Below, one piece after another: positions 1 through 57,901 of a stretch of DNA of 57,901 nucleotides. Below the pieces are notes generated by a model that was not told the origin of the DNA, searched no databases, and saw only the letters and a program-made list of their open reading frames with translations. The stretch comes from Eggerthellaceae bacterium. GTDB lineage: Bacteria > Actinomycetota > Coriobacteriia > Coriobacteriales > Eggerthellaceae. The stretch is taken from positions 1 through 57,901 of the forward strand of contig JAFWJU010000068.1 of assembly GCA_017511465.1 (NCBI GenBank), in the 5' to 3' direction. Both the position numbers and the translations under genes were made by a program. The number at the start of each line of letters is the position of its first letter. Position 1 is the stretch's first letter.

Positions 1-1135
1 CGTTGTCGGCGCGCGCCACCGACACCTGCACGATATCGGCATCTTCGATTTCGCGCGCGCGCAGGCAAGCCAGAAGCTCGGTGAGCGTCTCGAGCGTGAC
101 CGCCGTCGCGCATATGCGCGCGTGCGGGTTGACCGTCAGCGTTGCGTCGATGATGGCGCCCATGTTGCCCGACGAGCCGCCGATGAACACGCGGTTGGGT
201 GCAGGCAGGCTTGTGAGTGCCTCGGGCGCGGTGCCCTCGACGACCACGATGTTGACCGCGCCGTGGATTTCGCGGTTCTGGCGCATGAGGGCAATGGCGT
301 CGGCGTTCTTCTCGATGGCGTACACCGTGCCGCGCGGCGCTGCGAGTGCCGCCTCAATCGAAACCGAGCCCGTGCCCGCGCCGACATCCCACACCGTGTG
401 GTCTGCGGCGATGCGCAGCTTGGATATGACCAGCGCGCGCACCTCCTGCTTGGTCATGGGCGCCTTGCCGCGTTGGAAGTCGCCGTCGGAAAGCGACGGG
501 GCGCCATATGCGCGCACCACCGGATGGTCGTTTTGCGCAAGCATGACTGCTAGGTCGGCGAATGCCATATCGGCGAGCTCTGCCGCCGTGCCGCGCACGA
601 TGCGCTCGTCGTCGTAAGACAAACGCTCGCCCGCGGCAACCGACACATAGCCGAACCCCCGCTTCACGAGATCGCGGCAGATGTCGTCGACCTTGGTCTT
701 GCCGCCCGTGATGACGAACGTCTTCGCATTGGCTTGGATAGCCCCCACGGCGTCGTGTTCGCGACCATGGGCCGACACGAGCACGGCGTCTTGCCAGGGC
801 GTGCGCAATTTGGCGCAGAAGTACGAGACCGACGATATGCCCGGGATAACCTCCACGTCATAATCAGCCAGCTTGTCGTAGAGCGCCGTCGCCCCGCTAT
901 AGAAACCGACGTCACCCGACAGCAGCACGCTCGCCTGCGCACATCGAGCCTGGGCCAAGACCTCCGCGATGTCGTCGGATTTGATGAGCTGAAGTTTCTC
1001 GCAATCGAGGCCTTCGAAGGGCTCGAGCAGTCGCTTTGCGCCGATGAGCACATCTCTGCCTTCGATGGCGCGCTTGGCGCCCACCGTCAACGTATCGACG
1101 TTTCCCATCCCGACGCCTATGAGATACACCTTCAT
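1..1135 (-). CDS. cbiET: CbiE-CbiT fusion, precorrin-6Y/7 methyltransferase-decarboxylase (3' end outside window)
   Basis: Catalyses C5 and C15 methylation and C12 acetate decarboxylation of the corrin ring in anaerobic cobamide synthesis, in the cytoplasm. The frame runs open from ATG at 1135 to the window edge (378 codons seen). Residues 1-200 form a tetrapyrrole methylase domain (start MKVYLIGVGMGNVDTLTVGA, later EVIPGISSVSYF). Residues from about 205 form CbiT with the SAM loop WDVGAGTGSVSIEAA near residue 250. The start has GGAGAG a few bases upstream. A full CbiET has about 400 residues, so only the extreme C-terminus is missing. It lies downstream of cbiJ on the same strand, separated by a 220-bp gap holding a large inverted repeat. 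Assignment is firm; whether it is co-transcribed with cbiJ is open. Confidence 0.93.
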   Translation of the reverse strand, partial: MKVYLIGVGMGNVDTLTVGAKRAIEGRDVLIGAKRLLEPFEGLDCEKLQLIKSDDIAEVLAQARCAQASVLLSGDVGFYSGATALYDKLADYDVEVIPGISSVSYFCAKLRTPWQDAVLVSAHGREHDAVGAIQANAKTFVITGGKTKVDDICRDLVKRGFGYVSVAAGERLSYDDERIVRGTAAELADMAFADLAVMLAQNDHPVVRAYGAPSLSDGDFQRGKAPMTKQEVRALVISKLRIAADHTVWDVGAGTGSVSIEAALAAPRGTVYAIEKNADAIALMRQNREIHGAVNIVVVEGTAPEALTSLPAPNRVFIGGSSGNMGAIIDATLTVNPHARICATAVTLETLTELLACLRAREIEDADIVQVSVARADN

Positions 1136-1167
1136 ATGCTCTCCTTGCAGTGAGCGGACGCACGGTC

Positions 1168-1336
1168 CAGGGACAGGGACAAGGGGCTGCTCGGCACGCT
1201 GAAGCTAACCGCTCGTCGTTTCGGCAAAGCAGCTGCGGAACTCGCCCGCTGCGCGGGCTCAAACAGTCCTCGCTCCCGCTTCGCCTGCACTCCTCGCAGC
1301 TTCAGAGAGCCGAGCAGCCCCTTGTCCCTGTCCCTG
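1168..1336. repeat. Large imperfect inverted repeat between cbiJ and cbiET
   Basis: The arms at 1168-1206 and 1298-1336 match over 39 bp with three mismatches, around a 91-bp centre. The outer arm begins CAGGGACAGGGACAAGGGGC. The element fills most of the gap between the cbiJ stop and the cbiET start. It resembles REP/MITE-type intergenic elements (inference). Transcribed, it would form a very stable hairpin that could uncouple cbiET from the upstream genes. Confidence 0.75.
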
Positions 1337-1355
1337 TCCCCCACGCTCAAATCCA

Positions 1356-2147
1356 TCACAGCCCGTACTCGGTTTCCAATACGGCTTTCGCCTGGTTGAT
1401 GTCGAAGCCCTCTTCGTCAGTCGGACGGTGGATGACCACCACGTCGATGCCACATTCTTGTGCTGCTTCGACTTTTTCCCAAAAGCCGCCAGCAGCACCC
1501 GACGCCTTCGTCACGAGCGTCTGTATGTCGAACTCCTGGATAAGCGCCTTGTTGAGCTCCTTCGAGAAGGGGCCTTTCATGGCGATCACATGTTTTGGAG
1601 GGATGCCCAGCTCGTCAGCCGCTGCAATCGATGCCGCGACGGGCAGGATGCGCACGTACAGGCGCTGCGCATAGTCTTCCATAGCCGAAACGTATGCGGG
1701 CAAGTCCTTGCTTCCCGTGGTCAGCAACACGTTTCCCGTCGATTCGGCCACAAGGCGCGCGGCTTCTTCCACGTTGTCGGCCCCTTGCCACGGACCTGCG
1801 GGCTCGCCTTCGCGCAGCACGCGCACCACTGGCACATCGCACGCGGCGGCGGCACTCGCAATGCTCGCGGTGACATCGGCGGCATACGGATGCGTCGCAT
1901 CGACGACGCACGCGAAACCGCGCTCGCGCATGAGGTTTTCCATGTCGTCTGGCACCATTTGGCCCGTGAGCGATTCGACGTTCGGCAGGTCTTGCACGAG
2001 CGATCCGCCGTATTCGGTCAGCGAGCTGACAACCACATCGCATGTCCCGCGCACGCCGAGCCATTCCGCGATGTCATGCCCCTCGGACGTGCCGCCGAAC
2101 ACGAGCACGCTGGGTCGGGCGACGTGGTTTTCGATACGGTCCGTCAC
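1356..2147 (-). CDS. cbiJ: Precorrin-6A (cobalt-precorrin-6A) reductase
   Basis: NAD(P)H-dependent reduction of the macrocycle in cobamide synthesis. An N-terminal Rossmann motif VLVFGGTSEG lies at about residues 12-21, and the length (263 aa) suits CbiJ/CobK. I chose the GTG at 2147 because it overlaps the TGA of the upstream cbiGH gene in a GTGA arrangement, typical of translational coupling. A longer reading from 2204 would run 60 bases into cbiGH and add nothing conserved. The C-terminal part keeps the family pattern IHRPTDEEGFDINQAK. Same-strand coupling with cbiGH implies one operon. Confidence 0.93.
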   Translation of the reverse strand: MTDRIENHVARPSVLVFGGTSEGHDIAEWLGVRGTCDVVVSSLTEYGGSLVQDLPNVESLTGQMVPDDMENLMRERGFACVVDATHPYAADVTASIASAAAACDVPVVRVLREGEPAGPWQGADNVEEAARLVAESTGNVLLTTGSKDLPAYVSAMEDYAQRLYVRILPVAASIAAADELGIPPKHVIAMKGPFSKELNKALIQEFDIQTLVTKASGAAGGFWEKVEAAQECGIDVVVIHRPTDEEGFDINQAKAVLETEYGL

Positions 2148-3946
2148 GGCTCGTCCTCTCGCTGCAAGTATCCACGCGGAGTGACCATGCGGCCGTCGAT
2201 GCACATCGTCTGGCTATTGCCGACGAACACCGTCGTGAACATGTCGACTGGGGTGTCGCGCAACTCGCCCAATGTCAGCACATGGGCCTCCTCGCCCTCG
2301 CGGCCGATATTGCGAACCGTGCCGCAAACCGTGGACGGGTCCTTGTGCTGAAGCAGGATGTCGCACGCACGCTGCAGGTAATCGGGGCGCTTGTGCGATG
2401 AGGGGTTGTACAAGCTGATGACGAAGTCGGCTTCGGCCGCGGCGGCGAGGCGCTTGTCGATCGTTTCCCACGGCGTCAGCAGATCGGATAGCGATATGAC
2501 GCAGAAGTCGTGCATGAGCGGTGCGCCGAGCACGGCTGCGCCTCCGTTGGCAGCCGATATGCCCGGCACGATGCCGATTTCGACAGGTGGGTACTCGCTA
2601 GCCAGTTCGAAGATGAGGCCGGCCATGCCGTACACGCCCGGATCGCCCGAGCACACCATGGCAACCGAACGTCCGGCAGCAGCCTGATCGAGCGCCGCCC
2701 GGCACCGCTCGACTTCCTTGCGCATGGGCGTGGTGAGCACGTCCTTGTCGGGAAACTCGCTTTTCAGCAGGTCGATGTAAACCGTGTACCCGACGATGAG
2801 GTCGCACGACTGTATGGCCTTGCGCGCGCGTCCCGACATGTCGTCAGCGCCGCCGGGACCCAATCCCACGACGAGGAGCTTGCCCTCTCCCATGATGTTT
2901 TCTTCCCCCGATGCCTGCGGGGAGGTTAAGGCGATGGCGACGGTGACGCCATCGCCCGATTGCTTGTGCGTGACCAGCGTGCCGCCTTGAGCACATGCCG
3001 CGCGCTCGCATACGTTGCCGACGCCGACCGTGCGCTCCACGAAATCGGAATGCGAGAACTCGCCAGAAATGCTGGCAAGCTCATCGGCGGAATAGAACGC
3101 GAGGTTCCAGTCCTCGCCTTGCGCCAACTGGATAATCGCGGGCTCGTCGCTTTTGACGTCAATCGACGCGAGCGTGGTCACGGCATGCGGTGACACGCGC
3201 GCTTCGGCGAGCGCGTCGAACACGGCGCGCCTGAGCACGGCGGGGTCGGTTCCCTTGCGGCATCCCACGCCAACCGTGGCGGTGCGCGGCACCAGGTGCA
3301 GCGTGCGCGCGAAGGGCTGCACGGCTTCGTCGAGCGACACGACGAAGCCGATGTCGGCAGTTCCCTTCCCCTTCGCCACGCCTTGCGGCTGGTCTTCTAT
3401 ATCGAAATCGATTTCGTACCCGACGGCGCGGCCTTCGAGCAGCGCCGCGGAGATTTCCTTGGCCACATCGCGCTCGACGATGGCGAGCCCATGGCGTGCC
3501 GCCCATTCGTCCACTGCGAACAAGCCGTTCACGTCGGTCGCCGTCGAAACGGCAGCCTGCGCTCCCAGCACATCGGCGATGGCGCGCGCCAAATCGTTGG
3601 CACCGCCCACATGCCCCGATAGCAGGGGCACGGCGAAACGCCCTTCCTCGTCGACGCTGACGACGGCGGGGTCGGTGAACTTGTCTTGCACATGCGGAGC
3701 GATGGCGCGCACGGCAATTCCCGAAGCGCCCACGAACACGAGCGCATCATCCGCAGCGAAATGCTCGGCTGTCCATGTGGAAAGGTCTTGATACGCGTCG
3801 ACGTCCATCTCCTTGGCATACCGCTGGGGACCCGCTACCGAAAACGACGCATGCGCATATTCCGGCAAAGTTGCAAGGCGCTGGGAGATATCGACTGCCA
3901 AGGCGCAGCCCGCTTGAGTGAACGCTATGAACGCGATTGCCTTCAT
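2144..3946 (-). CDS. cbiGH: CbiG-CbiH fusion: cobalt-precorrin-5A hydrolase / precorrin-3B C17-methyltransferase
   Basis: Two consecutive-acting cobamide enzymes in one 600-residue chain. Residues 1-345 are CbiG (FVGASGIAVRAIAPH near 71-85, PLLSGHVGGAND near 107-118, then the C-terminal domain with VGVGCRKGT near 225-233). Residues 354-600 are CbiH, a tetrapyrrole methylase (LLVVGLGPGGADDMS, then CSGDPGVYGMAGL and GIVPGISAANG). CbiH makes the C17-methylated ring contraction product and CbiG opens the delta-lactone. The start is ATG 3946. An internal ATG at 2893, at the domain junction and preceded by GGGGGAAG, could give a separate CbiH. The stop overlaps the cbiJ GTG start. A plus-strand gene is transcribed divergently from 4141. 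Confidence 0.94.
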   Translation of the reverse strand: MKAIAFIAFTQAGCALAVDISQRLATLPEYAHASFSVAGPQRYAKEMDVDAYQDLSTWTAEHFAADDALVFVGASGIAVRAIAPHVQDKFTDPAVVSVDEEGRFAVPLLSGHVGGANDLARAIADVLGAQAAVSTATDVNGLFAVDEWAARHGLAIVERDVAKEISAALLEGRAVGYEIDFDIEDQPQGVAKGKGTADIGFVVSLDEAVQPFARTLHLVPRTATVGVGCRKGTDPAVLRRAVFDALAEARVSPHAVTTLASIDVKSDEPAIIQLAQGEDWNLAFYSADELASISGEFSHSDFVERTVGVGNVCERAACAQGGTLVTHKQSGDGVTVAIALTSPQASGEENIMGEGKLLVVGLGPGGADDMSGRARKAIQSCDLIVGYTVYIDLLKSEFPDKDVLTTPMRKEVERCRAALDQAAAGRSVAMVCSGDPGVYGMAGLIFELASEYPPVEIGIVPGISAANGGAAVLGAPLMHDFCVISLSDLLTPWETIDKRLAAAAEADFVISLYNPSSHKRPDYLQRACDILLQHKDPSTVCGTVRNIGREGEEAHVLTLGELRDTPVDMFTTVFVGNSQTMCIDGRMVTPRGYLQREDEP

Positions 3947-4140
3947 GCGCCTATTCTAGCGCTTTAGCACTCGGGGAAAGAGCGGAGGACGACAGGGCGC
4001 GACCTTGCCATTTGCCAAGTTAAGTAATTATATGATTCCTTTGCGGCAGCAACGAGGTTGTACTAGACTAACTCGCCATGCGCCTTCGCCATGTTGGGCG
4101 CATGCACGAAGCACCAAGAGTTTGAAAAGGAGTTATTGCC

Positions 4141-5106
4141 ATGGCTGTTATGGAATCCAACACCATTCGCGAGAACCCGGGGCTGTCGCAGACCGACATC
4201 AACGCCGGCTTCGAAACGCGCGATTACGACAACAAGATCGAGGTCGTCCACTACTACACGTCCGACAGTGTGAACCGTCGCCTTCGCACGACCAAGATCA
4301 AGGTCACCGACATGGGCCATCCCTACGAGATTCCCCAGCAGTTCCGCGAGTACTCCAAGATCATGCTGGAGCACCAGCTGGGCCAGGTCGAACCCGGCCA
4401 GTTCGAGAACCACCGCATCTGCGGCATGTACAGCGACCTCAAGCCCGACACCGACACCGTCACCATCGGCATGGTCGAGTACTACGACCTGCTGGCGACG
4501 TTCTACTCGTTCCCCTACGTCTATCGCAACGACAAGGGCATCATCGAGTTCAAGGGCTCGAGCTACATCTACAACGACTTCGGCGTCATCTACCCGCTGT
4601 CGATCATGCTGGGCGCCAACCCCATCGGCGCGAACAGCATCGCCATCACGACCGATAACAAGATCCTGATCCACAAGCAGGACGACAACGCCCACATCAA
4701 CCCCGGCCTGCTCATGCCGACCGGCTCGGGTTCGTGCAGCTGGCATGATTACATCGACATCAACGCAGAGTACCTGCAGGACATCGTCATCCACGGTGCC
4801 GAGTACAAGATGCGCCACGAATGCAAGATTCCCGAGAACTGCCCGATGACGACGAAGGTCATGGGCATGGCGCGCGTGCCCATCGGCATGAAGCCCGACT
4901 TCTACTGCTTCACGGAGCTCGGCATGAGCTGGGACGAGCTGAAAGCCGCCGGCGCCGAGGCATACGACGTCATCGAGGCGGAGGGCCATGGCAGCATTTC
5001 CGACGCGCTGATCGCCTACGTCGACCAGAAGAACGCCGAGAAGATCGACAGCGTCTCGATTCAGCTGTACCTCGAGGCGATTTTCCTCGCGGAAATCTGC
5101 CGCTAA
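4141..5106 (+). CDS. Unrecognised 321-aa cytoplasmic protein, faint Nudix-like layout
   Basis: I do not recognise the family with confidence. The start is well supported by AAAAGGAGTT seven bases upstream. There is no signal peptide or membrane segment. The middle contains IAITTDNKILIHKQ followed by GLLMPTGSGSCSW (about residues 160-200), an order reminiscent of the strand before a Nudix box, but the catalytic REXXEEXG glutamates are absent, so activity as a Nudix hydrolase is not supported. The C-terminal half has KPDFYCFTELGMSW. The chain is rich in Tyr, Asp and Ile and contains several Cys (His/Cys pairs near residue 200-240). It is monocistronic, set between two cobamide genes on the opposite strand, and ends at a strong terminator. 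The position suggests, but does not prove, a link to corrinoid metabolism. Confidence 0.7.
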   Translation: MAVMESNTIRENPGLSQTDINAGFETRDYDNKIEVVHYYTSDSVNRRLRTTKIKVTDMGHPYEIPQQFREYSKIMLEHQLGQVEPGQFENHRICGMYSDLKPDTDTVTIGMVEYYDLLATFYSFPYVYRNDKGIIEFKGSSYIYNDFGVIYPLSIMLGANPIGANSIAITTDNKILIHKQDDNAHINPGLLMPTGSGSCSWHDYIDINAEYLQDIVIHGAEYKMRHECKIPENCPMTTKVMGMARVPIGMKPDFYCFTELGMSWDELKAAGAEAYDVIEAEGHGSISDALIAYVDQKNAEKIDSVSIQLYLEAIFLAEICR

Positions 5107-5133
5107 ACCTTGGCAGTTCAAGCACGTTAAACG

Positions 5134-5166
5134 AAACCGGCTGGAAGACATGGTTCCAGCCGGTTT
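5134..5166 (+). terminator. Rho-independent terminator
   Basis: A perfect 13-bp stem (AAACCGGCTGGAA / TTCCAGCCGGTTT) with a 7-base loop is followed by a T-rich run. It sits just after the 4141-5106 gene and can also serve the convergent cbiF. Confidence 0.88.
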
Positions 5167-5191
5167 TCTTTCGGTGCAGGCGATCGAGCGC

Positions 5192-5950
5192 CTAGTCGCC
5201 CGTCGCCGTGCGGAACATGTGCGTGAACGTGGGGTCGTACAGGCGCGAACGCTCGTAAGCATCGCCCAGGAAACCGCCGATGCAGATGAGCGCCGTGTTC
5301 TTGACGCCAGCTTGGCGCGCCGTCTCGGCGAGGGTTCCCACCGTGCAGCGCCACACCTGCTCGTCGGGCCACGTGGCCTTGTACACGATGGCCGCAGGCG
5401 TGTCGGGACTGTAGCCGCCTTCCAAAAGCTCTTCGACTGCGCCGTCGAGCAAGCTCGTCGACAAGAACAGCACCATGGTGCAGCCGTGCGATGCCATCTT
5501 GCACAGCTTCTCGCCTTCGGGCACAGGCGTGCGACCCTCCATGCGCGTGATGATGACCGACTGCGACACATTCGGCAACGTGTATTCGGCCTTGAGCGCA
5601 GCGGCCGCGCCGCAGAACGACGACACGCCGGGCACCACGTCGTAAGCGATGCCCGCTTCGTCGAGCAGGTCCATCTGCTCGCGGTGCGCGCCGTACAACG
5701 ACGGGTCACCCGTGTGCAGGCGCACCGTCGTCTTGCCCGCTTGCTCGGCGGCCTTCATGACGTCGATCACCTCTTCGAGCGTCATGTGCGCCGAATTGTG
5801 GATTTCGCAGCCTTCCTTGGCATAGTCGAGCAGCGCGGGGTTGACGAGCGAGCCCGCGTAAATGATGACATCGGCGTCTTGCAGCATGTTCGCTCCACGC
5901 ACCGTTATGAGGTCGGCGGCTCCCGACCCGGCTCCCACGAAATGAATCAT
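5192..5950 (-). CDS. cbiF: Cobalt-precorrin-4 C11-methyltransferase
   Basis: SAM-dependent methylation at C11 of the ring in anaerobic cobamide synthesis. This is a full-length tetrapyrrole methylase (252 aa) starting MIHFVGAGSGAADLITVRGA, with the CbiF/CobM signatures YAGSLVNPALL, RLHTGDPSLYGA and VVPGVSSF, and the C-terminal pattern YKATWPDEQVWRCTVG. The ATG at 5950 is preceded by GGGAGAATCC. It is alone on its strand here, convergent with the unrecognised gene and divergent from the phosphodiesterase gene. The other cbi genes lie on both sides, so the cluster is interleaved rather than one operon. Confidence 0.95.
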   Translation of the reverse strand: MIHFVGAGSGAADLITVRGANMLQDADVIIYAGSLVNPALLDYAKEGCEIHNSAHMTLEEVIDVMKAAEQAGKTTVRLHTGDPSLYGAHREQMDLLDEAGIAYDVVPGVSSFCGAAAALKAEYTLPNVSQSVIITRMEGRTPVPEGEKLCKMASHGCTMVLFLSTSLLDGAVEELLEGGYSPDTPAAIVYKATWPDEQVWRCTVGTLAETARQAGVKNTALICIGGFLGDAYERSRLYDPTFTHMFRTATGD

Positions 5951-6145
5951 CGGATTCTCCCTTTTCGTGTAGGCGTGTCCGTCTAAGGCGACGGCTTCAC
6001 CTTGTCGAATATACCGTATCTACGCGCTGTAAGCACCCCCAACGTTGCGTGGAAAGCCGCACAGCTTATCGCCGCGACCTCGCATGTTTCGCGCTACTAT
6101 GGAAACAGCACGCAAATAGCCCAGAACTCGAGCGATTGGATGATC

Positions 6146-7009
6146 ATGAGCAAGAAGCGCATGTCCGGCGGGGTCAAGGCCATCATCGTCATCTGCTGCA
6201 TCGTCGTGGTGCTCGTCGGCGTCTCGATTCCCCTGAAGATGCCGGGTGCCAGCGCTGCTGATCAGCTTAAGCCGTTCATGAAGCAGCCAATTGCGCATCG
6301 CGGGTACTTCGACAACGACAGCCCCGCACCCGAGAACTCATTAGCGGCGTTCCAACGCGCCATCGACCATGGTTACGCCATCGAGCTTGACACGCAGCTG
6401 ACCGCAGATGGCACCGTCATCGTGCTGCACGATAAGAGCCTGTTGCGTTCGAGCGGCGTCGACCGCAACGTCGACGACATGACCGACGCCGAACTCGCCG
6501 AATGCCGCCTGTTCGGCTCAACCGAGAAGGTGCCCACGTTCAAGGAAGCGCTCGACCTGATAGACGGTCAAGTGCCGCTGCTTGTCGAGATCAAGGGTGA
6601 AGCGGGTGACGACGTGGCGGCCATTTCGGAGGCGACCGCCAAGCTGCTCGACGAATACGATGGCATATATGTCGTACAGTCGTTCAACCCGTTCGCACTG
6701 CAATGGTTCATGAACAACCGCCCCGACATACCGCGTGGATTGCTGGCAAAGGACTTCATCGCCGACGGCGAGGGTCAAAGCTTCGTGAACCGCATAGCCT
6801 TAACTGGCATGTTCACGAACGTGGTCGCGCGCCCGAACTTTATCTCATACGAGCTGAAGAGCGACGGACAGCCGACATTCGAGGCAATGCAGGCATTCAC
6901 CGACCTGCCCTGCTTTGCTTGGACGCTCAAGAGCCAAGAGGAGCTTGACCAAGCAAAAGCTGCCGGTTTCGAAGGCTTCATCTTCGACAGCTTCGAGGCA
7001 AAGCTGTAA
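6146..7009 (+). CDS. Membrane-anchored glycerophosphodiester phosphodiesterase family protein
   Basis: Hydrolyses glycerophosphodiesters to glycerol-3-phosphate and an alcohol (family role). One N-terminal membrane anchor (about residues 10-28, IIVICCIVVVLVGV) is followed by a GDPD TIM-barrel. The catalytic-type motifs are AHRGYFD, ENSLAAFQRAI, ELDTQLTADG, VLHDK and LVEIKG. The start at 6146 was chosen because the hydrophobic anchor then lies close to the N-terminus and GGA lies five bases upstream. Earlier ATGs (6002, 6140) lack a better ribosome site. At about 287 aa the length is normal. It probably acts outside the membrane or at its face. The neighbour downstream is a rubredoxin-containing protein 74 bases away. 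Confidence 0.85.
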   Translation: MSKKRMSGGVKAIIVICCIVVVLVGVSIPLKMPGASAADQLKPFMKQPIAHRGYFDNDSPAPENSLAAFQRAIDHGYAIELDTQLTADGTVIVLHDKSLLRSSGVDRNVDDMTDAELAECRLFGSTEKVPTFKEALDLIDGQVPLLVEIKGEAGDDVAAISEATAKLLDEYDGIYVVQSFNPFALQWFMNNRPDIPRGLLAKDFIADGEGQSFVNRIALTGMFTNVVARPNFISYELKSDGQPTFEAMQAFTDLPCFAWTLKSQEELDQAKAAGFEGFIFDSFEAKL

Positions 7010-7083
7010 CGGTAACAACCGAGCCAATCTGCTTACGCGCGGCTCGACGGCATTTGACAGACCCCCAAGAGAGAGGACGCGCT

Positions 7084-7773
7084 ATGACCACCGAAAGCAT
7101 TGACAAGAAGGCGTTCAGGTCGATGAGCTACGGCCTGTACATCGTGTCTGCCATAGCCGACGATAAGGCAGCAGGCTGCATTGTGAACACGTTCCAGCAA
7201 GTCACTTCGAAACCCGCACGCGTGAGCGTCGCCATCAACAAGGAGAACTACACGACGGGCATCATCTTGAAGTCGGGACGTTTCGAGGTGTCCGTGCTTG
7301 CGGAAAGCGCCCCGATGGAACTCATCGGCACGTTCGGGTTCAAGACGAGTGCCGAGATCGACAAGTTCGCCGACACGGCTCATACGGTTGACGAAGCCGG
7401 TGTTCCGTATGTCACCGAGCGTGTCGTGGCTCATGTCGGCGCACGCGTCATCGACAAGGTGGATGTGGGAACGCATTACGTGATTGTCGGCGAGGTCGAG
7501 TGCGCCGAGGTGCTCTCGGACGAGCAGCCGATGACGTACGCATATTATCACCAGGTCAAAGGTGGAAAAACGCCACCCAAGGCCTCGAGCTTCGAATCGG
7601 ATGGCGCCGATGCCGGCGTCGCACCGGCAGAGGCCCCGAAGGACGCTGCACCGCGTTACGGCTGGCGCTGCATGATTTGCGGCTACGTCGTCGAGATGGA
7701 CGAGCTACCCGAAGATTTCACATGCCCGATGTGCGGCATGGGACGCGAGGCATTCGAGCGCATCGAACTGTAA
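7084..7773 (+). CDS. Flavin reductase-like protein with C-terminal rubredoxin domain
   Basis: A two-domain electron-transfer protein (229 aa). Residues 1-165 are a flavin reductase/flavoredoxin-type FMN-binding split barrel (GCIVNTFQQVTSKPARVSVA, then FEVSVLAES). A Pro/Ala-rich linker (165-190) leads to rubredoxin with four cysteines (196, 199, 214, 217; WRCMICGYV and FTCPMCGMG). This order is known from high-molecular-weight rubredoxins of acetogens, which pass electrons from NAD(P)H oxidoreductases to flavodiiron oxygen or NO reductases (family knowledge). The start at 7084 has AGAGAGG eight bases upstream; the earlier start at 7054 does not. It is convergent with cbiD. Confidence 0.9.
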   Translation: MTTESIDKKAFRSMSYGLYIVSAIADDKAAGCIVNTFQQVTSKPARVSVAINKENYTTGIILKSGRFEVSVLAESAPMELIGTFGFKTSAEIDKFADTAHTVDEAGVPYVTERVVAHVGARVIDKVDVGTHYVIVGEVECAEVLSDEQPMTYAYYHQVKGGKTPPKASSFESDGADAGVAPAEAPKDAAPRYGWRCMICGYVVEMDELPEDFTCPMCGMGREAFERIEL

Positions 7774-7798
7774 GCGCAACCCTTCCGCCGTTTCGGCC

Positions 7799-8929
7799 TT
7801 ACACCTGCCAACGACGGGCAAGTTCGTCTGCGCCGGGGGTTTTGCCCAACACGCCGTGCACGTTCGAGAACACGATGGCCTCTATCTGCAGGGCGCCGGC
7901 TGCGCGGTGGCTCAGCTTGTCAGCGAGGCTTTGCATAAGCGATTGCATCGTCTTCTCGGCCAAGCCGCACACAAGCAGCACCTCGAGCGCGGCATCGGTC
8001 GTCGACGCATCCATGATGGCGCGCACAGCCTGCCGCGAGGCCTCAGCAAGCGCCGCGTGCGCCGCCAGCACCTCGACCCGGCAATCGGCAACGCGGGAAT
8101 GCGTGTTCATGACGCCGCCCGCCACCTTGGCCATCTTGCCGATGTGCCCCACGATGAGCATGCGCTCAAAGCCGAGTACGTTCGCCGCGTCTATCGTGGC
8201 ACCGAAATAATTCGAGCACGACACGGCTTCGTCCATGTTCAACTGCAGCTGCCCGCAAGCGAAGTCGCGGCCGTAATTGCCCGGCACGACGAGCAAGTCG
8301 GTCACGCCGCGTGCGCGTAGCGTTTTCATCTCGAGCTCGATAGAGGAAATGAGGGCGTCTTCGCTCATGGGACGCACGATGCCGCTCGTGCCGAGCACCG
8401 AGATGCCGCCCTCGATGCCAAGCCGGGGATTGAACGTCTTGGCTGCCAATTCGACGCCTGCCGGTATCGACACGGTCACGAGAAAGCCCGCGTCGTCGAC
8501 GCCGGCAGTTTCGCGGACTTGGTCAGCGATCATCTTGCGGGGCGTGGAATTGATGGCCGCCTCGCCCACGGGCTGATCCAATCCCTCGCGTGTCACGCGT
8601 CCGACGCCGATGCCGCCGTCGACGCGAATTCCGGGAATATCGCTGCGTTCGACGCGGGCATACACGAGCGCGCCGTCGGTCACATCGGGATCATCGCCCG
8701 CATCCTTGCGCACGGCACATTCCGCCCAGCCATCACCGGTGCGGCTCTCCTCGATCTCCACGACGGCATCGATGCCCGCAGGCGTCGACACCGTGACGGC
8801 AGGAACCGCATTGTCGTGGAGCAACAACTCGGCAGCCGCGCGTGCGGCGGCAGCGGCGCATGTGCCCGTCGTGTATCCGCAACGCATGCGCTTCGTGCCC
8901 ACCGTTATGTACTCTTCCAGCTGTTTCAT
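7799..8929 (-). CDS. cbiD: Cobalt-precorrin-5B C1-methyltransferase
   Basis: Methylates C1 of the ring in the anaerobic cobamide route. 376 aa with the CbiD N-terminus RCGYTTGTCAAAAARAA, the central GIGRVTREGL-like segment GVGRVTREGLDQPVG, and the GTSGIVRPMSEDALI and GNYGRDFA motifs. Length and motif order are normal for the family. The start is ATG 8929. It is transcribed toward the convergent rubredoxin gene and away from the toxin-antitoxin operon. No riboswitch is visible upstream, so this gene is probably not under direct cobalamin control. Confidence 0.95.
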   Translation of the reverse strand: MKQLEEYITVGTKRMRCGYTTGTCAAAAARAAAELLLHDNAVPAVTVSTPAGIDAVVEIEESRTGDGWAECAVRKDAGDDPDVTDGALVYARVERSDIPGIRVDGGIGVGRVTREGLDQPVGEAAINSTPRKMIADQVRETAGVDDAGFLVTVSIPAGVELAAKTFNPRLGIEGGISVLGTSGIVRPMSEDALISSIELEMKTLRARGVTDLLVVPGNYGRDFACGQLQLNMDEAVSCSNYFGATIDAANVLGFERMLIVGHIGKMAKVAGGVMNTHSRVADCRVEVLAAHAALAEASRQAVRAIMDASTTDAALEVLLVCGLAEKTMQSLMQSLADKLSHRAAGALQIEAIVFSNVHGVLGKTPGADELARRWQV

Positions 8930-9019
8930 GTCGTCACGATTATAATGCGGAACCCGCCGTTCCGAAGACGACTCTGCTATCGGTTCAACCGCATGCGTTC
9001 AAGCCTCACCAAATCTGGC

Positions 9020-9038
9020 ATGCTATACTGTATAGCAT
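9020..9038 (+). promoter_or_regulatory. Palindromic operator over the toxin-antitoxin promoter
   Basis: ATGCTATACTGTATAGCAT is a perfect dyad (9-bp arms, one central base). It lies 14 bases before the antitoxin start, includes -10-like TATACT, and is followed directly by the GGAGG ribosome site. Such placement is typical of autorepression by the antitoxin or the toxin-antitoxin complex. Confidence 0.75.
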
Positions 9039-9051
9039 AGGAGGTGCTACG

Positions 9052-9402
9052 ATGGGCACGACCGTGCAATTCAATACCCGTTTGGACCGAGACTTGAAAG
9101 CATCGGGCGACGCGGCGCTTTCCCTTATCGGCCTTAACCCCACGCAAGCAGTCCGCGCACTTTGGGAAAAGGCCGCGCGACGGGGTGAGGACCTCGAGCA
9201 GGTCGCGCAACTGCTAGCCCCCGCCACCGATCAAGCACCGCAAGCGAAAGCCGCCGATGTCGTGCAACAGGGATGGGCGCTCATGGACGCGGCGTACGAA
9301 TCACTGGGAATCGACCTGGCTGCAACGTCCGACTTCCCAGATGACGACGAGATGCTCGAAGAAGCCTTGTACGAACGCATGGTGCAACGGGAGCTTGCAT
9401 GA
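9052..9402 (+). CDS. RelB/DinJ-type antitoxin
   Basis: Labile antitoxin and probable autorepressor (116 aa). The N-terminus VQFNTRLDRDLKASGDAAL and LIGLNPTQAVRALWEKAA is a ribbon-helix-helix arrangement as in RelB/DinJ proteins; the acidic C-terminal part (about residues 90-116) would wrap the toxin. Start 9052 is preceded by AGGAGGTGCTACG and by a perfect palindrome over the promoter; a longer reading from 8842 would run through both and is rejected. The TGA overlaps the next ATG (ATGA), giving translational coupling with the PIN-domain gene. Pairing of a RelB-like antitoxin with a PIN toxin rather than RelE/YafQ is a known but less common combination. Confidence 0.85.
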   Translation: MGTTVQFNTRLDRDLKASGDAALSLIGLNPTQAVRALWEKAARRGEDLEQVAQLLAPATDQAPQAKAADVVQQGWALMDAAYESLGIDLAATSDFPDDDEMLEEALYERMVQRELA

Positions 9403-9902
9403 TGAAAAACCCACCCATCATAGTCGTCGATACGAGCGTCTGGCTTGACAACTACCTTGCTGACAGGCCAAACGCAGGGCAATCCCGTTCTTTCATCATG
9501 CAAGCACGCGAATCAGGGGTGCAGCTAACCTACCCCATACACTGCCTGAACGACATATACCTGCTCATCCAAAGTCATCTTAAACGCGCAGCACGCTCGC
9601 AGGGCGAGTTAACCGAAGACGATGCCGCCGCCATCCGGGAAATCGCCTGGGCCTGCATCGAGAACATGCGGGAGTTCGCCACCGCCGTAGGAGCCGACGA
9701 GTCCGATGCCTGGAAGGTTTGCAAGTACCGACATCTCACGAACGATCTTGAAGACAACTTCGTCTTGGCGGCAGCGGAGCGCGTTCCCGCCGATTTCCTC
9801 GTCACCAACGACCAACGGCTCTTGCGCAAGTCGACTGTGAATGCCTACACACCCGAAGACGCCGTCATCGTCCTTAAGACAATTCAACAGCAAAGCAGGT
9901 AG
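9399..9902 (+). CDS. PIN-domain toxin (VapC-like ribonuclease)
   Basis: Probable metal-dependent endoribonuclease toxin (167 aa). The first PIN acidic residue is in VVDTSVWLDNY (about residues 9-19), a central Glu/Asp lies in LTEDDAAAIREIAW, and the C-terminal acidic pair is in NDLEDNFVLAAAER with LVTNDQRLL. This order matches the PIN fold active site. Two ATGs stand in tandem (9399 and 9402); the first overlaps the antitoxin stop. It is followed two bases later by a small zinc-ribbon gene, probably on the same transcript. Confidence 0.85.
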   Translation: MMKNPPIIVVDTSVWLDNYLADRPNAGQSRSFIMQARESGVQLTYPIHCLNDIYLLIQSHLKRAARSQGELTEDDAAAIREIAWACIENMREFATAVGADESDAWKVCKYRHLTNDLEDNFVLAAAERVPADFLVTNDQRLLRKSTVNAYTPEDAVIVLKTIQQQSR

Positions 9903-9904
9903 TC

Positions 9905-10198
9905 ATGGGAAGCAGGAAACCATCGGCTAACGCCAAGCGCGTTCAGCAGTTCAAGTCGCAACTCGGCGGCTTGGACGACCTATTCGCTTCGGAGCAACTT
10001 CGCGGCGAGCGCATCTCCGCCGAAAAAGAGGCTGCCCAGCGCGAGAAGGCGTGCGAGTCGAAAAACCGCTACCCATCGCAGTGGGAAGCGCGCGAGGCCA
10101 TTGCCGCCTGCGAGGCGCATGGCACGAAGGGCCTGAAAACCTACCGTTGTCCCTACTGCAACGGCTGGCACTTGACGTCGCATCCCTGGGATGAGTAA
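9905..10198 (+). CDS. Small charged protein with C-terminal zinc-ribbon-like Cys/His cluster
   Basis: 97 aa, function unknown. The first half is a charged, probably helical segment (about residues 10-50, rich in Lys, Arg and Glu). The C-terminal half carries Cys at SKNRYPSQWEA-side positions (about 50 and 69) and the compact YRCPYCNGWHLTSHPW motif. CxxC plus nearby His resembles zinc ribbons common in plasmid and integrative-element proteins, where they may bind nucleic acid. It starts two bases after the toxin stop, so it is most likely the third gene of the toxin-antitoxin operon. I cannot say whether it takes part in the toxin system. Confidence 0.7.
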   Translation: MGSRKPSANAKRVQQFKSQLGGLDDLFASEQLRGERISAEKEAAQREKACESKNRYPSQWEAREAIAACEAHGTKGLKTYRCPYCNGWHLTSHPWDE

Positions 10199-10307
10199 CG
10201 AAAACAAGCGCCGCAACCCGCCCCTTGCGCAACAGGTTGTTTCTCGACGTGCAAAAGCGCATGCCCGATAATCGTCGCAATTGGAAACACGAACGATTGG
10301 AGTGATC

Positions 10308-10760
10308 ATGGCAATCAAAGACGTGCTGCCTCAGCTGCGCAAAGACCGCAACATGACCCAAGAAGAGCTCGCGAAGAAGCTCTATGTCACGCGCCAAGCC
10401 GTAAGCCGTTGGGAAACTGGCGAGGCCACGCCGAACATCGACATGACGAAACTCCTAGCCATCACGCTCGAGGTGCCTGTGTCATGCCTGCTCGAAATGC
10501 CCGAGCACTTTTGCCAAAGTTGCGGCATGCCCATCATGGACCCGTCAATCCAAGGCACCGAAGCCGACGGCACGCCTTCGGGAGATTACTGCTCTTACTG
10601 CTATAAGGACGGCGCATATACCTATGAGGCCGATATGGACAGCATGATCGAAGGGTGCGCCCCCTTCCTGATGGAGCAAACCGGCATGTCGCGCGACGAG
10701 GCAGTCTCCCTGATGGGCGCGTTGCTTCCGAACCTCAAGCGCTGGACAACTGACATCTAA
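10308..10760 (+). CDS. XRE-family regulator with zinc-ribbon C-terminal domain
   Basis: 150 aa. Residues 3-60 are a Cro/C1-type helix-turn-helix (LRKDRNMTQEELAKKLYVTR, then AVSRWETGEATPNIDMTKL). Residues 69-110 hold a four-Cys zinc ribbon (HFCQSCGMPIMD and YCSYCYKDGAY) of the type found in putative zinc-ribbon domain proteins. A C-terminal helical tail (SRDEAVSLMGALLPNLKRW) follows. The start has TTGGAGTG upstream. It stands alone between the toxin-antitoxin operon and a terminator. The target is unknown; the zinc ribbon could sense metal or redox state or serve only structure. Confidence 0.88.
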   Translation: MAIKDVLPQLRKDRNMTQEELAKKLYVTRQAVSRWETGEATPNIDMTKLLAITLEVPVSCLLEMPEHFCQSCGMPIMDPSIQGTEADGTPSGDYCSYCYKDGAYTYEADMDSMIEGCAPFLMEQTGMSRDEAVSLMGALLPNLKRWTTDI

Positions 10761-10794
10761 CCGCTCCCCTGTCACCCTTACCCAGACAAACAAT

Positions 10795-10824
10795 AAGGCC
10801 GGCCGCACTCCTGCGACCGGCCTT
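10795..10824. terminator. Bidirectional rho-independent terminator
   Basis: AAGGCCGGCCGC pairs with GCGACCGGCCTT (one mismatch, 6-base loop), with T residues after the hairpin and A residues before it. It lies between the convergent XRE gene and the URO-D methyltransferase gene. Confidence 0.82.
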
Positions 10825-10846
10825 TCCGTTTGCTGCTCAACCTCTA

Positions 10847-12085
10847 CTAGTACTTGCCGTATTCGATCGTGGTCTGGTACCACGCGTCCATGTTCTCTTC
10901 CTTGAAGTGGTCCATGACGATGGAGCAGTCCATGACGAAGCCGCCGCCGGGCGCGCACTCGTCGATCATGCGCTTGGTCTCCTCGACGATGCGCTCGGGT
11001 TTGCCGTATGCCAGCAGCGCGCCGGGCAGGTTGCCGCAGACGCACGTGTGGCCGTCCAGGATCTTGCGCGCCTTGGCGATGTCCACCTGCTCGAACATGC
11101 CCAGGATGCCCGCAGGCAGCAGATCGCGAATCATCTCGAGGCGGTGGTTGTACTTGCCCTCGAAGAAGACGTATGGGATGAGGCCGAGCTCTTGTTCGCG
11201 CTCGATGACCTTGCGCAGGCTGGGCGCGTAGAAGCGCTCCCAGTTCTCGGGGCTCAGGAAGTCGTCGGTTCCGCCGTGCAGCGGCATGAAGCAGTACTTC
11301 ATGCCCGCGGCCGCGATGCCCTCGACGCCCTTCAGGGCCCAATCGGTCAGGATCTCCAGGGCGGCCTCGACCTTCTCGGGGCACTCGTACAGGTCCATCG
11401 GCAGCTCGAGCAGGCCGCGCAGGTTGTCGCCGAGCATGTCGTAGGGCGCGTTCTGGCCCAGGATGCATCCCAACGGCGTCTGGTACTCGAGCGCCGTCTG
11501 CGACATGAGGGCCTGCCCGTCCAGCCACTTCTGCGACTGGTCGGCGGCGGCCATGAGCGTGATCAGCGTCTCGCGCACCTCGGGATCGGCGAACTGGGCC
11601 ATGCTGGCGTAGTGGCCGAACTCGACGAAGTTGGTGAAGTCCATCTTGGCCAGGCCCTGCAGCTTGGCATGGCGGCGCGGGTACACCTTCGTCATGAGGA
11701 AATGCGAGGGGTCGCGGATGAACTCGTCGTACTCGTCTTCCTCCATGTAGGTCTTGTCCACGATCTGGAAGCCCATCATGCGGTCGATGCCCCACGTCTC
11801 GCCCGGCCAGCGCACGGCCTGCGTCCCGAGGACCTCCATGACGTTGATGGGATATGCGGCGGGAGCCCAGAACAGGTCGGTCTCCCAGCGGGAGAGGAAG
11901 TACTCGACGCCCTTCTTCATCATGCGGTAGTCGTTGAGCGCCTCGTACTTGGAGACGCCCGCCAGCTCGCTGTAGACCGTGCCCATGCGCGGCGCGAAGG
12001 GGACGCGGTCGCCCTCCTCGAACCGCATGGCGGCCGCCACGCGCGCCTCACGCTTCTCGATGGTGTTCTCTGTCTCGTAAGCCAT
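10847..12085 (-). CDS. Uroporphyrinogen-decarboxylase-fold methyltransferase (MtaA/MtbA/MtgA type)
   Basis: 412-aa URO-D superfamily protein. It is not a good HemE: the N-terminal HemE arginine motif is replaced by RFEEGDRVPFAPRMGTV. In this superfamily MtaA, MtbA and MtgA move methyl groups between a corrinoid protein and coenzyme M or tetrahydrofolate, using zinc. C387 (GGFVMDCSI) occupies the place of the C-terminal zinc cysteine of that group. The usual HxC pair is not clearly at its normal place (FFEGKYNH, 308-314); an HTC triplet at 346-348 lies later. Start 12085 has a strong GGGGGAGGAGAA site; the longer reading from 12202 is rejected. It overlaps the upstream Cys-pair gene by 38 bases and closes the molybdoenzyme operon, so it may act with that enzyme on methoxylated or methylated substrates (inference). 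Confidence 0.82.
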   Translation of the reverse strand: MAYETENTIEKREARVAAAMRFEEGDRVPFAPRMGTVYSELAGVSKYEALNDYRMMKKGVEYFLSRWETDLFWAPAAYPINVMEVLGTQAVRWPGETWGIDRMMGFQIVDKTYMEEDEYDEFIRDPSHFLMTKVYPRRHAKLQGLAKMDFTNFVEFGHYASMAQFADPEVRETLITLMAAADQSQKWLDGQALMSQTALEYQTPLGCILGQNAPYDMLGDNLRGLLELPMDLYECPEKVEAALEILTDWALKGVEGIAAAGMKYCFMPLHGGTDDFLSPENWERFYAPSLRKVIEREQELGLIPYVFFEGKYNHRLEMIRDLLPAGILGMFEQVDIAKARKILDGHTCVCGNLPGALLAYGKPERIVEETKRMIDECAPGGGFVMDCSIVMDHFKEENMDAWYQTTIEYGKY

Positions 12086-12299
12086 GATTCTCCTCCCCCG
12101 TTTCGTCACAAGCTTTTGCATTATCCATATCAGACATGCGGATCCCGGGTCGAATCGGAACCCGCATGCCGCATCTGTCGCATATCGTAGCGTATGAGTC
12201 ATTCAGATGTTTGCAGAACGGGCAATAACCCGCCGCCATGGGCTTCCGAATCTCGCCTTTGCATTTCCCGCAGTTAATGCAAGCGTAGCCGCACGACAC
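12048..12299 (-). CDS. Cys-pair mini-protein (zinc ribbon or small Fe-S protein)
   Basis: 83 aa with seven cysteines in CINCGKC, CPFC and CDRC before residue 45, then a loose charged tail. The GTG start at 12299 has GGGGAAGC five bases upstream, and the gene sits between the Fe-S subunit (40 bases upstream) and the methyltransferase, whose start it overlaps by 38 bases. The spacing and Cys pattern argue for a real gene rather than chance. It could be a double zinc ribbon or carry a small Fe-S centre. A role as accessory or electron carrier for the molybdenum enzyme is inference only. Confidence 0.65.
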   Translation of the reverse strand: MSCGYACINCGKCKGEIRKPMAAGYCPFCKHLNDSYATICDRCGMRVPIRPGIRMSDMDNAKACDETGEENHGLRDREHHREA

Positions 12300-12338
12300 C
12301 GCTTCCCCAATCGCTAGCGATAGCTTTGCTTTTTCCTA

Positions 12339-12716
12339 TTAGCTGCCAAGCGTGAAGAGGACGTAGTCCTTGTGGTCCTTCGCCTTCTCGGCCATCTCGT
12401 CAATGGGCCCGAACTCCATGCACTGAGCCTGGCAATGCTGCACGCAAGTGGGCACCTTGCCCAGCGCTCTGCGTTCGGCACATGTATCGCACATCGTTGT
12501 AGGCGCGGCCAGGTAGCCGAACTGCCACTCGTCGCCGGCTTCGTCCAGAGGCCAATGACCCATATCGTGAACGAGAATGCCCGACTGCCCGACTGGCATT
12601 TTATGCTCCATTTGGCAGGCGATTTCGCACGAGTGGCATCCCGTGCACCATTGATAGTCGATAAGCATGCCGTACTTGGCCGCAGTCCTTGCATTTAGCT
12701 CCTTCGGAGTTTGCAT
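12339..12716 (-). CDS. 4Fe-4S subunit of the adjacent molybdopterin oxidoreductase
   Basis: 125 aa. An N-terminal bacterial ferredoxin motif WCTGCHSCEIACQMEH (about residues 22-37) and a second cluster of Cys (CDTCAERRALGK, TCVQHCQAQC) resemble a shortened DmsB/PhsB-type beta subunit, enough for one or two [4Fe-4S] clusters instead of the usual four. There is no signal or membrane segment. Start 12716 has GAGAGAGG six bases upstream; the longer reading from 12830 overlaps the catalytic subunit and is not conserved-looking. It is directly downstream of the catalytic subunit, so electron transfer to or from the molybdenum site is the expected role. Confidence 0.88.
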   Translation of the reverse strand: MQTPKELNARTAAKYGMLIDYQWCTGCHSCEIACQMEHKMPVGQSGILVHDMGHWPLDEAGDEWQFGYLAAPTTMCDTCAERRALGKVPTCVQHCQAQCMEFGPIDEMAEKAKDHKDYVLFTLGS

Positions 12717-12813
12717 TTCGTACCTCTCTCTCTTCGTTACGGGGCCCGTCGCCCGATCGTGTGCGCCAGCCCCATTCGCTTTGAACGTCATGTTGTTCGC
12801 ATGACTCCCATGC

Positions 12814-15270
12814 TTACTGTTGCGCGGCACTCGCCTCGGCCAAAGCCGCCTTCATGATCTTGGCTTCTTCCATGATTTTCGCGCGCTCGTCAACGAGCTG
12901 CTGGATGGCGGGGACGCCCTTTCCGTCAAGCGCCTGCGACAGATAGCCGCTATCCGCATCGGGGAAATAGCCGTTGGTGTCGTCTTCGGGTGTGACCTTG
13001 TAAAGCCTCACGAGCGTGGTCTTGTAGTTCGAGCCGAAGCCCGCCCTACCGGGGATGCCCGGAAGCAAGTTGTTCACGTTCAGGTCGTGCGAATTGTAAA
13101 GCTTCTCGGGATCGCCCTCGGGGTACCACCATGCGTGATCGCATGCGATGATGCGCGGGTTTTGGTAAATATTGGTAACCTCGACCTGGGCCTTGCAGCG
13201 TCCGTACACGTTTTCAACCCAAACCCAATCTCCCGTCTTGAAGCCGTATTCCTCGGCAGTCGCGGGGTTCAGGTACACGTTCTGATCTTTCTTCAGGTTG
13301 CGCATTCTGGCAACTTGACGATGCTCGGAATGGAAAAGCGACCACGGGCGGGCGCCCGTCGTCAACACTAGCGGGTATTCATCGAGCAACTCGGGTGTGG
13401 ACGTCGGACCGGGTACTGGCTCCTCGAAATACGGCAGCGGATCCATTCCTGCGTTGTCGTAGAAAGTCGACCACAGCTCGATGCGGCCAGTGGGCGTGTT
13501 GAATCCAGGCTGGCCATCAGCGCGAAGGCGACCGGTTTCGTAACGCTTGTAGCTGAACGGCAGGTACACAGGGCCAACTTCGCGCATCTCCTCGAAGTTG
13601 TACGGCGTCTGCGCCTTGAGCATAGCGCCGAACATCTCGTCGACGTTCTCCCACGGCCAAGCTTCGGGATTGAAGCGCTTGCCCAACATGAGGTTGATTT
13701 CCATGTCGGACTTGCATTCGCCGATTTGGCACACCTTGTTTATGACCTCACCGCGTTGCACGCCGTCGCCCAAGCGGATGCCGTTGCGCTCGGGGAAGGT
13801 AGCCGCAGGCAAGACCACATCGGAGGTCGCCATGATGGTCGGCGTCATGAACAAATCGACGGAAACGTTGAAATCGCAGTTCATCAAGCCAATGTACATT
13901 TCCTGCGGGTCAGCCGACATGCAGGCAAGCACGTTGTTCTGTTGCAGCCACGTTGCGTGAATCTTGTACGGCTCGCCCGTTGCCATGGTGTGGCGCAGCT
14001 CGTCAGGTTGGGCGATTTGGAAGCCGAAGTTCAACAATGGGTACGCATCCAAGCCGATGCGCTTCACCCATGTTTCCTCGGGACACAGCTCGCGGCCCCA
14101 ACCGCCGGCATAATTGAGGATCTCGGGCGGGGCGATAATGCCGCCGGGAACGTCGACATTGCCCGTGATTTGGAAGCACGCCACAATAGCCTGCGAGGCG
14201 GGCAGGGCTTCCTTCGTCATGTCGACCGCAACACCCCACTGCATGGTGGCGGGCTTGCTGTTGGCGAGGATGCGGGCGCCTTCGACTATCTTCTCTTCGG
14301 GAATCCAAGTGATTTCGGCAACGCGCGCAGGCGTGTACTCCTGAACACGCTCGACGAGCTGCTCGAAGCCGTATGTCCACTTGTCGACGAAATCGTGATC
14401 GTACAAGTCCTCGTTGATGATGACGTTCAGGAAACCGAGCGCCAAAGCAGCATCGGTACCCGGCCGAATGGGCAGATGCAAGCGCGAGTGCACGGACAGC
14501 CACGTGACCTTCGGGTCGATCATAACGACTTCCATGCCGCGTTTCATGAGGTCGACAACCCAGTGGCCGTAGAAGCCGTCGGAATTGGCGCGAAGCGGGT
14601 AGTTGCCCCAAATGAACATGGCCTCGGGGACCTTGTACTCGGGATTATCGTAACGATCGGCAAACTGCTGCGAGCAGTCAGCGACCCAGAACGAACCAGC
14701 CGTCGCGGCCATGCCGGCAACACGGGGCAGGTAGCATGCGCACCCGGAGAGGAACAGAACATAGTTTGGCGATCCGAAGGACCAGCACAGGCGAGTGATG
14801 TAGGCTGCGATATCACGACCAGTACCCTGGCCGAACACGACTGCCTCGGCCCCGAACTTTTCCTTGATCTCGAGGAACTTGGTCGCCACCAAATCGATGG
14901 CCTCATCCCAAGAGATGCGCTCCCATTTGTCCTTACCACGATCTTTCGGGTCGCGTTTCATCGGGTACATTAGGCGGTCCTGGTGGTTCGTGACTTCAGG
15001 CACGCCAAGACAACGAACGCACAAGCGTCCCCTGTTGTACGGATTCTCCGGGTCGCCTTCGACCTTGACGAGATTGCCTTCCGCATCGGTATACAGAAGC
15101 ACGCCACAGCCATCGTGGCATCCGGGACCCGACCAAGCGCTGCCCCGCGTAACCGTCAGGCCGCCTTCCTCGTACCTCCAGGGGTGCACGTGCGGCACTT
15201 TGATGAAGTCGCCGACGAGCTGTGTTGACACACCGCTGTTGTTGTAGCCCTCCACTCCGTGTTCTGCCAT
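12814..15270 (-). CDS. Cytoplasmic bis-MGD molybdopterin oxidoreductase, catalytic subunit
   Basis: 818-aa DMSO reductase superfamily enzyme. Near the N-terminus C51, C55, C84 and C87 (GPGCHDGCG, RLCVRCLG) could bind a [4Fe-4S] cluster, but the first Cys of the usual CxxCxxxC is missing. The molybdenum ligand region is SGCACYLPR (C177 or C179). MGD-binding segments follow (IWGNYPLRANSDGF, MIDPKVTWLSVHS, PIRPGTDAALALG), and the C-terminal domain starts at about TTGARPWSLFHSEHR. There is no twin-arginine signal, so it acts in the cytoplasm. Start 15270 has GAAAGGAGCG upstream. The substrate is unknown. Size and lack of export recall pyrogallol transhydroxylase and the catechol dehydroxylases of gut Eggerthellaceae, but nothing in the sequence fixes this. 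A TetR gene is divergent. Confidence 0.88.
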   Translation of the reverse strand: MAEHGVEGYNNSGVSTQLVGDFIKVPHVHPWRYEEGGLTVTRGSAWSGPGCHDGCGVLLYTDAEGNLVKVEGDPENPYNRGRLCVRCLGVPEVTNHQDRLMYPMKRDPKDRGKDKWERISWDEAIDLVATKFLEIKEKFGAEAVVFGQGTGRDIAAYITRLCWSFGSPNYVLFLSGCACYLPRVAGMAATAGSFWVADCSQQFADRYDNPEYKVPEAMFIWGNYPLRANSDGFYGHWVVDLMKRGMEVVMIDPKVTWLSVHSRLHLPIRPGTDAALALGFLNVIINEDLYDHDFVDKWTYGFEQLVERVQEYTPARVAEITWIPEEKIVEGARILANSKPATMQWGVAVDMTKEALPASQAIVACFQITGNVDVPGGIIAPPEILNYAGGWGRELCPEETWVKRIGLDAYPLLNFGFQIAQPDELRHTMATGEPYKIHATWLQQNNVLACMSADPQEMYIGLMNCDFNVSVDLFMTPTIMATSDVVLPAATFPERNGIRLGDGVQRGEVINKVCQIGECKSDMEINLMLGKRFNPEAWPWENVDEMFGAMLKAQTPYNFEEMREVGPVYLPFSYKRYETGRLRADGQPGFNTPTGRIELWSTFYDNAGMDPLPYFEEPVPGPTSTPELLDEYPLVLTTGARPWSLFHSEHRQVARMRNLKKDQNVYLNPATAEEYGFKTGDWVWVENVYGRCKAQVEVTNIYQNPRIIACDHAWWYPEGDPEKLYNSHDLNVNNLLPGIPGRAGFGSNYKTTLVRLYKVTPEDDTNGYFPDADSGYLSQALDGKGVPAIQQLVDERAKIMEEAKIMKAALAEASAAQQ

Positions 15271-15805
15271 GATGCTACGCTCCTTTCGAATCTCTTTCGC
15301 GAACGCCTCCTCTGGCGTCCGAAAACACCGAAGTAGCGCATGAAGGACACGAGACATCACCGCTTGTCTGATGATTGACGCGCAGGCTGTTGAAGCCCTG
15401 CCCAAGCCAGCAATCGTGTGTCGGCAGATTCGCCCCCCATGCGTCTGCGCCGTTGCAAGCTTTTGTTCGCCGAGAAGTGCGGATGGCTGCGTTTAGGGTT
15501 GCCGCGCTATCGGCAGAATTACCCTTGCATATTCCGAAATACTCAAATGAGCTTGCGGCTCATCAAGGTCAACTGTAAGAAACGGGCGTTTCCGAGAGAA
15601 CATACAGGTTGCGCATTATGGCAAAACATTCCTGACAATCGGCTGTTTTTGTAAGGTATGTTCGACATTGAGCGGTATTTCGTCTGGCATTCTCCACAAC
15701 GCTCGATTGTCGTTTATGTCAGACTGGCAATCGATACGCTTGCCCGAAAACCACGGGCGAAACCGCTCATGCACGGGTAACGGAAAGTCGCGAAGGGGGC
15801 ACGAC
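15271..15805. promoter_or_regulatory. Divergent control region of the molybdoenzyme operon and tetR gene
   Basis: 535 bases without a credible gene; the short open frames here lack ribosome sites. A dyad ATGAGC-TTGCG-GCTCAT at 15547-15563 is a candidate TetR operator. On the minus strand it is followed by TTGAGT, 17 bases and GGTAAT, a weak promoter-like pair. The leader to the molybdoenzyme would then be about 270 bases, long enough to hold further control that I cannot see. Confidence 0.4.
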
Positions 15806-16408
15806 GTGGCTATGCTGTTGAGCACTAAAGGGCACGAAACCCGGATGATGATCTTCGAGGCGTTCGAAAGACTGCTGCAATCCAAAGGATTCGAGGACAT
15901 TTCCGTCAGCATGATTTGCAAAGAAGCCGGCATTTCTCGAGCAACGTTTTACTACCACTTCAAGGACAAGTTCGACATTAGCCAATGGCACTATGGCCTC
16001 GTCGCCGAGACGTACCTTTTCCAAACAGGCCGCACGTTGAATTGGCTTCAAGCGAATTACCTGAACACTATGGAGTTTTCGAAGCACGAAGCGGTTTATC
16101 GCGAATGCTTCGGCATGCACGGGTACGAGTCTCTGTTCGAGCATGCGAAGCGTCGGAGAATCGAGACTCTTCGTGAGACGATCATAGATTACAAACACGA
16201 GAAACTTGATTCCGAGCTGGAATTCCAGGTGGTTGCGTTAGCGGATGCAGAGGTCGGAGGAGTGACCCACTGGTTCAAAGGCGGCATGCCGTATAGCGTC
16301 ATGGACTTGTGCCTTTATTTGGACAGCATCGTCCCGCGCAGGCTCTACAACCTCCTTAACGATCCAGTTGACGATTCTCTTCAGCCGCTTTTGGGCAACC
16401 TGCAATAG
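15806..16408 (+). CDS. TetR-family transcriptional regulator
   Basis: 200 aa. The N-terminal helix-turn-helix (about residues 12-60) contains MIFEAFERLLQSKGFEDISV and the recognition part ICKEAGISRATFYYHFKDKF, a standard TetR signature. The C-terminal domain is of the compact TetR_C type without an assignable ligand. The GTG at 15806 follows AAGGGGGC by six bases; the ATG at 15812 is the alternative. It is transcribed away from the molybdoenzyme operon, with a 535-base region between them, so local control of that operon, possibly in response to its substrate, is likely by context. Confidence 0.88.
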   Translation: MAMLLSTKGHETRMMIFEAFERLLQSKGFEDISVSMICKEAGISRATFYYHFKDKFDISQWHYGLVAETYLFQTGRTLNWLQANYLNTMEFSKHEAVYRECFGMHGYESLFEHAKRRRIETLRETIIDYKHEKLDSELEFQVVALADAEVGGVTHWFKGGMPYSVMDLCLYLDSIVPRRLYNLLNDPVDDSLQPLLGNLQ

Positions 16409-16478
16409 TGGAACAGGGACGGGTTTCCGTTCCAGCTGAGCGTTGTACTCCGAAACGGGGAACTGATTTCCGTTCCAC
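16408..16478. repeat. 71-bp intergenic element with terminal inverted repeats
   Basis: The ends GTGGAAC (16408-16414) and GTTCCAC (16472-16478) are inverted copies. Inside, TTTCCGTTCCA occurs twice as a direct repeat (ending near 16433 and 16477), and GGAACAGGGACGGG and CGGGGAACTG are related. It overlaps the end of the tetR stop codon region and fills the gap to cbiL. It looks like a small REP-type element. Confidence 0.6.
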
Positions 16479-16487
16479 ACGAAAAGG

Positions 16488-17186
16488 CTAGGATTCCCGC
16501 GGCGCCTTGACGATGACGACCGAGAAGTAGTCGGTCCCGGCATCGATGTCGACATCGGACAGGCGCGGAAGCACCTTCTCGTCGGGCAAGCCGCAATTGG
16601 TGACCATGCTCGCATGGTGTAGTTGCCCGCGTTCGGCTAGCTTGTCGCGCAGACTGCCAACCGCCTTGCCGGATTTCATGAACACTTTGGTGGCGGGAAC
16701 GTTTAAGGCTGCATCGATATCGGTTGCCATGGCGGGTGCCACCAGCAGGCTCTGAGAGCCTTCGCACAGCGTCATGCCAAGCTTCGCCGCGCAAGCAGAA
16801 AACGAAGTGACGCCGGGAATGATTTCGGCCTCGTAGCCCCGTGCAGCGACGATGTCGTGCACGTAGCCGTACGTGGAGTAAATGGCGATATCGCCCAGGC
16901 ACAGGTACGCAACCGTCTTTCCCTCGTCGAGCAACGCGCATACGTCATCGGCAATCTTGGCATACGCTTTTCGCGCTGTTTCACGGTCGCCCGTCATGGG
17001 CGTCGGACAATCGAGCACCCGCTTGTCCTGCAAATACTCATCGGCGATGTCGAACGCCGTCTGGCGCTTGTGGCCGATGTTGGGCACAGCCAAGACATCG
17101 GCTTCGCGAATGGCGCGCACCGCTTTAAGCGTCATGAGTTCGGGGTCGCCTGGCCCTACGCTCACGCCGAAGAGCCTACCCTTCAT
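16488..17186 (-). CDS. cbiL: Precorrin-2 / cobalt-factor II C20-methyltransferase
   Basis: Methylates C20 of the ring in cobamide synthesis (232 aa). It has the tetrapyrrole methylase start LFGVSVGPGDPELMTLKAV, the central YLCLGDIAIYSTYGY, and EIIPGVTSFSACAAKLG. The start at 17186 overlaps the end of the ATPase gene by 11 bases, so it is the last gene of the riboswitch-controlled operon. Biosynthesis and uptake are therefore co-regulated here. Motifs and length are normal. Confidence 0.94.
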   Translation of the reverse strand: MKGRLFGVSVGPGDPELMTLKAVRAIREADVLAVPNIGHKRQTAFDIADEYLQDKRVLDCPTPMTGDRETARKAYAKIADDVCALLDEGKTVAYLCLGDIAIYSTYGYVHDIVAARGYEAEIIPGVTSFSACAAKLGMTLCEGSQSLLVAPAMATDIDAALNVPATKVFMKSGKAVGSLRDKLAERGQLHHASMVTNCGLPDEKVLPRLSDVDIDAGTDYFSVVIVKAPRES

Positions 17187-17970
17187 CGCGCTCTTCCTCC
17201 AACTTGATGTTGCCGCTCACAGGGTCGAAGACACCTGGCTCGAGGTCGTAGAGCTCGTTGATAACCCCGGGCGTGAATATCTCATCGGGCGGACCAGCTG
17301 CCACGACGCCATCGCCCTTGATGCACATGACGTAATCGCTGACCTTGCGCGCCAGCGGCAGCTCGTGAAGCGACATGATGACGGCCACATCTCGTTCGCG
17401 AACGAGGCGGCGGAGCACATTAAGCAGCTCGATCTGGTAATGGATGTCGAGATAATTGGTCGGCTCGTCAAGCATGATGATATGCGGTTCTTGCGCGATG
17501 GCACGCGCGAGCAAGATACGCTGGCGTTGGCCGTCGGAAATCTGCATGAAATCGCGGTCGCGAAGGTCCCAAACGTGCACCATGTCCATCGCGTCACGCA
17601 CTTTTTCGCGATCCTCGTCGGAAAGGATGCCCAAACGCCCCGTGTAAGGATAGCGGCCTGTCTCGACGATATCGGCGCACGTGAGCAGCTCGGTGCGCAT
17701 GCGCTCGGTCAGCATGACCGACAATTCGAGCGAAAGCTCGTGTGCCGTCAGGTCGCCCACGGACTTGCCCGAGATGAACACCGCGCCTCCGAGCGATTCG
17801 AGATAGCCGACGATGCTCTTCAGGATCGTCGACTTGCCGGCGCCATTCGGGCCGATGAGCGTCATGATCTCCCCAGCATGCAGCTGAATGTTTACGCCCG
17901 AGAGCAACGGCACGCCGTCGTATCCGACGACGAGGTCCTTCGTTTCAAGGTAAACAGGGCGCTCGTCCAT
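17176..17970 (-). CDS. ABC transporter ATPase for corrinoid/cobalt/iron-chelate uptake (FepC/BtuD type)
   Basis: 264 aa. Walker A is GPNGAGKST (about residues 39-47), the signature is ISDGQRQRILLARAIAQ (DGQ replaces the usual SGGQ), Walker B is IIMLDEPTNYLD, and the switch His is in SLHELPLA. This is the FepC/BtuD class energising a BtuC-like permease. The start ATG at 17970 overlaps the permease TGA (ATGA). A longer open frame back to 19038 in this phase is an artefact of the permease gene. Riboswitch control and the cbiL neighbour favour corrinoid, though iron or cobalt chelates are possible. Confidence 0.92.
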   Translation of the reverse strand: MDERPVYLETKDLVVGYDGVPLLSGVNIQLHAGEIMTLIGPNGAGKSTILKSIVGYLESLGGAVFISGKSVGDLTAHELSLELSVMLTERMRTELLTCADIVETGRYPYTGRLGILSDEDREKVRDAMDMVHVWDLRDRDFMQISDGQRQRILLARAIAQEPHIIMLDEPTNYLDIHYQIELLNVLRRLVRERDVAVIMSLHELPLARKVSDYVMCIKGDGVVAAGPPDEIFTPGVINELYDLEPGVFDPVSGNIKLEEERDEG

Positions 17971-19022
17971 CAGCGCCTCACCTTCTCGCGCTTCAGCAGG
18001 ATGCTGATGACGACGGGCGCGCCGAATATGGCCGTCACGGCAGAAATCGACACCTCGGTCGGCGCGAACACCGAACGCGCGATTAGGTCGCAGAACAGGC
18101 AGAAAATGGCGCCGCCGAAAAACGCGCCCGGTATGACGACGAGGGGCTTGGACGTGCCAAGCGCCCGTTTGACGATATGGGGCACCGCGATGCCGACGAA
18201 GCTGATGGGTCCGGCGAAGGCCGTGACCGTCGCCGCCAACAGGCTGGACAGCAGTATGAGCGCAATGCGGAAGGCGCGGATGTTCACACCCATGCTGCGC
18301 GCATACTGCTCGCCCAGCTGGAAGGCTCCGATGGGCTTCGAAAGGAAGAACACCGCGATACTCGCCGCGATGACGACGACCGTCATGATGCCGATATCGC
18401 TCCAGTTGATGCCCGAGAAACTGCCGAGCGACCAATTCTTCAGGTTGACGATGTTCGCATCCGACGCGAACGTGATGAGGAAATCGGTGGCAGCCGAGCA
18501 GATGTAGCCGATCATGACGCCCGCCACGATGAGCATCGACATCGAATTGATGCGCCGCGACACCAGCAACACGAACAGCATGGCGATGAGCGAACCCACG
18601 AACGCCGATACGACCATCATGCCGCTCGTCATGACGCCCGACCCGCCCACAACGAGAATCATCACAAGGGCGACGACAAGTTTCGCTCCCGAGCTGATGC
18701 CCAAGATGAACGGACCGGCAATGGGGTTGTTGAAGAACGTCTGCAGCAGGAAGCCCGATAACGCCAGCGCGCCACCCAGCAAAGCTGCCGCTATGAGCCT
18801 GGGCAAGCGAATGCTCCAGATGACTTGGGAGTTCGTGCTTCCCGCATCTTGACCCGCAAGGATGCCCGGCAAATCGGCAACGGGAACGTTCAGGCTGCCA
18901 ATGCACAAATTGAGCGCCGCAAGGAACACGAGCAGCACGAACAGCACGATGAACACGACCGTCACGCGCTGATGGCGCACGCTTTGCCCGAACTCGTTGT
19001 CTATGTCGCTTTGCTTGCGCAC
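17970..19022 (-). CDS. FecCD/BtuC-type ABC permease
   Basis: 350 aa with about ten membrane helices. It has the family motifs IRLPRLIAAALLGGALALSG, LLQTFFNNPIAGPFILGISS, the coupling-helix region FVGIAVPHIVKRALG, and a final hydrophobic helix FGAPVVISILL. It forms the channel for the binding protein encoded just upstream and is translationally coupled to the ATPase downstream. Start 19022 has GGAGTT upstream in the transcript. The substrate is most likely a corrinoid or related metal chelate because of the riboswitch and cbi genes in the operon. Confidence 0.93.
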   Translation of the reverse strand: MRKQSDIDNEFGQSVRHQRVTVVFIVLFVLLVFLAALNLCIGSLNVPVADLPGILAGQDAGSTNSQVIWSIRLPRLIAAALLGGALALSGFLLQTFFNNPIAGPFILGISSGAKLVVALVMILVVGGSGVMTSGMMVVSAFVGSLIAMLFVLLVSRRINSMSMLIVAGVMIGYICSAATDFLITFASDANIVNLKNWSLGSFSGINWSDIGIMTVVVIAASIAVFFLSKPIGAFQLGEQYARSMGVNIRAFRIALILLSSLLAATVTAFAGPISFVGIAVPHIVKRALGTSKPLVVIPGAFFGGAIFCLFCDLIARSVFAPTEVSISAVTAIFGAPVVISILLKREKVRR

Positions 19023-19076
19023 CTAAACTCCTTGACATGTGCCAAAACGGACAGCAGCGATTGGCGCATTCTCAGT

Positions 19077-20621
19077 CTACTCCAGTTTGAACACGTACGT
19101 CGTTTCGGCATCCGAGCCGGTGATCACCGTGTTGAAGTCGGCGATGATGCGACCCGTCTGCATCATCTGCTGATACATGTTCTGGTCGGTCGACCACACG
19201 TTGCCGTTCTTCACGGCAGCGAAATCGCTCAGCAACGTGTTCTTGCGCACGAGCGCATCAAGGTTGTCAACGCTCGCGTCAATCGAGGCGTTGTAGATGA
19301 TGATGTCGGCGTCTTTGGCCATGGCGTAGAAGCGCTCCATTTCGAGCGTGACGCTGGACATCGAATCTTGGGCTTCGGACAGCTCGTCGAACACATACGT
19401 GCCGCCAGCCTGGTCGATCATCTTGGTGATGTAATCGCCGGGCTTGCGCACGACGGCGTTGCCGTTGGAATTGATGTAGAAGAACGCCACCGTTTTCCCC
19501 GTAGGCGTGCTGTCGACGCCGCTTACTTGGGCAACCTGCTCGTCGAAGAGCGCCTGGGCCTCCTCCTCGCGATCGAGCATGGCACCGTAGCATTTAACCC
19601 ATTCGGTGCGGCCAAGCGGTTCCGATTCGTAGCTCGACATTTCGGCGAACACGGGTATGCCCAACTCGATGAGCTTCTCGCGCACATCAGGCGTGTGGTT
19701 GATCATCGTCGATTCGATGGCAAGGCGCACGCCTTTGCCGAGCAACAGCTCGTAATCGGGCGTGTTGTACTTGCCTCCATACGTGATCGCCCCTGAATCC
19801 ATCGCGTCGATTGCCGCATCGACATGCCAATTGTCCTTTGATATGCCCGATACCGTGACAATATCGAGAGCGTCGAGGGCGTCGATGAGGCACATCGTAT
19901 CGGATGCGACCAGGTATACGTCGCCAATGGGCTGCTGGATCACGGTGATGTCGGAAGCAAGCCCGTCGGGCACGTTCGCGCCTTCGGGCACCGTCAGGTA
20001 ACGCTGGCCGTCGGAAAGGCACAGCAGCTTGTAGCCGCCCTCGTAATAATCGACCGTGAAGCACGTGGCGTATTGCAGCGGCAAGCTGGAGGTCGGCTTC
20101 ATTCCATTGCCCAAATCGGTGTTGTGGAAATTGGCCACCTGCACTGTCGTCGGGCTATCACCCACTTCGGATTCCGCCGCTTCGCCATCTGCCCCAAAGC
20201 TGATGACGTAATCGATCATGTGGGGCTGGCTCATGGCCGTCGTCTCGGCCTGCACGGCGAGATCCTCATCGAGCGTTGCGACGGGAATCTCGAACGTCGA
20301 ATTACCCGATTCGTTGACGGGCAGGTATTCCACGCCGTCAACGACCATCTTGTCGTAGTTCGAACTGGACCAAACAACCGTGAGCGTCATCGACCCGTCT
20401 TCGGCAACGACCAGCTTGGCGGGGCTTTCGACGGTTGCACGCCCCGAACCACCGCTCAGTATGATGTCTACGGAGTTCTCGCCCACAGCAAGAGCACCCA
20501 TCGAAGCACCTGCCGAAGAAGCCGCCGACATGGCGCCGACCCCCGTTTGCCCGCATCCGGCGCAGAACACCAGAACGCACGCCACTGCAGCGACAATCAG
20601 TCCATGAACGAGCCTCTTCAT
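19077..20621 (-). CDS. Lipoprotein ABC substrate-binding protein with N-terminal NEAT-like (iron transport-associated) domain
   Basis: 514 aa. Signal and lipobox end at C23 (VFCAGC). Residues 45-170 form a beta-rich domain with VDIILSGGSGRATVESPAKL and WSSSNYDKMVVDGVEYLP, a pattern common in gut Firmicutes/Actinobacteria binding proteins and related to iron transport-associated domains. Residues 180-514 are a FecB/BtuF-type binding fold (LSDGQRYLTVPEG, TVSGISKDNWHVD, GKYNTPDYELLLGKGVRLAI). Two ATGs in tandem (20624, 20621) follow GAGGAG; 20621 gives better spacing. It works with the FecCD permease and ATPase downstream. The extra N-terminal domain may help capture or hand over ligand. Confidence 0.88.
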   Translation of the reverse strand: MKRLVHGLIVAAVACVLVFCAGCGQTGVGAMSAASSAGASMGALAVGENSVDIILSGGSGRATVESPAKLVVAEDGSMTLTVVWSSSNYDKMVVDGVEYLPVNESGNSTFEIPVATLDEDLAVQAETTAMSQPHMIDYVISFGADGEAAESEVGDSPTTVQVANFHNTDLGNGMKPTSSLPLQYATCFTVDYYEGGYKLLCLSDGQRYLTVPEGANVPDGLASDITVIQQPIGDVYLVASDTMCLIDALDALDIVTVSGISKDNWHVDAAIDAMDSGAITYGGKYNTPDYELLLGKGVRLAIESTMINHTPDVREKLIELGIPVFAEMSSYESEPLGRTEWVKCYGAMLDREEEAQALFDEQVAQVSGVDSTPTGKTVAFFYINSNGNAVVRKPGDYITKMIDQAGGTYVFDELSEAQDSMSSVTLEMERFYAMAKDADIIIYNASIDASVDNLDALVRKNTLLSDFAAVKNGNVWSTDQNMYQQMMQTGRIIADFNTVITGSDAETTYVFKLE

Positions 20622-20793
20622 CATGTGCTCCTCGGGTTCAATCGCAATGTGAATGGGTTTTGCGCCTTCCCCCATCCCCCATCCACGGCTATTCCAACGT
20701 AACGGGCGGGACGGACGCGCTAACGCCCGCCCCGCCTGTCGGGAAAGGAAACGCTAACGGAACGAGTCTTGCACCCGCCCCGCTAATCGCCAA

Positions 20794-21972
20794 TTAAGCG
20801 ATGCTGTCAACGGCAGCCTTCACATGGGCCACGTAGATATCCTGAACGGCAGGAATCTCGCCCAAGCCGTTGATCTGGCAATCGACGGAGTCGAAAGCGC
20901 CAGCAGCGTTGAACTGGCTCACCCAGGACTCGGGATCCTCAGGATCGGCCATGTCGTTGTTGGCATGATCGCCAGCGACGACCATCAGCGGACGCAGGAT
21001 GACCTTCTTGAAGCCGGCATCCTTGACCTTGCCGATGACAACGTCACATGCGGTATCCTCGGGCTCGCCCTCAACGGTGCCGACGAAGACGTTCTTGTAA
21101 CCAAGTTCGTCCATGACGGTCTGCATCTGGTTGTAGGTGACGTTGGCGGTGTGCGAGGTTCCATGACCCATGAGCACCAAGGCGGTGTCCTCGGGAGCGG
21201 CAGCGGCGGCAACGACAGCCTCGGCGACGGCCTTCTTGTCGTCGTTGATGACGGTAGCATCAGCGCCTACCTCGCCCAGCAGCGGCTCGGCGACAACGAT
21301 GTTCATGTCAGCCTTGTAAGGCTCGAGAGCGGCGACCATCTCGTCATACTCGGCACCATGCATGAGATGCGTCGGAGCCACGACGAGGTTCTTCACGCCA
21401 GCTTCCTTGGCAAGGGCGAGAGCCTGGTCAACGTCGTTGATCTGCTCGCCATCGCGTGCGGCAATGTGGTTGATGATGATCTGGGCAGTGAAGGCGCGGC
21501 GCACGGACCAATCGGGGTATGCAGCCTGGATGGCCTTCTCGACACCACCGATGGTGGCAACGCGGCTGTCGTTAAACGACGTGCCGAAGCTGACGACGAG
21601 AATCTCGTTCTCGCCTTCAGGGGCAGTCGCTAGCGGATCGTCCTTAGAAGCGTCACCCGTGTCGAGGCCGAAGTAGTCGGCTTCCTCGACGAGTTCCTTC
21701 TGGGCGTCGGTCAGGGCGTCCCAAGCATCCTTGGCGGCCTTGCAGTCGGCATCGGTCGTGTCGGTGCGCTTCTGCACCTGGATGGCGGCGATCAGCTCGT
21801 CGACGGCGGCAGCGGCAGCGGCATCGGCGTCAGCGGATGCCGAAGACGAAGCCGAAGCGGAAGCCGAGCTGGCGCTCGCGCTCGAGGAAGCGCTGTTCGA
21901 CGCGCAGCCGAACACCGTGAAAGCGAGGCATGCAGCCACAGCCCCCACGGCAAGCGGTTTGACGAATTTCAT
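20794..21972 (-). CDS. cbiK: Lipoprotein-anchored CbiK-type sirohydrochlorin cobaltochelatase
   Basis: 392 aa. A lipoprotein signal (C23 in TVFGC) is followed by a low-complexity Ser/Ala stretch (24-56), a short helical spacer (57-100), and a class II chelatase domain from about 122 (LVVSFGTSFNDSRVATIGG). Candidate metal residues are H270/H274 in LMGHGTSHTANVTY and H336 in LMVVAGDHANND, matching CbiK. CbiK normally inserts cobalt into sirohydrochlorin in the cytoplasm; here the signal places it outside the membrane, as for the periplasmic CbiK of Desulfovibrio. It may handle external tetrapyrrole or metal rather than biosynthesis. It is second in the riboswitch operon, with an FecCD transporter downstream. 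Confidence 0.9.
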   Translation of the reverse strand: MKFVKPLAVGAVAACLAFTVFGCASNSASSSASASSASASASSSASADADAAAAAAVDELIAAIQVQKRTDTTDADCKAAKDAWDALTDAQKELVEEADYFGLDTGDASKDDPLATAPEGENEILVVSFGTSFNDSRVATIGGVEKAIQAAYPDWSVRRAFTAQIIINHIAARDGEQINDVDQALALAKEAGVKNLVVAPTHLMHGAEYDEMVAALEPYKADMNIVVAEPLLGEVGADATVINDDKKAVAEAVVAAAAAPEDTALVLMGHGTSHTANVTYNQMQTVMDELGYKNVFVGTVEGEPEDTACDVVIGKVKDAGFKKVILRPLMVVAGDHANNDMADPEDPESWVSQFNAAGAFDSVDCQINGLGEIPAVQDIYVAHVKAAVDSIA

Positions 21973-22053
21973 AGAAACCTCCTTGTTTCTCTCCCTTTCG
22001 TCCCTTTCCTATTCCCCAGGGGCGGTTCTTCAAAATCGCCCCTTGAAGCCCAC

Positions 22054-22629
22054 TTAGAGCGCAACCGGATCCGAGACGGACACCTTATGGTCGTACCATT
22101 TGCCCTTCTCGCCGATCAGTGCCACGTCGAATTCCTCGCCAATCGCCGGTACGGGAATATCGAACCCGAACACTTCTTCGGTGGCACCGTCTTTGTAAGT
22201 GACCGTATCGGTCGTCGGCTGCAGAAGGTTTTCGGCGTCGTTCTCGGCATCGGCTGCCAAACCCGGGTACAAGTTGAGGATTTTCTTGCTCGCGAGGCTG
22301 ACGTGAATGGTCATGGTTCCGTCCTCGGCAACGGTGAGGGTGCCCTTGTTTTCAAGCGCCTCGTTGACGTGGAACATGCTGCTGTCGGTCGTGAACGTGG
22401 CCTCGTACTCGCCGGGAGCCAAAGCCTGAGCAGATGCTGCCGAACTTGAAGCAGCCTCGGCACTGGCGGATGCGGCAGAACTCGACACTGCCTCGGCACT
22501 TGCGCTAGCCGAAGCCGATGCGCTCGAAGCCGAAGCCGAACTCGACGCGGTGCCAGACGAGCATCCGGCGATTGCCACGACGGCGACGAGAGCCATCGCG
22601 ACTGCAAATACGCTTACCAGTTTTTTCAT
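22054..22629 (-). CDS. Ser/Ala-rich lipoprotein with NEAT-like (iron transport-associated) domain
   Basis: 191 aa. The lipobox ends at C23 (AIAGC). Residues 24-67 are almost only Ser, Ala and Glu, a flexible cell-wall-spanning linker. The folded part starts at ALAPGEYEATFTTDSSMFHV and contains GTLTVAEDGTMTIHVSLASK and IGEKGKWYDHKVS. It is related in pattern to the N-terminal domain of the binding protein two genes downstream. It is the first gene after the cobalamin riboswitch, with GAGAGGGG before the ATG at 22629. A role in capturing corrinoid, heme or a similar chelate at the surface is inferred. Confidence 0.8.
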   Translation of the reverse strand: MKKLVSVFAVAMALVAVVAIAGCSSGTASSSASASSASASASASAEAVSSSAASASAEAASSSAASAQALAPGEYEATFTTDSSMFHVNEALENKGTLTVAEDGTMTIHVSLASKKILNLYPGLAADAENDAENLLQPTTDTVTYKDGATEEVFGFDIPVPAIGEEFDVALIGEKGKWYDHKVSVSDPVAL

Positions 22630-22785
22630 GTTGCGGTTCCCCTCTCATAATGCACGACAGCGCGCAAAGCGCAGTCATGCCTTCTTATTGCTCATGTCAT
22701 GGGAAATCACGGAGATGCGCAGCGCCGCCGCAAACGCAGCAGGCACTGGTTGCGCATCGCCGGGGTTCACAGCGACATGGCTCTT

Positions 22786-22891
22786 GGATAGCCCGGGTAC
22801 TCTGGCTTAGCGCGTTGCGCCTTACAGTAATGGCCCTTGCCCGGGATTCTCACCCGGTTCCCCCAGCGCGCCCATGCGGGCGCCCGCTATC
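22786..22891 (-). ncRNA. Cobalamin riboswitch
   Basis: Read on the minus strand, the 5' arm GGATAGCGGG (22891-22882) pairs with CCCGGGCTATCC (22797-22786) to close the structure. Between them lie the conserved core GGGAACCGGGTGAGAATCCC, the ATTACTGTAAGG segment and the B12 box AAGCCAGAGTACC (22808-22796). These are the hallmark elements of cobalamin riboswitches. It lies 157 bases upstream of the first gene of the lipoprotein-cbiK-ABC-cbiL operon and would shut it off when cobamide is plentiful. Confidence 0.9.
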
Positions 22892-22913
22892 CTCAGCTTT
22901 TCAAGCAATGCCG

Positions 22914-22919
22914 ATTATA
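22914..22919 (-). promoter_or_regulatory. -10 element of the riboswitch operon
   Basis: A perfect TATAAT on the minus strand lies about 22 bases before the riboswitch closing stem. No good -35 hexamer is seen at the normal distance. Confidence 0.6.
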
Positions 22920-23077
22920 CCCCCTTGGCTAGCGCGGCGAGTACCGAGAAGGCTTTTGCCGGTTCTTTTATAAAACATTCAGACGCATCGGCGTTTTTGG
23001 TTTTCTTGCTGCTGTTTCCACCCGAGATGCAGTTCCGATTTGCACCTTAGCCTTCTATTCTTCTCCTCTGGCAACGT

Positions 23078-23114
23078 AAAGCGGAGCCCGCGCTTGAAAG
23101 CACGGGCCCCGCTT
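23078..23114 (-). terminator. Rho-independent terminator after the SDR gene
   Basis: On the minus strand AAGCGGGGCCCG pairs with CGGGCTCCGCTT (one mismatch) around a short loop and is followed by TTTACGTT. It ends the SDR transcript before the riboswitch region. Confidence 0.75.
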
Positions 23115-23138
23115 GGCATTGGCGTTGTCGGCGCGTGG

Positions 23139-23924
23139 TTACACGCAGGTATAGCCGCCGTCGACGGCAATCATCTGGCCAGTGACGTAACTGGCTTCTT
23201 CGGAGCCCAGGAACACTGCAGCGGCATTGAGCTCGCCCGACTGGCCGTAACGCTGCATGGGAACAGTGCTCTTGGCAAAGTTCTGGAAGTACTCGGTGTC
23301 AAGCGTCTCGGTGGTCAGCTCGGTGTAGAAATACCCCGGGCAGATGGCGTTGACGGTAACGCCCGTGGGACCAAACTCGGCAGCAGCGGCACGGGTGAAG
23401 TTGACGACTGCGCCCTTGGAGGCATGGTATGCGCAAGTCGGGATGGCCGTGTTGCCAACCAAGCCGTAGATGGAAGCGATGTTGATGATGCGACCGTATG
23501 TCTGCGTGCCAGCCTCGATGCCCTTCTGCATGTAGCCGCCGACCTTTTTGCACATCGTGAAGATCGAAGTCAGGTCGAGGTTCATGGTGAAATCCCAGTC
23601 GCTGCGCTCGAAATCGACGAGCTTGGTGCCCGTGCCCTTCTCGCCGCCAGCGGAATTCACGAGAACCTCGATGTGGCCGAACTTCTCGTCGGCAGCTGCG
23701 ATTGCGGCATCGATCGAAGCTTCATCGGTGACGTCGCATGCACACGGCAAGACCTCGACGCCGTACTTCTCGGCGAATTCCTTGGCACTTGCCTCGAGAC
23801 GCTCGACGCGACGGGCCAAGAGCACGAGGTTAGCGCCCTGCTGTGCGTAACCTTCGGCCATCTGCTTACCCAGACCAGAAGACGCGCCGGTTACTGCAAC
23901 GACCTTGCCAGTGAAATCAAACAT
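23139..23924 (-). CDS. Short-chain dehydrogenase/reductase (SDR)
   Basis: 261-aa classical SDR: cofactor loop TGASSGLGK (about 13-21), NSAGG near 89, catalytic Ser in IINIASIYG, and YHASKG carrying the catalytic Tyr and Lys, then a C-terminal TGQMIAVDGGYT. The substrate cannot be read from the sequence; relatives include gluconate 5-dehydrogenase, 3-oxoacyl reductase and hydroxysteroid dehydrogenases. It is monocistronic, with a terminator after it. Its promoter lies in three 21-bp tandem repeats with no -35 box, which points to activation by a dedicated regulator, as for an inducible catabolic enzyme. Confidence 0.9.
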   Translation of the reverse strand: MFDFTGKVVAVTGASSGLGKQMAEGYAQQGANLVLLARRVERLEASAKEFAEKYGVEVLPCACDVTDEASIDAAIAAADEKFGHIEVLVNSAGGEKGTGTKLVDFERSDWDFTMNLDLTSIFTMCKKVGGYMQKGIEAGTQTYGRIINIASIYGLVGNTAIPTCAYHASKGAVVNFTRAAAAEFGPTGVTVNAICPGYFYTELTTETLDTEYFQNFAKSTVPMQRYGQSGELNAAAVFLGSEEASYVTGQMIAVDGGYTCV

Positions 23925-23979
23925 GTGAGACCTCCATAATCTCTCGGTTCTTCAAAAGCACTTTTCGCTTTTGACCACA

Positions 23980-24043
23980 ATTATATTTGCATCCTGCCAC
24001 TCTTATACTTACATCTTCCACTTTCAAACTTGCATATTGTCAC
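23980..24043 (-). promoter_or_regulatory. Three tandem 21-bp repeats covering the SDR promoter
   Basis: Contiguous copies at 24022-24043, 24001-24021 and 23980-24000 (minus strand) each begin GTG and share ATGCAAGT or a close variant at the same offset. The last copy ends in a perfect TATAAT, and no -35 hexamer is present. The 21-bp period places the copies on one face of the helix, as for multiple sites of an activator. Confidence 0.7.
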
Positions 24044-24132
24044 TTTTTTGCAATGAATTCGGCGGCGCTGCTCGCCATGACGAGCGGTTAAGCGCCACCC
24101 GCGCCCAACTTGGAAAGGGCGTTTGAAACCTG

Positions 24133-24993
24133 CTACGCCTTCTTGTGATAGGCGGCCCAATAGACCATGCCAACCATGATCGCGCCGCCGACGATGTTGC
24201 CAATCGTGGCGATGCCGATGTTGTAGCAAGCACCGCCCACATTGAGGGCTTGCATGATGGCATCGAGTTTCGTCGGGTCGATATCGCCCGCATAACCGTA
24301 CGTGTTCAACGCCGCGATGCCCATCGGAAGGAAGAACATATTTGCCACGCAGTGCTCGAACCCGCAGGCCACGAATGCCATGACTGGGAAAATCGACGTG
24401 AACACCTTGTCGATGACCGTACGTCCGGCAAAGCCCATCCACACCGCCAGGCATACGAGCCAATTGCACATGATGCCGCGGAAGAAGATGATGTGCGGCT
24501 CGAGCGATATCTTGCCGTAGGCGACATTGATCATGGCATCGCCCACTGCGCCTCCGTTCATGCTGGCAAAGTTGGCACCGAGCAAGATGCCGACGATTAT
24601 GAGCGAGCCAACAAGGTTGCCCACATACACGATGACCCAATTCTTCAGGACCGCACCCCAGGAAATCTTCTTGTCTGCGGCAGCGCACACCATGAGGCAG
24701 TTGCCCGTGAACAGCTCGGCACCTGCGACGATGACGCATAGCAAACCCAGCGAGAATGCAAGGCCGCCCAACACCTGCGATACGGCGAACGAAAGCGTGG
24801 TGTCGCCCTTGACCAACAACATGAACGTTGCACCCGTGGCGATGAGCATGCCCGCCATGATGGCAAGCGCGAACGCTGGCGCGATGTCGAGTTTCGTCTT
24901 GCCGATGGCTACGTTTTGAGCTTGGGCGAACAGCGCCGCAGCGCTCCGGCAGTCGGGTTTCGCTGCCGCCACTTCCTTCTTCAGCTCTTCCAC
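24133..24993 (-). CDS. Formate/nitrite transporter (FNT family channel)
   Basis: 286 aa with six membrane helices. It has FNT motifs such as LGGLAFSLGLLCVIVAGAEL-type helix 2 with ELFTGN, then VYVGNLVGS and GIMCNWLVCLAVW, and the conserved FEHCVANMFFLP. FNT proteins conduct formate, nitrite or hydrosulfide. Here the gene starts ten bases after folE and ends the operon with metVF, fhs, fchA and folD, so formate is the likely substrate. Direction (export of formate from methyl oxidation or uptake for the reductive route) depends on conditions. Confidence 0.93.
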   Translation of the reverse strand: MEELKKEVAAAKPDCRSAAALFAQAQNVAIGKTKLDIAPAFALAIMAGMLIATGATFMLLVKGDTTLSFAVSQVLGGLAFSLGLLCVIVAGAELFTGNCLMVCAAADKKISWGAVLKNWVIVYVGNLVGSLIIVGILLGANFASMNGGAVGDAMINVAYGKISLEPHIIFFRGIMCNWLVCLAVWMGFAGRTVIDKVFTSIFPVMAFVACGFEHCVANMFFLPMGIAALNTYGYAGDIDPTKLDAIMQALNVGGACYNIGIATIGNIVGGAIMVGMVYWAAYHKKA

Positions 24994-25003
24994 AGAGAAT
25001 CCC

Positions 25004-25588
25004 CTACGATTTGAACAGCGAGAGCGCCTCGGCGCGCGTTTTATCGTCTTTCTGGAACGTGCCGCGAACCGCCGACGTGACAGTCAGCGAACCCGGTTTC
25101 CTGATGCCGCGTGCCGTCATGCAGCTGTGCTCCGCCTCGACGACGACAAGCGTGCCCAGCGGCTCGAGCGCATCCATGATGGCATCGGCGATCTGCGATG
25201 TCATGCGCTCTTGCACTTGCGGACGGCGGGCGTAACCCTCGACGCAGCGGGCGATTTTCGAAAGGCCCGTTATGCGGCCCTTGCGCGGAATGTACGCCAC
25301 GTGTGCCTTGCCGACGAACGGAAGCAGATGATGCTCGCACATCGACGTGAAGGGGATGTCCTTCAGGATGACCATTTCCTCGTGATCGGCTTCGTGGAAC
25401 TGCTTGAGCAAATGGCTCCCCGGATCTTCGTGCATACCGGCGAAAACTTCGGCGCACGCACGTGCGACGCGCGAGGGCGTTTCAATCAGGCCTTCGCGGT
25501 CGGGGTCTTCGCCGATAGCGAACAAGAACTCACGGATGGCCGCCTCGGCGCGTGCTTGGTCGATTTCCTTGTACTCGAAGTCGGTCAT
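25004..25588 (-). CDS. folE: GTP cyclohydrolase I
   Basis: First step of tetrahydrofolate (pterin) synthesis from GTP. 194 aa with the zinc and active-site motifs [40 protein letters not shown] and [19 protein letters not shown]. The length is normal. It lies between folD and the formate channel on the same strand, ten bases before the latter, so folate supply is linked to one-carbon flux. The start ATG 25588 has AGAAGG upstream. Confidence 0.96.
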
Positions 25589-25681
25589 GAGGGGCCTTCT
25601 TTCCTAGTGCTCGCAATGCGTATATCGTAAAGGGTGCAAGCAACCATAATCAAGCGATAAACACCTAGTGAAACAGCTTCT

Positions 25682-26536
25682 TTACACCAACGTGCGCTCG
25701 GCGGCCTCGACAACGTGCTTGGCGAGGACAGCCGTCGTGACGCTTCCCACGCCACCCGGCACGGGCGTGATGGCAGCTACGACGGGCTCTGCGGCATCGA
25801 AATCGACATCGCCGCACAGCTTTTGCGCTTCCTCATCCCAATTGATGCCCACATCGATGACGACCTGACAGGGTGCCACCGCATCGGCACCTACCGTGCG
25901 GGCACGGCCCACGGCCACGACCAGGATATCGGCGGCGGCGCATTTGGCGGCGAGGTCCCTCGTACGCGTGTGGCACATGGTAACAGTGGCGTTGGCGGCT
26001 TGCAGCATCATGCTCACGGGTTTGCCGATGACGAGCGAACGACCCAAAACCGTGACGTTGGCGCCTGTCAAGTCGTAGCCGTAATGCGCGAGCACCTGCA
26101 TGCAGGCATCAGCCGTGCACGGCGGGAAACCAACGGGTTGATTGGCAAACACGCCGTAAAGCGATCCCTGCGTGATGCCGTCGGAATCCTTCGCCGGGTC
26201 AAGAGCCGCGCAAGCAGCGGCTTCGTCCAAGTGTTTCGGCAGCGGACGGAACATGAGGCACCCGTGAATGGCGGGATCCGCATTGACCTCGCCAATGGCA
26301 GCCATGAGCTCTTCTTGGGTGCAATCGGCGGCGAGCACGAACTTCTTCAACCCCAGCCCCAGCGTCTCGCAGCGCTTCGTGGCGCCGCGTTCGTACGAAA
26401 GGTCGTCATCGCGCTCGCCCACGCGCACGATGGCCAACGTCGGCACGATGCCGGCGGCTTTCAGCGCCTCGATGCGCGGCGCGAGTTCCTCGTTCATGGC
26501 GTCGGCAACGGGCTTGCCCTTCAAGATCTCTGCCAT
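25682..26536 (-). CDS. folD: Methylenetetrahydrofolate dehydrogenase (FolD family)
   Basis: Interconverts methylene- and methenyl-THF with NAD(P), and may also have cyclohydrolase activity. 284 aa. Motifs: Tyr/Lys region SYERGATKRCETLG, the folate-site segment CLMFRPLPKHLD (slightly divergent from the usual QLPLP), nucleotide-site GRSLVIGKPVSMML, and the closing TPVPGGVGSVTTAVL. The divergent FRPLPK and the presence of a separate fchA cyclohydrolase suggest mainly dehydrogenase function here. Start 26536 has GAGAGGAAG upstream; the longer reading passes through a palindromic repeat. Confidence 0.93.
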   Translation of the reverse strand: MAEILKGKPVADAMNEELAPRIEALKAAGIVPTLAIVRVGERDDDLSYERGATKRCETLGLGLKKFVLAADCTQEELMAAIGEVNADPAIHGCLMFRPLPKHLDEAAACAALDPAKDSDGITQGSLYGVFANQPVGFPPCTADACMQVLAHYGYDLTGANVTVLGRSLVIGKPVSMMLQAANATVTMCHTRTRDLAAKCAAADILVVAVGRARTVGADAVAPCQVVIDVGINWDEEAQKLCGDVDFDAAEPVVAAITPVPGGVGSVTTAVLAKHVVEAAERTLV

Positions 26537-26556
26537 GTCTTCTTCCTCTCTAATGA

Positions 26557-26589
26557 ATAACCATTTGGGGACAGTCCCCAAATGGTTAT
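26557..26589. repeat. Perfect 16-bp palindrome at the fchA stop codon
   Basis: ATAACCATTTGGGGAC and GTCCCCAAATGGTTAT flank a single base. The right arm contains the fchA stop codon. It could form a hairpin between the fchA and folD coding regions. The TTTGGGGACAGTCCCC core is typical of REP elements linked to IS200-like Y1 transposases. Confidence 0.75.
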
Positions 26590-27209
26590 CCGCGGATTCC
26601 CGCCATAACCTCATCGGCAATGGCCTCGGCACGCGGAACGTAAGCCAAAAGCTCGTCCGCCTCGCCTTCAACTGCCTGCGCAAAGGCGCGGTCCTGCAGG
26701 CTCTTCGTGTTGATGAACACGTTCATCGCCGCCGCCCGCATGGCAGCTGCGGCACAAGCGGCACCGCAACCCACGTCGCTTATGAGCATGCGGCTGCCCT
26801 TAATATTCATCTCTTCTAAAAGCTCGATTCCGCGTGCAATCTGGCGCATCATCTCGAGCGGGCCGGCAAGCGCGTCCTTCGTGCACTTCTCGAGCACTTC
26901 GGCGCGTGTCGGATCCTCCTTGGGAATGCCATATGCCTGCGACAACGGGAAGAACGCCGCAGCGTCCTCCTCGACGAGCTCGAGCAGGCGGGTGCGCACC
27001 TGTTCGCCTTCTGCGAGCATGCGTTGCACATCATCCTCGTATTCGGCGTACTTCTTCTTGCCCGTGGTGAAATTGCCGACCATGCTGCAAAGCGCCACGG
27101 CAAGCGCGCCCACATACGCAGCAGCCCCGCCCCCGCCAGGCACGCTGACCTTCGCCGCCAGCTCGTCGGCGAATTCAGTGCAGCTCTTGCCCATCATCTT
27201 GCCGGTCAT
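26586..27209 (-). CDS. fchA: Methenyltetrahydrofolate cyclohydrolase / cyclodeaminase family
   Basis: 207 aa of the FTCD_C family (formiminotransferase-cyclodeaminase C-terminal fold). The folate loop PGGGGAAAYVGALAVALCSM near residues 24-43 is diagnostic. In acetogens and related anaerobes FchA hydrolyses methenyl-THF to formyl-THF between FolD and Fhs, the order found here. A formimino-THF cyclodeaminase role is the alternative, but the gene context (fhs, folD, metVF) favours the one-carbon pathway. The C-terminal stop lies inside a palindromic repeat. Confidence 0.9.
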   Translation of the reverse strand: MTGKMMGKSCTEFADELAAKVSVPGGGGAAAYVGALAVALCSMVGNFTTGKKKYAEYEDDVQRMLAEGEQVRTRLLELVEEDAAAFFPLSQAYGIPKEDPTRAEVLEKCTKDALAGPLEMMRQIARGIELLEEMNIKGSRMLISDVGCGAACAAAAMRAAAMNVFINTKSLQDRAFAQAVEGEADELLAYVPRAEAIADEVMAGIRG

Positions 27210-27226
27210 GAAGCCCCCTTGCAGAA

Positions 27227-27252
27227 AGGGGCGAGCATGCCTGCCCGCCCCT
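27227..27252 (-). other. Intercistronic hairpin between fhs and fchA
   Basis: AGGGGCG and CGCCCCT arms surround a G/C-rich loop with partial inner pairing. It is followed on the minus strand by TTTC but no long T run, so it may be an attenuator or processing site rather than a full terminator. Confidence 0.5.
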
Positions 27253-27268
27253 GTAACGTTTTCGGGTT

Positions 27269-28936
27269 TTAGAACAATCCCACGATCTTGCCGTCTGCAG
27301 TGACGTCGATCTTCTCGGCTGCCGGGCGCTTGGGCAAGCCGGGCATCGTCATGATCTCGCCTGTCAGCGCCACGATGAAGCCGGCGCCAGCCGAAATCTT
27401 CAGGTTGCGCACCGTAATGCGGAAGTCGCGCGGAGCGCCCAGCTTGGCCGCATCGTCAGTGAAGGAATACTGCGTCTTGGCAACGCAGATGGGCAGCTTA
27501 TCGAGGCCCAGTTCCTCGAGCTGGGCAAGCTGCTTCTTGGCCTTGGCGGTGTAATCGACGCCGTCGGCGTGGTAAATCTTGGTGGCTATAGCCTCGAGCT
27601 TCTCTTCGATGGTCGCCTCGACCTCGTAGCTGAAGCGGAAATCGCTGGGCTGGTCGCATACGCGCACGACTTCCTCGGCCAGGGCAATGGCACCCTCGCC
27701 GCCCTTTGCCCAATGCTCTGCCAGCACGGCGTTGACGCCCAGTTCGGCGCACTTGTCCTGCACGAGCTGAAGCTCGGCAGGGGTATCGGTCGGGAAGGCG
27801 TTGATGGCCACGACCGCGGGCAGCCCGTAGACGTCCTGAATGTTGGACACGTGCTGCAGCAGGTTGGGCAAGCCGGCTTCGAGGGCATCGAGGTTCTCAT
27901 TGTTCAAGTCGGCCTTGGCAACGCCGCCGTTGTGCTTGAGGGCGCGCACGGTGGCAACGATGACGACACAGCTGGGTTTGAGGCCGGCCATGCGGCACTT
28001 GATGTCGAGGAACTTCTCGGCTCCCAGGTCGGCACCGAAGCCTGCCTCGGTAACCACGTAGTCGGCCATCTTCAGGGCAGTCGTCGTCGCCTGAACCGAA
28101 TTGCAGCCGTGGGCGATGTTGGCGAAAGGACCGCCATGCACGAACGCGGGGTTGTTCTCGAGCGTCTGCACCAAGTTGGGTTTGATGGCGTCTTTGAGCA
28201 AAGCCGTCATGGCGCCTTGGGCCTTCAGGTCGGCGCAGGTGACCGGCTTGCCTGCACGCGTGTACGCCACGATGATCTTGCCGAGGCGCTCTTTCAGGTC
28301 GTCCAGGTCGGTGGCCAGGCAGAACACCGCCATGACCTCGGAAGCCACGGTGATATCGAAACCGTCCTCGCGGCAGACGCCGTCGCCGGCGGTGCCCAAG
28401 CCGTCGACCACGTTGCGCAGCTGGCGGTCGTTCATGTCGACGCAGCGGCGCCAGATGATGTTGTTCAGGTCGATATCGAGCTCGTTGCCCTGCTTGATGT
28501 GGTTATCGAGCATTGCCGCCAACAGGTTGTTCGCGGCGCCGATGGCATGGAAGTCACCGGTGAAGTGAAGGTTGATGTCCTCCATGGGCACGACCTGGGC
28601 GTAACCACCGCCCGCTGCGCCGCCTTTGATGCCGAACACAGGGCCAAGCGACGGCTCGCGCAATGCCAACATCGACGACTTGCCAATCTTGCATAGCGCA
28701 TCGTGCAGGCCCACCGACGTGGTGGTCTTGCCCTCGCCAGCTGGCGTCGGGTTGATGGCCGTCACCAAGATGAGCTTTCCCTTCATGGGCGCGTCTTCAT
28801 ACGAGTGAATGTCGACCTTGGCCTTGTAGTGGCCATAGGGCTCGCATGTCGCCCAGTCGATGCCGGCCTTCTTCGCCACTTCTTCTATGGGCAGCATCGT
28901 CGCTTCTTGCGCGATCTCGATATCGGATTTCGTCAT
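27269..28936 (-). CDS. fhs: Formate-tetrahydrofolate ligase
   Basis: ATP-dependent joining of formate and THF, reversible with ATP gain. 555 aa, normal length. Motifs: P-loop [38 protein letters not shown], and HFTGDFHAI with DNHIKQGN. Start 28936 was chosen because AAGGAGGACC lies just upstream; a longer reading from 28993 has no support. It is the second gene after metVF in the one-carbon operon. A 156-base gap separates it from metVF, with no recognisable riboswitch. Confidence 0.97.
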
Positions 28937-29092
28937 ATCCCGGTCCTCCTTCGGCTTGGCTTCAACCAGTCTAATTTCCGTCTCATGCTTCAACTATACC
29001 TAGAACTTGGTAGTTATTGCACCCAATGCTGGCAGGCTTTCGCCTACTGGATGCGCAAAGTGCGCGATTGTCACTGCATTCCCCCGTGTTTT

Positions 29093-30721
29093 TTACGGCA
29101 AGTGCGTGTCGACCTTCTTCAGCAGGTCGGTCTCGTCGGTCACGCCGCCTGGCGCACCCGTTTCCAATCCCAACGACACGGGAATGCGACCCGCGCAGTT
29201 ATCGCGGCGATGCGTGTAGGCGCTCCACGGGCTGGAATTGAACAGCTCCCAATGGTTGGGCGGCGTGATGTAGCTCGTGATGCGCTCCATCTCGTTTTCC
29301 TTCTTGGCCTTGTGGTACGCCTTGTACCAAATGCAGTAACGCTCGCCGGGAAACACCTCGCACCAGCCATCATACGTACCACCGCACGGGCCGTTGCGCT
29401 GGCACTTGGGGCATTGCGTCATCGGGCACGTGTACAGCGTGGCCTCCAAACCGCAATCGCCGCAATCCATGCAGCCGTACAGCATCGATTTGCCCACGTG
29501 TTCCAAGCCGTGATGGCGGTACACGCCCTTTTTCCTGTCAAGCGAGTCCTCGCGGCTGGTCAGCACCTTGTTGCCGCGCTTGCCCAGCGTCAGCATCCAG
29601 TGGTGGAAGAACCGCGAAATGCCCCATTTCTCGAAAACCTTGCGCGATCGCGCTTGCTCGGGCTTTGGCGATTTAACCGGAACGTTAAGGCCCGTCGGCT
29701 GGCCATCTTCGCCGATTTCGGGTTCGTAGACGAAATAGCCGCCAGGCTTGCCGAAGCTGACCTTCTTGACGCACTCGCGCCATTCGGGGGCAAGCTCTTC
29801 GGCTCGGTCGAGGATGGTGTTAAGCATGTCGGCGTTGATGCCGAAACCGCCGATGTGCACGCCGGCATAGCCCAAGCCCTTGTAGATGGCCACCATCTGC
29901 GCCGCGCGCTCGATGCGGGCTGCCTTGCCCTTGTCCTCGGCCTTGGCCTCTTCCTCGAGCGTGGCCAGAAGTTCGTCACTGACATAACACCCCGCAATGG
30001 CGCCCTTTTGCATGAGCTTGGCTGCACCGCGCGTCAGCAGGAACACGTTGCCGATGATGGGCGTGTCGAACCCGCGTTCGTCGCGATAGCGGATGAGCTC
30101 CTCCATCTTGCGGGCATCGTAGCCCAGCTGCGTGATGAGGAACTGCGCACCTGCGATGATCTTCTTTTCCATCTTCAGGTACTGCGGAATGGTCTCACCT
30201 TCGAGGTACTTAAAGGGGTTGACCACGCCGCCGTTGTAAAAGTGCGTGGGTTTCTCAACGACGTCGCCCTTGCGGCCGGGAACGACCAAACCGGCGTTCA
30301 TCTCGGAAGCGAGCATCTGCACGTGCACCGAGTCGAGGTCGAACACTGGGCGCGCGCGGCCGGTCCAACCAGTTGCCTGGTAGTCGCCGGTCATGAACAG
30401 GATGTTCTCGAGACCCTGGCGTTCAAGGCCATACAGCTGCGCAATGATCTGGTTGCGCGAGCGATCCTTGCACGTGAAGTGCACGAGCGGAACGATGCCC
30501 TGGTCGAGAAATTCCTTGCCAAGCGTATCGGCGAGCAGCGCGGGATTGCCACCTGGATTGTCGGTGATGGACATGGCATGTACGCGACCAGTCTCGTACA
30601 TGCGCTTGGCTTCCTCGAACTCGCGCTCTTGACCGTCTTCGCGAGCACCTCGCCCGGGAATGATTTCGCACGTGACGACAAACTCGCCTTGCTCAAGCGC
30701 GTCTCTGAATCGATTTCCCAT
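29093..30721 (-). CDS. metF: Methylenetetrahydrofolate reductase with MetV-like C-terminal domain
   Basis: 542 aa. Residues 1-300 are the MetF TIM-barrel (FVVTCEIIPGRG, AMSITDNPGGN, NILFMTGDYQ, AQFLITQLGYDA). Residues 330-542 carry a Cys-rich domain (CMDCGDCGLEATLYTCPMTQ, CPKCQRNGPCGG) equal to MetV/MTHFR_C, which in many acetogens is a separate subunit. The enzyme interconverts methylene-THF and methyl-THF. The ATG at 30721 follows AGAGGTGG; the preceding TTG is an unlikely start. It is the promoter-proximal gene of the one-carbon operon and would receive methyl groups from corrinoid methyltransferases or deliver them. Confidence 0.92.
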   Translation of the reverse strand: MGNRFRDALEQGEFVVTCEIIPGRGAREDGQEREFEEAKRMYETGRVHAMSITDNPGGNPALLADTLGKEFLDQGIVPLVHFTCKDRSRNQIIAQLYGLERQGLENILFMTGDYQATGWTGRARPVFDLDSVHVQMLASEMNAGLVVPGRKGDVVEKPTHFYNGGVVNPFKYLEGETIPQYLKMEKKIIAGAQFLITQLGYDARKMEELIRYRDERGFDTPIIGNVFLLTRGAAKLMQKGAIAGCYVSDELLATLEEEAKAEDKGKAARIERAAQMVAIYKGLGYAGVHIGGFGINADMLNTILDRAEELAPEWRECVKKVSFGKPGGYFVYEPEIGEDGQPTGLNVPVKSPKPEQARSRKVFEKWGISRFFHHWMLTLGKRGNKVLTSREDSLDRKKGVYRHHGLEHVGKSMLYGCMDCGDCGLEATLYTCPMTQCPKCQRNGPCGGTYDGWCEVFPGERYCIWYKAYHKAKKENEMERITSYITPPNHWELFNSSPWSAYTHRRDNCAGRIPVSLGLETGAPGGVTDETDLLKKVDTHLP

Positions 30722-30840
30722 CAAACCACCTCTTAACGCTGAGTCAAACTCGTACTCTCACGTTTCTGCCAAGGTATACACCTGCAATAGCTTTCAGTTT
30801 TCATTGTACGTTACAAACGACGATTAAGCAGGCTTGATAG

Positions 30841-31076
30841 GCAGGAAGGCGGACGCAGGTTGTGCTCGACGCGTCGTCGTCGCGAACTAACTTCTCCGCC
30901 AAGAACAGGCGGAGAAGTGGATTTCGCTCCTCCTTTGGCTTGACCTCGCTTCACCTGCGTCCGCCTTCCTGCAGGCTGGGCCAGCAAGCGAGCAAGTGAA
31001 GCGAGGTTAAGTGAAATTTGCCGAGAGACCTTGGCTCGAGCAAATTTCACCTCGAGCGTAACTTGTCCGCTTGCTG
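30841..31076. repeat. Interleaved inverted repeats between metF and the CDF gene
   Basis: This stretch is part of a 382-base gap (30722-31103) without a gene. It holds five exact inverted pairs: 30841-30860 with 30953-30972 (20 bp); 30890-30900 with 30908-30918 (11 bp, inside the first); 30944-30954 with 30996-31006; 31011-31020 with 31041-31050; and 30982-30990 with 31068-31076. The pairs overlap and cross, so several alternative folds are possible. 30722-30840 shows nothing else recognisable. Confidence 0.8.
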
Positions 31077-31103
31077 TCCTTCGACAGCTTGGAAAGCCGC
31101 CTG

Positions 31104-32219
31104 TTAATCGCTGAGGTCGCGGTCGAGCGTGATGTTGAAATCGTAATCGGGATACAGCTCTTTGACTTCTTCCGAAATGTGGCAGTACAGCTCATCGCGG
31201 TTCGCCACGTCGAAATCGATGATGATGTCGAACGAGACGCGACGTTTCTCGACGTCGACGAAGAACCCGTGCATCTGCAGCACGCCGCCATGCCCCATGA
31301 CCCGACGCGTGATGGCCGACTGCATCTCGGCGACGTCATCGTCGGTCGTGTTGTGCGAGTAGATGCCCACCGTTGCCAACGCAATGCGGTGCTCGGCGTA
31401 CACGGCTGCCTGCAACCGGCGCGTCATGGCGTCGATTTCGGCGGCGGTCATGGTGTCGGGCACCTCGACGTGCACGGCGCCGACGGTCAGGTCGGGCCCG
31501 TAGCTGTCGAGCAGCAAGTCGTACGCGCCCAGCACGTCGGGATCGGCGCACACGGTGCGCTTGATGCCGCGTGCCAAATCGGGGTCGGGACGATGACCCA
31601 ATATGTCGTCGAGCGTCTCGCGCAGCATGTCGATGCCCGCCTTGATGATGACGATCGAGATGATGACGCCCACGTAGGCTTCAAGGCTTATGCCCGTTGC
31701 CAAGAAGATGAGCGCGGCTGCCAAGACGGATGTCGAAATGGCTGCGTCGAACAGCGCGTCCTTGCCCGATGCGACAAGCGAGCCCGAGTCCACCTGCTTG
31801 CCCTTGGCACTGACGTAACGCCCCAGCACGATCTTCACGATGACGGCCGCGGCCACGATGACGAGCGTGACGATCGAGTAGTCGGCGACTTCGGGCTCGA
31901 TGATCTTGCGGATCGACTCGACGAGCGACGTGATGCCCGCGTACAGCACGATGGCGACAATGACCATAGCCGACAGGTACTCGTAACGGCCGTGTCCGAG
32001 CGGATGGTCCTTGTCGGGTTTCTTGCCCGCAAGCTTGGCGCCGATGATCGTGATGACCGACGACAGGGCGTCGGTCAGGTTGTTGACCGCATCCAAGACG
32101 ATGGCAATGGAATTGGCCGCCAAGCCAACCACGGCCTTGAATGCCACGAGCAACACGTTGGCGACGATGCCGACGATGCTCGTCCGGACTATGACGCGCT
32201 CGCGTTCCTCGGGGTTCAC
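31104..32219 (-). CDS. Cation diffusion facilitator (CDF) metal transporter
   Basis: 371 aa. Six membrane helices in the first 210 residues, with the CDF metal-site pattern AIVLDAVNNLTDALSS (helix 2) and the helix 5 counterpart in SGKDALFDAA, plus DHPLGHGRYEY in the loop. A long cytoplasmic C-terminal region (about 160 aa) holds two CDF-type alpha/beta domains, longer than usual. The helix 2 and 5 pattern DxxxD/DxxxD-like is seen in manganese, iron or zinc exporters; the metal is not certain. The GTG at 32219 lies three bases after the stop of the upstream LicC-LicA gene with GAGGAG before it, so the two are probably co-transcribed. Confidence 0.88.
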   Translation of the reverse strand: MNPEERERVIVRTSIVGIVANVLLVAFKAVVGLAANSIAIVLDAVNNLTDALSSVITIIGAKLAGKKPDKDHPLGHGRYEYLSAMVIVAIVLYAGITSLVESIRKIIEPEVADYSIVTLVIVAAAVIVKIVLGRYVSAKGKQVDSGSLVASGKDALFDAAISTSVLAAALIFLATGISLEAYVGVIISIVIIKAGIDMLRETLDDILGHRPDPDLARGIKRTVCADPDVLGAYDLLLDSYGPDLTVGAVHVEVPDTMTAAEIDAMTRRLQAAVYAEHRIALATVGIYSHNTTDDDVAEMQSAITRRVMGHGGVLQMHGFFVDVEKRRVSFDIIIDFDVANRDELYCHISEEVKELYPDYDFNITLDRDLSD

Positions 32220-32224
32220 GGCGC

Positions 32225-33988
32225 TTACTCCTCGTACATCGAGATTGCGAGTGGCAAGTACTTCTTCGCATAGCGATAGTACACGTACAGCCAATCGCCC
32301 ACGTTGTCGCCCTCAGATTCCTTCTGCAGCGACCACACGTACCAGCACCAGCCGGCAAGTCCCACGAACACGTAGTTATGGCGTTTCTCCTGCTTCGTGG
32401 GGGTACGCCCGTAGTAGCATTCAAGGGCGTGGGCGGCTTCGGGTTCGTCCAGTTTGCACGTGACCACGAACGTCCCGAAATCGCTGGCGTAATCGGCCAT
32501 GCCCGCATACTCCCAGTCGATCAGGTTCAGGTTGCCTTCTTGGTCGTACAGCAAGTTCAGGTTGAAGAAGTCGTTGTGCGTCAGGCACGTGGGCGCATCG
32601 TCCCCGCGGGCGAGCTCGCGGGCGCGCATCGCCTGGGCTTTGAGCTCGTCGTAACCGGGAACGTCGATGGGGCCCTTCTCAAGCAGAAGCGCCTCGTATT
32701 TCAGGCCCTCCTCGAGGTAGTCGAAATGCCGGTCGAGCGTCAGGTCCTGGGCGTGCAGCTTGCGCGCGACTGCCATCGCCTCGGCAAGCTCCGCCTCGTC
32801 GTGGGGATCGAGTTCGCGTGCGTTCGGGATGAACTTCGAGATCTTCCACCCGCGCTTGGGATTCTCGAACACGAACGTGTTGTCGATGCCGATGGACTTG
32901 GCAAGGCTCAGCGCCTGGACCTCCGCCTCGCGGTCGATCATCTGCTCGGTGCCCACGCCGGGATGACGGTACACGTACTCGCCGTCGTCCGTGGCGAAAT
33001 GACATGACAAGTTCGTGAGCCCCTGTTTCAGCGGGTACACATCGTGGATTTCGGACTTGGAACAACCCAACACGGCGACGATGTTGTCGAAGATCTCGAC
33101 ATCGATGTTCTCGAGGAACAGCGGGTCGAAATCCTTCATCTCGTCAAGCGAGTCGAATTCGAAGATGGCGCCGGGCTCGTGGCGCCTGATTTCCATGTCA
33201 AGCTCGTCCACGTGTTCGATGAACAGCTCTTCCCACAGCTTGTCCGCCGTACGGGGATCGTCGTATTCGGCCTCGAGAATCTCGACGAAACGCTCAGAGA
33301 ACGCGCGGTCGAAATACGCATGATCTGCCATGTACCAAGCATTCGCCCCGCCGATCGTGGCGCCGATGATACGGTCTTTCTTGTCAAGGTGGATGCACCA
33401 CTCCTTGGTGGGGCCTTCGGCATATTCGGCAGAGTAGTTCGCCTTCCACTCGTACTGCCTGAAGGGATTCACAGCAAGGTAGTTGTCCGACACGCAAATG
33501 TACGTATTGCCCAGCATCTCGCGGACACGCATGAGCGACGAGTTGTTGTTGCGGGTGGCATATTCGGGGTTCACGACGATTTGCACACCGTATTTTTCCT
33601 CAAGGTAGAAGAACAGCTCCTTCTTGTACCCGACCACCACGATGATCTCGTTGATGCCCGCTTCGAGCAATTGCTCTATCTGGCGCTCGATGAGCACTTC
33701 GCCACGAACCGTGAGCAGTCCTTTGGGCTTCTCGTATGAGATGGGAACGAACCGCGACGAAAGGCCGGCTGCCAAGACCACCGCGTTGTCCACCTTGTAC
33801 GGGCGCAGTTCGCGCATGCCCCGCGCAGTCACGCGCCCATCTTCGACGAGCTTTTCCTTCACCAGCTTGCGGTGGACGTTGTTGACAGTGCCGAGAGACA
33901 GTCCGAGCAACTCGGCAAGTTCGCGCTGGGTGGCGCCCGGATGTTCGCGTATCGCGCAAAGCGCGTTGAATTCGTTCCTGTTGATCAT
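32225..33988 (-). CDS. Three-domain protein: winged helix, LicC-like cytidylyltransferase, LicA-like choline kinase
   Basis: 587 aa in one frame. Residues 1-62 are a MarR/Lrp-like winged helix (ATQRELAELLGLSLGTVNNV). Residues 68-290 are a nucleotidyltransferase (VVLAAGLSSRFVPISYEKPK, then VLIERQIEQLLEAGI). Residues 300-587 are a choline/ethanolamine kinase (CLTHNDFFNLNLLYD, LIDWEYAGMAD). Together the enzyme parts would phosphorylate choline and form CDP-choline for phosphocholine decoration of surface polymers. The fused DNA-binding head suggests autoregulation by substrate state. Start 33988 has GAGGGAGC upstream. Divergent from it is a LicB-like permease. Confidence 0.88.
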   Translation of the reverse strand: MINRNEFNALCAIREHPGATQRELAELLGLSLGTVNNVHRKLVKEKLVEDGRVTARGMRELRPYKVDNAVVLAAGLSSRFVPISYEKPKGLLTVRGEVLIERQIEQLLEAGINEIIVVVGYKKELFFYLEEKYGVQIVVNPEYATRNNNSSLMRVREMLGNTYICVSDNYLAVNPFRQYEWKANYSAEYAEGPTKEWCIHLDKKDRIIGATIGGANAWYMADHAYFDRAFSERFVEILEAEYDDPRTADKLWEELFIEHVDELDMEIRRHEPGAIFEFDSLDEMKDFDPLFLENIDVEIFDNIVAVLGCSKSEIHDVYPLKQGLTNLSCHFATDDGEYVYRHPGVGTEQMIDREAEVQALSLAKSIGIDNTFVFENPKRGWKISKFIPNARELDPHDEAELAEAMAVARKLHAQDLTLDRHFDYLEEGLKYEALLLEKGPIDVPGYDELKAQAMRARELARGDDAPTCLTHNDFFNLNLLYDQEGNLNLIDWEYAGMADYASDFGTFVVTCKLDEPEAAHALECYYGRTPTKQEKRHNYVFVGLAGWCWYVWSLQKESEGDNVGDWLYVYYRYAKKYLPLAISMYEE

Positions 33989-34021
33989 GCTCCCTCGGTT
34001 CATCCTCGTCGTCACGAAATC

Positions 34022-34057
34022 GTTCAAATGCGGTGAACATAATACATGAATTTGAAC
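34022..34057. promoter_or_regulatory. Inverted repeats in the divergent lic promoter region
   Basis: GTTCAAAT at 34022-34029 and ATTTGAAC at 34050-34057 form an 8-bp dyad; GTTCA-N7-TGAAC at 34022-34038 forms a second one. A further GTTCAAT lies at 34094-34100 after a -10-like TATACT (34089-34094). The dyads lie between the two divergent genes and are good candidates for binding by the winged helix of the LicC-LicA protein. Confidence 0.5.
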
Positions 34058-34148
34058 TATATTGCGCGATATTGGGAAAGTAATGGTTATACTGTTCAAT
34101 CGGTGTTTGTGCATTGGCAAATTATGAACGCACGATGAAAGGCTGACT

Positions 34149-35264
34149 ATGAGCATGGATCAGCGCGTAGCCGAGCTTCGCGAGGAACGGCGGCGAAAGT
34201 ACTTCGTCCGTGGCGTCGCCTTCGCCATCGCGTCTGGCATCTGCTACGGCATGTACACGGGCACCCTCACCCTCGCAGAAACGCAGGGTGTATGGGGCGA
34301 ATGGTTCGCGGGAACCGAATGGGGCGCCGGTAACCCGGCGTTAAGCGCGTTCGTCATCACGTTCGTGCTCGCAGCGCTCGCAGCGGGCCTGAACGACATC
34401 TTCAGCGGCATCTGGTCGCTCGCCGTATGCGCCAAGAACCGCCAGCTCGGCGACTTCTGGAAGACGGTGAAAACCAGGCCGGGGCGCATCATGATACTGT
34501 GCGCCGTCATCGGCGGGCCGCTTGCCACCATCGCCTACATCATCGGCCTGAACTCGGCCACTGCAGCGGGCAACCCGGGCGTCATCGTGCCCATCGCCGC
34601 ACTCAACTGCGCCATCGGCGCCATTCTGGGGCGCGTGTTCTTCAAGCAAGAGCTTAATGCGCACAAGATCGTCGGCATCATCATCTGCTTGTGCACAGGA
34701 GCCCTCATCGGAGGCACGAGCTTTGCTGCGCTGGGTCCCGAGGCGCTCCTCGGTTGCGCCTTTGCGTTCATCGCGGCATTCGGGTGGGGCTTCGAGGGGT
34801 GCGTCGCCGGTTTCGGCACCATCCTCATCGACTACCGCATCGGCATCGCCATCCGTCAAGTGACGGCTGGCGTGCTGGAACTGCTCGTCATGTTTCCCCT
34901 GCTGGCGATTATCGGCGGCGAAGCGGCGTGCATTCCCGACCTTGCCGCAGCTGCACTGACGAGCCCTGCGCTGCTCATCTTCGTCTTGTCGGGCTTCTTC
35001 GCCATGCCCGCATACTCGTTCTGGTACAAGGGCAATTCGATGTGCGGTGCGGCCTTGGGCATGGCGTGCAACGGCATGTATGCCTTCTGGGGCCCGTTCT
35101 TCATCTGGTTGATCATGGGCGTGCTGAACATCGGCGGCATGGCGGCTGATTACCCGCCGCTGGCCCCCATCCAGTGGATTGGCGCGCTGATCATGGTTGT
35201 CGGCATCTTCTGCATCGCAGTCGACCCGGCAAGCCTGTTCCGCAAGAAAAATCAGGAGGCGTAA
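34149..35264 (+). CDS. LicB-like drug/metabolite-superfamily permease
   Basis: 371 aa with about ten membrane helices. The first is GVAFAIASGICYGMYTGTL; a repeat half is visible around CAVIGGPLATIAYIIGLNSA and PIAALNCAIGAILGRVFFKQ, typical of DMT/LicB proteins. LicB takes up choline. Here the neighbour upstream encodes LicC-LicA and the genes downstream, in probable operon, encode a small protein and an MttB-family methyltransferase, so the substrate may be choline or another quaternary amine. AAAGG lies six bases before ATG 34149; a second ATG at 34155 is possible. Confidence 0.87.
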   Translation: MSMDQRVAELREERRRKYFVRGVAFAIASGICYGMYTGTLTLAETQGVWGEWFAGTEWGAGNPALSAFVITFVLAALAAGLNDIFSGIWSLAVCAKNRQLGDFWKTVKTRPGRIMILCAVIGGPLATIAYIIGLNSATAAGNPGVIVPIAALNCAIGAILGRVFFKQELNAHKIVGIIICLCTGALIGGTSFAALGPEALLGCAFAFIAAFGWGFEGCVAGFGTILIDYRIGIAIRQVTAGVLELLVMFPLLAIIGGEAACIPDLAAAALTSPALLIFVLSGFFAMPAYSFWYKGNSMCGAALGMACNGMYAFWGPFFIWLIMGVLNIGGMAADYPPLAPIQWIGALIMVVGIFCIAVDPASLFRKKNQEA

Positions 35265-35265
35265 C

Positions 35266-35559
35266 ATGGCCAACGAACTCATGCCGCTGTACTACGCCAT
35301 CATGAAGCACTTCATGGACGGCAATGAGCACAGCGCCCAAGACGTCATCGACGCACTGGAACCCAATTACGGTGGATACAAGCTGTTGACGAACAAGGAC
35401 GTCGAGGAAGCCCTCGACACCGCCAAGGAAAACGGCCTCATCGACGAATCCAGCTGCGATTTGGACAATAGCGGCAACTTGCTCATCCGATACCAAATCA
35501 ACGATTTCGGCCGGGATATGATCGACCGTTACATCGGCAAGTACAACAACCCCGTGTAA
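35266..35559 (+). CDS. Small winged-helix-like protein of unknown function
   Basis: 97 aa. The helical N-terminus (LMPLYYAIMKHFMDG), the segment SAQDVIDALEP and the strand-like end LLIRYQINDFGRDMIDRYIG resemble small winged-helix proteins, but I cannot assign a family. It starts one base after the permease stop with AGGAGG upstream, and the MttB-like gene follows 51 bases later. It is therefore probably the middle gene of the permease-methyltransferase operon. It could be a regulator of, or accessory to, the methyltransferase. Confidence 0.75.
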   Translation: MANELMPLYYAIMKHFMDGNEHSAQDVIDALEPNYGGYKLLTNKDVEEALDTAKENGLIDESSCDLDNSGNLLIRYQINDFGRDMIDRYIGKYNNPV

Positions 35560-35610
35560 GGTGATTGCGCGAGGGAGATCAAGGTTTCAATCAAAAAGGA
35601 GAGATGCTAG

Positions 35611-37047
35611 ATGAACGTTGCAGGGCAACTTGACGTACTGACGCCCGACCAAATGCAGACAGTGCACGAGAAGGCGTGCGAGATTTTGGCCAACAAGGGC
35701 GTCGTATTCGAATCCGACGCCGCTATCGACATATTCAAGAAGCACGGTTTCAAGGTGAGCGACCACACCGTGTTCTTCGACGCGCACGAAATCGACCGCT
35801 ACGTCGCCCAAGCCCCATCGCAATTCAAGCTGGAAGCCCCCAACCACAAGCATGACGTCATGGTGGGCGGCGACCGCATCCTCATCCACCCCAACGGCGG
35901 CGAAGTGTTCATGCGCGACTACGATGGCACGCGCCGCAACGCCACGCGCGAAGACTTCGCCCAGCTTCAGATGCTGTACCAGGCGCTTCCCAACATCGAC
36001 ATCGGAGGCTACGAGCCCGTCTCGCTCAACGATGTGGACACGCGCATGCGCGGCATCGTCGGCATGTTCGAGTCGTTCAAGCACTGTGACAAACCGCTTT
36101 TGAGCCCCATGAGCCTGGAGACCATCCAGAAGAAGGAAGAGGTCATCCGCCTGTACAACATCGGGTTCGGCAGCGACGACTACACCGACAACCACTACGT
36201 CACCTGGCACATCGTGTGCCCCAACTCGCCTTTGATCTACTCTCAGTTCGCCTGCGACGGCATCCAGGTGTATGCCCAGGCCAATCAGCCGGTTGTCATC
36301 GTGTCGGCCCCCATGTCGGGCATCACCTCGCCGGTGTATCCGCTGGCAACCGTCATCCTGTCGCTGGCCGAGGAGCTTGCCGGCCTGGTGTTCGCGCAGC
36401 TCGTGCGCCCCGGCGTCCCCGTCGTCGTGTCGGCGTCGCTCACCTACGGGTACATGCGCTCGGCATCGTGGGAATGCGCTCATCCCGACACCATGCTGAT
36501 GCTGGCCGCCTCCACGCAGATGCAGCGCGAGTTCTACCATCTGCCGTCTCGTGCGCAGACGGGCGTCACGTCGTCTAAGTGCATCGACTACCAAGCTGGC
36601 ATGGAAACCATGCAGAGCTTCCTGTACACGGCACTGGCCGGCTGCGACGTGACCAGCCAAACGGCGGGATCGCTTGCGAACCTGATGACTTCTTCGCTCG
36701 AGAAGACCGTGCTCGACGACGAACTGATCGCCCGCGTGCGCTTGCTCGTCGGCGGTCTGACGTTCAACGAGGAGCACATGGGGCTCGACCAGATTTACGA
36801 AGAGGATTTCGGGGCGAATTTCCTCGCCCGTGACGAAACGCTCGACTATTGCCTCGAGGCATGGGAACCAACGGTCTCGGATTGGAAGAACACTGACGAC
36901 TGGGAGGCTCATGGCCAGATGGAATCGACCGAACGCGCCCACAAGATCGTCTTGAAGCTGCTTGACGAAGCGCCCGAAAGCCTGCTCGACGAGGAACAGG
37001 AACGCGACATGCTGGACTACCTGCGCTCCATCGAGGAGAACGCGTAA
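35611..37047 (+). CDS. MttB-superfamily corrinoid methyltransferase (non-pyrrolysine type)
   Basis: 478 aa, full length for MttB/MtgB. Family features: N-terminal EKACEILANKGVVFES, IDIGGYEPVSLNDVDTR, the barrel segment PMSGITSPVYPLATVILS, and the late GGLTFNEEHMGLDQIYEEDF. MttB of methanogens has an in-frame amber codon read as pyrrolysine; this gene is uninterrupted, so it belongs with MtgB, MtpB and MtcB, which demethylate glycine betaine, proline betaine or carnitine (family knowledge). These enzymes need a separate corrinoid protein. The only one nearby is fused to a LysR regulator, encoded convergently with just 19 bases between the stops. AAAGGAGAG precedes the ATG. Confidence 0.92.
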   Translation: MNVAGQLDVLTPDQMQTVHEKACEILANKGVVFESDAAIDIFKKHGFKVSDHTVFFDAHEIDRYVAQAPSQFKLEAPNHKHDVMVGGDRILIHPNGGEVFMRDYDGTRRNATREDFAQLQMLYQALPNIDIGGYEPVSLNDVDTRMRGIVGMFESFKHCDKPLLSPMSLETIQKKEEVIRLYNIGFGSDDYTDNHYVTWHIVCPNSPLIYSQFACDGIQVYAQANQPVVIVSAPMSGITSPVYPLATVILSLAEELAGLVFAQLVRPGVPVVVSASLTYGYMRSASWECAHPDTMLMLAASTQMQREFYHLPSRAQTGVTSSKCIDYQAGMETMQSFLYTALAGCDVTSQTAGSLANLMTSSLEKTVLDDELIARVRLLVGGLTFNEEHMGLDQIYEEDFGANFLARDETLDYCLEAWEPTVSDWKNTDDWEAHGQMESTERAHKIVLKLLDEAPESLLDEEQERDMLDYLRSIEENA

Positions 37048-37066
37048 AAGCAGCAGGCGATTTCCT

Positions 37067-38626
37067 TTATCCCAAGCTGAGGAACCCGTGTGCCGTGGCG
37101 GCGGCGTCTTCTGCGCTTTCCGTGAAAGCGTCGGCGCCAACGGCGGCTGCGAACGCTTGGTTCGCGGCTGCCCCGCCCACCATGACGAACAGCTGGTCGC
37201 GCAGTTTCGCTTCCTTGAGCGCATCGATGATGGCACGGGCCCTGTCGAGCAGCTCGATACGGTTAACGGAAATCATGACCAAGTTGCAATCGGGAGTCTC
37301 CCGCACATGATCGACGAAAGCCTGCGGCGGCACTTCGGTTCCCAAATCGGCAACCTTGATATCGCGGCTTTCCAGCATGATGCGCACGAGGTTCTTTCCG
37401 ATGTCGTGCGTGTCCCCCACAACAGTGCCAATTGCCGCGGAACCCAAAACGGGCTTTTCGTCTTCGATGGCGATACGCGGCTGTAGCGCCTCCATCGCGA
37501 GGTTGGCGGTCGCCACGGTCGCCATCATGTCCGCCATGTCGACACCACCTTCGCGATAAGCGCTGCTCATGGCGTTCATGCCTTCTAGAATTCCGCGATT
37601 CAGGAGGTGGTGCGCGGATATGCCAAGTTTAAGACCGTCCTCCACAAGGGCGACGATGCCCTGCTCGTTTCCGTGGCACACGGTTTCGCTAATCTCGTCG
37701 AGCGCCGCTACGATGCGGTCGGCAGCGGAATCGACCTGGCTTGATTCGTGCCCCGTAGTTTCGGGCATACTGTCCTGCAAAGCCGCGATGACAGGGGCAA
37801 GCCTGGCTTCTTGCGAGGGATGATATGCCAAACCGAGCGTGTCGTGCGGAGCATCCACAATGGGAACTTGGGTGACCAGGCGAGGCGAAGGCGGCAAGAA
37901 GCCGTCATCGTATACAGCCACGCCCTCATCGAGGAAAGCGACTACGATTGCGGGAGCGCCCGGAACAAGATCTTCGATATCGGCGCCCGCCGCTTCGAGC
38001 TCGTCGCGCATCAAATCCGCCGCCTTCGACGTCGTCCCACGCGTCCAAAGCCATACGGTCTCTTCGCGCAAGTCGACAACGCGCAGCGATTCGCGACTGG
38101 CAAGCACATGGTCGGTGGGAACGAACGCCGATTGGCCGACCTTCGTCAGCTCGGCAAACCGCAGCGTGTCGGAAGCTTCGGAAGGCATTGCGTCGGATGT
38201 CGACCAAAAATCGATGACGCCCTCATGGAGCAGCCTCGCGGGATCGGATGCGCCGAGGGGGATGAACGCGAATTCCACATCAGAACGGGCTGTGCTCAGG
38301 AAAAGCGACACGGCATCACGCGAGTTGCCGTTGATGCCCACGCGGACAGCCCCGGTGGCATCGGCCTTCGCCATGGCGCGGGCCAAGCGCACGGTTTCAT
38401 CGTACTCGGCAACGATACGCCTCACGGCATCGACGAGGAACGCGCCTTCGGGCGTCAAAGACGTGCCAGTGCGCGTGCGGTCGAACACCTTGAAGCCCAG
38501 CTCGTTTTCGATGACCTTTAGCTGATAGGTGAGCGCCGGCTGCGTGACATGCAGCTTTTTCGCGGTGGTCGTCATGGATTCGCACTCGGCGAGCACAAGC
38601 ATCATGCGCATCTGCGAAATGTCCAT
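37067..38626 (-). CDS. LysR-type regulator fused to a methyltransferase-type corrinoid-binding domain
   Basis: 519 aa in one uninterrupted frame. Residues 3-62 are a LysR helix-turn-helix (TTTAKKLHVTQPALTYQLKV, FDRTRTGTSLTPEGAFLV). Residues 92-290 match a LysR effector domain. Residues 303-385 are the helical cap of corrinoid proteins (GILEGMNAMSSAYREGGVDM). Residues 396-515 are the B12-binding Rossmann domain with VVGDTHDIGKNLV at 402-414 (H407 the lower cobalt ligand), Ser at MISVN and GG at VMVGGAAAN. Start 38626 has GGGGAGGTGA upstream. It is convergent with the MttB-like gene. It could accept methyl groups itself, sense cobamide methylation or supply, or both. I know of no described LysR protein with this domain. 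Confidence 0.93.
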   Translation of the reverse strand: MDISQMRMMLVLAECESMTTTAKKLHVTQPALTYQLKVIENELGFKVFDRTRTGTSLTPEGAFLVDAVRRIVAEYDETVRLARAMAKADATGAVRVGINGNSRDAVSLFLSTARSDVEFAFIPLGASDPARLLHEGVIDFWSTSDAMPSEASDTLRFAELTKVGQSAFVPTDHVLASRESLRVVDLREETVWLWTRGTTSKAADLMRDELEAAGADIEDLVPGAPAIVVAFLDEGVAVYDDGFLPPSPRLVTQVPIVDAPHDTLGLAYHPSQEARLAPVIAALQDSMPETTGHESSQVDSAADRIVAALDEISETVCHGNEQGIVALVEDGLKLGISAHHLLNRGILEGMNAMSSAYREGGVDMADMMATVATANLAMEALQPRIAIEDEKPVLGSAAIGTVVGDTHDIGKNLVRIMLESRDIKVADLGTEVPPQAFVDHVRETPDCNLVMISVNRIELLDRARAIIDALKEAKLRDQLFVMVGGAAANQAFAAAVGADAFTESAEDAAATAHGFLSLG

Positions 38627-38675
38627 GTCGTCACCTCCCCGGAGAACGGGGCATGTACCCACTGCCAGCAGTCAT

Positions 38676-38708
38676 GCGTGCCAGAGGGAACGGGAGTAAT
38701 TGGCACGC
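38676..38708. promoter_or_regulatory. Dyad upstream of the LysR-corrinoid gene
   Basis: GCGTGCCA and TGGCACGC lie in inverted orientation with a 17-base spacer, 50-80 bases before the gene start. The position suits LysR autoregulation. A TACAAT sequence stands just upstream on the minus strand. Confidence 0.45.
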
Positions 38709-38746
38709 TCGTTGAATTGTACAGCAAGGACCCTCGGGCTTGTTGC

Positions 38747-40348
38747 TTAGCCGAGCGGATGTGGACCAGCAGCCCTCACGCTCTCGGCCATGTCGGGATG
38801 GCGATTGACGACGTTCGTCTCGAACATGCGAGCCAGTTTATCAGCCGTCTCATCATATGCCTCGGGATCGGCCCACGTGCTCTTGGGGTCAAGCAGCTCT
38901 GAGGGCACGCCGGGGCATTCGGTGGGAACCTCGAGGTTGAAGCGCTCATCGTGCACGAATTCGCAATCGTCGACGATGCCGGTCTGGCACGCCTCGACCA
39001 TCTTGCGCGTATATGCTAGCTTCATACGCTCGCCCACGCCGTACGGACCGCCCGTCCAGCCGGTGTTGACCAAATACACGCGCGTGCCTCCGCGCTCGAT
39101 GCGCTCGCCAAGCATCTTGGCGTACACGCCAGCGTTCAGCGGCATGAACGGCTCGCCAAACAGCGACGAGAACGTAGGCTGGGGCTCTTTGATGCCGCGC
39201 TCGGTGCCGGCGACCTTCGAGGTGAAGCCCGTCACGAAATGATACATGGCGGCTTCGGTGCTCAGCTTCGAGACTGGGGGCAGCACACCGAAGGCATCTG
39301 CCGTCAAGAAGATGACGACATCGGGAATGCGCTTGGCGCGGCCGGAAAGGACCGCGTTGGGAATGTATTCCACCGGATAGGCCACGCGCCCGTTCTCGGT
39401 GATGGAAGCGTCGAAATAGTCTGCCACGCGCGTCTCGGAATCCACGACGACGTTCTCGCACACGGACCCGAACCGAATGGCGCCCACGATCTGCGGCTCG
39501 GTTTCGGGCGTGATGTTGATGGTCTTGGCGTAACAACCGCCCTCGATGTTGAACACGGCGTCGTCAGCCCAGCCATGCTCGTCGTCGCCGATGAGCATGC
39601 GCTCCTCGGCCGCCGATAGCGTGGTCTTGCCCGTGCCGGACAATCCGAAGAACACCGTCGTGCCATGACTGCGCGGGTTCATGTTGCACGAGCAGTGCAT
39701 GGGCAGCACGTTGTCCTCGACGGGCAAGAGATAGTTCATGGTCGAGAAAATCGACTTCCTTATCTCGCCGTTGTACTGGGTGCCGACAACGAGGATCATG
39801 CGTTCCTGGAAATTGATGACGACTGCGCATTCCGAATGCGTGCCATGAATGTTAGGGTCGAGCTTCAGCTTGGGAGCAGCCAGCACGACGAAGTCAGCAC
39901 GGCCGAATTCGGCCATCTCCTCGGCGGTTGGGCGCACAAGCATCTGACGGACGAACAGGGCCTGGCTGGCAAGCTCGCACACGGCAAGCACCTTGCGCGA
40001 AAAACGGCGATCGGCGCCTGCTATGCCGTGCACCATGAACACGCGGCGCTCCGAAAGATACGCCACAACCTCGGCGCGGATCTTGCTGTAGTACTCCTTC
40101 GAGATGGGCACGTTCACTTCGCTCCAAGCGATGTTGTCGTGCACGTCGGGGGTATCCACGATGAAGCGGTCCTTGGGGCTGCGGCCCGTATAAGAGCCCG
40201 TCTCGATCACGAGGCTGCCGGTGCTCGAAAGAATGCCCTCGTCGCGGGCAAGCGCCATCTCGACGAGCTTGGCGGGGCTTGCGTCGACGGTGCATTTTTC
40301 ATTGGTATGGGCTATGCCGTACTGGCGAAGTTCGGTATTAACTGACAT
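38747..40348 (-). CDS. pckA: Phosphoenolpyruvate carboxykinase (ATP)
   Basis: Interconverts oxaloacetate and PEP with ATP/ADP. 533 aa, normal length. Motifs: GSYTGRSPKDRFIVDT, the kinase-1a loop FFGLSGTGKTTLSA, kinase-2 region LIGDDEHGWADDAVFNIEGG, and the C-terminal NTGWTGGPYGVGERM. In an anaerobe it may run in the carboxylating, ATP-forming direction. It has its own promoter region (156 bases to the metal chaperone gene, divergent). The stop lies 120 bases before the LysR-corrinoid gene on the same strand. GAAAAGGAAG precedes the ATG. Confidence 0.97.
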   Translation of the reverse strand: MSVNTELRQYGIAHTNEKCTVDASPAKLVEMALARDEGILSSTGSLVIETGSYTGRSPKDRFIVDTPDVHDNIAWSEVNVPISKEYYSKIRAEVVAYLSERRVFMVHGIAGADRRFSRKVLAVCELASQALFVRQMLVRPTAEEMAEFGRADFVVLAAPKLKLDPNIHGTHSECAVVINFQERMILVVGTQYNGEIRKSIFSTMNYLLPVEDNVLPMHCSCNMNPRSHGTTVFFGLSGTGKTTLSAAEERMLIGDDEHGWADDAVFNIEGGCYAKTINITPETEPQIVGAIRFGSVCENVVVDSETRVADYFDASITENGRVAYPVEYIPNAVLSGRAKRIPDVVIFLTADAFGVLPPVSKLSTEAAMYHFVTGFTSKVAGTERGIKEPQPTFSSLFGEPFMPLNAGVYAKMLGERIERGGTRVYLVNTGWTGGPYGVGERMKLAYTRKMVEACQTGIVDDCEFVHDERFNLEVPTECPGVPSELLDPKSTWADPEAYDETADKLARMFETNVVNRHPDMAESVRAAGPHPLG

Positions 40349-40424
40349 GCTGCTTCCTTTTCGTTGTTTTCGGCAAGTGCCTATTTTCCCGCATTTCCGA
40401 GAGAACGCAAGGCAATTTCACTGC

Positions 40425-40453
40425 TTGACAACGCTATCGGCGGTGACTACTAT
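40425..40453 (+). promoter_or_regulatory. Sigma-70 promoter of the metal chaperone/P-ATPase genes
   Basis: TTGACA (40425-40430), a 17-base spacer and TACTAT (40448-40453) make a near-consensus promoter 50 bases before the chaperone start. Confidence 0.75.
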
Positions 40454-40462
40454 GATTTCAAC

Positions 40463-40490
40463 ATATGAACAAATGCTCAGATGTGCATAT
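40463..40490 (+). promoter_or_regulatory. Palindromic operator downstream of the -10 element
   Basis: ATATGAACA and TGTGCATAT are inverted with one mismatch and a 10-base spacer, between the -10 box and the ribosome site. This layout is typical of metal-responsive ArsR/SmtB-type repressors; no such repressor gene is in the window. Confidence 0.6.
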
Positions 40491-40504
40491 TTTGGAGGTT
40501 GCTC

Positions 40505-40723
40505 ATGCGAAAGGCATTCAAACTCGACGGCGACTTGTGCTCTAACTGCGCCGGCAAGATTCAGACGGCAGTCGAAAAGCTCGACGGCGTCAACAGTGCA
40601 TCGGTCAACGCCATGACGCTGAAGTTCACCCTCGATGCCGAAGACGGCAAGTTCGACGAGGCCCTGAAACAGTCGATAAAGCTGTTCGCCGACATCGAAC
40701 CCGACTGCGAGGTGCTGGCATAA
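40505..40723 (+). CDS. Heavy-metal-associated (HMA) domain protein, metal chaperone
   Basis: 72 aa, a single HMA ferredoxin-like fold. The metal loop is LDGDLCSNCAGKIQ (CxxC at residues 12-15), followed by VEKLDGVNSASVNAMTLKFT. Start 40505 follows TTTGGAGGTTGC. The P-type ATPase 61 bases downstream has no N-terminal HMA domain, so this protein probably supplies metal to it in trans. Expression is likely metal-controlled through the palindromic operator just upstream. Confidence 0.88.
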   Translation: MRKAFKLDGDLCSNCAGKIQTAVEKLDGVNSASVNAMTLKFTLDAEDGKFDEALKQSIKLFADIEPDCEVLA

Positions 40724-40784
40724 CGGCGCATCGAGCGGCAGGAAGGCCGCTCCAGCCTGCCCCCTGGATAACGGGCACAGTTAC

Positions 40785-42689
40785 ATGAACAAGAAGCAAA
40801 AGAAAAAGCTGCGGCGTATTCTCATCGCACTCGCGCTGTTCGTCGTTTTCGAGGCGCTCAGCATCACGGGCGTTTTCGACTTGCTCCCATATGGCATTTG
40901 GGTCGAGTTCGTCGCCTTCCTCATCCCCTACCTCATCGTCGGCCACGATGTGCTGGCACGTGCGTGGCATGGCATCACGCATAGGCAGCCGTTCGACGAG
41001 AACCTGCTCATGACCATTGCCACCATAGGCGCATTCGCGCTGGTGCTGTTCCCCGATGCCGAACCGCATATGGCCGAAGGCGCAGCCGTGATGCTGTTCT
41101 ATCAGGTGGGAGAGCTGTTCGAAAGCTATGCCGTTGGGAAGACGCGAAAATCCATCACCGACATGATGGACATCGCCCCCGAATACGCCAACGTCGTGCG
41201 CGACGGCGAGCTTGTTCAGGTCGATCCGGGCGAGATTGCCGTCGGCGAGGAAATCGTATGCAAGCCAGGTGAGCGCGTGCCACTTGACGGCATCGTCGTA
41301 TCGGGCCGTTCGCAACTTGACACCTCCGCACTCACCGGCGAGTCGGTTCCGCGCGTCGTAGAAGAGGGCGCGCACGTGACAAGCGGATGCGTGAACATGA
41401 CCGGCATGCTTGTCGTGCGGACAACCGCGGCGTTCGAGAACTCGACGGTGTCGCGCATCCTCGAACTGGTCGAGAACGCCAGCGAGAAAAAGGCGCGCAC
41501 CGAGAACTTCATCAGCCGGTTCGCACGCGTGTACACCCCCATCGTCGTGGGGCTCGCCGTGCTCATCGCCGTTGTAAGCCCGCTCTTGCTCGGCCACTCG
41601 GTCAGCAAGAGCATTGAAAGCGCGCTCATCTTCTTGGTGGTCAGCTGTCCATGTGCGCTCGTCATCAGCGTGCCCCTGTCGTTCTTCGGGGGCATCGGCG
41701 CCGCAAGCCGCACAGGCATACTCGTGAAGGGGTCGAGCTACCTCGAGACGCTCGCAGCCGTGGACACCATCGCGTTCGACAAAACCGGCACGCTCACAAG
41801 CGGCACGTTCGGCGTCGTCGCAGTACACGCACGCGAAGGCATCGACAAGGAGCTGCTGCTTTCGTACGCCGCACATGCCGAAGCGTATTCCGACCACCCC
41901 ATCGCGATGTCGGTCGTCAGCAGCTATGCGGGAACGATAGACCGCGACAAGATCGATGGGGTTGAAGAGCACAGCGGCCAGGGAGTTTCGGCGCTCGTTA
42001 ACGCGCATCGCGTGCTCATCGGCAACGACACGCTCATGCAGGGCGCAGGCGTCGACGTCCCCAACTGCCACCTCATCGGCACCATCCTCCATGTTGCGCT
42101 CGACGGCGACTATCTGGGCCATATCGTCATCGCCGACATGATGAAAGACGATGCCGTGCAGGCAATACAGGCGCTGCACGAGGCTGGCGTCAAACACTGC
42201 GTCATGCTTACCGGCGACCGCGAGGAGGTCGCGCAAGCCGTCGCACGCGAGCTCGGCATCGACGAGTACCGCGCCCAGCTCATGCCCCAAGACAAGGTGC
42301 GGCAGGTGGAATCGCTGCTCGAATCGCACGAAGGCCGCGGCAAGGTTGCGTTCGTCGGAGACGGCATCAACGACGCACCCGTGCTCATGCGCGCCGATGT
42401 CGGCATCGCCATGGGCGGCATGGGATCGGACGCCGCCATCGAAGCCGCCGACATCGTGCTCATGGACGACAAGCCCTCGCAAATCGCCTGCGCCATCCGC
42501 ATCGCGCGCAAGACGCTGCGCATCGTGAAGCAAAACATCGTGTTCGCGTTAGCCGTGAAGATCGTCATCATGATCTTGGCCCTGCCCATGATCGGCATCT
42601 CGACCATGTGGCTCGCCGTGTTCGGCGATGTGGGCGTATCCGTGCTCGCCATCCTGAACGCCATGCGCTGCCTGCGTGTGCAGAAATAG
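40785..42689 (+). CDS. P1B-type ATPase, Zn/Cd/Pb-exporting type (CPC motif)
   Basis: 634 aa. No N-terminal HMA domain. Membrane metal site SCPCAL (C288-P-C290), phosphorylation site FDKTGTLTSGTF with D332, the TGES loop (ALTGESVPR), HP motif SDHPIA, and hinge VGDGINDAPVL. CPC-type pumps with this helix pattern export zinc, cadmium or lead, less often cobalt. It is second in a two-gene operon with the HMA chaperone. A small hairpin (42711-42726) follows the stop. Cobalt is an interesting alternative given the cobamide genes nearby, but the sequence does not show it. Confidence 0.92.
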   Translation: MNKKQKKKLRRILIALALFVVFEALSITGVFDLLPYGIWVEFVAFLIPYLIVGHDVLARAWHGITHRQPFDENLLMTIATIGAFALVLFPDAEPHMAEGAAVMLFYQVGELFESYAVGKTRKSITDMMDIAPEYANVVRDGELVQVDPGEIAVGEEIVCKPGERVPLDGIVVSGRSQLDTSALTGESVPRVVEEGAHVTSGCVNMTGMLVVRTTAAFENSTVSRILELVENASEKKARTENFISRFARVYTPIVVGLAVLIAVVSPLLLGHSVSKSIESALIFLVVSCPCALVISVPLSFFGGIGAASRTGILVKGSSYLETLAAVDTIAFDKTGTLTSGTFGVVAVHAREGIDKELLLSYAAHAEAYSDHPIAMSVVSSYAGTIDRDKIDGVEEHSGQGVSALVNAHRVLIGNDTLMQGAGVDVPNCHLIGTILHVALDGDYLGHIVIADMMKDDAVQAIQALHEAGVKHCVMLTGDREEVAQAVARELGIDEYRAQLMPQDKVRQVESLLESHEGRGKVAFVGDGINDAPVLMRADVGIAMGGMGSDAAIEAADIVLMDDKPSQIACAIRIARKTLRIVKQNIVFALAVKIVIMILALPMIGISTMWLAVFGDVGVSVLAILNAMRCLRVQK

Positions 42690-42710
42690 CGAGACTACCA
42701 ATTCGGGAAA

Positions 42711-42726
42711 GCCGCAATGGTGCGGC
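42711..42726 (+). terminator. Possible weak terminator after the P-type ATPase
   Basis: GCCGCA and TGCGGC pair around an ATGG loop 21 bases after the stop; there is no clear T run. Confidence 0.4.
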
Positions 42727-42730
42727 CGGT

Positions 42731-42780
42731 TCTGCAGGCACAAACTTGACCCATGCATAGGTTTAGCCGAAGCCAAGCGA
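42731..42780. repeat. Dispersed 50-bp repeat, copy A
   Basis: This 50-base block starting TCTGCAGGCACAA and ending GTTTAGCCGAAGCCAAGCGA matches 56018-56067 at 44 of 50 positions, in the same orientation. A third, partial copy (first 14 bases and a few more) lies at 55929-55948. It occupies non-coding DNA in all cases. Confidence 0.8.
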
Positions 42781-42796
42781 GCACCCTACCACTGCT

Positions 42797-43096
42797 CATC
42801 CCTGTTAGCCGGTTTCCTGCCACCTTCCCGCACCTGCTCGACATACTCCCGTACCTGTTAGCCGGATTCTCGCCAGAATCTCGTACCTGTTAGCTCCTTT
42901 TCTGCCAGGCCCCGTAATCCATGGCAAGATATGGCCCAAGGGGTCCGGAAACGCGGCATAAATCAGCCTAAGGGATATATGCTGATTTACATCGCCGCAG
43001 GTCAAAGGCTTGCAGTACTCTTCCAACCCATCCCCGTTAGCCCGATTTCTGCCATGAAGCCGGTCCACGTGCCGAAAACGACCTAACAGGTATGAG
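42797..43096. repeat. Cluster of five 26-bp repeats
   Basis: Four direct copies begin at 42797, 42850, 42882 and 43029, and one inverted copy lies at 43070-43096. All share CCTGTTAG (one has CCCGTTAG) followed by a variable step and TTTCTGCCA or a near match. Spacing is irregular. A separate hairpin, AAATCAGC (42960-42967) with GCTGATTT (42981-42988), lies between copies 3 and 4. Together with the 50-bp repeat these fill most of the 536-base gap between the P-ATPase and the peroxidase genes. Confidence 0.75.
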
Positions 43097-43159
43097 AGCG
43101 CACGTAACGTGGCGAAGTGCGCGATTGCAAGCCGAAACGACAGACACTCAATATTTATA

Positions 43160-43194
43160 TTGTATACAATTTAATTGTTTGCTATTATTATAAT
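43160..43194 (+). promoter_or_regulatory. OhrR-type operator over the peroxidase promoter
   Basis: ACAATTTAATTGT at 43166-43178 is a perfect dyad of the OhrR box type (ACAATT-T-AATTGT). It lies between TTGTAT (43160-43165) and TATTAT (43183-43188), which are 17 bases apart, so a bound repressor would block the promoter. A second TATAAT stands at 43189-43194. Confidence 0.8.
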
Positions 43195-43225
43195 CGTGAA
43201 GCAATCTACCGAGAAAGGAAGCACC

Positions 43226-43768
43226 ATGGGCGTTTACGATTTCAAGGTTACCGCACGCGACGGCAGCGAGGTTTCGCTGGCAGATTACGAGGGCAAGGTC
43301 CTGCTCATCGTCAACACGGCCACCGGTTGCGGGTTCACGCCGCATTACGATCCGCTCGAGGCGATGTACAAGGAATACCGCGACCAGGGTTTCGAGATCC
43401 TCGACTTCCCCTGCAACCAGTTTGCCGACCAGGCACCGGGCTCCGATGACGAGATTCACGAGTTCTGCCAGGTGAAGTTCGGCACCGAGTTCCCCCAGTT
43501 CAAGAAAATCGACGTGAACGGCGAAGATGCCGATCCGCTGTTCGCCTACCTCGCAACCGAGAAGCCCTTCGAGAGCTTCGGCAAGGGGCTTAAGGTCAAG
43601 GCGCTCGAGAAATTTGCGAATGCCAACAACAAGAAGTACGGCGACAAGGCCTACATCAAATGGAACTTCACGAAGTTCCTCGTCGACCGCCAGGGCAACG
43701 TAATCGCCCGCTTCGAGCCGACCGTCGACATGGACGACGTGAAGAGCGCCGTGGCTGCCGCCCTGTAA
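43226..43768 (+). CDS. Glutathione peroxidase family thiol peroxidase (Cys type)
   Basis: 180 aa. Reduces hydrogen or organic peroxides, in bacteria usually with thioredoxin. The peroxidatic Cys is in NTATGCGFTPHY (a Cys, not selenocysteine, at residue 36), with the Gln site in FPCNQFADQAPG and the Trp/Asn site in KWNFTKFLVD. Start 43226 has AAAGGAAG upstream; the earlier start at 43175 would lie inside the promoter. It is followed after 14 bases by an OhrR-type regulator and preceded by an OhrR box, so induction by organic peroxide is expected. Confidence 0.94.
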   Translation: MGVYDFKVTARDGSEVSLADYEGKVLLIVNTATGCGFTPHYDPLEAMYKEYRDQGFEILDFPCNQFADQAPGSDDEIHEFCQVKFGTEFPQFKKIDVNGEDADPLFAYLATEKPFESFGKGLKVKALEKFANANNKKYGDKAYIKWNFTKFLVDRQGNVIARFEPTVDMDDVKSAVAAAL

Positions 43769-43782
43769 GACCGGGAGATCGC

Positions 43783-44235
43783 ATGAGCACGAACGCAATA
43801 CCCGCAGACGAGCTGCTGAAGCTCGAAAACCAACTGTGCTTCCCGCTGTACGCCTGCTCGAAGGAGGTCGTGCGCCGCTACACCCCCTTCCTCGACGAAC
43901 TGGGGCTGACCTACACCCAGTACCTCGTGATGATGGCGTTGTGGGAATACGGCAACACGTCTGTCGGCGAGCTGGGAAGACGCCTGTTCCTCGACTCGGG
44001 CACACTGACTCCCATGCTCAAGAAAATGGAAGCCAAGGGGCTGCTGCGTCGCGTCCGCAGCACCGAAGACGAGCGCCGCGTGGAGATATCGCTGACCGCC
44101 GATGGCGAAGCTCTCAAGGAAAAGGCCGCAAGGGTGCCCATCGCCATGGGCCAATGCCTGACGGTTTCCCCCGAGGATGCCGCAGAGCTGACACGGCTGT
44201 TGCGCAAGATCCTAGACGCGATACAAGTGGACTAA
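43783..44235 (+). CDS. ohrR: OhrR-type MarR-family peroxide sensor
   Basis: 150 aa. C19 in NQLCFPLYACSKEV aligns with the reactive cysteine of Bacillus OhrR (C15); a second Cys is at 25. The winged helix covers about residues 50-110 (LDELGLTYTQYLVMMALWEY, VGELGRRLFLDSGTLTPMLK, STEDERRVEISLT). It is co-transcribed with the peroxidase and a matching operator lies at the operon promoter, so autorepression relieved by peroxide oxidation of C19 is likely. The start has CGGGAGATC upstream. Confidence 0.9.
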   Translation: MSTNAIPADELLKLENQLCFPLYACSKEVVRRYTPFLDELGLTYTQYLVMMALWEYGNTSVGELGRRLFLDSGTLTPMLKKMEAKGLLRRVRSTEDERRVEISLTADGEALKEKAARVPIAMGQCLTVSPEDAAELTRLLRKILDAIQVD

Positions 44236-44241
44236 GCGAAT

Positions 44242-44263
44242 GGGGCGATGGGGACATCGCCCC
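44242..44263. terminator. Hairpin between convergent ohrR and ABC permease genes
   Basis: GGGGCGATG and CATCGCCCC pair perfectly around a GGGA loop. The T run is weak. Its end touches the permease stop codon, so it can serve both strands. Confidence 0.6.
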
Positions 44264-46698
44264 TACTCTTGCACCTTCATCGCCAGAGCCAAGGGCACGC
44301 TGCGGATGCGCCGCATATGCAAGGCAGCCACGACGGCATACGTGACAGCGCCGACGAGGACCTCGATGACGTATGTCTGCGGGGCAATCCATATCTCGAG
44401 GTTGCCCGCATATTTCGACATCATGACCTGCACGATCAAATCTAAAGCACCGACGATGATCGGCAAGCACAACACCAACGACGCCAACACCGTCACCGTT
44501 ATCGAGCGGATATAGAGTCGCGATATCTCGCGGTCGTGGTAGCCGAACACCTTCATGTACGATATCGAACGCGCCGATCTGTCGATTACCGTCTTCGTGA
44601 GCAGGTAGATCAGGATGAGGAACAGCGGAACCACCGCATAGAGCAGCGACTGGGCGATGGTCCCCATCGAGTCCTGCAGCTGCGCAGCCACGCCGAGCAT
44701 TTGATCGGGCGTGATTTCGGTCGCGACATAGCGGCTGTTAAGCGCAAGCGGCATATCAGACGCGTATCCGCTGAAATAATCGTCGTCGTTTCCAAACAGC
44801 CTGTTGAAGTCGTCGAGCGTCAAGTATATGTTCATCGTGGTCGTGTTGCCCACCGTCTCGTCGAACACGATCTCGTAGACATCACCAGTGTACTTGTCGG
44901 CGAACTCGCGAGGCTCGCCGAGCACAATGGCGCACTTCTGCTGCACACCCAGTCCCAGACATGCATGCCCGTCCCGCACTGGCACGTCTGTCCAATAACG
45001 GGAACCGGGCTGGATGCCGTACACGGTGATCTCCTCCGACAAATCGCCGAATCTACGCGGCGTTTGCAGCGTCGCCATGCCAAATTTCTCCGCTTGGGCT
45101 ATAGCCTCGGGCGAATTCTCGAGCGTGTTGGCGGCGTTTTCATCCTCGTCCACACGCGACGCCTGTAGGTACAAAGACAGCAGATGCGAAGGATCGATAT
45201 CAGTCAAGTTCTCGGTCAATACGAGCTCTTCGGCTGCCGCATAGGCCGCGCGCTCGTCTTCGGTCACGTCTATTTCGACAGGAGCCTTCAACGCGTACAG
45301 GTGCTCGGCGGGAACGCCCTTGGCCGATTCCTCGGCGAAATGGGTCATGAGCGGCATCATGGCCAGCCCAAACAGCAACAGCAAGCTTCCGAACATGATG
45401 CCGAAGAACAACGTGGCGAAATGCGACAGGTTTCGCACGAACACGCGCAGCCTGAAACGCGTGGTAAACCGCAAGCGCTCTGGCAATTGCAAGCCCGATC
45501 GCTTCGAGCGGTGCGTGATCTCGCGTCGCAAGAACTGCAGCGGCGTGGCGCGCATGCGGCGCAAGAGCCCGATGAACGTAATTGCAACGAGCAACACGAG
45601 CGGCACGATGGTCGTCGACACCAGCACGCCCAGGTTGAATGTCGTGTGGTACGGCGGGAACCCGTACGAGTTGTAGTACAAGCCTTGCATGGGAAGCACG
45701 AGCAACGTGTACCCGATGACGTTGCCGGCGACGGCGCCCGAAACGCCCACCAAAACGGGAAGCGTCATGTAATGGGTGACGAGCTCGCGCTTGCGCCATC
45801 CGCTCGCGAGCAGCGTGCCGATGACGGCGCTTTCCGCCTCGATGGTGGCATCGGTCAGGACAACGAACACGAACGCCATGATGACGATGAGCATGGCTAG
45901 CAAGATCTGCCACATCATCTGGTCGCCTTCGGTGTCGTCCATCGCATATGTTATCGCCTGGTTCGACTCGTAATCGACGAGGTCGGTGATGACCTCGCCG
46001 TTATCGGCGAGGGTTTCCATCATGTCTTCTTCGAAATCGGTGCGCTCGGTGAGGGGCATGGACCGATCATTCAGGAAGAACGCATAGCTGTAGATGACCG
46101 ACCCCTGGTCAACGGCGTCGTACGCGTCCTGCGTCACCTGCGCCGTCGTGAAGCTCAGCGAATTGAAGATGAAGCTGGAGTTGTTCTGGAACAGGCACGT
46201 GTAGTCGGCCAAGGTCATGATGCCCACGAGGCGCATCTCGCGCCCGGCTAGCTGCACTGCATCGCCGATTTCGAGGCCGTTGTTCTGGCAGAAGACGCGG
46301 TCGAGCGCTATCTCGCCATCGGATTCGGGGGCGCGGCCGTTGCAGTAGATCGCCTGGTTGCGTTCCCCGCGATTCGGGAACACACGGGCCTGCGTCCCGT
46401 CGGTTGCGCCGTCGAACGTCATGGGGGCGTCAATGTAGAACTGCTCGACGACAGTGCAGCCGAGCGCCTCGACCGCTTCGATCGAGTCGTCATCGGCTTT
46501 AAACGTCGTGGCGAAATGACCGTCCTCGGTATTGTAATCTGCGCGCATGCCCTCGCCGATGAGCTGGATGGAACTCGCAGCCACCAGGAAACCCGACGTG
46601 AACGCGACGGCAAGCGCGAGCAAGAGGAACATGCCCAGGTACTTGCCCAGGTTGTTGCGCAACTCTCGCGGCAAGCGCTTTCGCAAGGGGGAGGCCAT
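44263..46698 (-). CDS. FtsX-like ABC transporter permease
   Basis: About 811 aa. One N-terminal membrane helix (YLGMFLLLALAVAFTSGFLV), a large external domain (to about residue 260), then two FtsX-type membrane blocks (IVIMAFVFVVLTDATIEAES and, near the C-terminus, AVVPLFLILIYLLTKTVIDR). This is the architecture of lipid, peptide or bacitracin-type exporters and some cell-division regulators. Start options are ATG 46698 (chosen) or GTG 46704. It follows the ATPase gene with almost no gap. The substrate is unknown. Confidence 0.88.
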   Translation of the reverse strand: MASPLRKRLPRELRNNLGKYLGMFLLLALAVAFTSGFLVAASSIQLIGEGMRADYNTEDGHFATTFKADDDSIEAVEALGCTVVEQFYIDAPMTFDGATDGTQARVFPNRGERNQAIYCNGRAPESDGEIALDRVFCQNNGLEIGDAVQLAGREMRLVGIMTLADYTCLFQNNSSFIFNSLSFTTAQVTQDAYDAVDQGSVIYSYAFFLNDRSMPLTERTDFEEDMMETLADNGEVITDLVDYESNQAITYAMDDTEGDQMMWQILLAMLIVIMAFVFVVLTDATIEAESAVIGTLLASGWRKRELVTHYMTLPVLVGVSGAVAGNVIGYTLLVLPMQGLYYNSYGFPPYHTTFNLGVLVSTTIVPLVLLVAITFIGLLRRMRATPLQFLRREITHRSKRSGLQLPERLRFTTRFRLRVFVRNLSHFATLFFGIMFGSLLLLFGLAMMPLMTHFAEESAKGVPAEHLYALKAPVEIDVTEDERAAYAAAEELVLTENLTDIDPSHLLSLYLQASRVDEDENAANTLENSPEAIAQAEKFGMATLQTPRRFGDLSEEITVYGIQPGSRYWTDVPVRDGHACLGLGVQQKCAIVLGEPREFADKYTGDVYEIVFDETVGNTTTMNIYLTLDDFNRLFGNDDDYFSGYASDMPLALNSRYVATEITPDQMLGVAAQLQDSMGTIAQSLLYAVVPLFLILIYLLTKTVIDRSARSISYMKVFGYHDREISRLYIRSITVTVLASLVLCLPIIVGALDLIVQVMMSKYAGNLEIWIAPQTYVIEVLVGAVTYAVVAALHMRRIRSVPLALAMKVQE

Positions 46699-46706
46699 CT
46701 GCACCG

Positions 46707-47411
46707 CTACCAGGTCAGTTCCCTCGCAGGGAGAACATGGGGGTTAACGTCGTCGCCGACCAACTGGCCATCGCGCAAGCGCAATATGCGGTGGGCCATA
46801 CCCTTGATGGCGTCGTTGTGAGTGACGATGACGATGGTGCAGCCGTATTCGCGGTTAACCTGTTCCATCAGTTCGAGGATTTCCTTCGACGTGTGATAGT
46901 CGAGCGCGCCAGTCGGCTCGTCGCACAGCAGCAATCCCGGGTTTTTCACCAAGGCGCGCCCGATGGCGCACCGCTGTTGCTGGCCGCCTGAAATCTCGTG
47001 CGGGAACTTCCGCCGATGCTCCCACAAGCCCAGCGAATGCAACAGGTCGTCCATGGGAAGCGGGTTTGCCGAAAGGCACTGGCACACCTCGATGTTCTCC
47101 GTCACGGTCAGGTCGGGAACGAGATTGTAGAACTGGAACACGAACCCAAGCTGAGCCCGACGGTATTCCACGAGGTCGTTCGCCGACAAGTCTGTGATTA
47201 CCGCATCGCCCACGCGAATGGAACCCTCGTCAGCAGGTTCGAGCCCGCCGACGATGTTGAGGAACGTGGACTTGCCCGAGCCCGAAGGCCCAAGCAGCAC
47301 GCATACTTCGCCCTTCTTCAACGAGACATCGATGCCGCGGAGCACTTGAACCCGGGCTTCGCCTTCGCCATAGCTTTTGCAAAGCCCGCGGACTTCAAGG
47401 TATGTCGCCAT
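46707..47411 (-). CDS. ABC transporter ATPase (MacB/LolD type)
   Basis: 234 aa. Walker [20 protein letters not shown], signature [14 protein letters not shown], Walker [12 protein letters not shown], and the typical early segment [20 protein letters not shown]. It forms a pair with the FtsX permease directly downstream (stop and start almost touching). It is preceded by a tiny membrane-protein gene and the second P-type ATPase on the same strand with a gap of only 24 bases, so the ABC genes may be on the DtxR-box transcript. Confidence 0.93.
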
Positions 47412-47435
47412 AACCGTACCCTACCAATCCGCTCG

Positions 47436-47516
47436 TTACGCGCGCTTGTAACCGGTGTAGAGCGCCATGGCCATGCAGAACGTGGCGGCAATCGCCCAGA
47501 ACTTGTGAGATCTCAC
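47436..47516 (-). CDS. 26-residue single-helix membrane mini-protein
   Basis: A GTG start at 47516 with GGGAGG six bases upstream encodes a chain beginning VRSHKFWAIAATFC and ending ALYTGYKRA. The middle is one hydrophobic helix and both ends are basic. Very similar small proteins (YTGYK ending) are found beside P-type ATPases in anaerobes (the DUF6219-like group, from memory). It lies 20 bases after the P-ATPase stop. The start codon is the first half of a perfect GTGAGATCTCAC palindrome (47505-47516). It may be a subunit or regulator of the pump. An open frame from 47876 in the same phase is a shadow of the ATPase. Confidence 0.7.
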   Translation of the reverse strand: MRSHKFWAIAATFCMAMALYTGYKRA

Positions 47517-47536
47517 GAGATGCCTCCCTTTCGCGT

Positions 47537-49621
47537 TTATCCGATCTTGTACGGGCGACTTGCGGCCAAGCTGAGCCCGATAGTGGTTGCGTTGTGCAGC
47601 AAGCTTGACGTCTGAGGCGTGACGATTCCCGCGATACCCGCCGCGAGGAACGCCGAATTCAAGCCCATGACCTGGTAGAAACTGCGATCCATACGATCGG
47701 ATAGGCCATTTGCCAACTTCACGAGCGACACGATCGACGACAGGTCGCCGTCGGAAAGCGTGATGTCGGCTACTTCCTTGGCAATGGCCGTACCCTGCCC
47801 CATGGCAATACCCACATCGGCGCGGGCAAGGGCGGGCGCGTCGTTCACTCCGTCGCCGACGACGATGACGTTGCATCCCTGCGCCTTCAGCTCGTCGACA
47901 AAGGCATGCTTGTCTTCTGGGAGCTGGTTTGCGCGGAATTCGGCGAGTCCCGCTTCTTCAGCGATACGCGCAGCTGTACGCTCGTTGTCGCCCGTCAGCA
48001 TGACGATTCGGCTGAAACCGAGGTCGCGCAGCTGTTGCACGGCTTCGGCAACGCCGGATTTCAGGGGATCCTCGATGCCCAAGACGCCGACGAGCTTGCC
48101 GTCGACCGCCAGGTAGAGCGGCGAAAGGCCCTCGAGCTCGCGCGCGATGCGGGCTTCTTGGCGCGCCGTCACTTCGACATGCTCGTCTTCGACGACGAAA
48201 TGCTTGGAACCGATGACCACGCGCTTGTCCTCGAGCGTCGACACGATGCCATGGGCGACAAGGTATTCCACATCGCCATGAAGCTCGCGGTGCTCCAAGC
48301 CGCGTTCGGTGGCTGCGTTGACCACAGCGCGCGCCACGGGATGCGGGAAATGCTCTTCGAGGCATGCCGCAAACCGCAGCACTTCACGTTGGGGCCAATC
48401 TTTGCTCCCGATGATCTTGGCCACGCGAGGCGTTGCCTCGGTCAGGGTGCCGGTCTTGTCAAACACGATGGTGTCGGCGTCGCGCACGGCATCGAAGTAC
48501 TTCGATCCCTTCACCGTGAAACCGGCCTGCGCCGATTGGCTCATCGCAGACAGCACGGCAATGGAACCTGTCAGCTTCAGCCCGCATGAGTAATCGACCA
48601 TCAACGCTGCCGATGTCTTGACAATGGAGCGCGACGTGATTGCCACGATGCCCGCAAGCAGGAAATTCCACGGCACGATGCGCGATGCCAGCTGCTCGCG
48701 TCGCTTTTGGCGAACCGACTGGTATTGATCGGCGCTTTGCACGAGCGAGACGATGGAACGCAAGCGCGTTTGACCGGGATCCGCCTTCACGCGCACGAGA
48801 ATCTCGCCTTCCTCGACCGAAGTGCCGGCGAACACATCGTCGCCGACCGTGCGTTCGACAGCGAGCGGCTCTCCCGTGAGTGATGCCTGGTTGACCATGG
48901 CCAATCCCGACTCGACCAGCCCGTCGACGACGACCGGCATGCCCGTGCGCACGGCTATGAGGTCGCCTTGCCGCAAATCCGAAACGCCGACTTGCACCTC
49001 GACGTCGCCCTGCACGAGCTGGGCCGTGTCGCCCACGTTCAACAGCGCGTCGATGAGCGCACCCTGCGATCGGGCCTCGGTATAATCCTCGAGCGTCTCG
49101 CCGAGGTCCAGCAAGAACATGGTTTCGCCAGCGGTTTTGGCGTCTAGCTGCACGAGCGACATCGCGATGGCCGACGCATCCAGCACGGGCACGTCGAGGC
49201 GCCCGCAAGCGAGCGAATGCGCCGCACGCCGGAAGAACGGGACGAACCTCACGACGTTCACGGCCATGGCAATCGGATTCGGCAAGATCCAACGTCTGAC
49301 GAGATATGTGCCCACAAGCCACGCTATGTCGAGCAACAGCCCGCGTGTACGCACCGAAGGCGAATACGGGCTCGTTGTGCGTATGCGCTCGATGTCCGCG
49401 CGTCCGATGCCGCCCAGATGCTCGAGCACGTGCGAACGCGCCTCATCCGATTGGCGGTAGACGACGGCCAAGACGCCGATGCGGGGGTACACCTGCGACG
49501 ACACTATGTCGGGGCATTCTTCAACCAGCGCACTGAACGGGCCCACGTCCTCTTCGGGCACTGGGCCTGCAAGCTTCAGACGTAGCCGTCCGGGAATCTC
49601 CCTTTGTATTGCGAATTCCAT
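47537..49621 (-). CDS. P1B-type ATPase with SCG metal motif, possible Fe/Mn exporter
   Basis: 694 aa. The N-terminal 80 residues form a degenerate HMA-like domain without CxxC. Membrane metal motif DYSCGLKL (S345-C346-G347) replaces CPC, phosphorylation site FDKTGTLTEATP (D388), HP motif HFPHPVA, hinge VGDGVNDAPAL. Related pumps with SC-type motifs include mycobacterial CtpC and similar manganese or iron transporters (family knowledge). A DtxR-like box precedes the operon, which supports iron or manganese. Upstream and downstream lie two small proteins typical of this pump type. Confidence 0.87.
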   Translation of the reverse strand: MEFAIQREIPGRLRLKLAGPVPEEDVGPFSALVEECPDIVSSQVYPRIGVLAVVYRQSDEARSHVLEHLGGIGRADIERIRTTSPYSPSVRTRGLLLDIAWLVGTYLVRRWILPNPIAMAVNVVRFVPFFRRAAHSLACGRLDVPVLDASAIAMSLVQLDAKTAGETMFLLDLGETLEDYTEARSQGALIDALLNVGDTAQLVQGDVEVQVGVSDLRQGDLIAVRTGMPVVVDGLVESGLAMVNQASLTGEPLAVERTVGDDVFAGTSVEEGEILVRVKADPGQTRLRSIVSLVQSADQYQSVRQKRREQLASRIVPWNFLLAGIVAITSRSIVKTSAALMVDYSCGLKLTGSIAVLSAMSQSAQAGFTVKGSKYFDAVRDADTIVFDKTGTLTEATPRVAKIIGSKDWPQREVLRFAACLEEHFPHPVARAVVNAATERGLEHRELHGDVEYLVAHGIVSTLEDKRVVIGSKHFVVEDEHVEVTARQEARIARELEGLSPLYLAVDGKLVGVLGIEDPLKSGVAEAVQQLRDLGFSRIVMLTGDNERTAARIAEEAGLAEFRANQLPEDKHAFVDELKAQGCNVIVVGDGVNDAPALARADVGIAMGQGTAIAKEVADITLSDGDLSSIVSLVKLANGLSDRMDRSFYQVMGLNSAFLAAGIAGIVTPQTSSLLHNATTIGLSLAASRPYKIG

Positions 49622-49645
49622 GAAGCGGTCCTTCCGCAGGACCGT

Positions 49646-49894
49646 TTACTTGTCGGCCTTGTCTTCGTCTGCCTTGCCGGCGCCAGCAAGGTAGCTTGCC
49701 TCGGCCTTGATGTCGTCGTATTCGGCCTTTGCCTGCTCGACCATGTTTTCGTATTCCGCTTTGGCCATCATGCCCTGCGCCATCGCATGCACGTAGCCTT
49801 TGCGGGCGGTCTCGCTCGTCACAGCCTTGACGCCGGCTGTGCCAAGGAGAAATCCGAGTCCCGTGAACAGTGCGTACTTCGTTCCCTTTTCCAT
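49646..49894 (-). CDS. Small DUF6110-like protein with N-terminal membrane helix
   Basis: 82 aa. The N-terminus (YALFTGLGFLLGTAGVKAVT) is a glycine-rich membrane helix; residues 30-82 are a charged helix (HAMAQGMMAKAEYENMVEQA). This layout fits a family (DUF6110, from memory) that accompanies heavy-metal P-type ATPases. Start 49894 has AAAGGAGTGC upstream. It is the first gene behind the DtxR-like box, 24 bases before the pump. Function unknown; perhaps a pump partner or membrane-associated metal sensor. Confidence 0.78.
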   Translation of the reverse strand: MEKGTKYALFTGLGFLLGTAGVKAVTSETARKGYVHAMAQGMMAKAEYENMVEQAKAEYDDIKAEASYLAGAGKADEDKADK

Positions 49895-49937
49895 GCATGC
49901 ACTCCTTTCAAAACGCTTATGTATGCCTCTTCTAACT

Positions 49938-49956
49938 TTATGTTAGCCTAGCATAA
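49938..49956 (-). promoter_or_regulatory. DtxR/IdeR-like operator
   Basis: TTATGTTAGCCTAGCATAA is a 19-bp dyad with one arm mismatch. It differs from the DtxR/IdeR consensus at three positions. It lies 44-62 bases before the DUF6110-like gene, suitable for Fe- or Mn-responsive control of the pump operon. Confidence 0.65.
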
Positions 49957-50192
49957 CACTTTTACGTTCGGAAGTGCACCTTGGCGAGAACCCGTCGGCA
50001 ACCTCACCCGGCTCGCAGAACGTGACGCCACAAAAGACGGAATCCGATCGGCGCCGATTTGCCGATTCCGCAGCCTGCAAGGGTTTTTACAAGTACAATA
50101 CATACAGAAACGCGAGTGGTATTTCCGATTCACCTGCGGCAGATGCGAAGGCATCCCCTGCATTCGCCGTTAACGATCAAGAGGAGATTTGC

Positions 50193-50675
50193 ATGGCGGA
50201 TGTAAGGGCGTACACGAAAGACGACATTGCCGGGATGATTGCCGTCTGGAACGAGGTCGTGCGCGATGGCATCGCTTTTCCCCAGGAGGAAGAGCTCGAC
50301 CTGGCCAGCGGAGCCGAGTTCTTCGCAGGGCAAACCCACTGCGGCGTCGCAGTTGAAGACGGGCACGTTCTCGGCATGTACATCCTGCACCCGAACAACA
50401 TCGGGCGATGCGGGCACATCGCCAACGCCAGCTACGCGGTAAGCTCGAGCGCACGCGGGAAGGGCATCGGCGGGATGCTCGTCACCGATTCGCTGGCACA
50501 GGGCAAGGCACACGGATTCCGCATCATGCAGTTCAACGCCGTGGTCGCCACCAATGCCGGCGCTCGCCACCTGTACGAGAAGCTCGGCTTCGTCCAACTG
50601 GGCACCATCCCGGGCGGCTTCCGCATGCCAGACGGCAGTTATGTGGACATCTGCCCGTACTACCACGAGTTGTAA
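50193..50675 (+). CDS. GNAT-family N-acetyltransferase
   Basis: 160 aa. GNAT fold with acetyl-CoA loop SSSARGKGIGGMLVTDSLAQ (about residues 83-102), preceded by VLGMYILHPN and followed by NAGARHLYEKLGFVQLGTIP. The start at 50193 has GAGGAGATTTGC; an earlier ATG at 49974 would run through the promoter region. The target (amino acid, peptide or antibiotic) cannot be told. It is first in a plus-strand series with two aldo-keto reductases, 100 bases before the first of these. Confidence 0.9.
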   Translation: MADVRAYTKDDIAGMIAVWNEVVRDGIAFPQEEELDLASGAEFFAGQTHCGVAVEDGHVLGMYILHPNNIGRCGHIANASYAVSSSARGKGIGGMLVTDSLAQGKAHGFRIMQFNAVVATNAGARHLYEKLGFVQLGTIPGGFRMPDGSYVDICPYYHEL

Positions 50676-50775
50676 GGCTCGAGCCGCTGCAGGGCAAGAC
50701 GTCTTGTAAGCAGCGGGCTTTGCAACACCGTGCGCAGCAAACGAACGCACTGGATACATCGAGGAAAGATTTGCC

Positions 50776-51888
50776 ATGACATACCTCGGCGAGGCCATCC
50801 CGAAACTGGGATTCGGGTTGATGAGGCTTCCAAAACTGGAAGACAGCACGATTGACGTCGAGCAAGTCAAGCAAATGGTCGACGAGTTCCTCGCGGCCGG
50901 CTGCACGTACTTCGACACGGCACGCGCATACGACGGCTCCGAAGCGGCCATCAAAAAGGCACTCGTCGAGCGTTACCCGCGCGAGAGCTACCAACTTGCC
51001 ACGAAGAACGCCGCTTGGATAAAGGCGAAAGACGCCGCCGAGGCCCGTGCCGACTTCGACATCTCGCTCGAGCAGACGGGTGCGGGATACTTCGATTTCT
51101 ACCTCATCCACAACACGGGCGGTCCGCGCACGGCTGTCTTCGACAAGTTCGAGATGTGGGATTTCGTGAAACAGCTGAAAGCCGACGGCAAGGTGCGCCA
51201 CATTGGCTTCTCGCACCATGACAACGCCGAACGGCTCGACGAGATCATGACCGCGCATCCCGAGATGGAGTTCGTGCAGCTGCAGGTGAACTACGCCGAC
51301 TGGGACAATGCCAACACGCAGTCGCGCAAATGCGTCGAAGTCGCCGTCAAGCATGGCTTGCCCGTCGTCATCATGGAGCCGGTGCGCGGTGGCACGCTGG
51401 CCACACCGCCCGCCCCGGTGGCCGAGGTGCTCAGCGCGGCAAACCCCGACCGCTCGTTCCCCGATTGGGCGCTGCGCTTCGCCATGGGCGTGCCTAACCT
51501 GATCACGGTGCTGTCGGGCATGTCGAACCTGCAGCAAATGCGGGAAAACCTGCAAACATGGCGCACATACGAGCCGCTGACCGACGATGAGATGGCCACA
51601 TTGCGCCGTGCAAAGGAAAAGCTGGACGAGCTTCTGGACAACCCGTGCACCAACTGCCAGTACTGCATGAAATCGTGCCCGAAGGACATCCGCATCGCGC
51701 CCATCATGGAAGCGCTCAACCGCGCCGGGATGTACGGCGTGAACAACGGGAAGAACTGGTTTGGTTTCCAGACGGCTGCCGGCGGCAAAGCATCCGAGTG
51801 CATTCAGTGCTTCCAATGCGAGGCCGCCTGCCCGCAGCACATCGAGATTGTCGGCAAGCTCGAGCGCGCTGCCCAGCTGTTCGAATAA
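50776..51888 (+). CDS. Aldo-keto reductase with C-terminal 4Fe-4S domain (1)
   Basis: 370 aa. Residues 1-270 are an AKR barrel (LGFGLMRLPK, YFDTARAYDGSE, YFDFYLIHNTGGP, HIGFSHHDN, VIMEPVRGGTLA). Residues 285-370 carry ferredoxin-type Cys (PCTNCQYCMKSCPKDI and CIQCFQCEAACPQHIEI) for one or two clusters. Such enzymes are frequent in anaerobes and of mostly unknown substrate. GAGGAAAG precedes the ATG. A related gene follows after 21 bases, a tandem pair that looks like duplication and divergence. Confidence 0.92.
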   Translation: MTYLGEAIPKLGFGLMRLPKLEDSTIDVEQVKQMVDEFLAAGCTYFDTARAYDGSEAAIKKALVERYPRESYQLATKNAAWIKAKDAAEARADFDISLEQTGAGYFDFYLIHNTGGPRTAVFDKFEMWDFVKQLKADGKVRHIGFSHHDNAERLDEIMTAHPEMEFVQLQVNYADWDNANTQSRKCVEVAVKHGLPVVIMEPVRGGTLATPPAPVAEVLSAANPDRSFPDWALRFAMGVPNLITVLSGMSNLQQMRENLQTWRTYEPLTDDEMATLRRAKEKLDELLDNPCTNCQYCMKSCPKDIRIAPIMEALNRAGMYGVNNGKNWFGFQTAAGGKASECIQCFQCEAACPQHIEIVGKLERAAQLFE

Positions 51889-51909
51889 GGCAAAGCAAGG
51901 GGAGAGATT

Positions 51910-53049
51910 ATGCAGTACTACGAATTCAAGGACATCAAGCTATCGGCACTCGGGTTCGGCGCCATGCGCTTGCCGGTTATCGACGGCGATGACAACCGCA
52001 TCGAGGAAACCGAAGCGACCGCGATGGTTGATTACGCTTACGAGCACGGCATCAACTACTTCGACACTGCCTGGGGTTACCACGGTGGCAACTCCGAGCG
52101 GATCCTTGGCCGCGCATTGGCACGCTACCCGCGCGAGTCGTTCTACCTGGCCGACAAGTTCCCAGGCTACGACGTGTCGAACTTCGGCAACCACGAGCAG
52201 ATCTTCGCTGAGCAGCTGAAACGCTGCGGTGTCGACCATTTCGACTTCTACCTGATGCACGACGTCTGCGAGCTGAACATCGAACAGTACCTTGACGACG
52301 CGAAATACGGGACGCTGTCGTTCTTCGTCGAGCAGGTGCGCGCCGGGCGCATAAAGCACCTCGGGTTCTCGACTCACGGCAATTACGAGACGTTCATGCG
52401 GTTTCTGGAAGCGTACGGGGACGTCGTCGAATTCTGCCAGATACAGCTGAACTACATGGATTGGGAATTCCAAAACGCGCGTGCAAAGGTGGAAGAGCTG
52501 TGCCGACGCGGGCTTGCCATCATGGTGATGGAACCGCTGCGTGGCGGCATTCTGGTATCGCTCGGCGATGACGACCTGCGACCCTTGCGCGCGCTGAGGC
52601 CCGATGCCAACGTCATCGAATGGGCATTTTCGTTCGTGCGGAACGCGCAGGGCGTGGGCACTGTTCTTTCGGGCATGTCCAACATGGAACAACTACGCGA
52701 AAACGTGGCCTTGTTCGAACGCGACGACACGCTGACGGCGGAAGAGCGCGATGCCCTGCTGGCGCTTGGGCGCAAGCTGGCCTCGGCGAAGGGCGTGCCG
52801 TGCACGGCTTGCCACTATTGCGTGTCGCATTGCCCGATGGATTTGGACATCCCGCGGCTACTCGAGCTGTACAACGAGCATCTGTCGCGGCCGGATTTCG
52901 CGTTTATCGCCCCCATGGCCCTTGGCGCCATGCCGCCCGAAAAGCACCCGAGCGCCTGCATTGCGTGCGGCGCTTGCACGCAAGTCTGCCCGCAGCAGAT
53001 AGACATCCCCGAGGCGCTGGCCGATTTCGCGCGCTTGATGGGCGAATAA
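51910..53049 (+). CDS. Aldo-keto reductase with C-terminal 4Fe-4S domain (2)
   Basis: 379 aa, same layout as the gene before it: AKR barrel (LGFGAMRLPVIDGDDN, NYFDTAWGYHGGNSE, FDFYLMHDVCE, LGFSTHGNYE, VMEPLRGG) and a C-terminal ferredoxin part (PCTACHYCVSHCPMDLDIP and CIACGACTQVCPQQIDIP). The first gene has an insertion/deletion difference around residues 15-30, so the two are clearly paralogues, not copies. GGGGAGAG precedes the start. They are probably co-transcribed and may form a complex. Confidence 0.92.
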   Translation: MQYYEFKDIKLSALGFGAMRLPVIDGDDNRIEETEATAMVDYAYEHGINYFDTAWGYHGGNSERILGRALARYPRESFYLADKFPGYDVSNFGNHEQIFAEQLKRCGVDHFDFYLMHDVCELNIEQYLDDAKYGTLSFFVEQVRAGRIKHLGFSTHGNYETFMRFLEAYGDVVEFCQIQLNYMDWEFQNARAKVEELCRRGLAIMVMEPLRGGILVSLGDDDLRPLRALRPDANVIEWAFSFVRNAQGVGTVLSGMSNMEQLRENVALFERDDTLTAEERDALLALGRKLASAKGVPCTACHYCVSHCPMDLDIPRLLELYNEHLSRPDFAFIAPMALGAMPPEKHPSACIACGACTQVCPQQIDIPEALADFARLMGE

Positions 53050-53063
53050 CCTGCCCTGAAAGA

Positions 53064-53082
53064 AAAGGCGGAAAGCGCCTTT
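53064..53082. terminator. Bidirectional terminator
   Basis: AAAGGCG and CGCCTTT pair perfectly around GAAAG, between the convergent aldo-keto reductase and ferrochelatase genes; the right arm touches the ferrochelatase stop codon. Confidence 0.7.
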
Positions 53083-54103
53083 ACAGGTGCTGCTCGATGA
53101 CGCGCTTTAGAACAGCGGCATGAGCCGGCGAGGACCCGAGCGTGGGCACCCATACGAAACGCCCCGAAGTGTTGCAGGCGGCTTGGATGTCCGTGCCGAC
53201 ATGGTCGACCGCAGGCTTTGCCGCCTCCCCTTCGAGCGCGGGGACCATCTCATGGGGCACGTCGTAGAGCGTCTCGAGGCAATCGAGCGAAAAACCGGGG
53301 CATGCGAACACGACGCGGAAGGAATCGTCGCGCCAGCCAACCAGCACGTCACGCGTAAGCGGACCGCTCCATTTGGAGGCATCGGGGCCGAACACGCTTT
53401 GGTATGCGACGGTGATGGAATCGACCGGCACGCCCAGCTCGTCGGCGAGTAGGCGGACCGATTCGGCGATTTGGGCGCGATACGTGTCGCCAGCCTGCTC
53501 GTCTTTCAGCGGAATGGCATGCAACGAAAGCAGCAACCTGTCGCCAGCATCGGAGGCGTAACCCACATCGCGAATCGACTGCGCCAAGATGGAGATGTAC
53601 CCTTCATCGTCATGATAGTTGTCGATGACCGTGGAAGGCGGATGCCAGCCGATGGCGTCTTGCGCGCGCCAGAATGCATCGACCACCGCCATCGTCGGCG
53701 AATAGGCGCTTTGGGGATACAGCGGTAGCAACACGATGCGATCGGCCCCCGCTTCGCGCAGGTCGCCGAGCACGCTTTCCAGCGATGGCTGGCCGTAGCT
53801 CATGGCGCTACGCACGATGACGCGCCCTTCGCCCTCGGCATTGAACAGCTGCTGTACCTGCTGCGCCAAATCGCGTGCTCCGGCAATGAGCGGCGAGCCT
53901 TCCTCCGTCCAGATGAAACGGTACCGTTCGGCCGAGGAGTACTTGCGCTTGGGCAGGATCTTCTTGGTCAGAAGCCATTTCCACACAGGCTTGGGCATCT
54001 GGCGAATACGGTCGTCCATGAGGAACTCGCGCAGGTACAGCTCGATATCGTCGGGTTCGGGCGATGCGGGCGAGCCCGTGTTTGCCAGAATGACGCCTAT
54101 CAT
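53081..54103 (-). CDS. hemH: Ferrochelatase
   Basis: 340 aa. Inserts iron into a porphyrin (protoporphyrin or, in many Gram-positives, coproporphyrin). Family motifs: GVILANTGSPASPEPDDIE, RVIVRSAMSYGQPSLESVL, LLPLYPQSAYSPT, the catalytic His in LLSLHAIPLKDEQAGDTY, TVAYQSVFGPDASKWSGP, and the acidic site near CPGFSLDCLETLYDV. Start 54103 follows GGGAGGTTCA. No other heme genes are visible in the window. It is divergent from a lipoprotein gene. Confidence 0.95.
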   Translation of the reverse strand: MIGVILANTGSPASPEPDDIELYLREFLMDDRIRQMPKPVWKWLLTKKILPKRKYSSAERYRFIWTEEGSPLIAGARDLAQQVQQLFNAEGEGRVIVRSAMSYGQPSLESVLGDLREAGADRIVLLPLYPQSAYSPTMAVVDAFWRAQDAIGWHPPSTVIDNYHDDEGYISILAQSIRDVGYASDAGDRLLLSLHAIPLKDEQAGDTYRAQIAESVRLLADELGVPVDSITVAYQSVFGPDASKWSGPLTRDVLVGWRDDSFRVVFACPGFSLDCLETLYDVPHEMVPALEGEAAKPAVDHVGTDIQAACNTSGRFVWVPTLGSSPAHAAVLKRVIEQHL

Positions 54104-54244
54104 TGAACCTCCCTGCGTTTTGGAACCCATCCCGTCAGCTGTGCGTGGATTGGACATCTAAAATCACATCCATTGTAACGGGATTGCAACTGGTTTTTAT
54201 TACAATGCACGCGGAAGGGCAACAACAATTGGATTGGAGGGGCC

Positions 54245-54844
54245 ATGAAGAAACTGGCAACCATAGTATGTGCGGCAGTGCTCGCGATGGCTTTAGCCGG
54301 ATGTGCGTCTGGCAACTCGGGCAGCGCGTCTGCAAGCTCGGCATCGAGCCCTGAAAGCGCTTCCACAGGGGCTTCAAGCGAAGCGTCTTCAAGCGCGGAA
54401 AGCTCTGGATCGGTTGGCGTTCCCAACCCATGGACCGATGCTGACAGCGCGCAGGCAGCTGCCGAAGGCGCTGGCGTGGGGTCGTTCGAAGTCGCCGATA
54501 ACCTGGGGCTTGACGACTTGAACCTATTTGACCCCGCATACAGCTACATGGAAGATATCGCCCAGGTGCAGCTGCAAGGCGGTGCCTTCGACGTGACCGT
54601 GCGCAAGAGCCTGACCACAGGCGGCATGGAACTGAGCGGCGACTATACCGATTATCCTGAATTCTGGGTCGCCGATATTGACGGCATCGAGGTATCATGC
54701 CATGGCTTCGAAGCGGGCAAGGCAGCTGCCTTCGAATGGTGTGCTGACGACGCCAACTACTCGGTGTTGTTCCGCGGTCTGGGCGGCGAGAACATGGCCG
54801 TCGACGAATCGGAAGTCGCCGCCATCATCGCGAATGTGAAATAG
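54245..54844 (+). CDS. Ser/Ala-rich lipoprotein of unknown function
   Basis: 199 aa. Signal and lipobox end at C20 (MALAGC), followed by a Ser/Ala/Glu linker to about residue 58. The folded part starts VPNPWTDADSAQAAAEGAGV and has YMEDIAQVQLQGGAFDVTVR; it resembles small lipoproteins with a DUF4367-like sensing fold, a low-confidence comparison. GATTGGAGGGGCC precedes the ATG at 54245. It is monocistronic, ending at a strong terminator. Confidence 0.83.
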   Translation: MKKLATIVCAAVLAMALAGCASGNSGSASASSASSPESASTGASSEASSSAESSGSVGVPNPWTDADSAQAAAEGAGVGSFEVADNLGLDDLNLFDPAYSYMEDIAQVQLQGGAFDVTVRKSLTTGGMELSGDYTDYPEFWVADIDGIEVSCHGFEAGKAAAFEWCADDANYSVLFRGLGGENMAVDESEVAAIIANVK

Positions 54845-54877
54845 AACGCACGCTTCAAGCATCTCCCGATAGGCGAA

Positions 54878-54915
54878 AAACGGGGCTGGGATGGCAAGCC
54901 GTCCCAGCCCCGTTT
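54878..54915 (+). terminator. Rho-independent terminator
   Basis: A perfect 14-bp stem (AAACGGGGCTGGGA / TCCCAGCCCCGTTT) with a 10-base loop; it serves the lipoprotein gene and, on the other strand, trxB. Confidence 0.88.
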
Positions 54916-54934
54916 CATACGATATGCGCTTTTG

Positions 54935-55852
54935 CTACTGGAGCGCGTTGATGTAACGGCATGCTGCCAATGCTGCGGAAGCGCCGTCGGCCGTGGCCGT
55001 CGTGATCTGGCGGATGGACTTGCTGCGGCAGTCGCCCGCGACGAACACGCCGGGGGTCTTCGTCGTGCAAGCCTCATCGGAGTCGAAGTATCCCCAGTCA
55101 TTGAGGTCGGCCAAGTCGGCGAACGCGTCGTTTTCGGGGATGAGTCCGATGGCGATGAACAGGCCATCGCAGTCGATTACCTGCGCCTCGCCCGACGTGC
55201 GGTCGGCGATCTCGACACCGCAGAGGCCGTCATCGCTCGTACGCAGCGCCTTGATGGCCGTGTTCGTGATGGTGTGCACGTTGGGACGCGAGAACAGGAT
55301 GTCTTGCAGCGTCTGCTCGCCGGTGAAGAACTCGAGGTCTTGCAGCATGACGACCTCGCCGCACTTCTCGGCCAACAGGATTGCCTCCTGCAACGCCGAG
55401 TTGCCGCCGCCGGCAACGCACACTTTCTTGCCAGAGTAGAAATCGCCATCGCATACTGCGCAGAACGAAATGCCATCGCCGACGAGGGCCTCCTCGCCGG
55501 GAAGGCCGAGCATACGGTGCTTGACGCCGGTCGCCAGGATGACGGCCTTGGCCTCGTGCTTCGAACCCTCCTCGGTGCGGACGACAAGCTTATCGCCCTG
55601 CACTTGGACGCCGGTCACGGTCTCGATTTCGATGTCGGCGCCCTGCTCGAGAATCTGCTCCATCATCATGTCCGCAAGTTCCATGCCCGAGACTGAGGTC
55701 ATGCCAGGATAGTTCTCGATCTTGGGCGATAGCGTCACCTGACCACCGAAGCCGCTTTTCTCGATGACCAATGCGCTCTTGCCGTTGCGAAGCGCGTACA
55801 AGGCTGCGGTCATACCCGCCGGCCCACCACCAACAACCACGATGTCATGCAT
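54935..55852 (-). CDS. trxB: Thioredoxin reductase
   Basis: 305 aa. FAD site VVVGGGPAGMTAALYALRNG, redox disulfide CAVCDGDF (about residues 134-137), NAD(P)H site VAGGGNSALQEA, C-terminal FAD site GVFVAGDCRSKSIRQITTA. It reduces thioredoxin-like proteins. The next gene upstream on the same strand encodes NrdD with a fused thioredoxin-like domain, a plausible substrate. GGGGGAAG precedes the ATG. The upstream region consists of tandem repeats, so its promoter may lie within them. Confidence 0.95.
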   Translation of the reverse strand: MHDIVVVGGGPAGMTAALYALRNGKSALVIEKSGFGGQVTLSPKIENYPGMTSVSGMELADMMMEQILEQGADIEIETVTGVQVQGDKLVVRTEEGSKHEAKAVILATGVKHRMLGLPGEEALVGDGISFCAVCDGDFYSGKKVCVAGGGNSALQEAILLAEKCGEVVMLQDLEFFTGEQTLQDILFSRPNVHTITNTAIKALRTSDDGLCGVEIADRTSGEAQVIDCDGLFIAIGLIPENDAFADLADLNDWGYFDSDEACTTKTPGVFVAGDCRSKSIRQITTATADGASAALAACRYINALQ

Positions 55853-55860
55853 ACTTCCCC

Positions 55861-56122
55861 CGTTCCAAGCGTAAGCAAAATGAGCCGCCCTCCGGCTCCT
55901 GTCAGAGCGGGAAGGCGTTCATGAGCGATTCTGCAGGCACAAACTTTCCCGCTCCAAGCGTAAGCAAAACGAGCCGCCCTCCGGTTCCTGCCGAAGCGTG
56001 AGGAGTTCATGAGCGATTCTGCAGGCACAAGCTTCACCTTTACTTAGGTTTAGCCGAAGCCAAGCGAATGAACCTCCTCCCGCTTCGGCAGGAACCGAGG
56101 AGCGGGACGTCTCGTTTTACTT
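55861..56122. repeat. 89-bp tandem duplication and long inverted repeat between nrdD and trxB
   Basis: Units 55861-55949 and 55950-56038 are direct copies with about ten differences. The second copy's 55961-56015 is also inverted relative to 56064-56122 (shared core GGTTCCTGCCGAAGCG), with the dispersed 50-bp repeat (copy B, 56018-56067) forming the loop. The right arm ends at the nrdD stop codon. The block fills nearly the whole 268-base gap. Confidence 0.82.
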
Positions 56123-57901
56123 AACGCTGCTTTATCCAGCCTTTGATGTCCGAGACACCGCGGTACTTCTCGAAGCCTTCGTCTTCGAACACCACGAGCG
56201 TCGGCGCCTGCTTGATGCCGTACTCGGCGACCAGCTCGCGCTCTTCGTCGGCGTTGCGCACCTCGTAGGCGACACCCGCCTTGTCGAGCATGGCCATGGC
56301 GGCCTTGCAGTTGGGGCACGTCGGCGTCTTGAACAGGATGGCCTTGGCCTCACCTTGCTCGATGGCCTCTTCGATCAGCGACCCTTCGGGCTCTTCGCCA
56401 CGCATCATGACCTGGGCTGGCTCGCAACAGCCGCGCTCCTGCGTGGCTTCCCAGATGACATCGTCGATTGGCGCGGGATTCGGGCCCTGGTGCGTCAGCG
56501 TGGAGCGGCCGATGTCGTAGACCTTGCGGTCCTTGTATTCCTGGGCCTTGCCGTCGTTCCAGTTCTGCACCGGACGGTAGTAGCCGGTGATGCGGCTGTA
56601 CACTTCGGTGTTTTCGCCGCAGTGCGGGCACGTGAACTGCTCGCCGGTCAAGTAGCCGTGGTTCTTGCACACCGAGTAGGTCGGCGACATGGTGTAGTAC
56701 GGAAGCTTGTAGTTCTCGGCGATCTTGCGCACCAAGTTGGCAGCGGCTTTCCAGTCGGGCAGCTTCTCGCCCAAGAAGGCGTGGAACACGGTGCCGGAGG
56801 TGTACAGGGTCTGCAGGTCGTCCTGGATGTCGAGCGCCGAGAAGACGTCCTCGGTGTAGCCGACGGGCAGGTGCGACGAGTTGGTGTAGTACGGCGTGCC
56901 GTTCATGTTGGCCGTGATGATGTCGGGGTACTGCTCCTTGTCGTGCTTGGCGAAGCGGTACGTGGTGGATTCGGCCGGCGTGGCCTCGAGGTTGTACAGG
57001 TCGCCGTACATCTCCTGGTAGTCGGACAGGCGCTCGCGCATGTGGTTGAGCACGTCGCGGGCGAAGCGCTGAACGCGCTCGTCGGTCAGGTCGGCTTGCA
57101 GCCACTTGGCGTTGAGGCCGACTTCGTTCATGCCGATGAGGCCGATGGTCGAGAAGTGGTTCTCGAAAGTGCCAGGTAACGCTTCGTGTACGGGTACAGG
57201 CCCTTGTCGAGCAACGTGGTGATAACCGTGCGCTTGGTCTTGAGGCTGCGAGCCGCGACGTCCATCAAACGGTTGAGGCGCTTGTAGAAGTCAGCCTCGT
57301 CCTCGGCCAAGTACGCGATGCGCGGCAAGTTGATGGTGACGACGCCGATGGAGCCGGTCGACTCGCCGCTGCCGAAGAAACCGCCGGACTTCTTGCGCAG
57401 CTCGCGCAGGTCGAGGCGCAGGCGGCAGCACATCGAACGGACATCGGAGGGCTCCATGTCGGAATTGATGTAGTTGCTGAAATACGGCGTGCCGTATTTT
57501 GCCGTCATCTCGAAGAGCAGCTTGTTGTTCTCGGTTTCCTCCCAGTTGAAGTCACGCGTGATGGAGTACGTGGGAATCGGGTACTGGAAACCGCGGCCGT
57601 TGGCGTCGCCTTCGATCATGATGTCGATGAAGCCCTTGTTGACCCTGTCCATTTCCCGTTCGCAATCGCCGTAGGTGAAGTCGAGCTCCTTGCCACCGAC
57701 GATGGCAGGCAGGTTCTTCAGGTCGTCGGGCACCGTCCAGTCCAGCGTGATGTTGGAGAACGGCGCCTGGGTGCCCCAGCGGCTCGGCGTGTTCACGCCG
57801 TAGATGAACGACTGGATGCACTGCTTGACTTCCTTCTGAGTCAGGTTGTCGATCTTGACGAACGGAGCAAGGTATGTGTCAAAGGACGAAAATGCCTGCG
57901 C
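56121..57901 (-). pseudogene. nrdD: Anaerobic ribonucleoside-triphosphate reductase with C-terminal thioredoxin-like domain; frameshifted, 5' end outside window
   Basis: Glycyl-radical enzyme that makes deoxynucleotides without oxygen. The upstream part (57901 to about 57172) reads through FSSFDTYLAPFVKIDN, GGFFGSGESTGSIGVVTINL and ends ...YPYTKRYL; the rest continues one frame over at ENHFSTIGLIGMNE. One missing G in a G run near 57172 explains the break; reading GGG instead of GG would join YLGTFENHF. Either a sequencing error or a real recent mutation. The rest is intact: zinc Cys pairs (FTCPHCGEN), glycyl-radical region RITGYYRPVQNWNDGK, and a fused thioredoxin/glutaredoxin-like domain (KTPTCPNCKAAMAMLDKAGV) at the end. 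The trxB gene follows. Confidence 0.88.

Follow-up and report, generated by a model that had tools for sequence, protein, structure and literature searches.

An operon of a ruminant-gut Eggerthellaceae bacterium that joins genes for a predicted catechol dehydroxylase and a corrinoid-type methyltransferase

In the genome of an Eggerthellaceae bacterium (GCA_017511465.1), genes for a molybdopterin enzyme and for a methyltransferase of the URO-D superfamily follow each other in one tight run. Do the two enzymes act on the same compound, or are they only neighbours? We considered this run within a 57,901-nucleotide stretch of contig JAFWJU010000068.1 (the window), together with the rest of the genome and the genomes of relatives.

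Layout of the operon

The run extends from position 10847, the stop of URO-D, to 15270, the ATG of MOLY, as a preliminary description made from the sequence alone had it. Four genes lie on the minus strand in the order MOLY (catalytic subunit, 12814..15270, 818 aa), FES (small Fe-S subunit, 12339..12716, 125 aa), MINI (double zinc-ribbon protein, 12048..12299, 83 aa as read here) and URO-D (methyltransferase of the MTI type, 10847..12085, 412 aa); they are separated by 97 and 39 bp and then overlap by 38 bp, in agreement with the close spacing and overlap already described. The listed ORFs are longer (863, 163 and 451 aa for MOLY, FES and URO-D) as they start upstream, the true sizes being about 818, 125 and 412 aa; good ribosome-binding sites precede these three genes. 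A strong intrinsic terminator-like hairpin with a 13 bp stem (10795..10824) stands directly 3' of URO-D, and because of the spacing, the overlap and this terminator we read the four genes as a single operon. The predicted TetR regulator is also present, encoded divergently from MOLY (15812..16408, plus strand, start codon inferred; TetR_N 1.8e-11), and its orthologues (60-91%) adjoin MOLY orthologues in G116, G049 and G075.

Using Pfam and NCBIfam, we could confirm the Molybdopterin, Molydop_binding and Molybdop_Fe4S4 domains, the DmsB-like Fe-S protein, URO-D (PF01208) and TetR, the double zinc ribbon remaining below cutoff; Padloc gave no match. The operon contains no gene for a corrinoid protein and, unlike most relatives, no transporter gene. 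Misassembly at the MOLY/URO-D junction was rejected because three separate genome bins share the identical order despite different intergenic sequence.

Family membership of the encoded proteins

Catechol dehydroxylases have been reported to be closest to acetylene hydratase (PMC7028382). Among proteins of solved structure, MOLY is nearest to the acetylene hydratase of Pelobacter acetylenicus (2e7z), both by profile (E 5.3e-124, about 28% identity) and by fold search, where that enzyme ranks first (TM 0.84 to target). A tree of MOLY nests it among Gordonibacter paralogues. MOLY begins with MAEHGVEGYNN, carries no TAT signal and is, at 818 aa, a catalytic subunit of the smaller kind; FES has 9 Cys, with room for two 4Fe-4S clusters, and its orthologues (72-95%) are found next to MOLY in every readable locus. 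Since the absence of a TAT signal and a small Fe-S partner are the reported features of the Gordonibacter type (PMC7028382, PMC11887054), MOLY and FES are assigned by family membership as a putative cytoplasmic, bis-MGD catechol dehydroxylase of that type, which gives a place in the catechol-dehydroxylase/acetylene-hydratase clade to what had been described as a cytoplasmic molybdoenzyme with a reduced Fe-S subunit. The likeness to the known enzymes (Dodh, Gs Vadh, Eadh1-3; PMC7028382, PMC11887054, PMC12771579) covers the cytoplasmic bis-MGD subunit, in which the Fe-S motif is atypical, its small 4Fe-4S protein, the acetylene-hydratase clade and a regulator alongside, and relatives of this operon also have MFS and Amidohydro_2 genes. 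By contrast, LuxR or LysR regulators are reported for the known clusters where TetR is found here, and this operon lacks an MFS gene and has URO-D as its last gene. In-frame stops reported in MOLY relatives lie at the match ends, not in the middle, in three examples checked.

In acetylene hydratase the first Fe-S Cys is present, and the enzyme is not known to have a dedicated Fe-S subunit. In MOLY this first position is Gly48, and all 80 relatives scored have Gly or Ala there, 79 of them with Cys at +3 after RLC, results partly due to selection as the 80 loci were collected by a pattern that includes WxGPGC; Cys51, Cys55, Cys84 and Cys87 do not vary among 16 members of the clade. Because Gly or Ala is common to all 80 and these four Cys to all 16, the ligand pattern appears shifted rather than lost. 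The first Cys is replaced, as had been remarked, but this is not particular to the locus: the standard Fe-S motif is absent from the catalytic subunit of Gordonibacter-type enzymes (PMC11574389), and the missing Cys is a family trait already known for them.

MINI, first counted as a seven-Cys protein, has 9 Cys, 8 of which belong to a conserved motif (CGYACxNCGKCKG followed by CxxC...CxxC) within a conserved part of about 55 of its 83 aa; its match to DZR (1e-5) is below cutoff. Of 78 dehydroxylase-like loci, 30 have a homologue no more than 3.5 kb away. Relative G116 keeps a MINI stop 5' of URO-D; the overlap of the two genes here is due solely to the loss of that stop in this genome. Our literature search found no paper on a zinc ribbon beside catechol dehydroxylases, nor any mention of such a helper for Gordonibacter-type clusters.

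By profile comparison URO-D matches CdmB along its whole length (E 8.8e-51, positions 5-414), including a long N-terminal half, while MtaA and HemE match mainly over the C-terminal half. HemE was rejected (score 34 bits, cutoff 303), the N-terminus EGDRVPFAPRM being without RQAGR, the N-terminal motif of HemE; a zinc methyltransferase of the MtaA/CmuA type was also rejected, as FFEG replaces H-x-C-G in the alignment to 4ay7 and the zinc ligands are missing. Foldseek with the URO-D model returned generic URO-D and MtaA matches only (TM about 0.6), CdmB not being among them, so the fold search does not separate the subfamilies. We conclude from the profile match that URO-D is probably a corrinoid methyltransferase (MTI), as first proposed, and that it is CdmB-like, related to the aryl O-demethylases MtvB, OdmB, VdmB and MtoB to which CdmB is close (PMC13222342). 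With this group it shares the URO-D superfamily, the long N-terminal half and the absence of an H-x-C zinc site, a likeness drawn from the CdmB sequence only and at low identity.

Unlike in the CdmB group, the corrinoid protein, the MTII and the activator (RACo) are here encoded on another contig, C90, in the one such operon of the genome, which has no MTI beside it; URO-D has a single copy in the genome, the one of this operon. The only other corrinoid MTI found there is the single-copy MttB (35611..37047, plus strand; PF06253 2.9e-99). The window also contains genes leading from methyl-THF to formate in a C1 island (24133..30724, minus strand) with FocA, a FolE-like protein called by eye from the sequence, FolD, FchA, formate-THF ligase and an MTHFR-like protein; this island is a possible sink for the methyl group. 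No acetyl-CoA synthase was found.

Conservation of the module and of its pairing with URO-D

MOLY orthologues are accompanied by URO-D in all 3 readable loci of this genus and in none of 5 elsewhere, the latter being genomes of other genera with MOLY orthologues at 84-90%. TetR, MOLY, FES and MINI occur together in other genera as well, which excludes chance for this core; they form a conserved module, to which URO-D is a later addition. The pairing of a MOLY orthologue with URO-D is new and confined to this genus, its parts being of known kinds; a literature search found no paper describing a linked O-demethylase/dehydroxylase cluster. URO-D orthologues (84-89%) are mostly found apart from MOLY, alone or beside other molybdoenzymes. 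The gene stands alone after a LysR gene in G113, G118 and G119; G120 and G121 have it behind an Mbeg1-like gene, and in G115 it forms a tandem with a 28% paralogue.

So many contexts for one gene of the genus, and the wider distribution of the core module without it, speak for the main rival to a shared pathway, which has a substantial chance of being right: URO-D would be a separate, highly expressed gene that has come to lie directly behind a mobile dehydroxylase module, co-transcribed with it and acting on a different substrate. Its GC3 (0.944) is the highest of the 43 genes of at least 150 aa in the window, a strong difference in codon usage from MOLY (0.94 against 0.75). Two URO-D copies in direct orientation flank the module in G116, which suggests recombination at URO-D, and over 5.9 kb the module is 99.75% identical between G116 and G121, two species bins. 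Simple insertion between URO-D and CobI, as these stand in G120, was rejected since the order differs. Against unrelated neighbours, three species (this one, G116 and G123) keep the gene order of the operon despite different spacers and flanks, the chemistry of the two enzymes fits, and pairings of URO-D with dehydroxylases are repeated and independent: the MOLY tree indicates three separate gains of URO-D, and another family has MOLY, FES, Amidohydro_2, three MFS genes and URO-D in this order on one strand. In 11/47 cases a molybdoenzyme gene is found no more than 5 kb from URO-D, against 3.9 expected (P 0.0014, a value that ignores relatedness and the clustering of catabolic genes); at 1 kb the proximity is not significant (P 0.31). 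The preliminary description had named separation of the two enzymes in most relatives as the observation that would tell against its idea; this is largely what we see among orthologues, yet the idea is rescued in part because pairings with dehydroxylase-type enzymes arise repeatedly.

A possible route for methoxylated phenols

We tentatively favour the reading in which O-demethylation by URO-D feeds dehydroxylation by MOLY. In this TetR-controlled operon, a corrinoid-dependent O-demethylase would be joined to a cytoplasmic catechol dehydroxylase made up of MOLY and FES and assisted by the zinc-ribbon protein. URO-D would remove the methyl group of a methoxylated phenol and hand it on to the C90 corrinoid protein, from which the MTII of C90 would transfer it to tetrahydrofolate; the MTHFR-like protein, FolD, FchA and formate-THF ligase could then oxidise it to formate, yielding ATP and electrons. 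The exposed catechol would be the substrate of MOLY, which would remove one hydroxyl with electrons received via FES.

What counts for this coupled route is the C90 operon without an MTI of its own, the genes from methyl-THF to formate with no acetyl-CoA synthase found, the order kept in G116 and G123, the enrichment at 5 kb, the three gains of URO-D, the pairing in another family and, in lignan metabolism, a dehydroxylation that follows demethylation, though in separate species (PMC13418474). Against it count the absence of URO-D in the five genomes of other genera and the location of most orthologues elsewhere, the GC3 contrast, the lack of a corrinoid protein or transporter in the operon, and MttB, which could be the client of the C90 core. 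The chemistry fits a methoxylated aromatic, as the earlier idea had it, but orthologues of the two genes mostly stand apart.

It is improbable that URO-D is instead a corrinoid methyltransferase for a non-aryl donor (a haloalkane, a quaternary amine or another), with the dehydroxylase serving merely as electron sink for methyl oxidation. CdmB, the nearest solved relative, is a chloromethane enzyme, and URO-D lacks zinc ligands as CdmB does; however, its close relatives are aryl O-demethylases, and CdmB is reportedly exceptional among them (PMC13222342), and dehydroxylases require their own catechol, so that a linked supply would be more economical. Somewhat less probable still is that MOLY is a hydratase, a transhydroxylase or another reductase. 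In favour of this, its nearest solved relative, acetylene hydratase, is a non-redox enzyme. Against it, a conserved Fe-S partner points to a redox function, pyrogallol-phloroglucinol transhydroxylase, rejected as closest kin, matches weakly in sequence (E 2.6e-5) and ranks 27 in fold, MOLY falls among Gordonibacter paralogues, and a relative's operon has MFS and Amidohydro_2 genes, to be compared with the MFS and metal-dependent decarboxylase of the ellagic-acid dehydroxylase cluster (PMC12771579).

The rumen is rich in methoxylated phenols from lignin. Bess et al. (cited in PMC13418474) reportedly found demethylation and dehydroxylation of lignans by a gut consortium. There, too, guaiacols are demethylated to catechols, on which the dehydroxylation then acts, and the steps are divided between Blautia and other species; the described route assigns demethylation to acetogens and dehydroxylation to Eggerthellaceae, that is, to separate species, whereas here both gene types stand in one operon. 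Since genes for enzymes of the demethylase and dehydroxylase kinds form one tight run, one cell may do both steps on lignin phenols. That a ruminant-gut Eggerthellaceae demethylates and then dehydroxylates by means of this operon, with methyl-to-formate oxidation supplying the electrons, is possible, if on the unlikely side. The zinc-ribbon protein, which turns up next to many such operons, is a candidate factor for maturation or electron transfer. With both gene types in one operon, genetics can ask directly whether a single organism carries out the two steps, and a class of substrates is suggested for trial with a group of dehydroxylases that has orthologues in the culturable Gordonibacter sp. 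28C.

Operon layout and genomic setting

The window genome, a 1.9-Mb Eggerthellaceae bin assembled into 129 contigs, carries at 10847-15270 four genes, all on the minus strand, encoding in order a bis-MGD molybdoenzyme subunit of the Gordonibacter-type catechol-dehydroxylase clade (MOLY, 818 aa), a small Fe-S subunit (FES, 125 aa), a double zinc-ribbon mini-protein (83 aa) and a URO-D-superfamily methyltransferase of the MTI type (URO-D, 412 aa). Gaps of 97 bp and 39 bp are followed by a 38-bp overlap, a terminator with a 13-bp stem lies directly 3' of URO-D and a TetR gene is divergently oriented upstream, bearing out the operon proposed in the preliminary description. It is surrounded, at 1-8929 and 16488-22629, by genes named mostly by eye as serving cobalamin synthesis and uptake-like functions (CbiD, CobI-type, corrin methyltransferase-like and BtuCD-like), and a PIN-domain protein behind a small RelB-like ORF (9399-9902 and 8842-9402, plus strand) likely forms with it a toxin-antitoxin pair.

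Relatives and Fe-S pattern of MOLY

MOLY has acetylene hydratase as its nearest solved relative by single-sequence search (E 5.8e-88), by profile (E 5.3e-124) and by fold search with a predicted model of mean pLDDT 72 (ranked first, TM 0.84 to target), with transhydroxylase far behind. In a tree of 78 proteins it groups with its counterparts in G116 and G123, two genomes of the window genus, followed by two uncultured bins, Gordonibacter sp. 28C and P2775; no described substrate for this subgroup was found in the literature searched. Of its named relatives, the nearest are those of RGIG2436, from goat ileum, and of a RUG bin.

The first Fe-S Cys, described earlier as unusually missing, is indeed Gly in MOLY but this is not unusual: the 80 relatives with the motif have Gly (76/80) or Ala (4/80) there and 79 of the 80 an extra Cys three residues past the last motif Cys, counts that are not fully independent because the motif used to find these loci includes part of the scored region. 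Cys51, Cys55, Cys84 and Cys87 are kept by all of 16 clade members compared, and the fourth ligand appears to be displaced, not lost. According to a review, an Fe-S motif of the Eggerthella catalytic subunits does not occur in the Gordonibacter proteins (PMC11574389).

URO-D and its candidate partners

The identification of URO-D as HemE was rejected on score and motif. A profile of 19 URO-D sequences aligned over its whole length with CdmB (E 8.8e-51), and MtaA and HemE matched it chiefly in the C-terminal half. CdmB, the corrinoid-dependent chloromethane methyltransferase of Acetobacterium, is close to the aryl O-demethylases MtvB, OdmB, VdmB and MtoB and lacks zinc (PMC13222342); in URO-D, too, the H-x-C ligands are missing. 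URO-D matches number one in the window genome and up to 13 in relatives. Its GC3, 0.944, is above that of every other gene scored in the window (42 genes; median 0.778, maximum 0.910); most of the orthologues are biased likewise, suggesting high expression.

Contig C90 of the same genome encodes a corrinoid protein, a RACo activator, a methyltetrahydrofolate-type methyltransferase, a hydantoinase-like protein and DUF2284, and no MTI was found adjoining these corrinoid genes. MttB, encoded once in the genome and within this window, could compete as client of this core. Adjoining its gene, a LysR regulator carrying fused B12-binding domains (37067-38662, minus strand; HTH_1, LysR_substrate, B12-binding_2, B12-binding) may sense cobalamin or methyl-cobalamin; many genomes of the genus have comparable proteins of 519-590 aa, judged by length and B12-binding_2 match only. 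The window also encodes a formate channel, an MTHFR-like protein, FolD, FchA and formate-THF ligase, and acetyl-CoA synthase was not found in the genome (90% complete).

Association of URO-D with MOLY

Five genomes of other genera (G049, G075, G066, G068 and G057) have MOLY orthologues (84-90%), all with FES and a mini-protein homologue nearby, an MFS gene within or beside the run and no URO-D at any of the five loci; TetR orthologues accompany those of G049 and G075, and G075 has an Amidohydro_2 gene in addition to MFS. At the related locus L089, an Amidohydro_2 protein (8298-9353) follows the MOLY-orthologue operon, as the ellagic-acid decarboxylase lies beside known dehydroxylases, and by this analogy may hint at the substrate. 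The mini-protein (12048-12299), with the motif CGYACxNCGKCKG, is a recurrent neighbour of dehydroxylase-like operons in the Eggerthellaceae: 30 of 78 such loci have a homologue no more than 3.5 kb away. Sporomusa and Anaerolineales gave weak matches, and the literature searched yielded no description of the protein.

URO-D orthologues stand behind LysR (G113, G118, G119), after an Mbeg1-like gene (G120, G121) or between other molybdoenzyme operons (G115). The coupling first suggested holds in part: the orthologues are usually apart, and URO-D is present at only 4/78 named MOLY-family loci, but on the MOLY tree these four and the window require three independent origins. UBA3686 has URO-D, MFS and MOLY, in this order, on one strand, RUI371 has URO-D divergent from MOLY-FES, and G395, from another family of the order, has MOLY, FES, Amidohydro_2, three MFS genes and URO-D in succession on one strand. 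Of the 47 URO-D genes in six genomes of the genus, 11 have a molybdoenzyme no more than 5 kb away where 3.9 would be expected (P 0.0014, uncorrected for relatedness); observed and expected numbers are 7 and 2.5 for 2 kb, and 3 and 2 for 1 kb. We take this as a recurrent association of moderate strength.

The main rival to the reading given below takes URO-D for an independent gene that came to lie, by capture, downstream of a mobile module. The MOLY-FES-mini-URO-D set is present in G116, with TetR, and in G123, where the contig ends in URO-D and has exactly 87 bases in common with the one carrying the remainder of a URO-D; in G121, TetR and the MOLY start are seen and the contig stops before any URO-D position. 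Favouring capture, both ends of the G116 contig (L078, 1-252 and 8895-9134) lie inside URO-D sequence, and therefore the module and a second molybdoenzyme are flanked on each side by a URO-D copy, the two copies being in direct orientation. Furthermore, 5.9 kb of this contig (3066-8994: module start, TetR, second molybdoenzyme) is 99.75% identical to locus L234 of G121, which suggests either a recent transfer between the two species bins or contamination common to both.

Our best reading, for which we infer substrate, step order and coupling, is that URO-D would O-demethylate its substrate to a catechol that MOLY would then dehydroxylate, while oxidation of the methyl group would yield ATP and electrons. 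Lignan metabolism in the gut follows this step order too, divided among species (PMC13418474). The component families are already known; their combination is unusual and, at the orthologue level, limited to the window genus.
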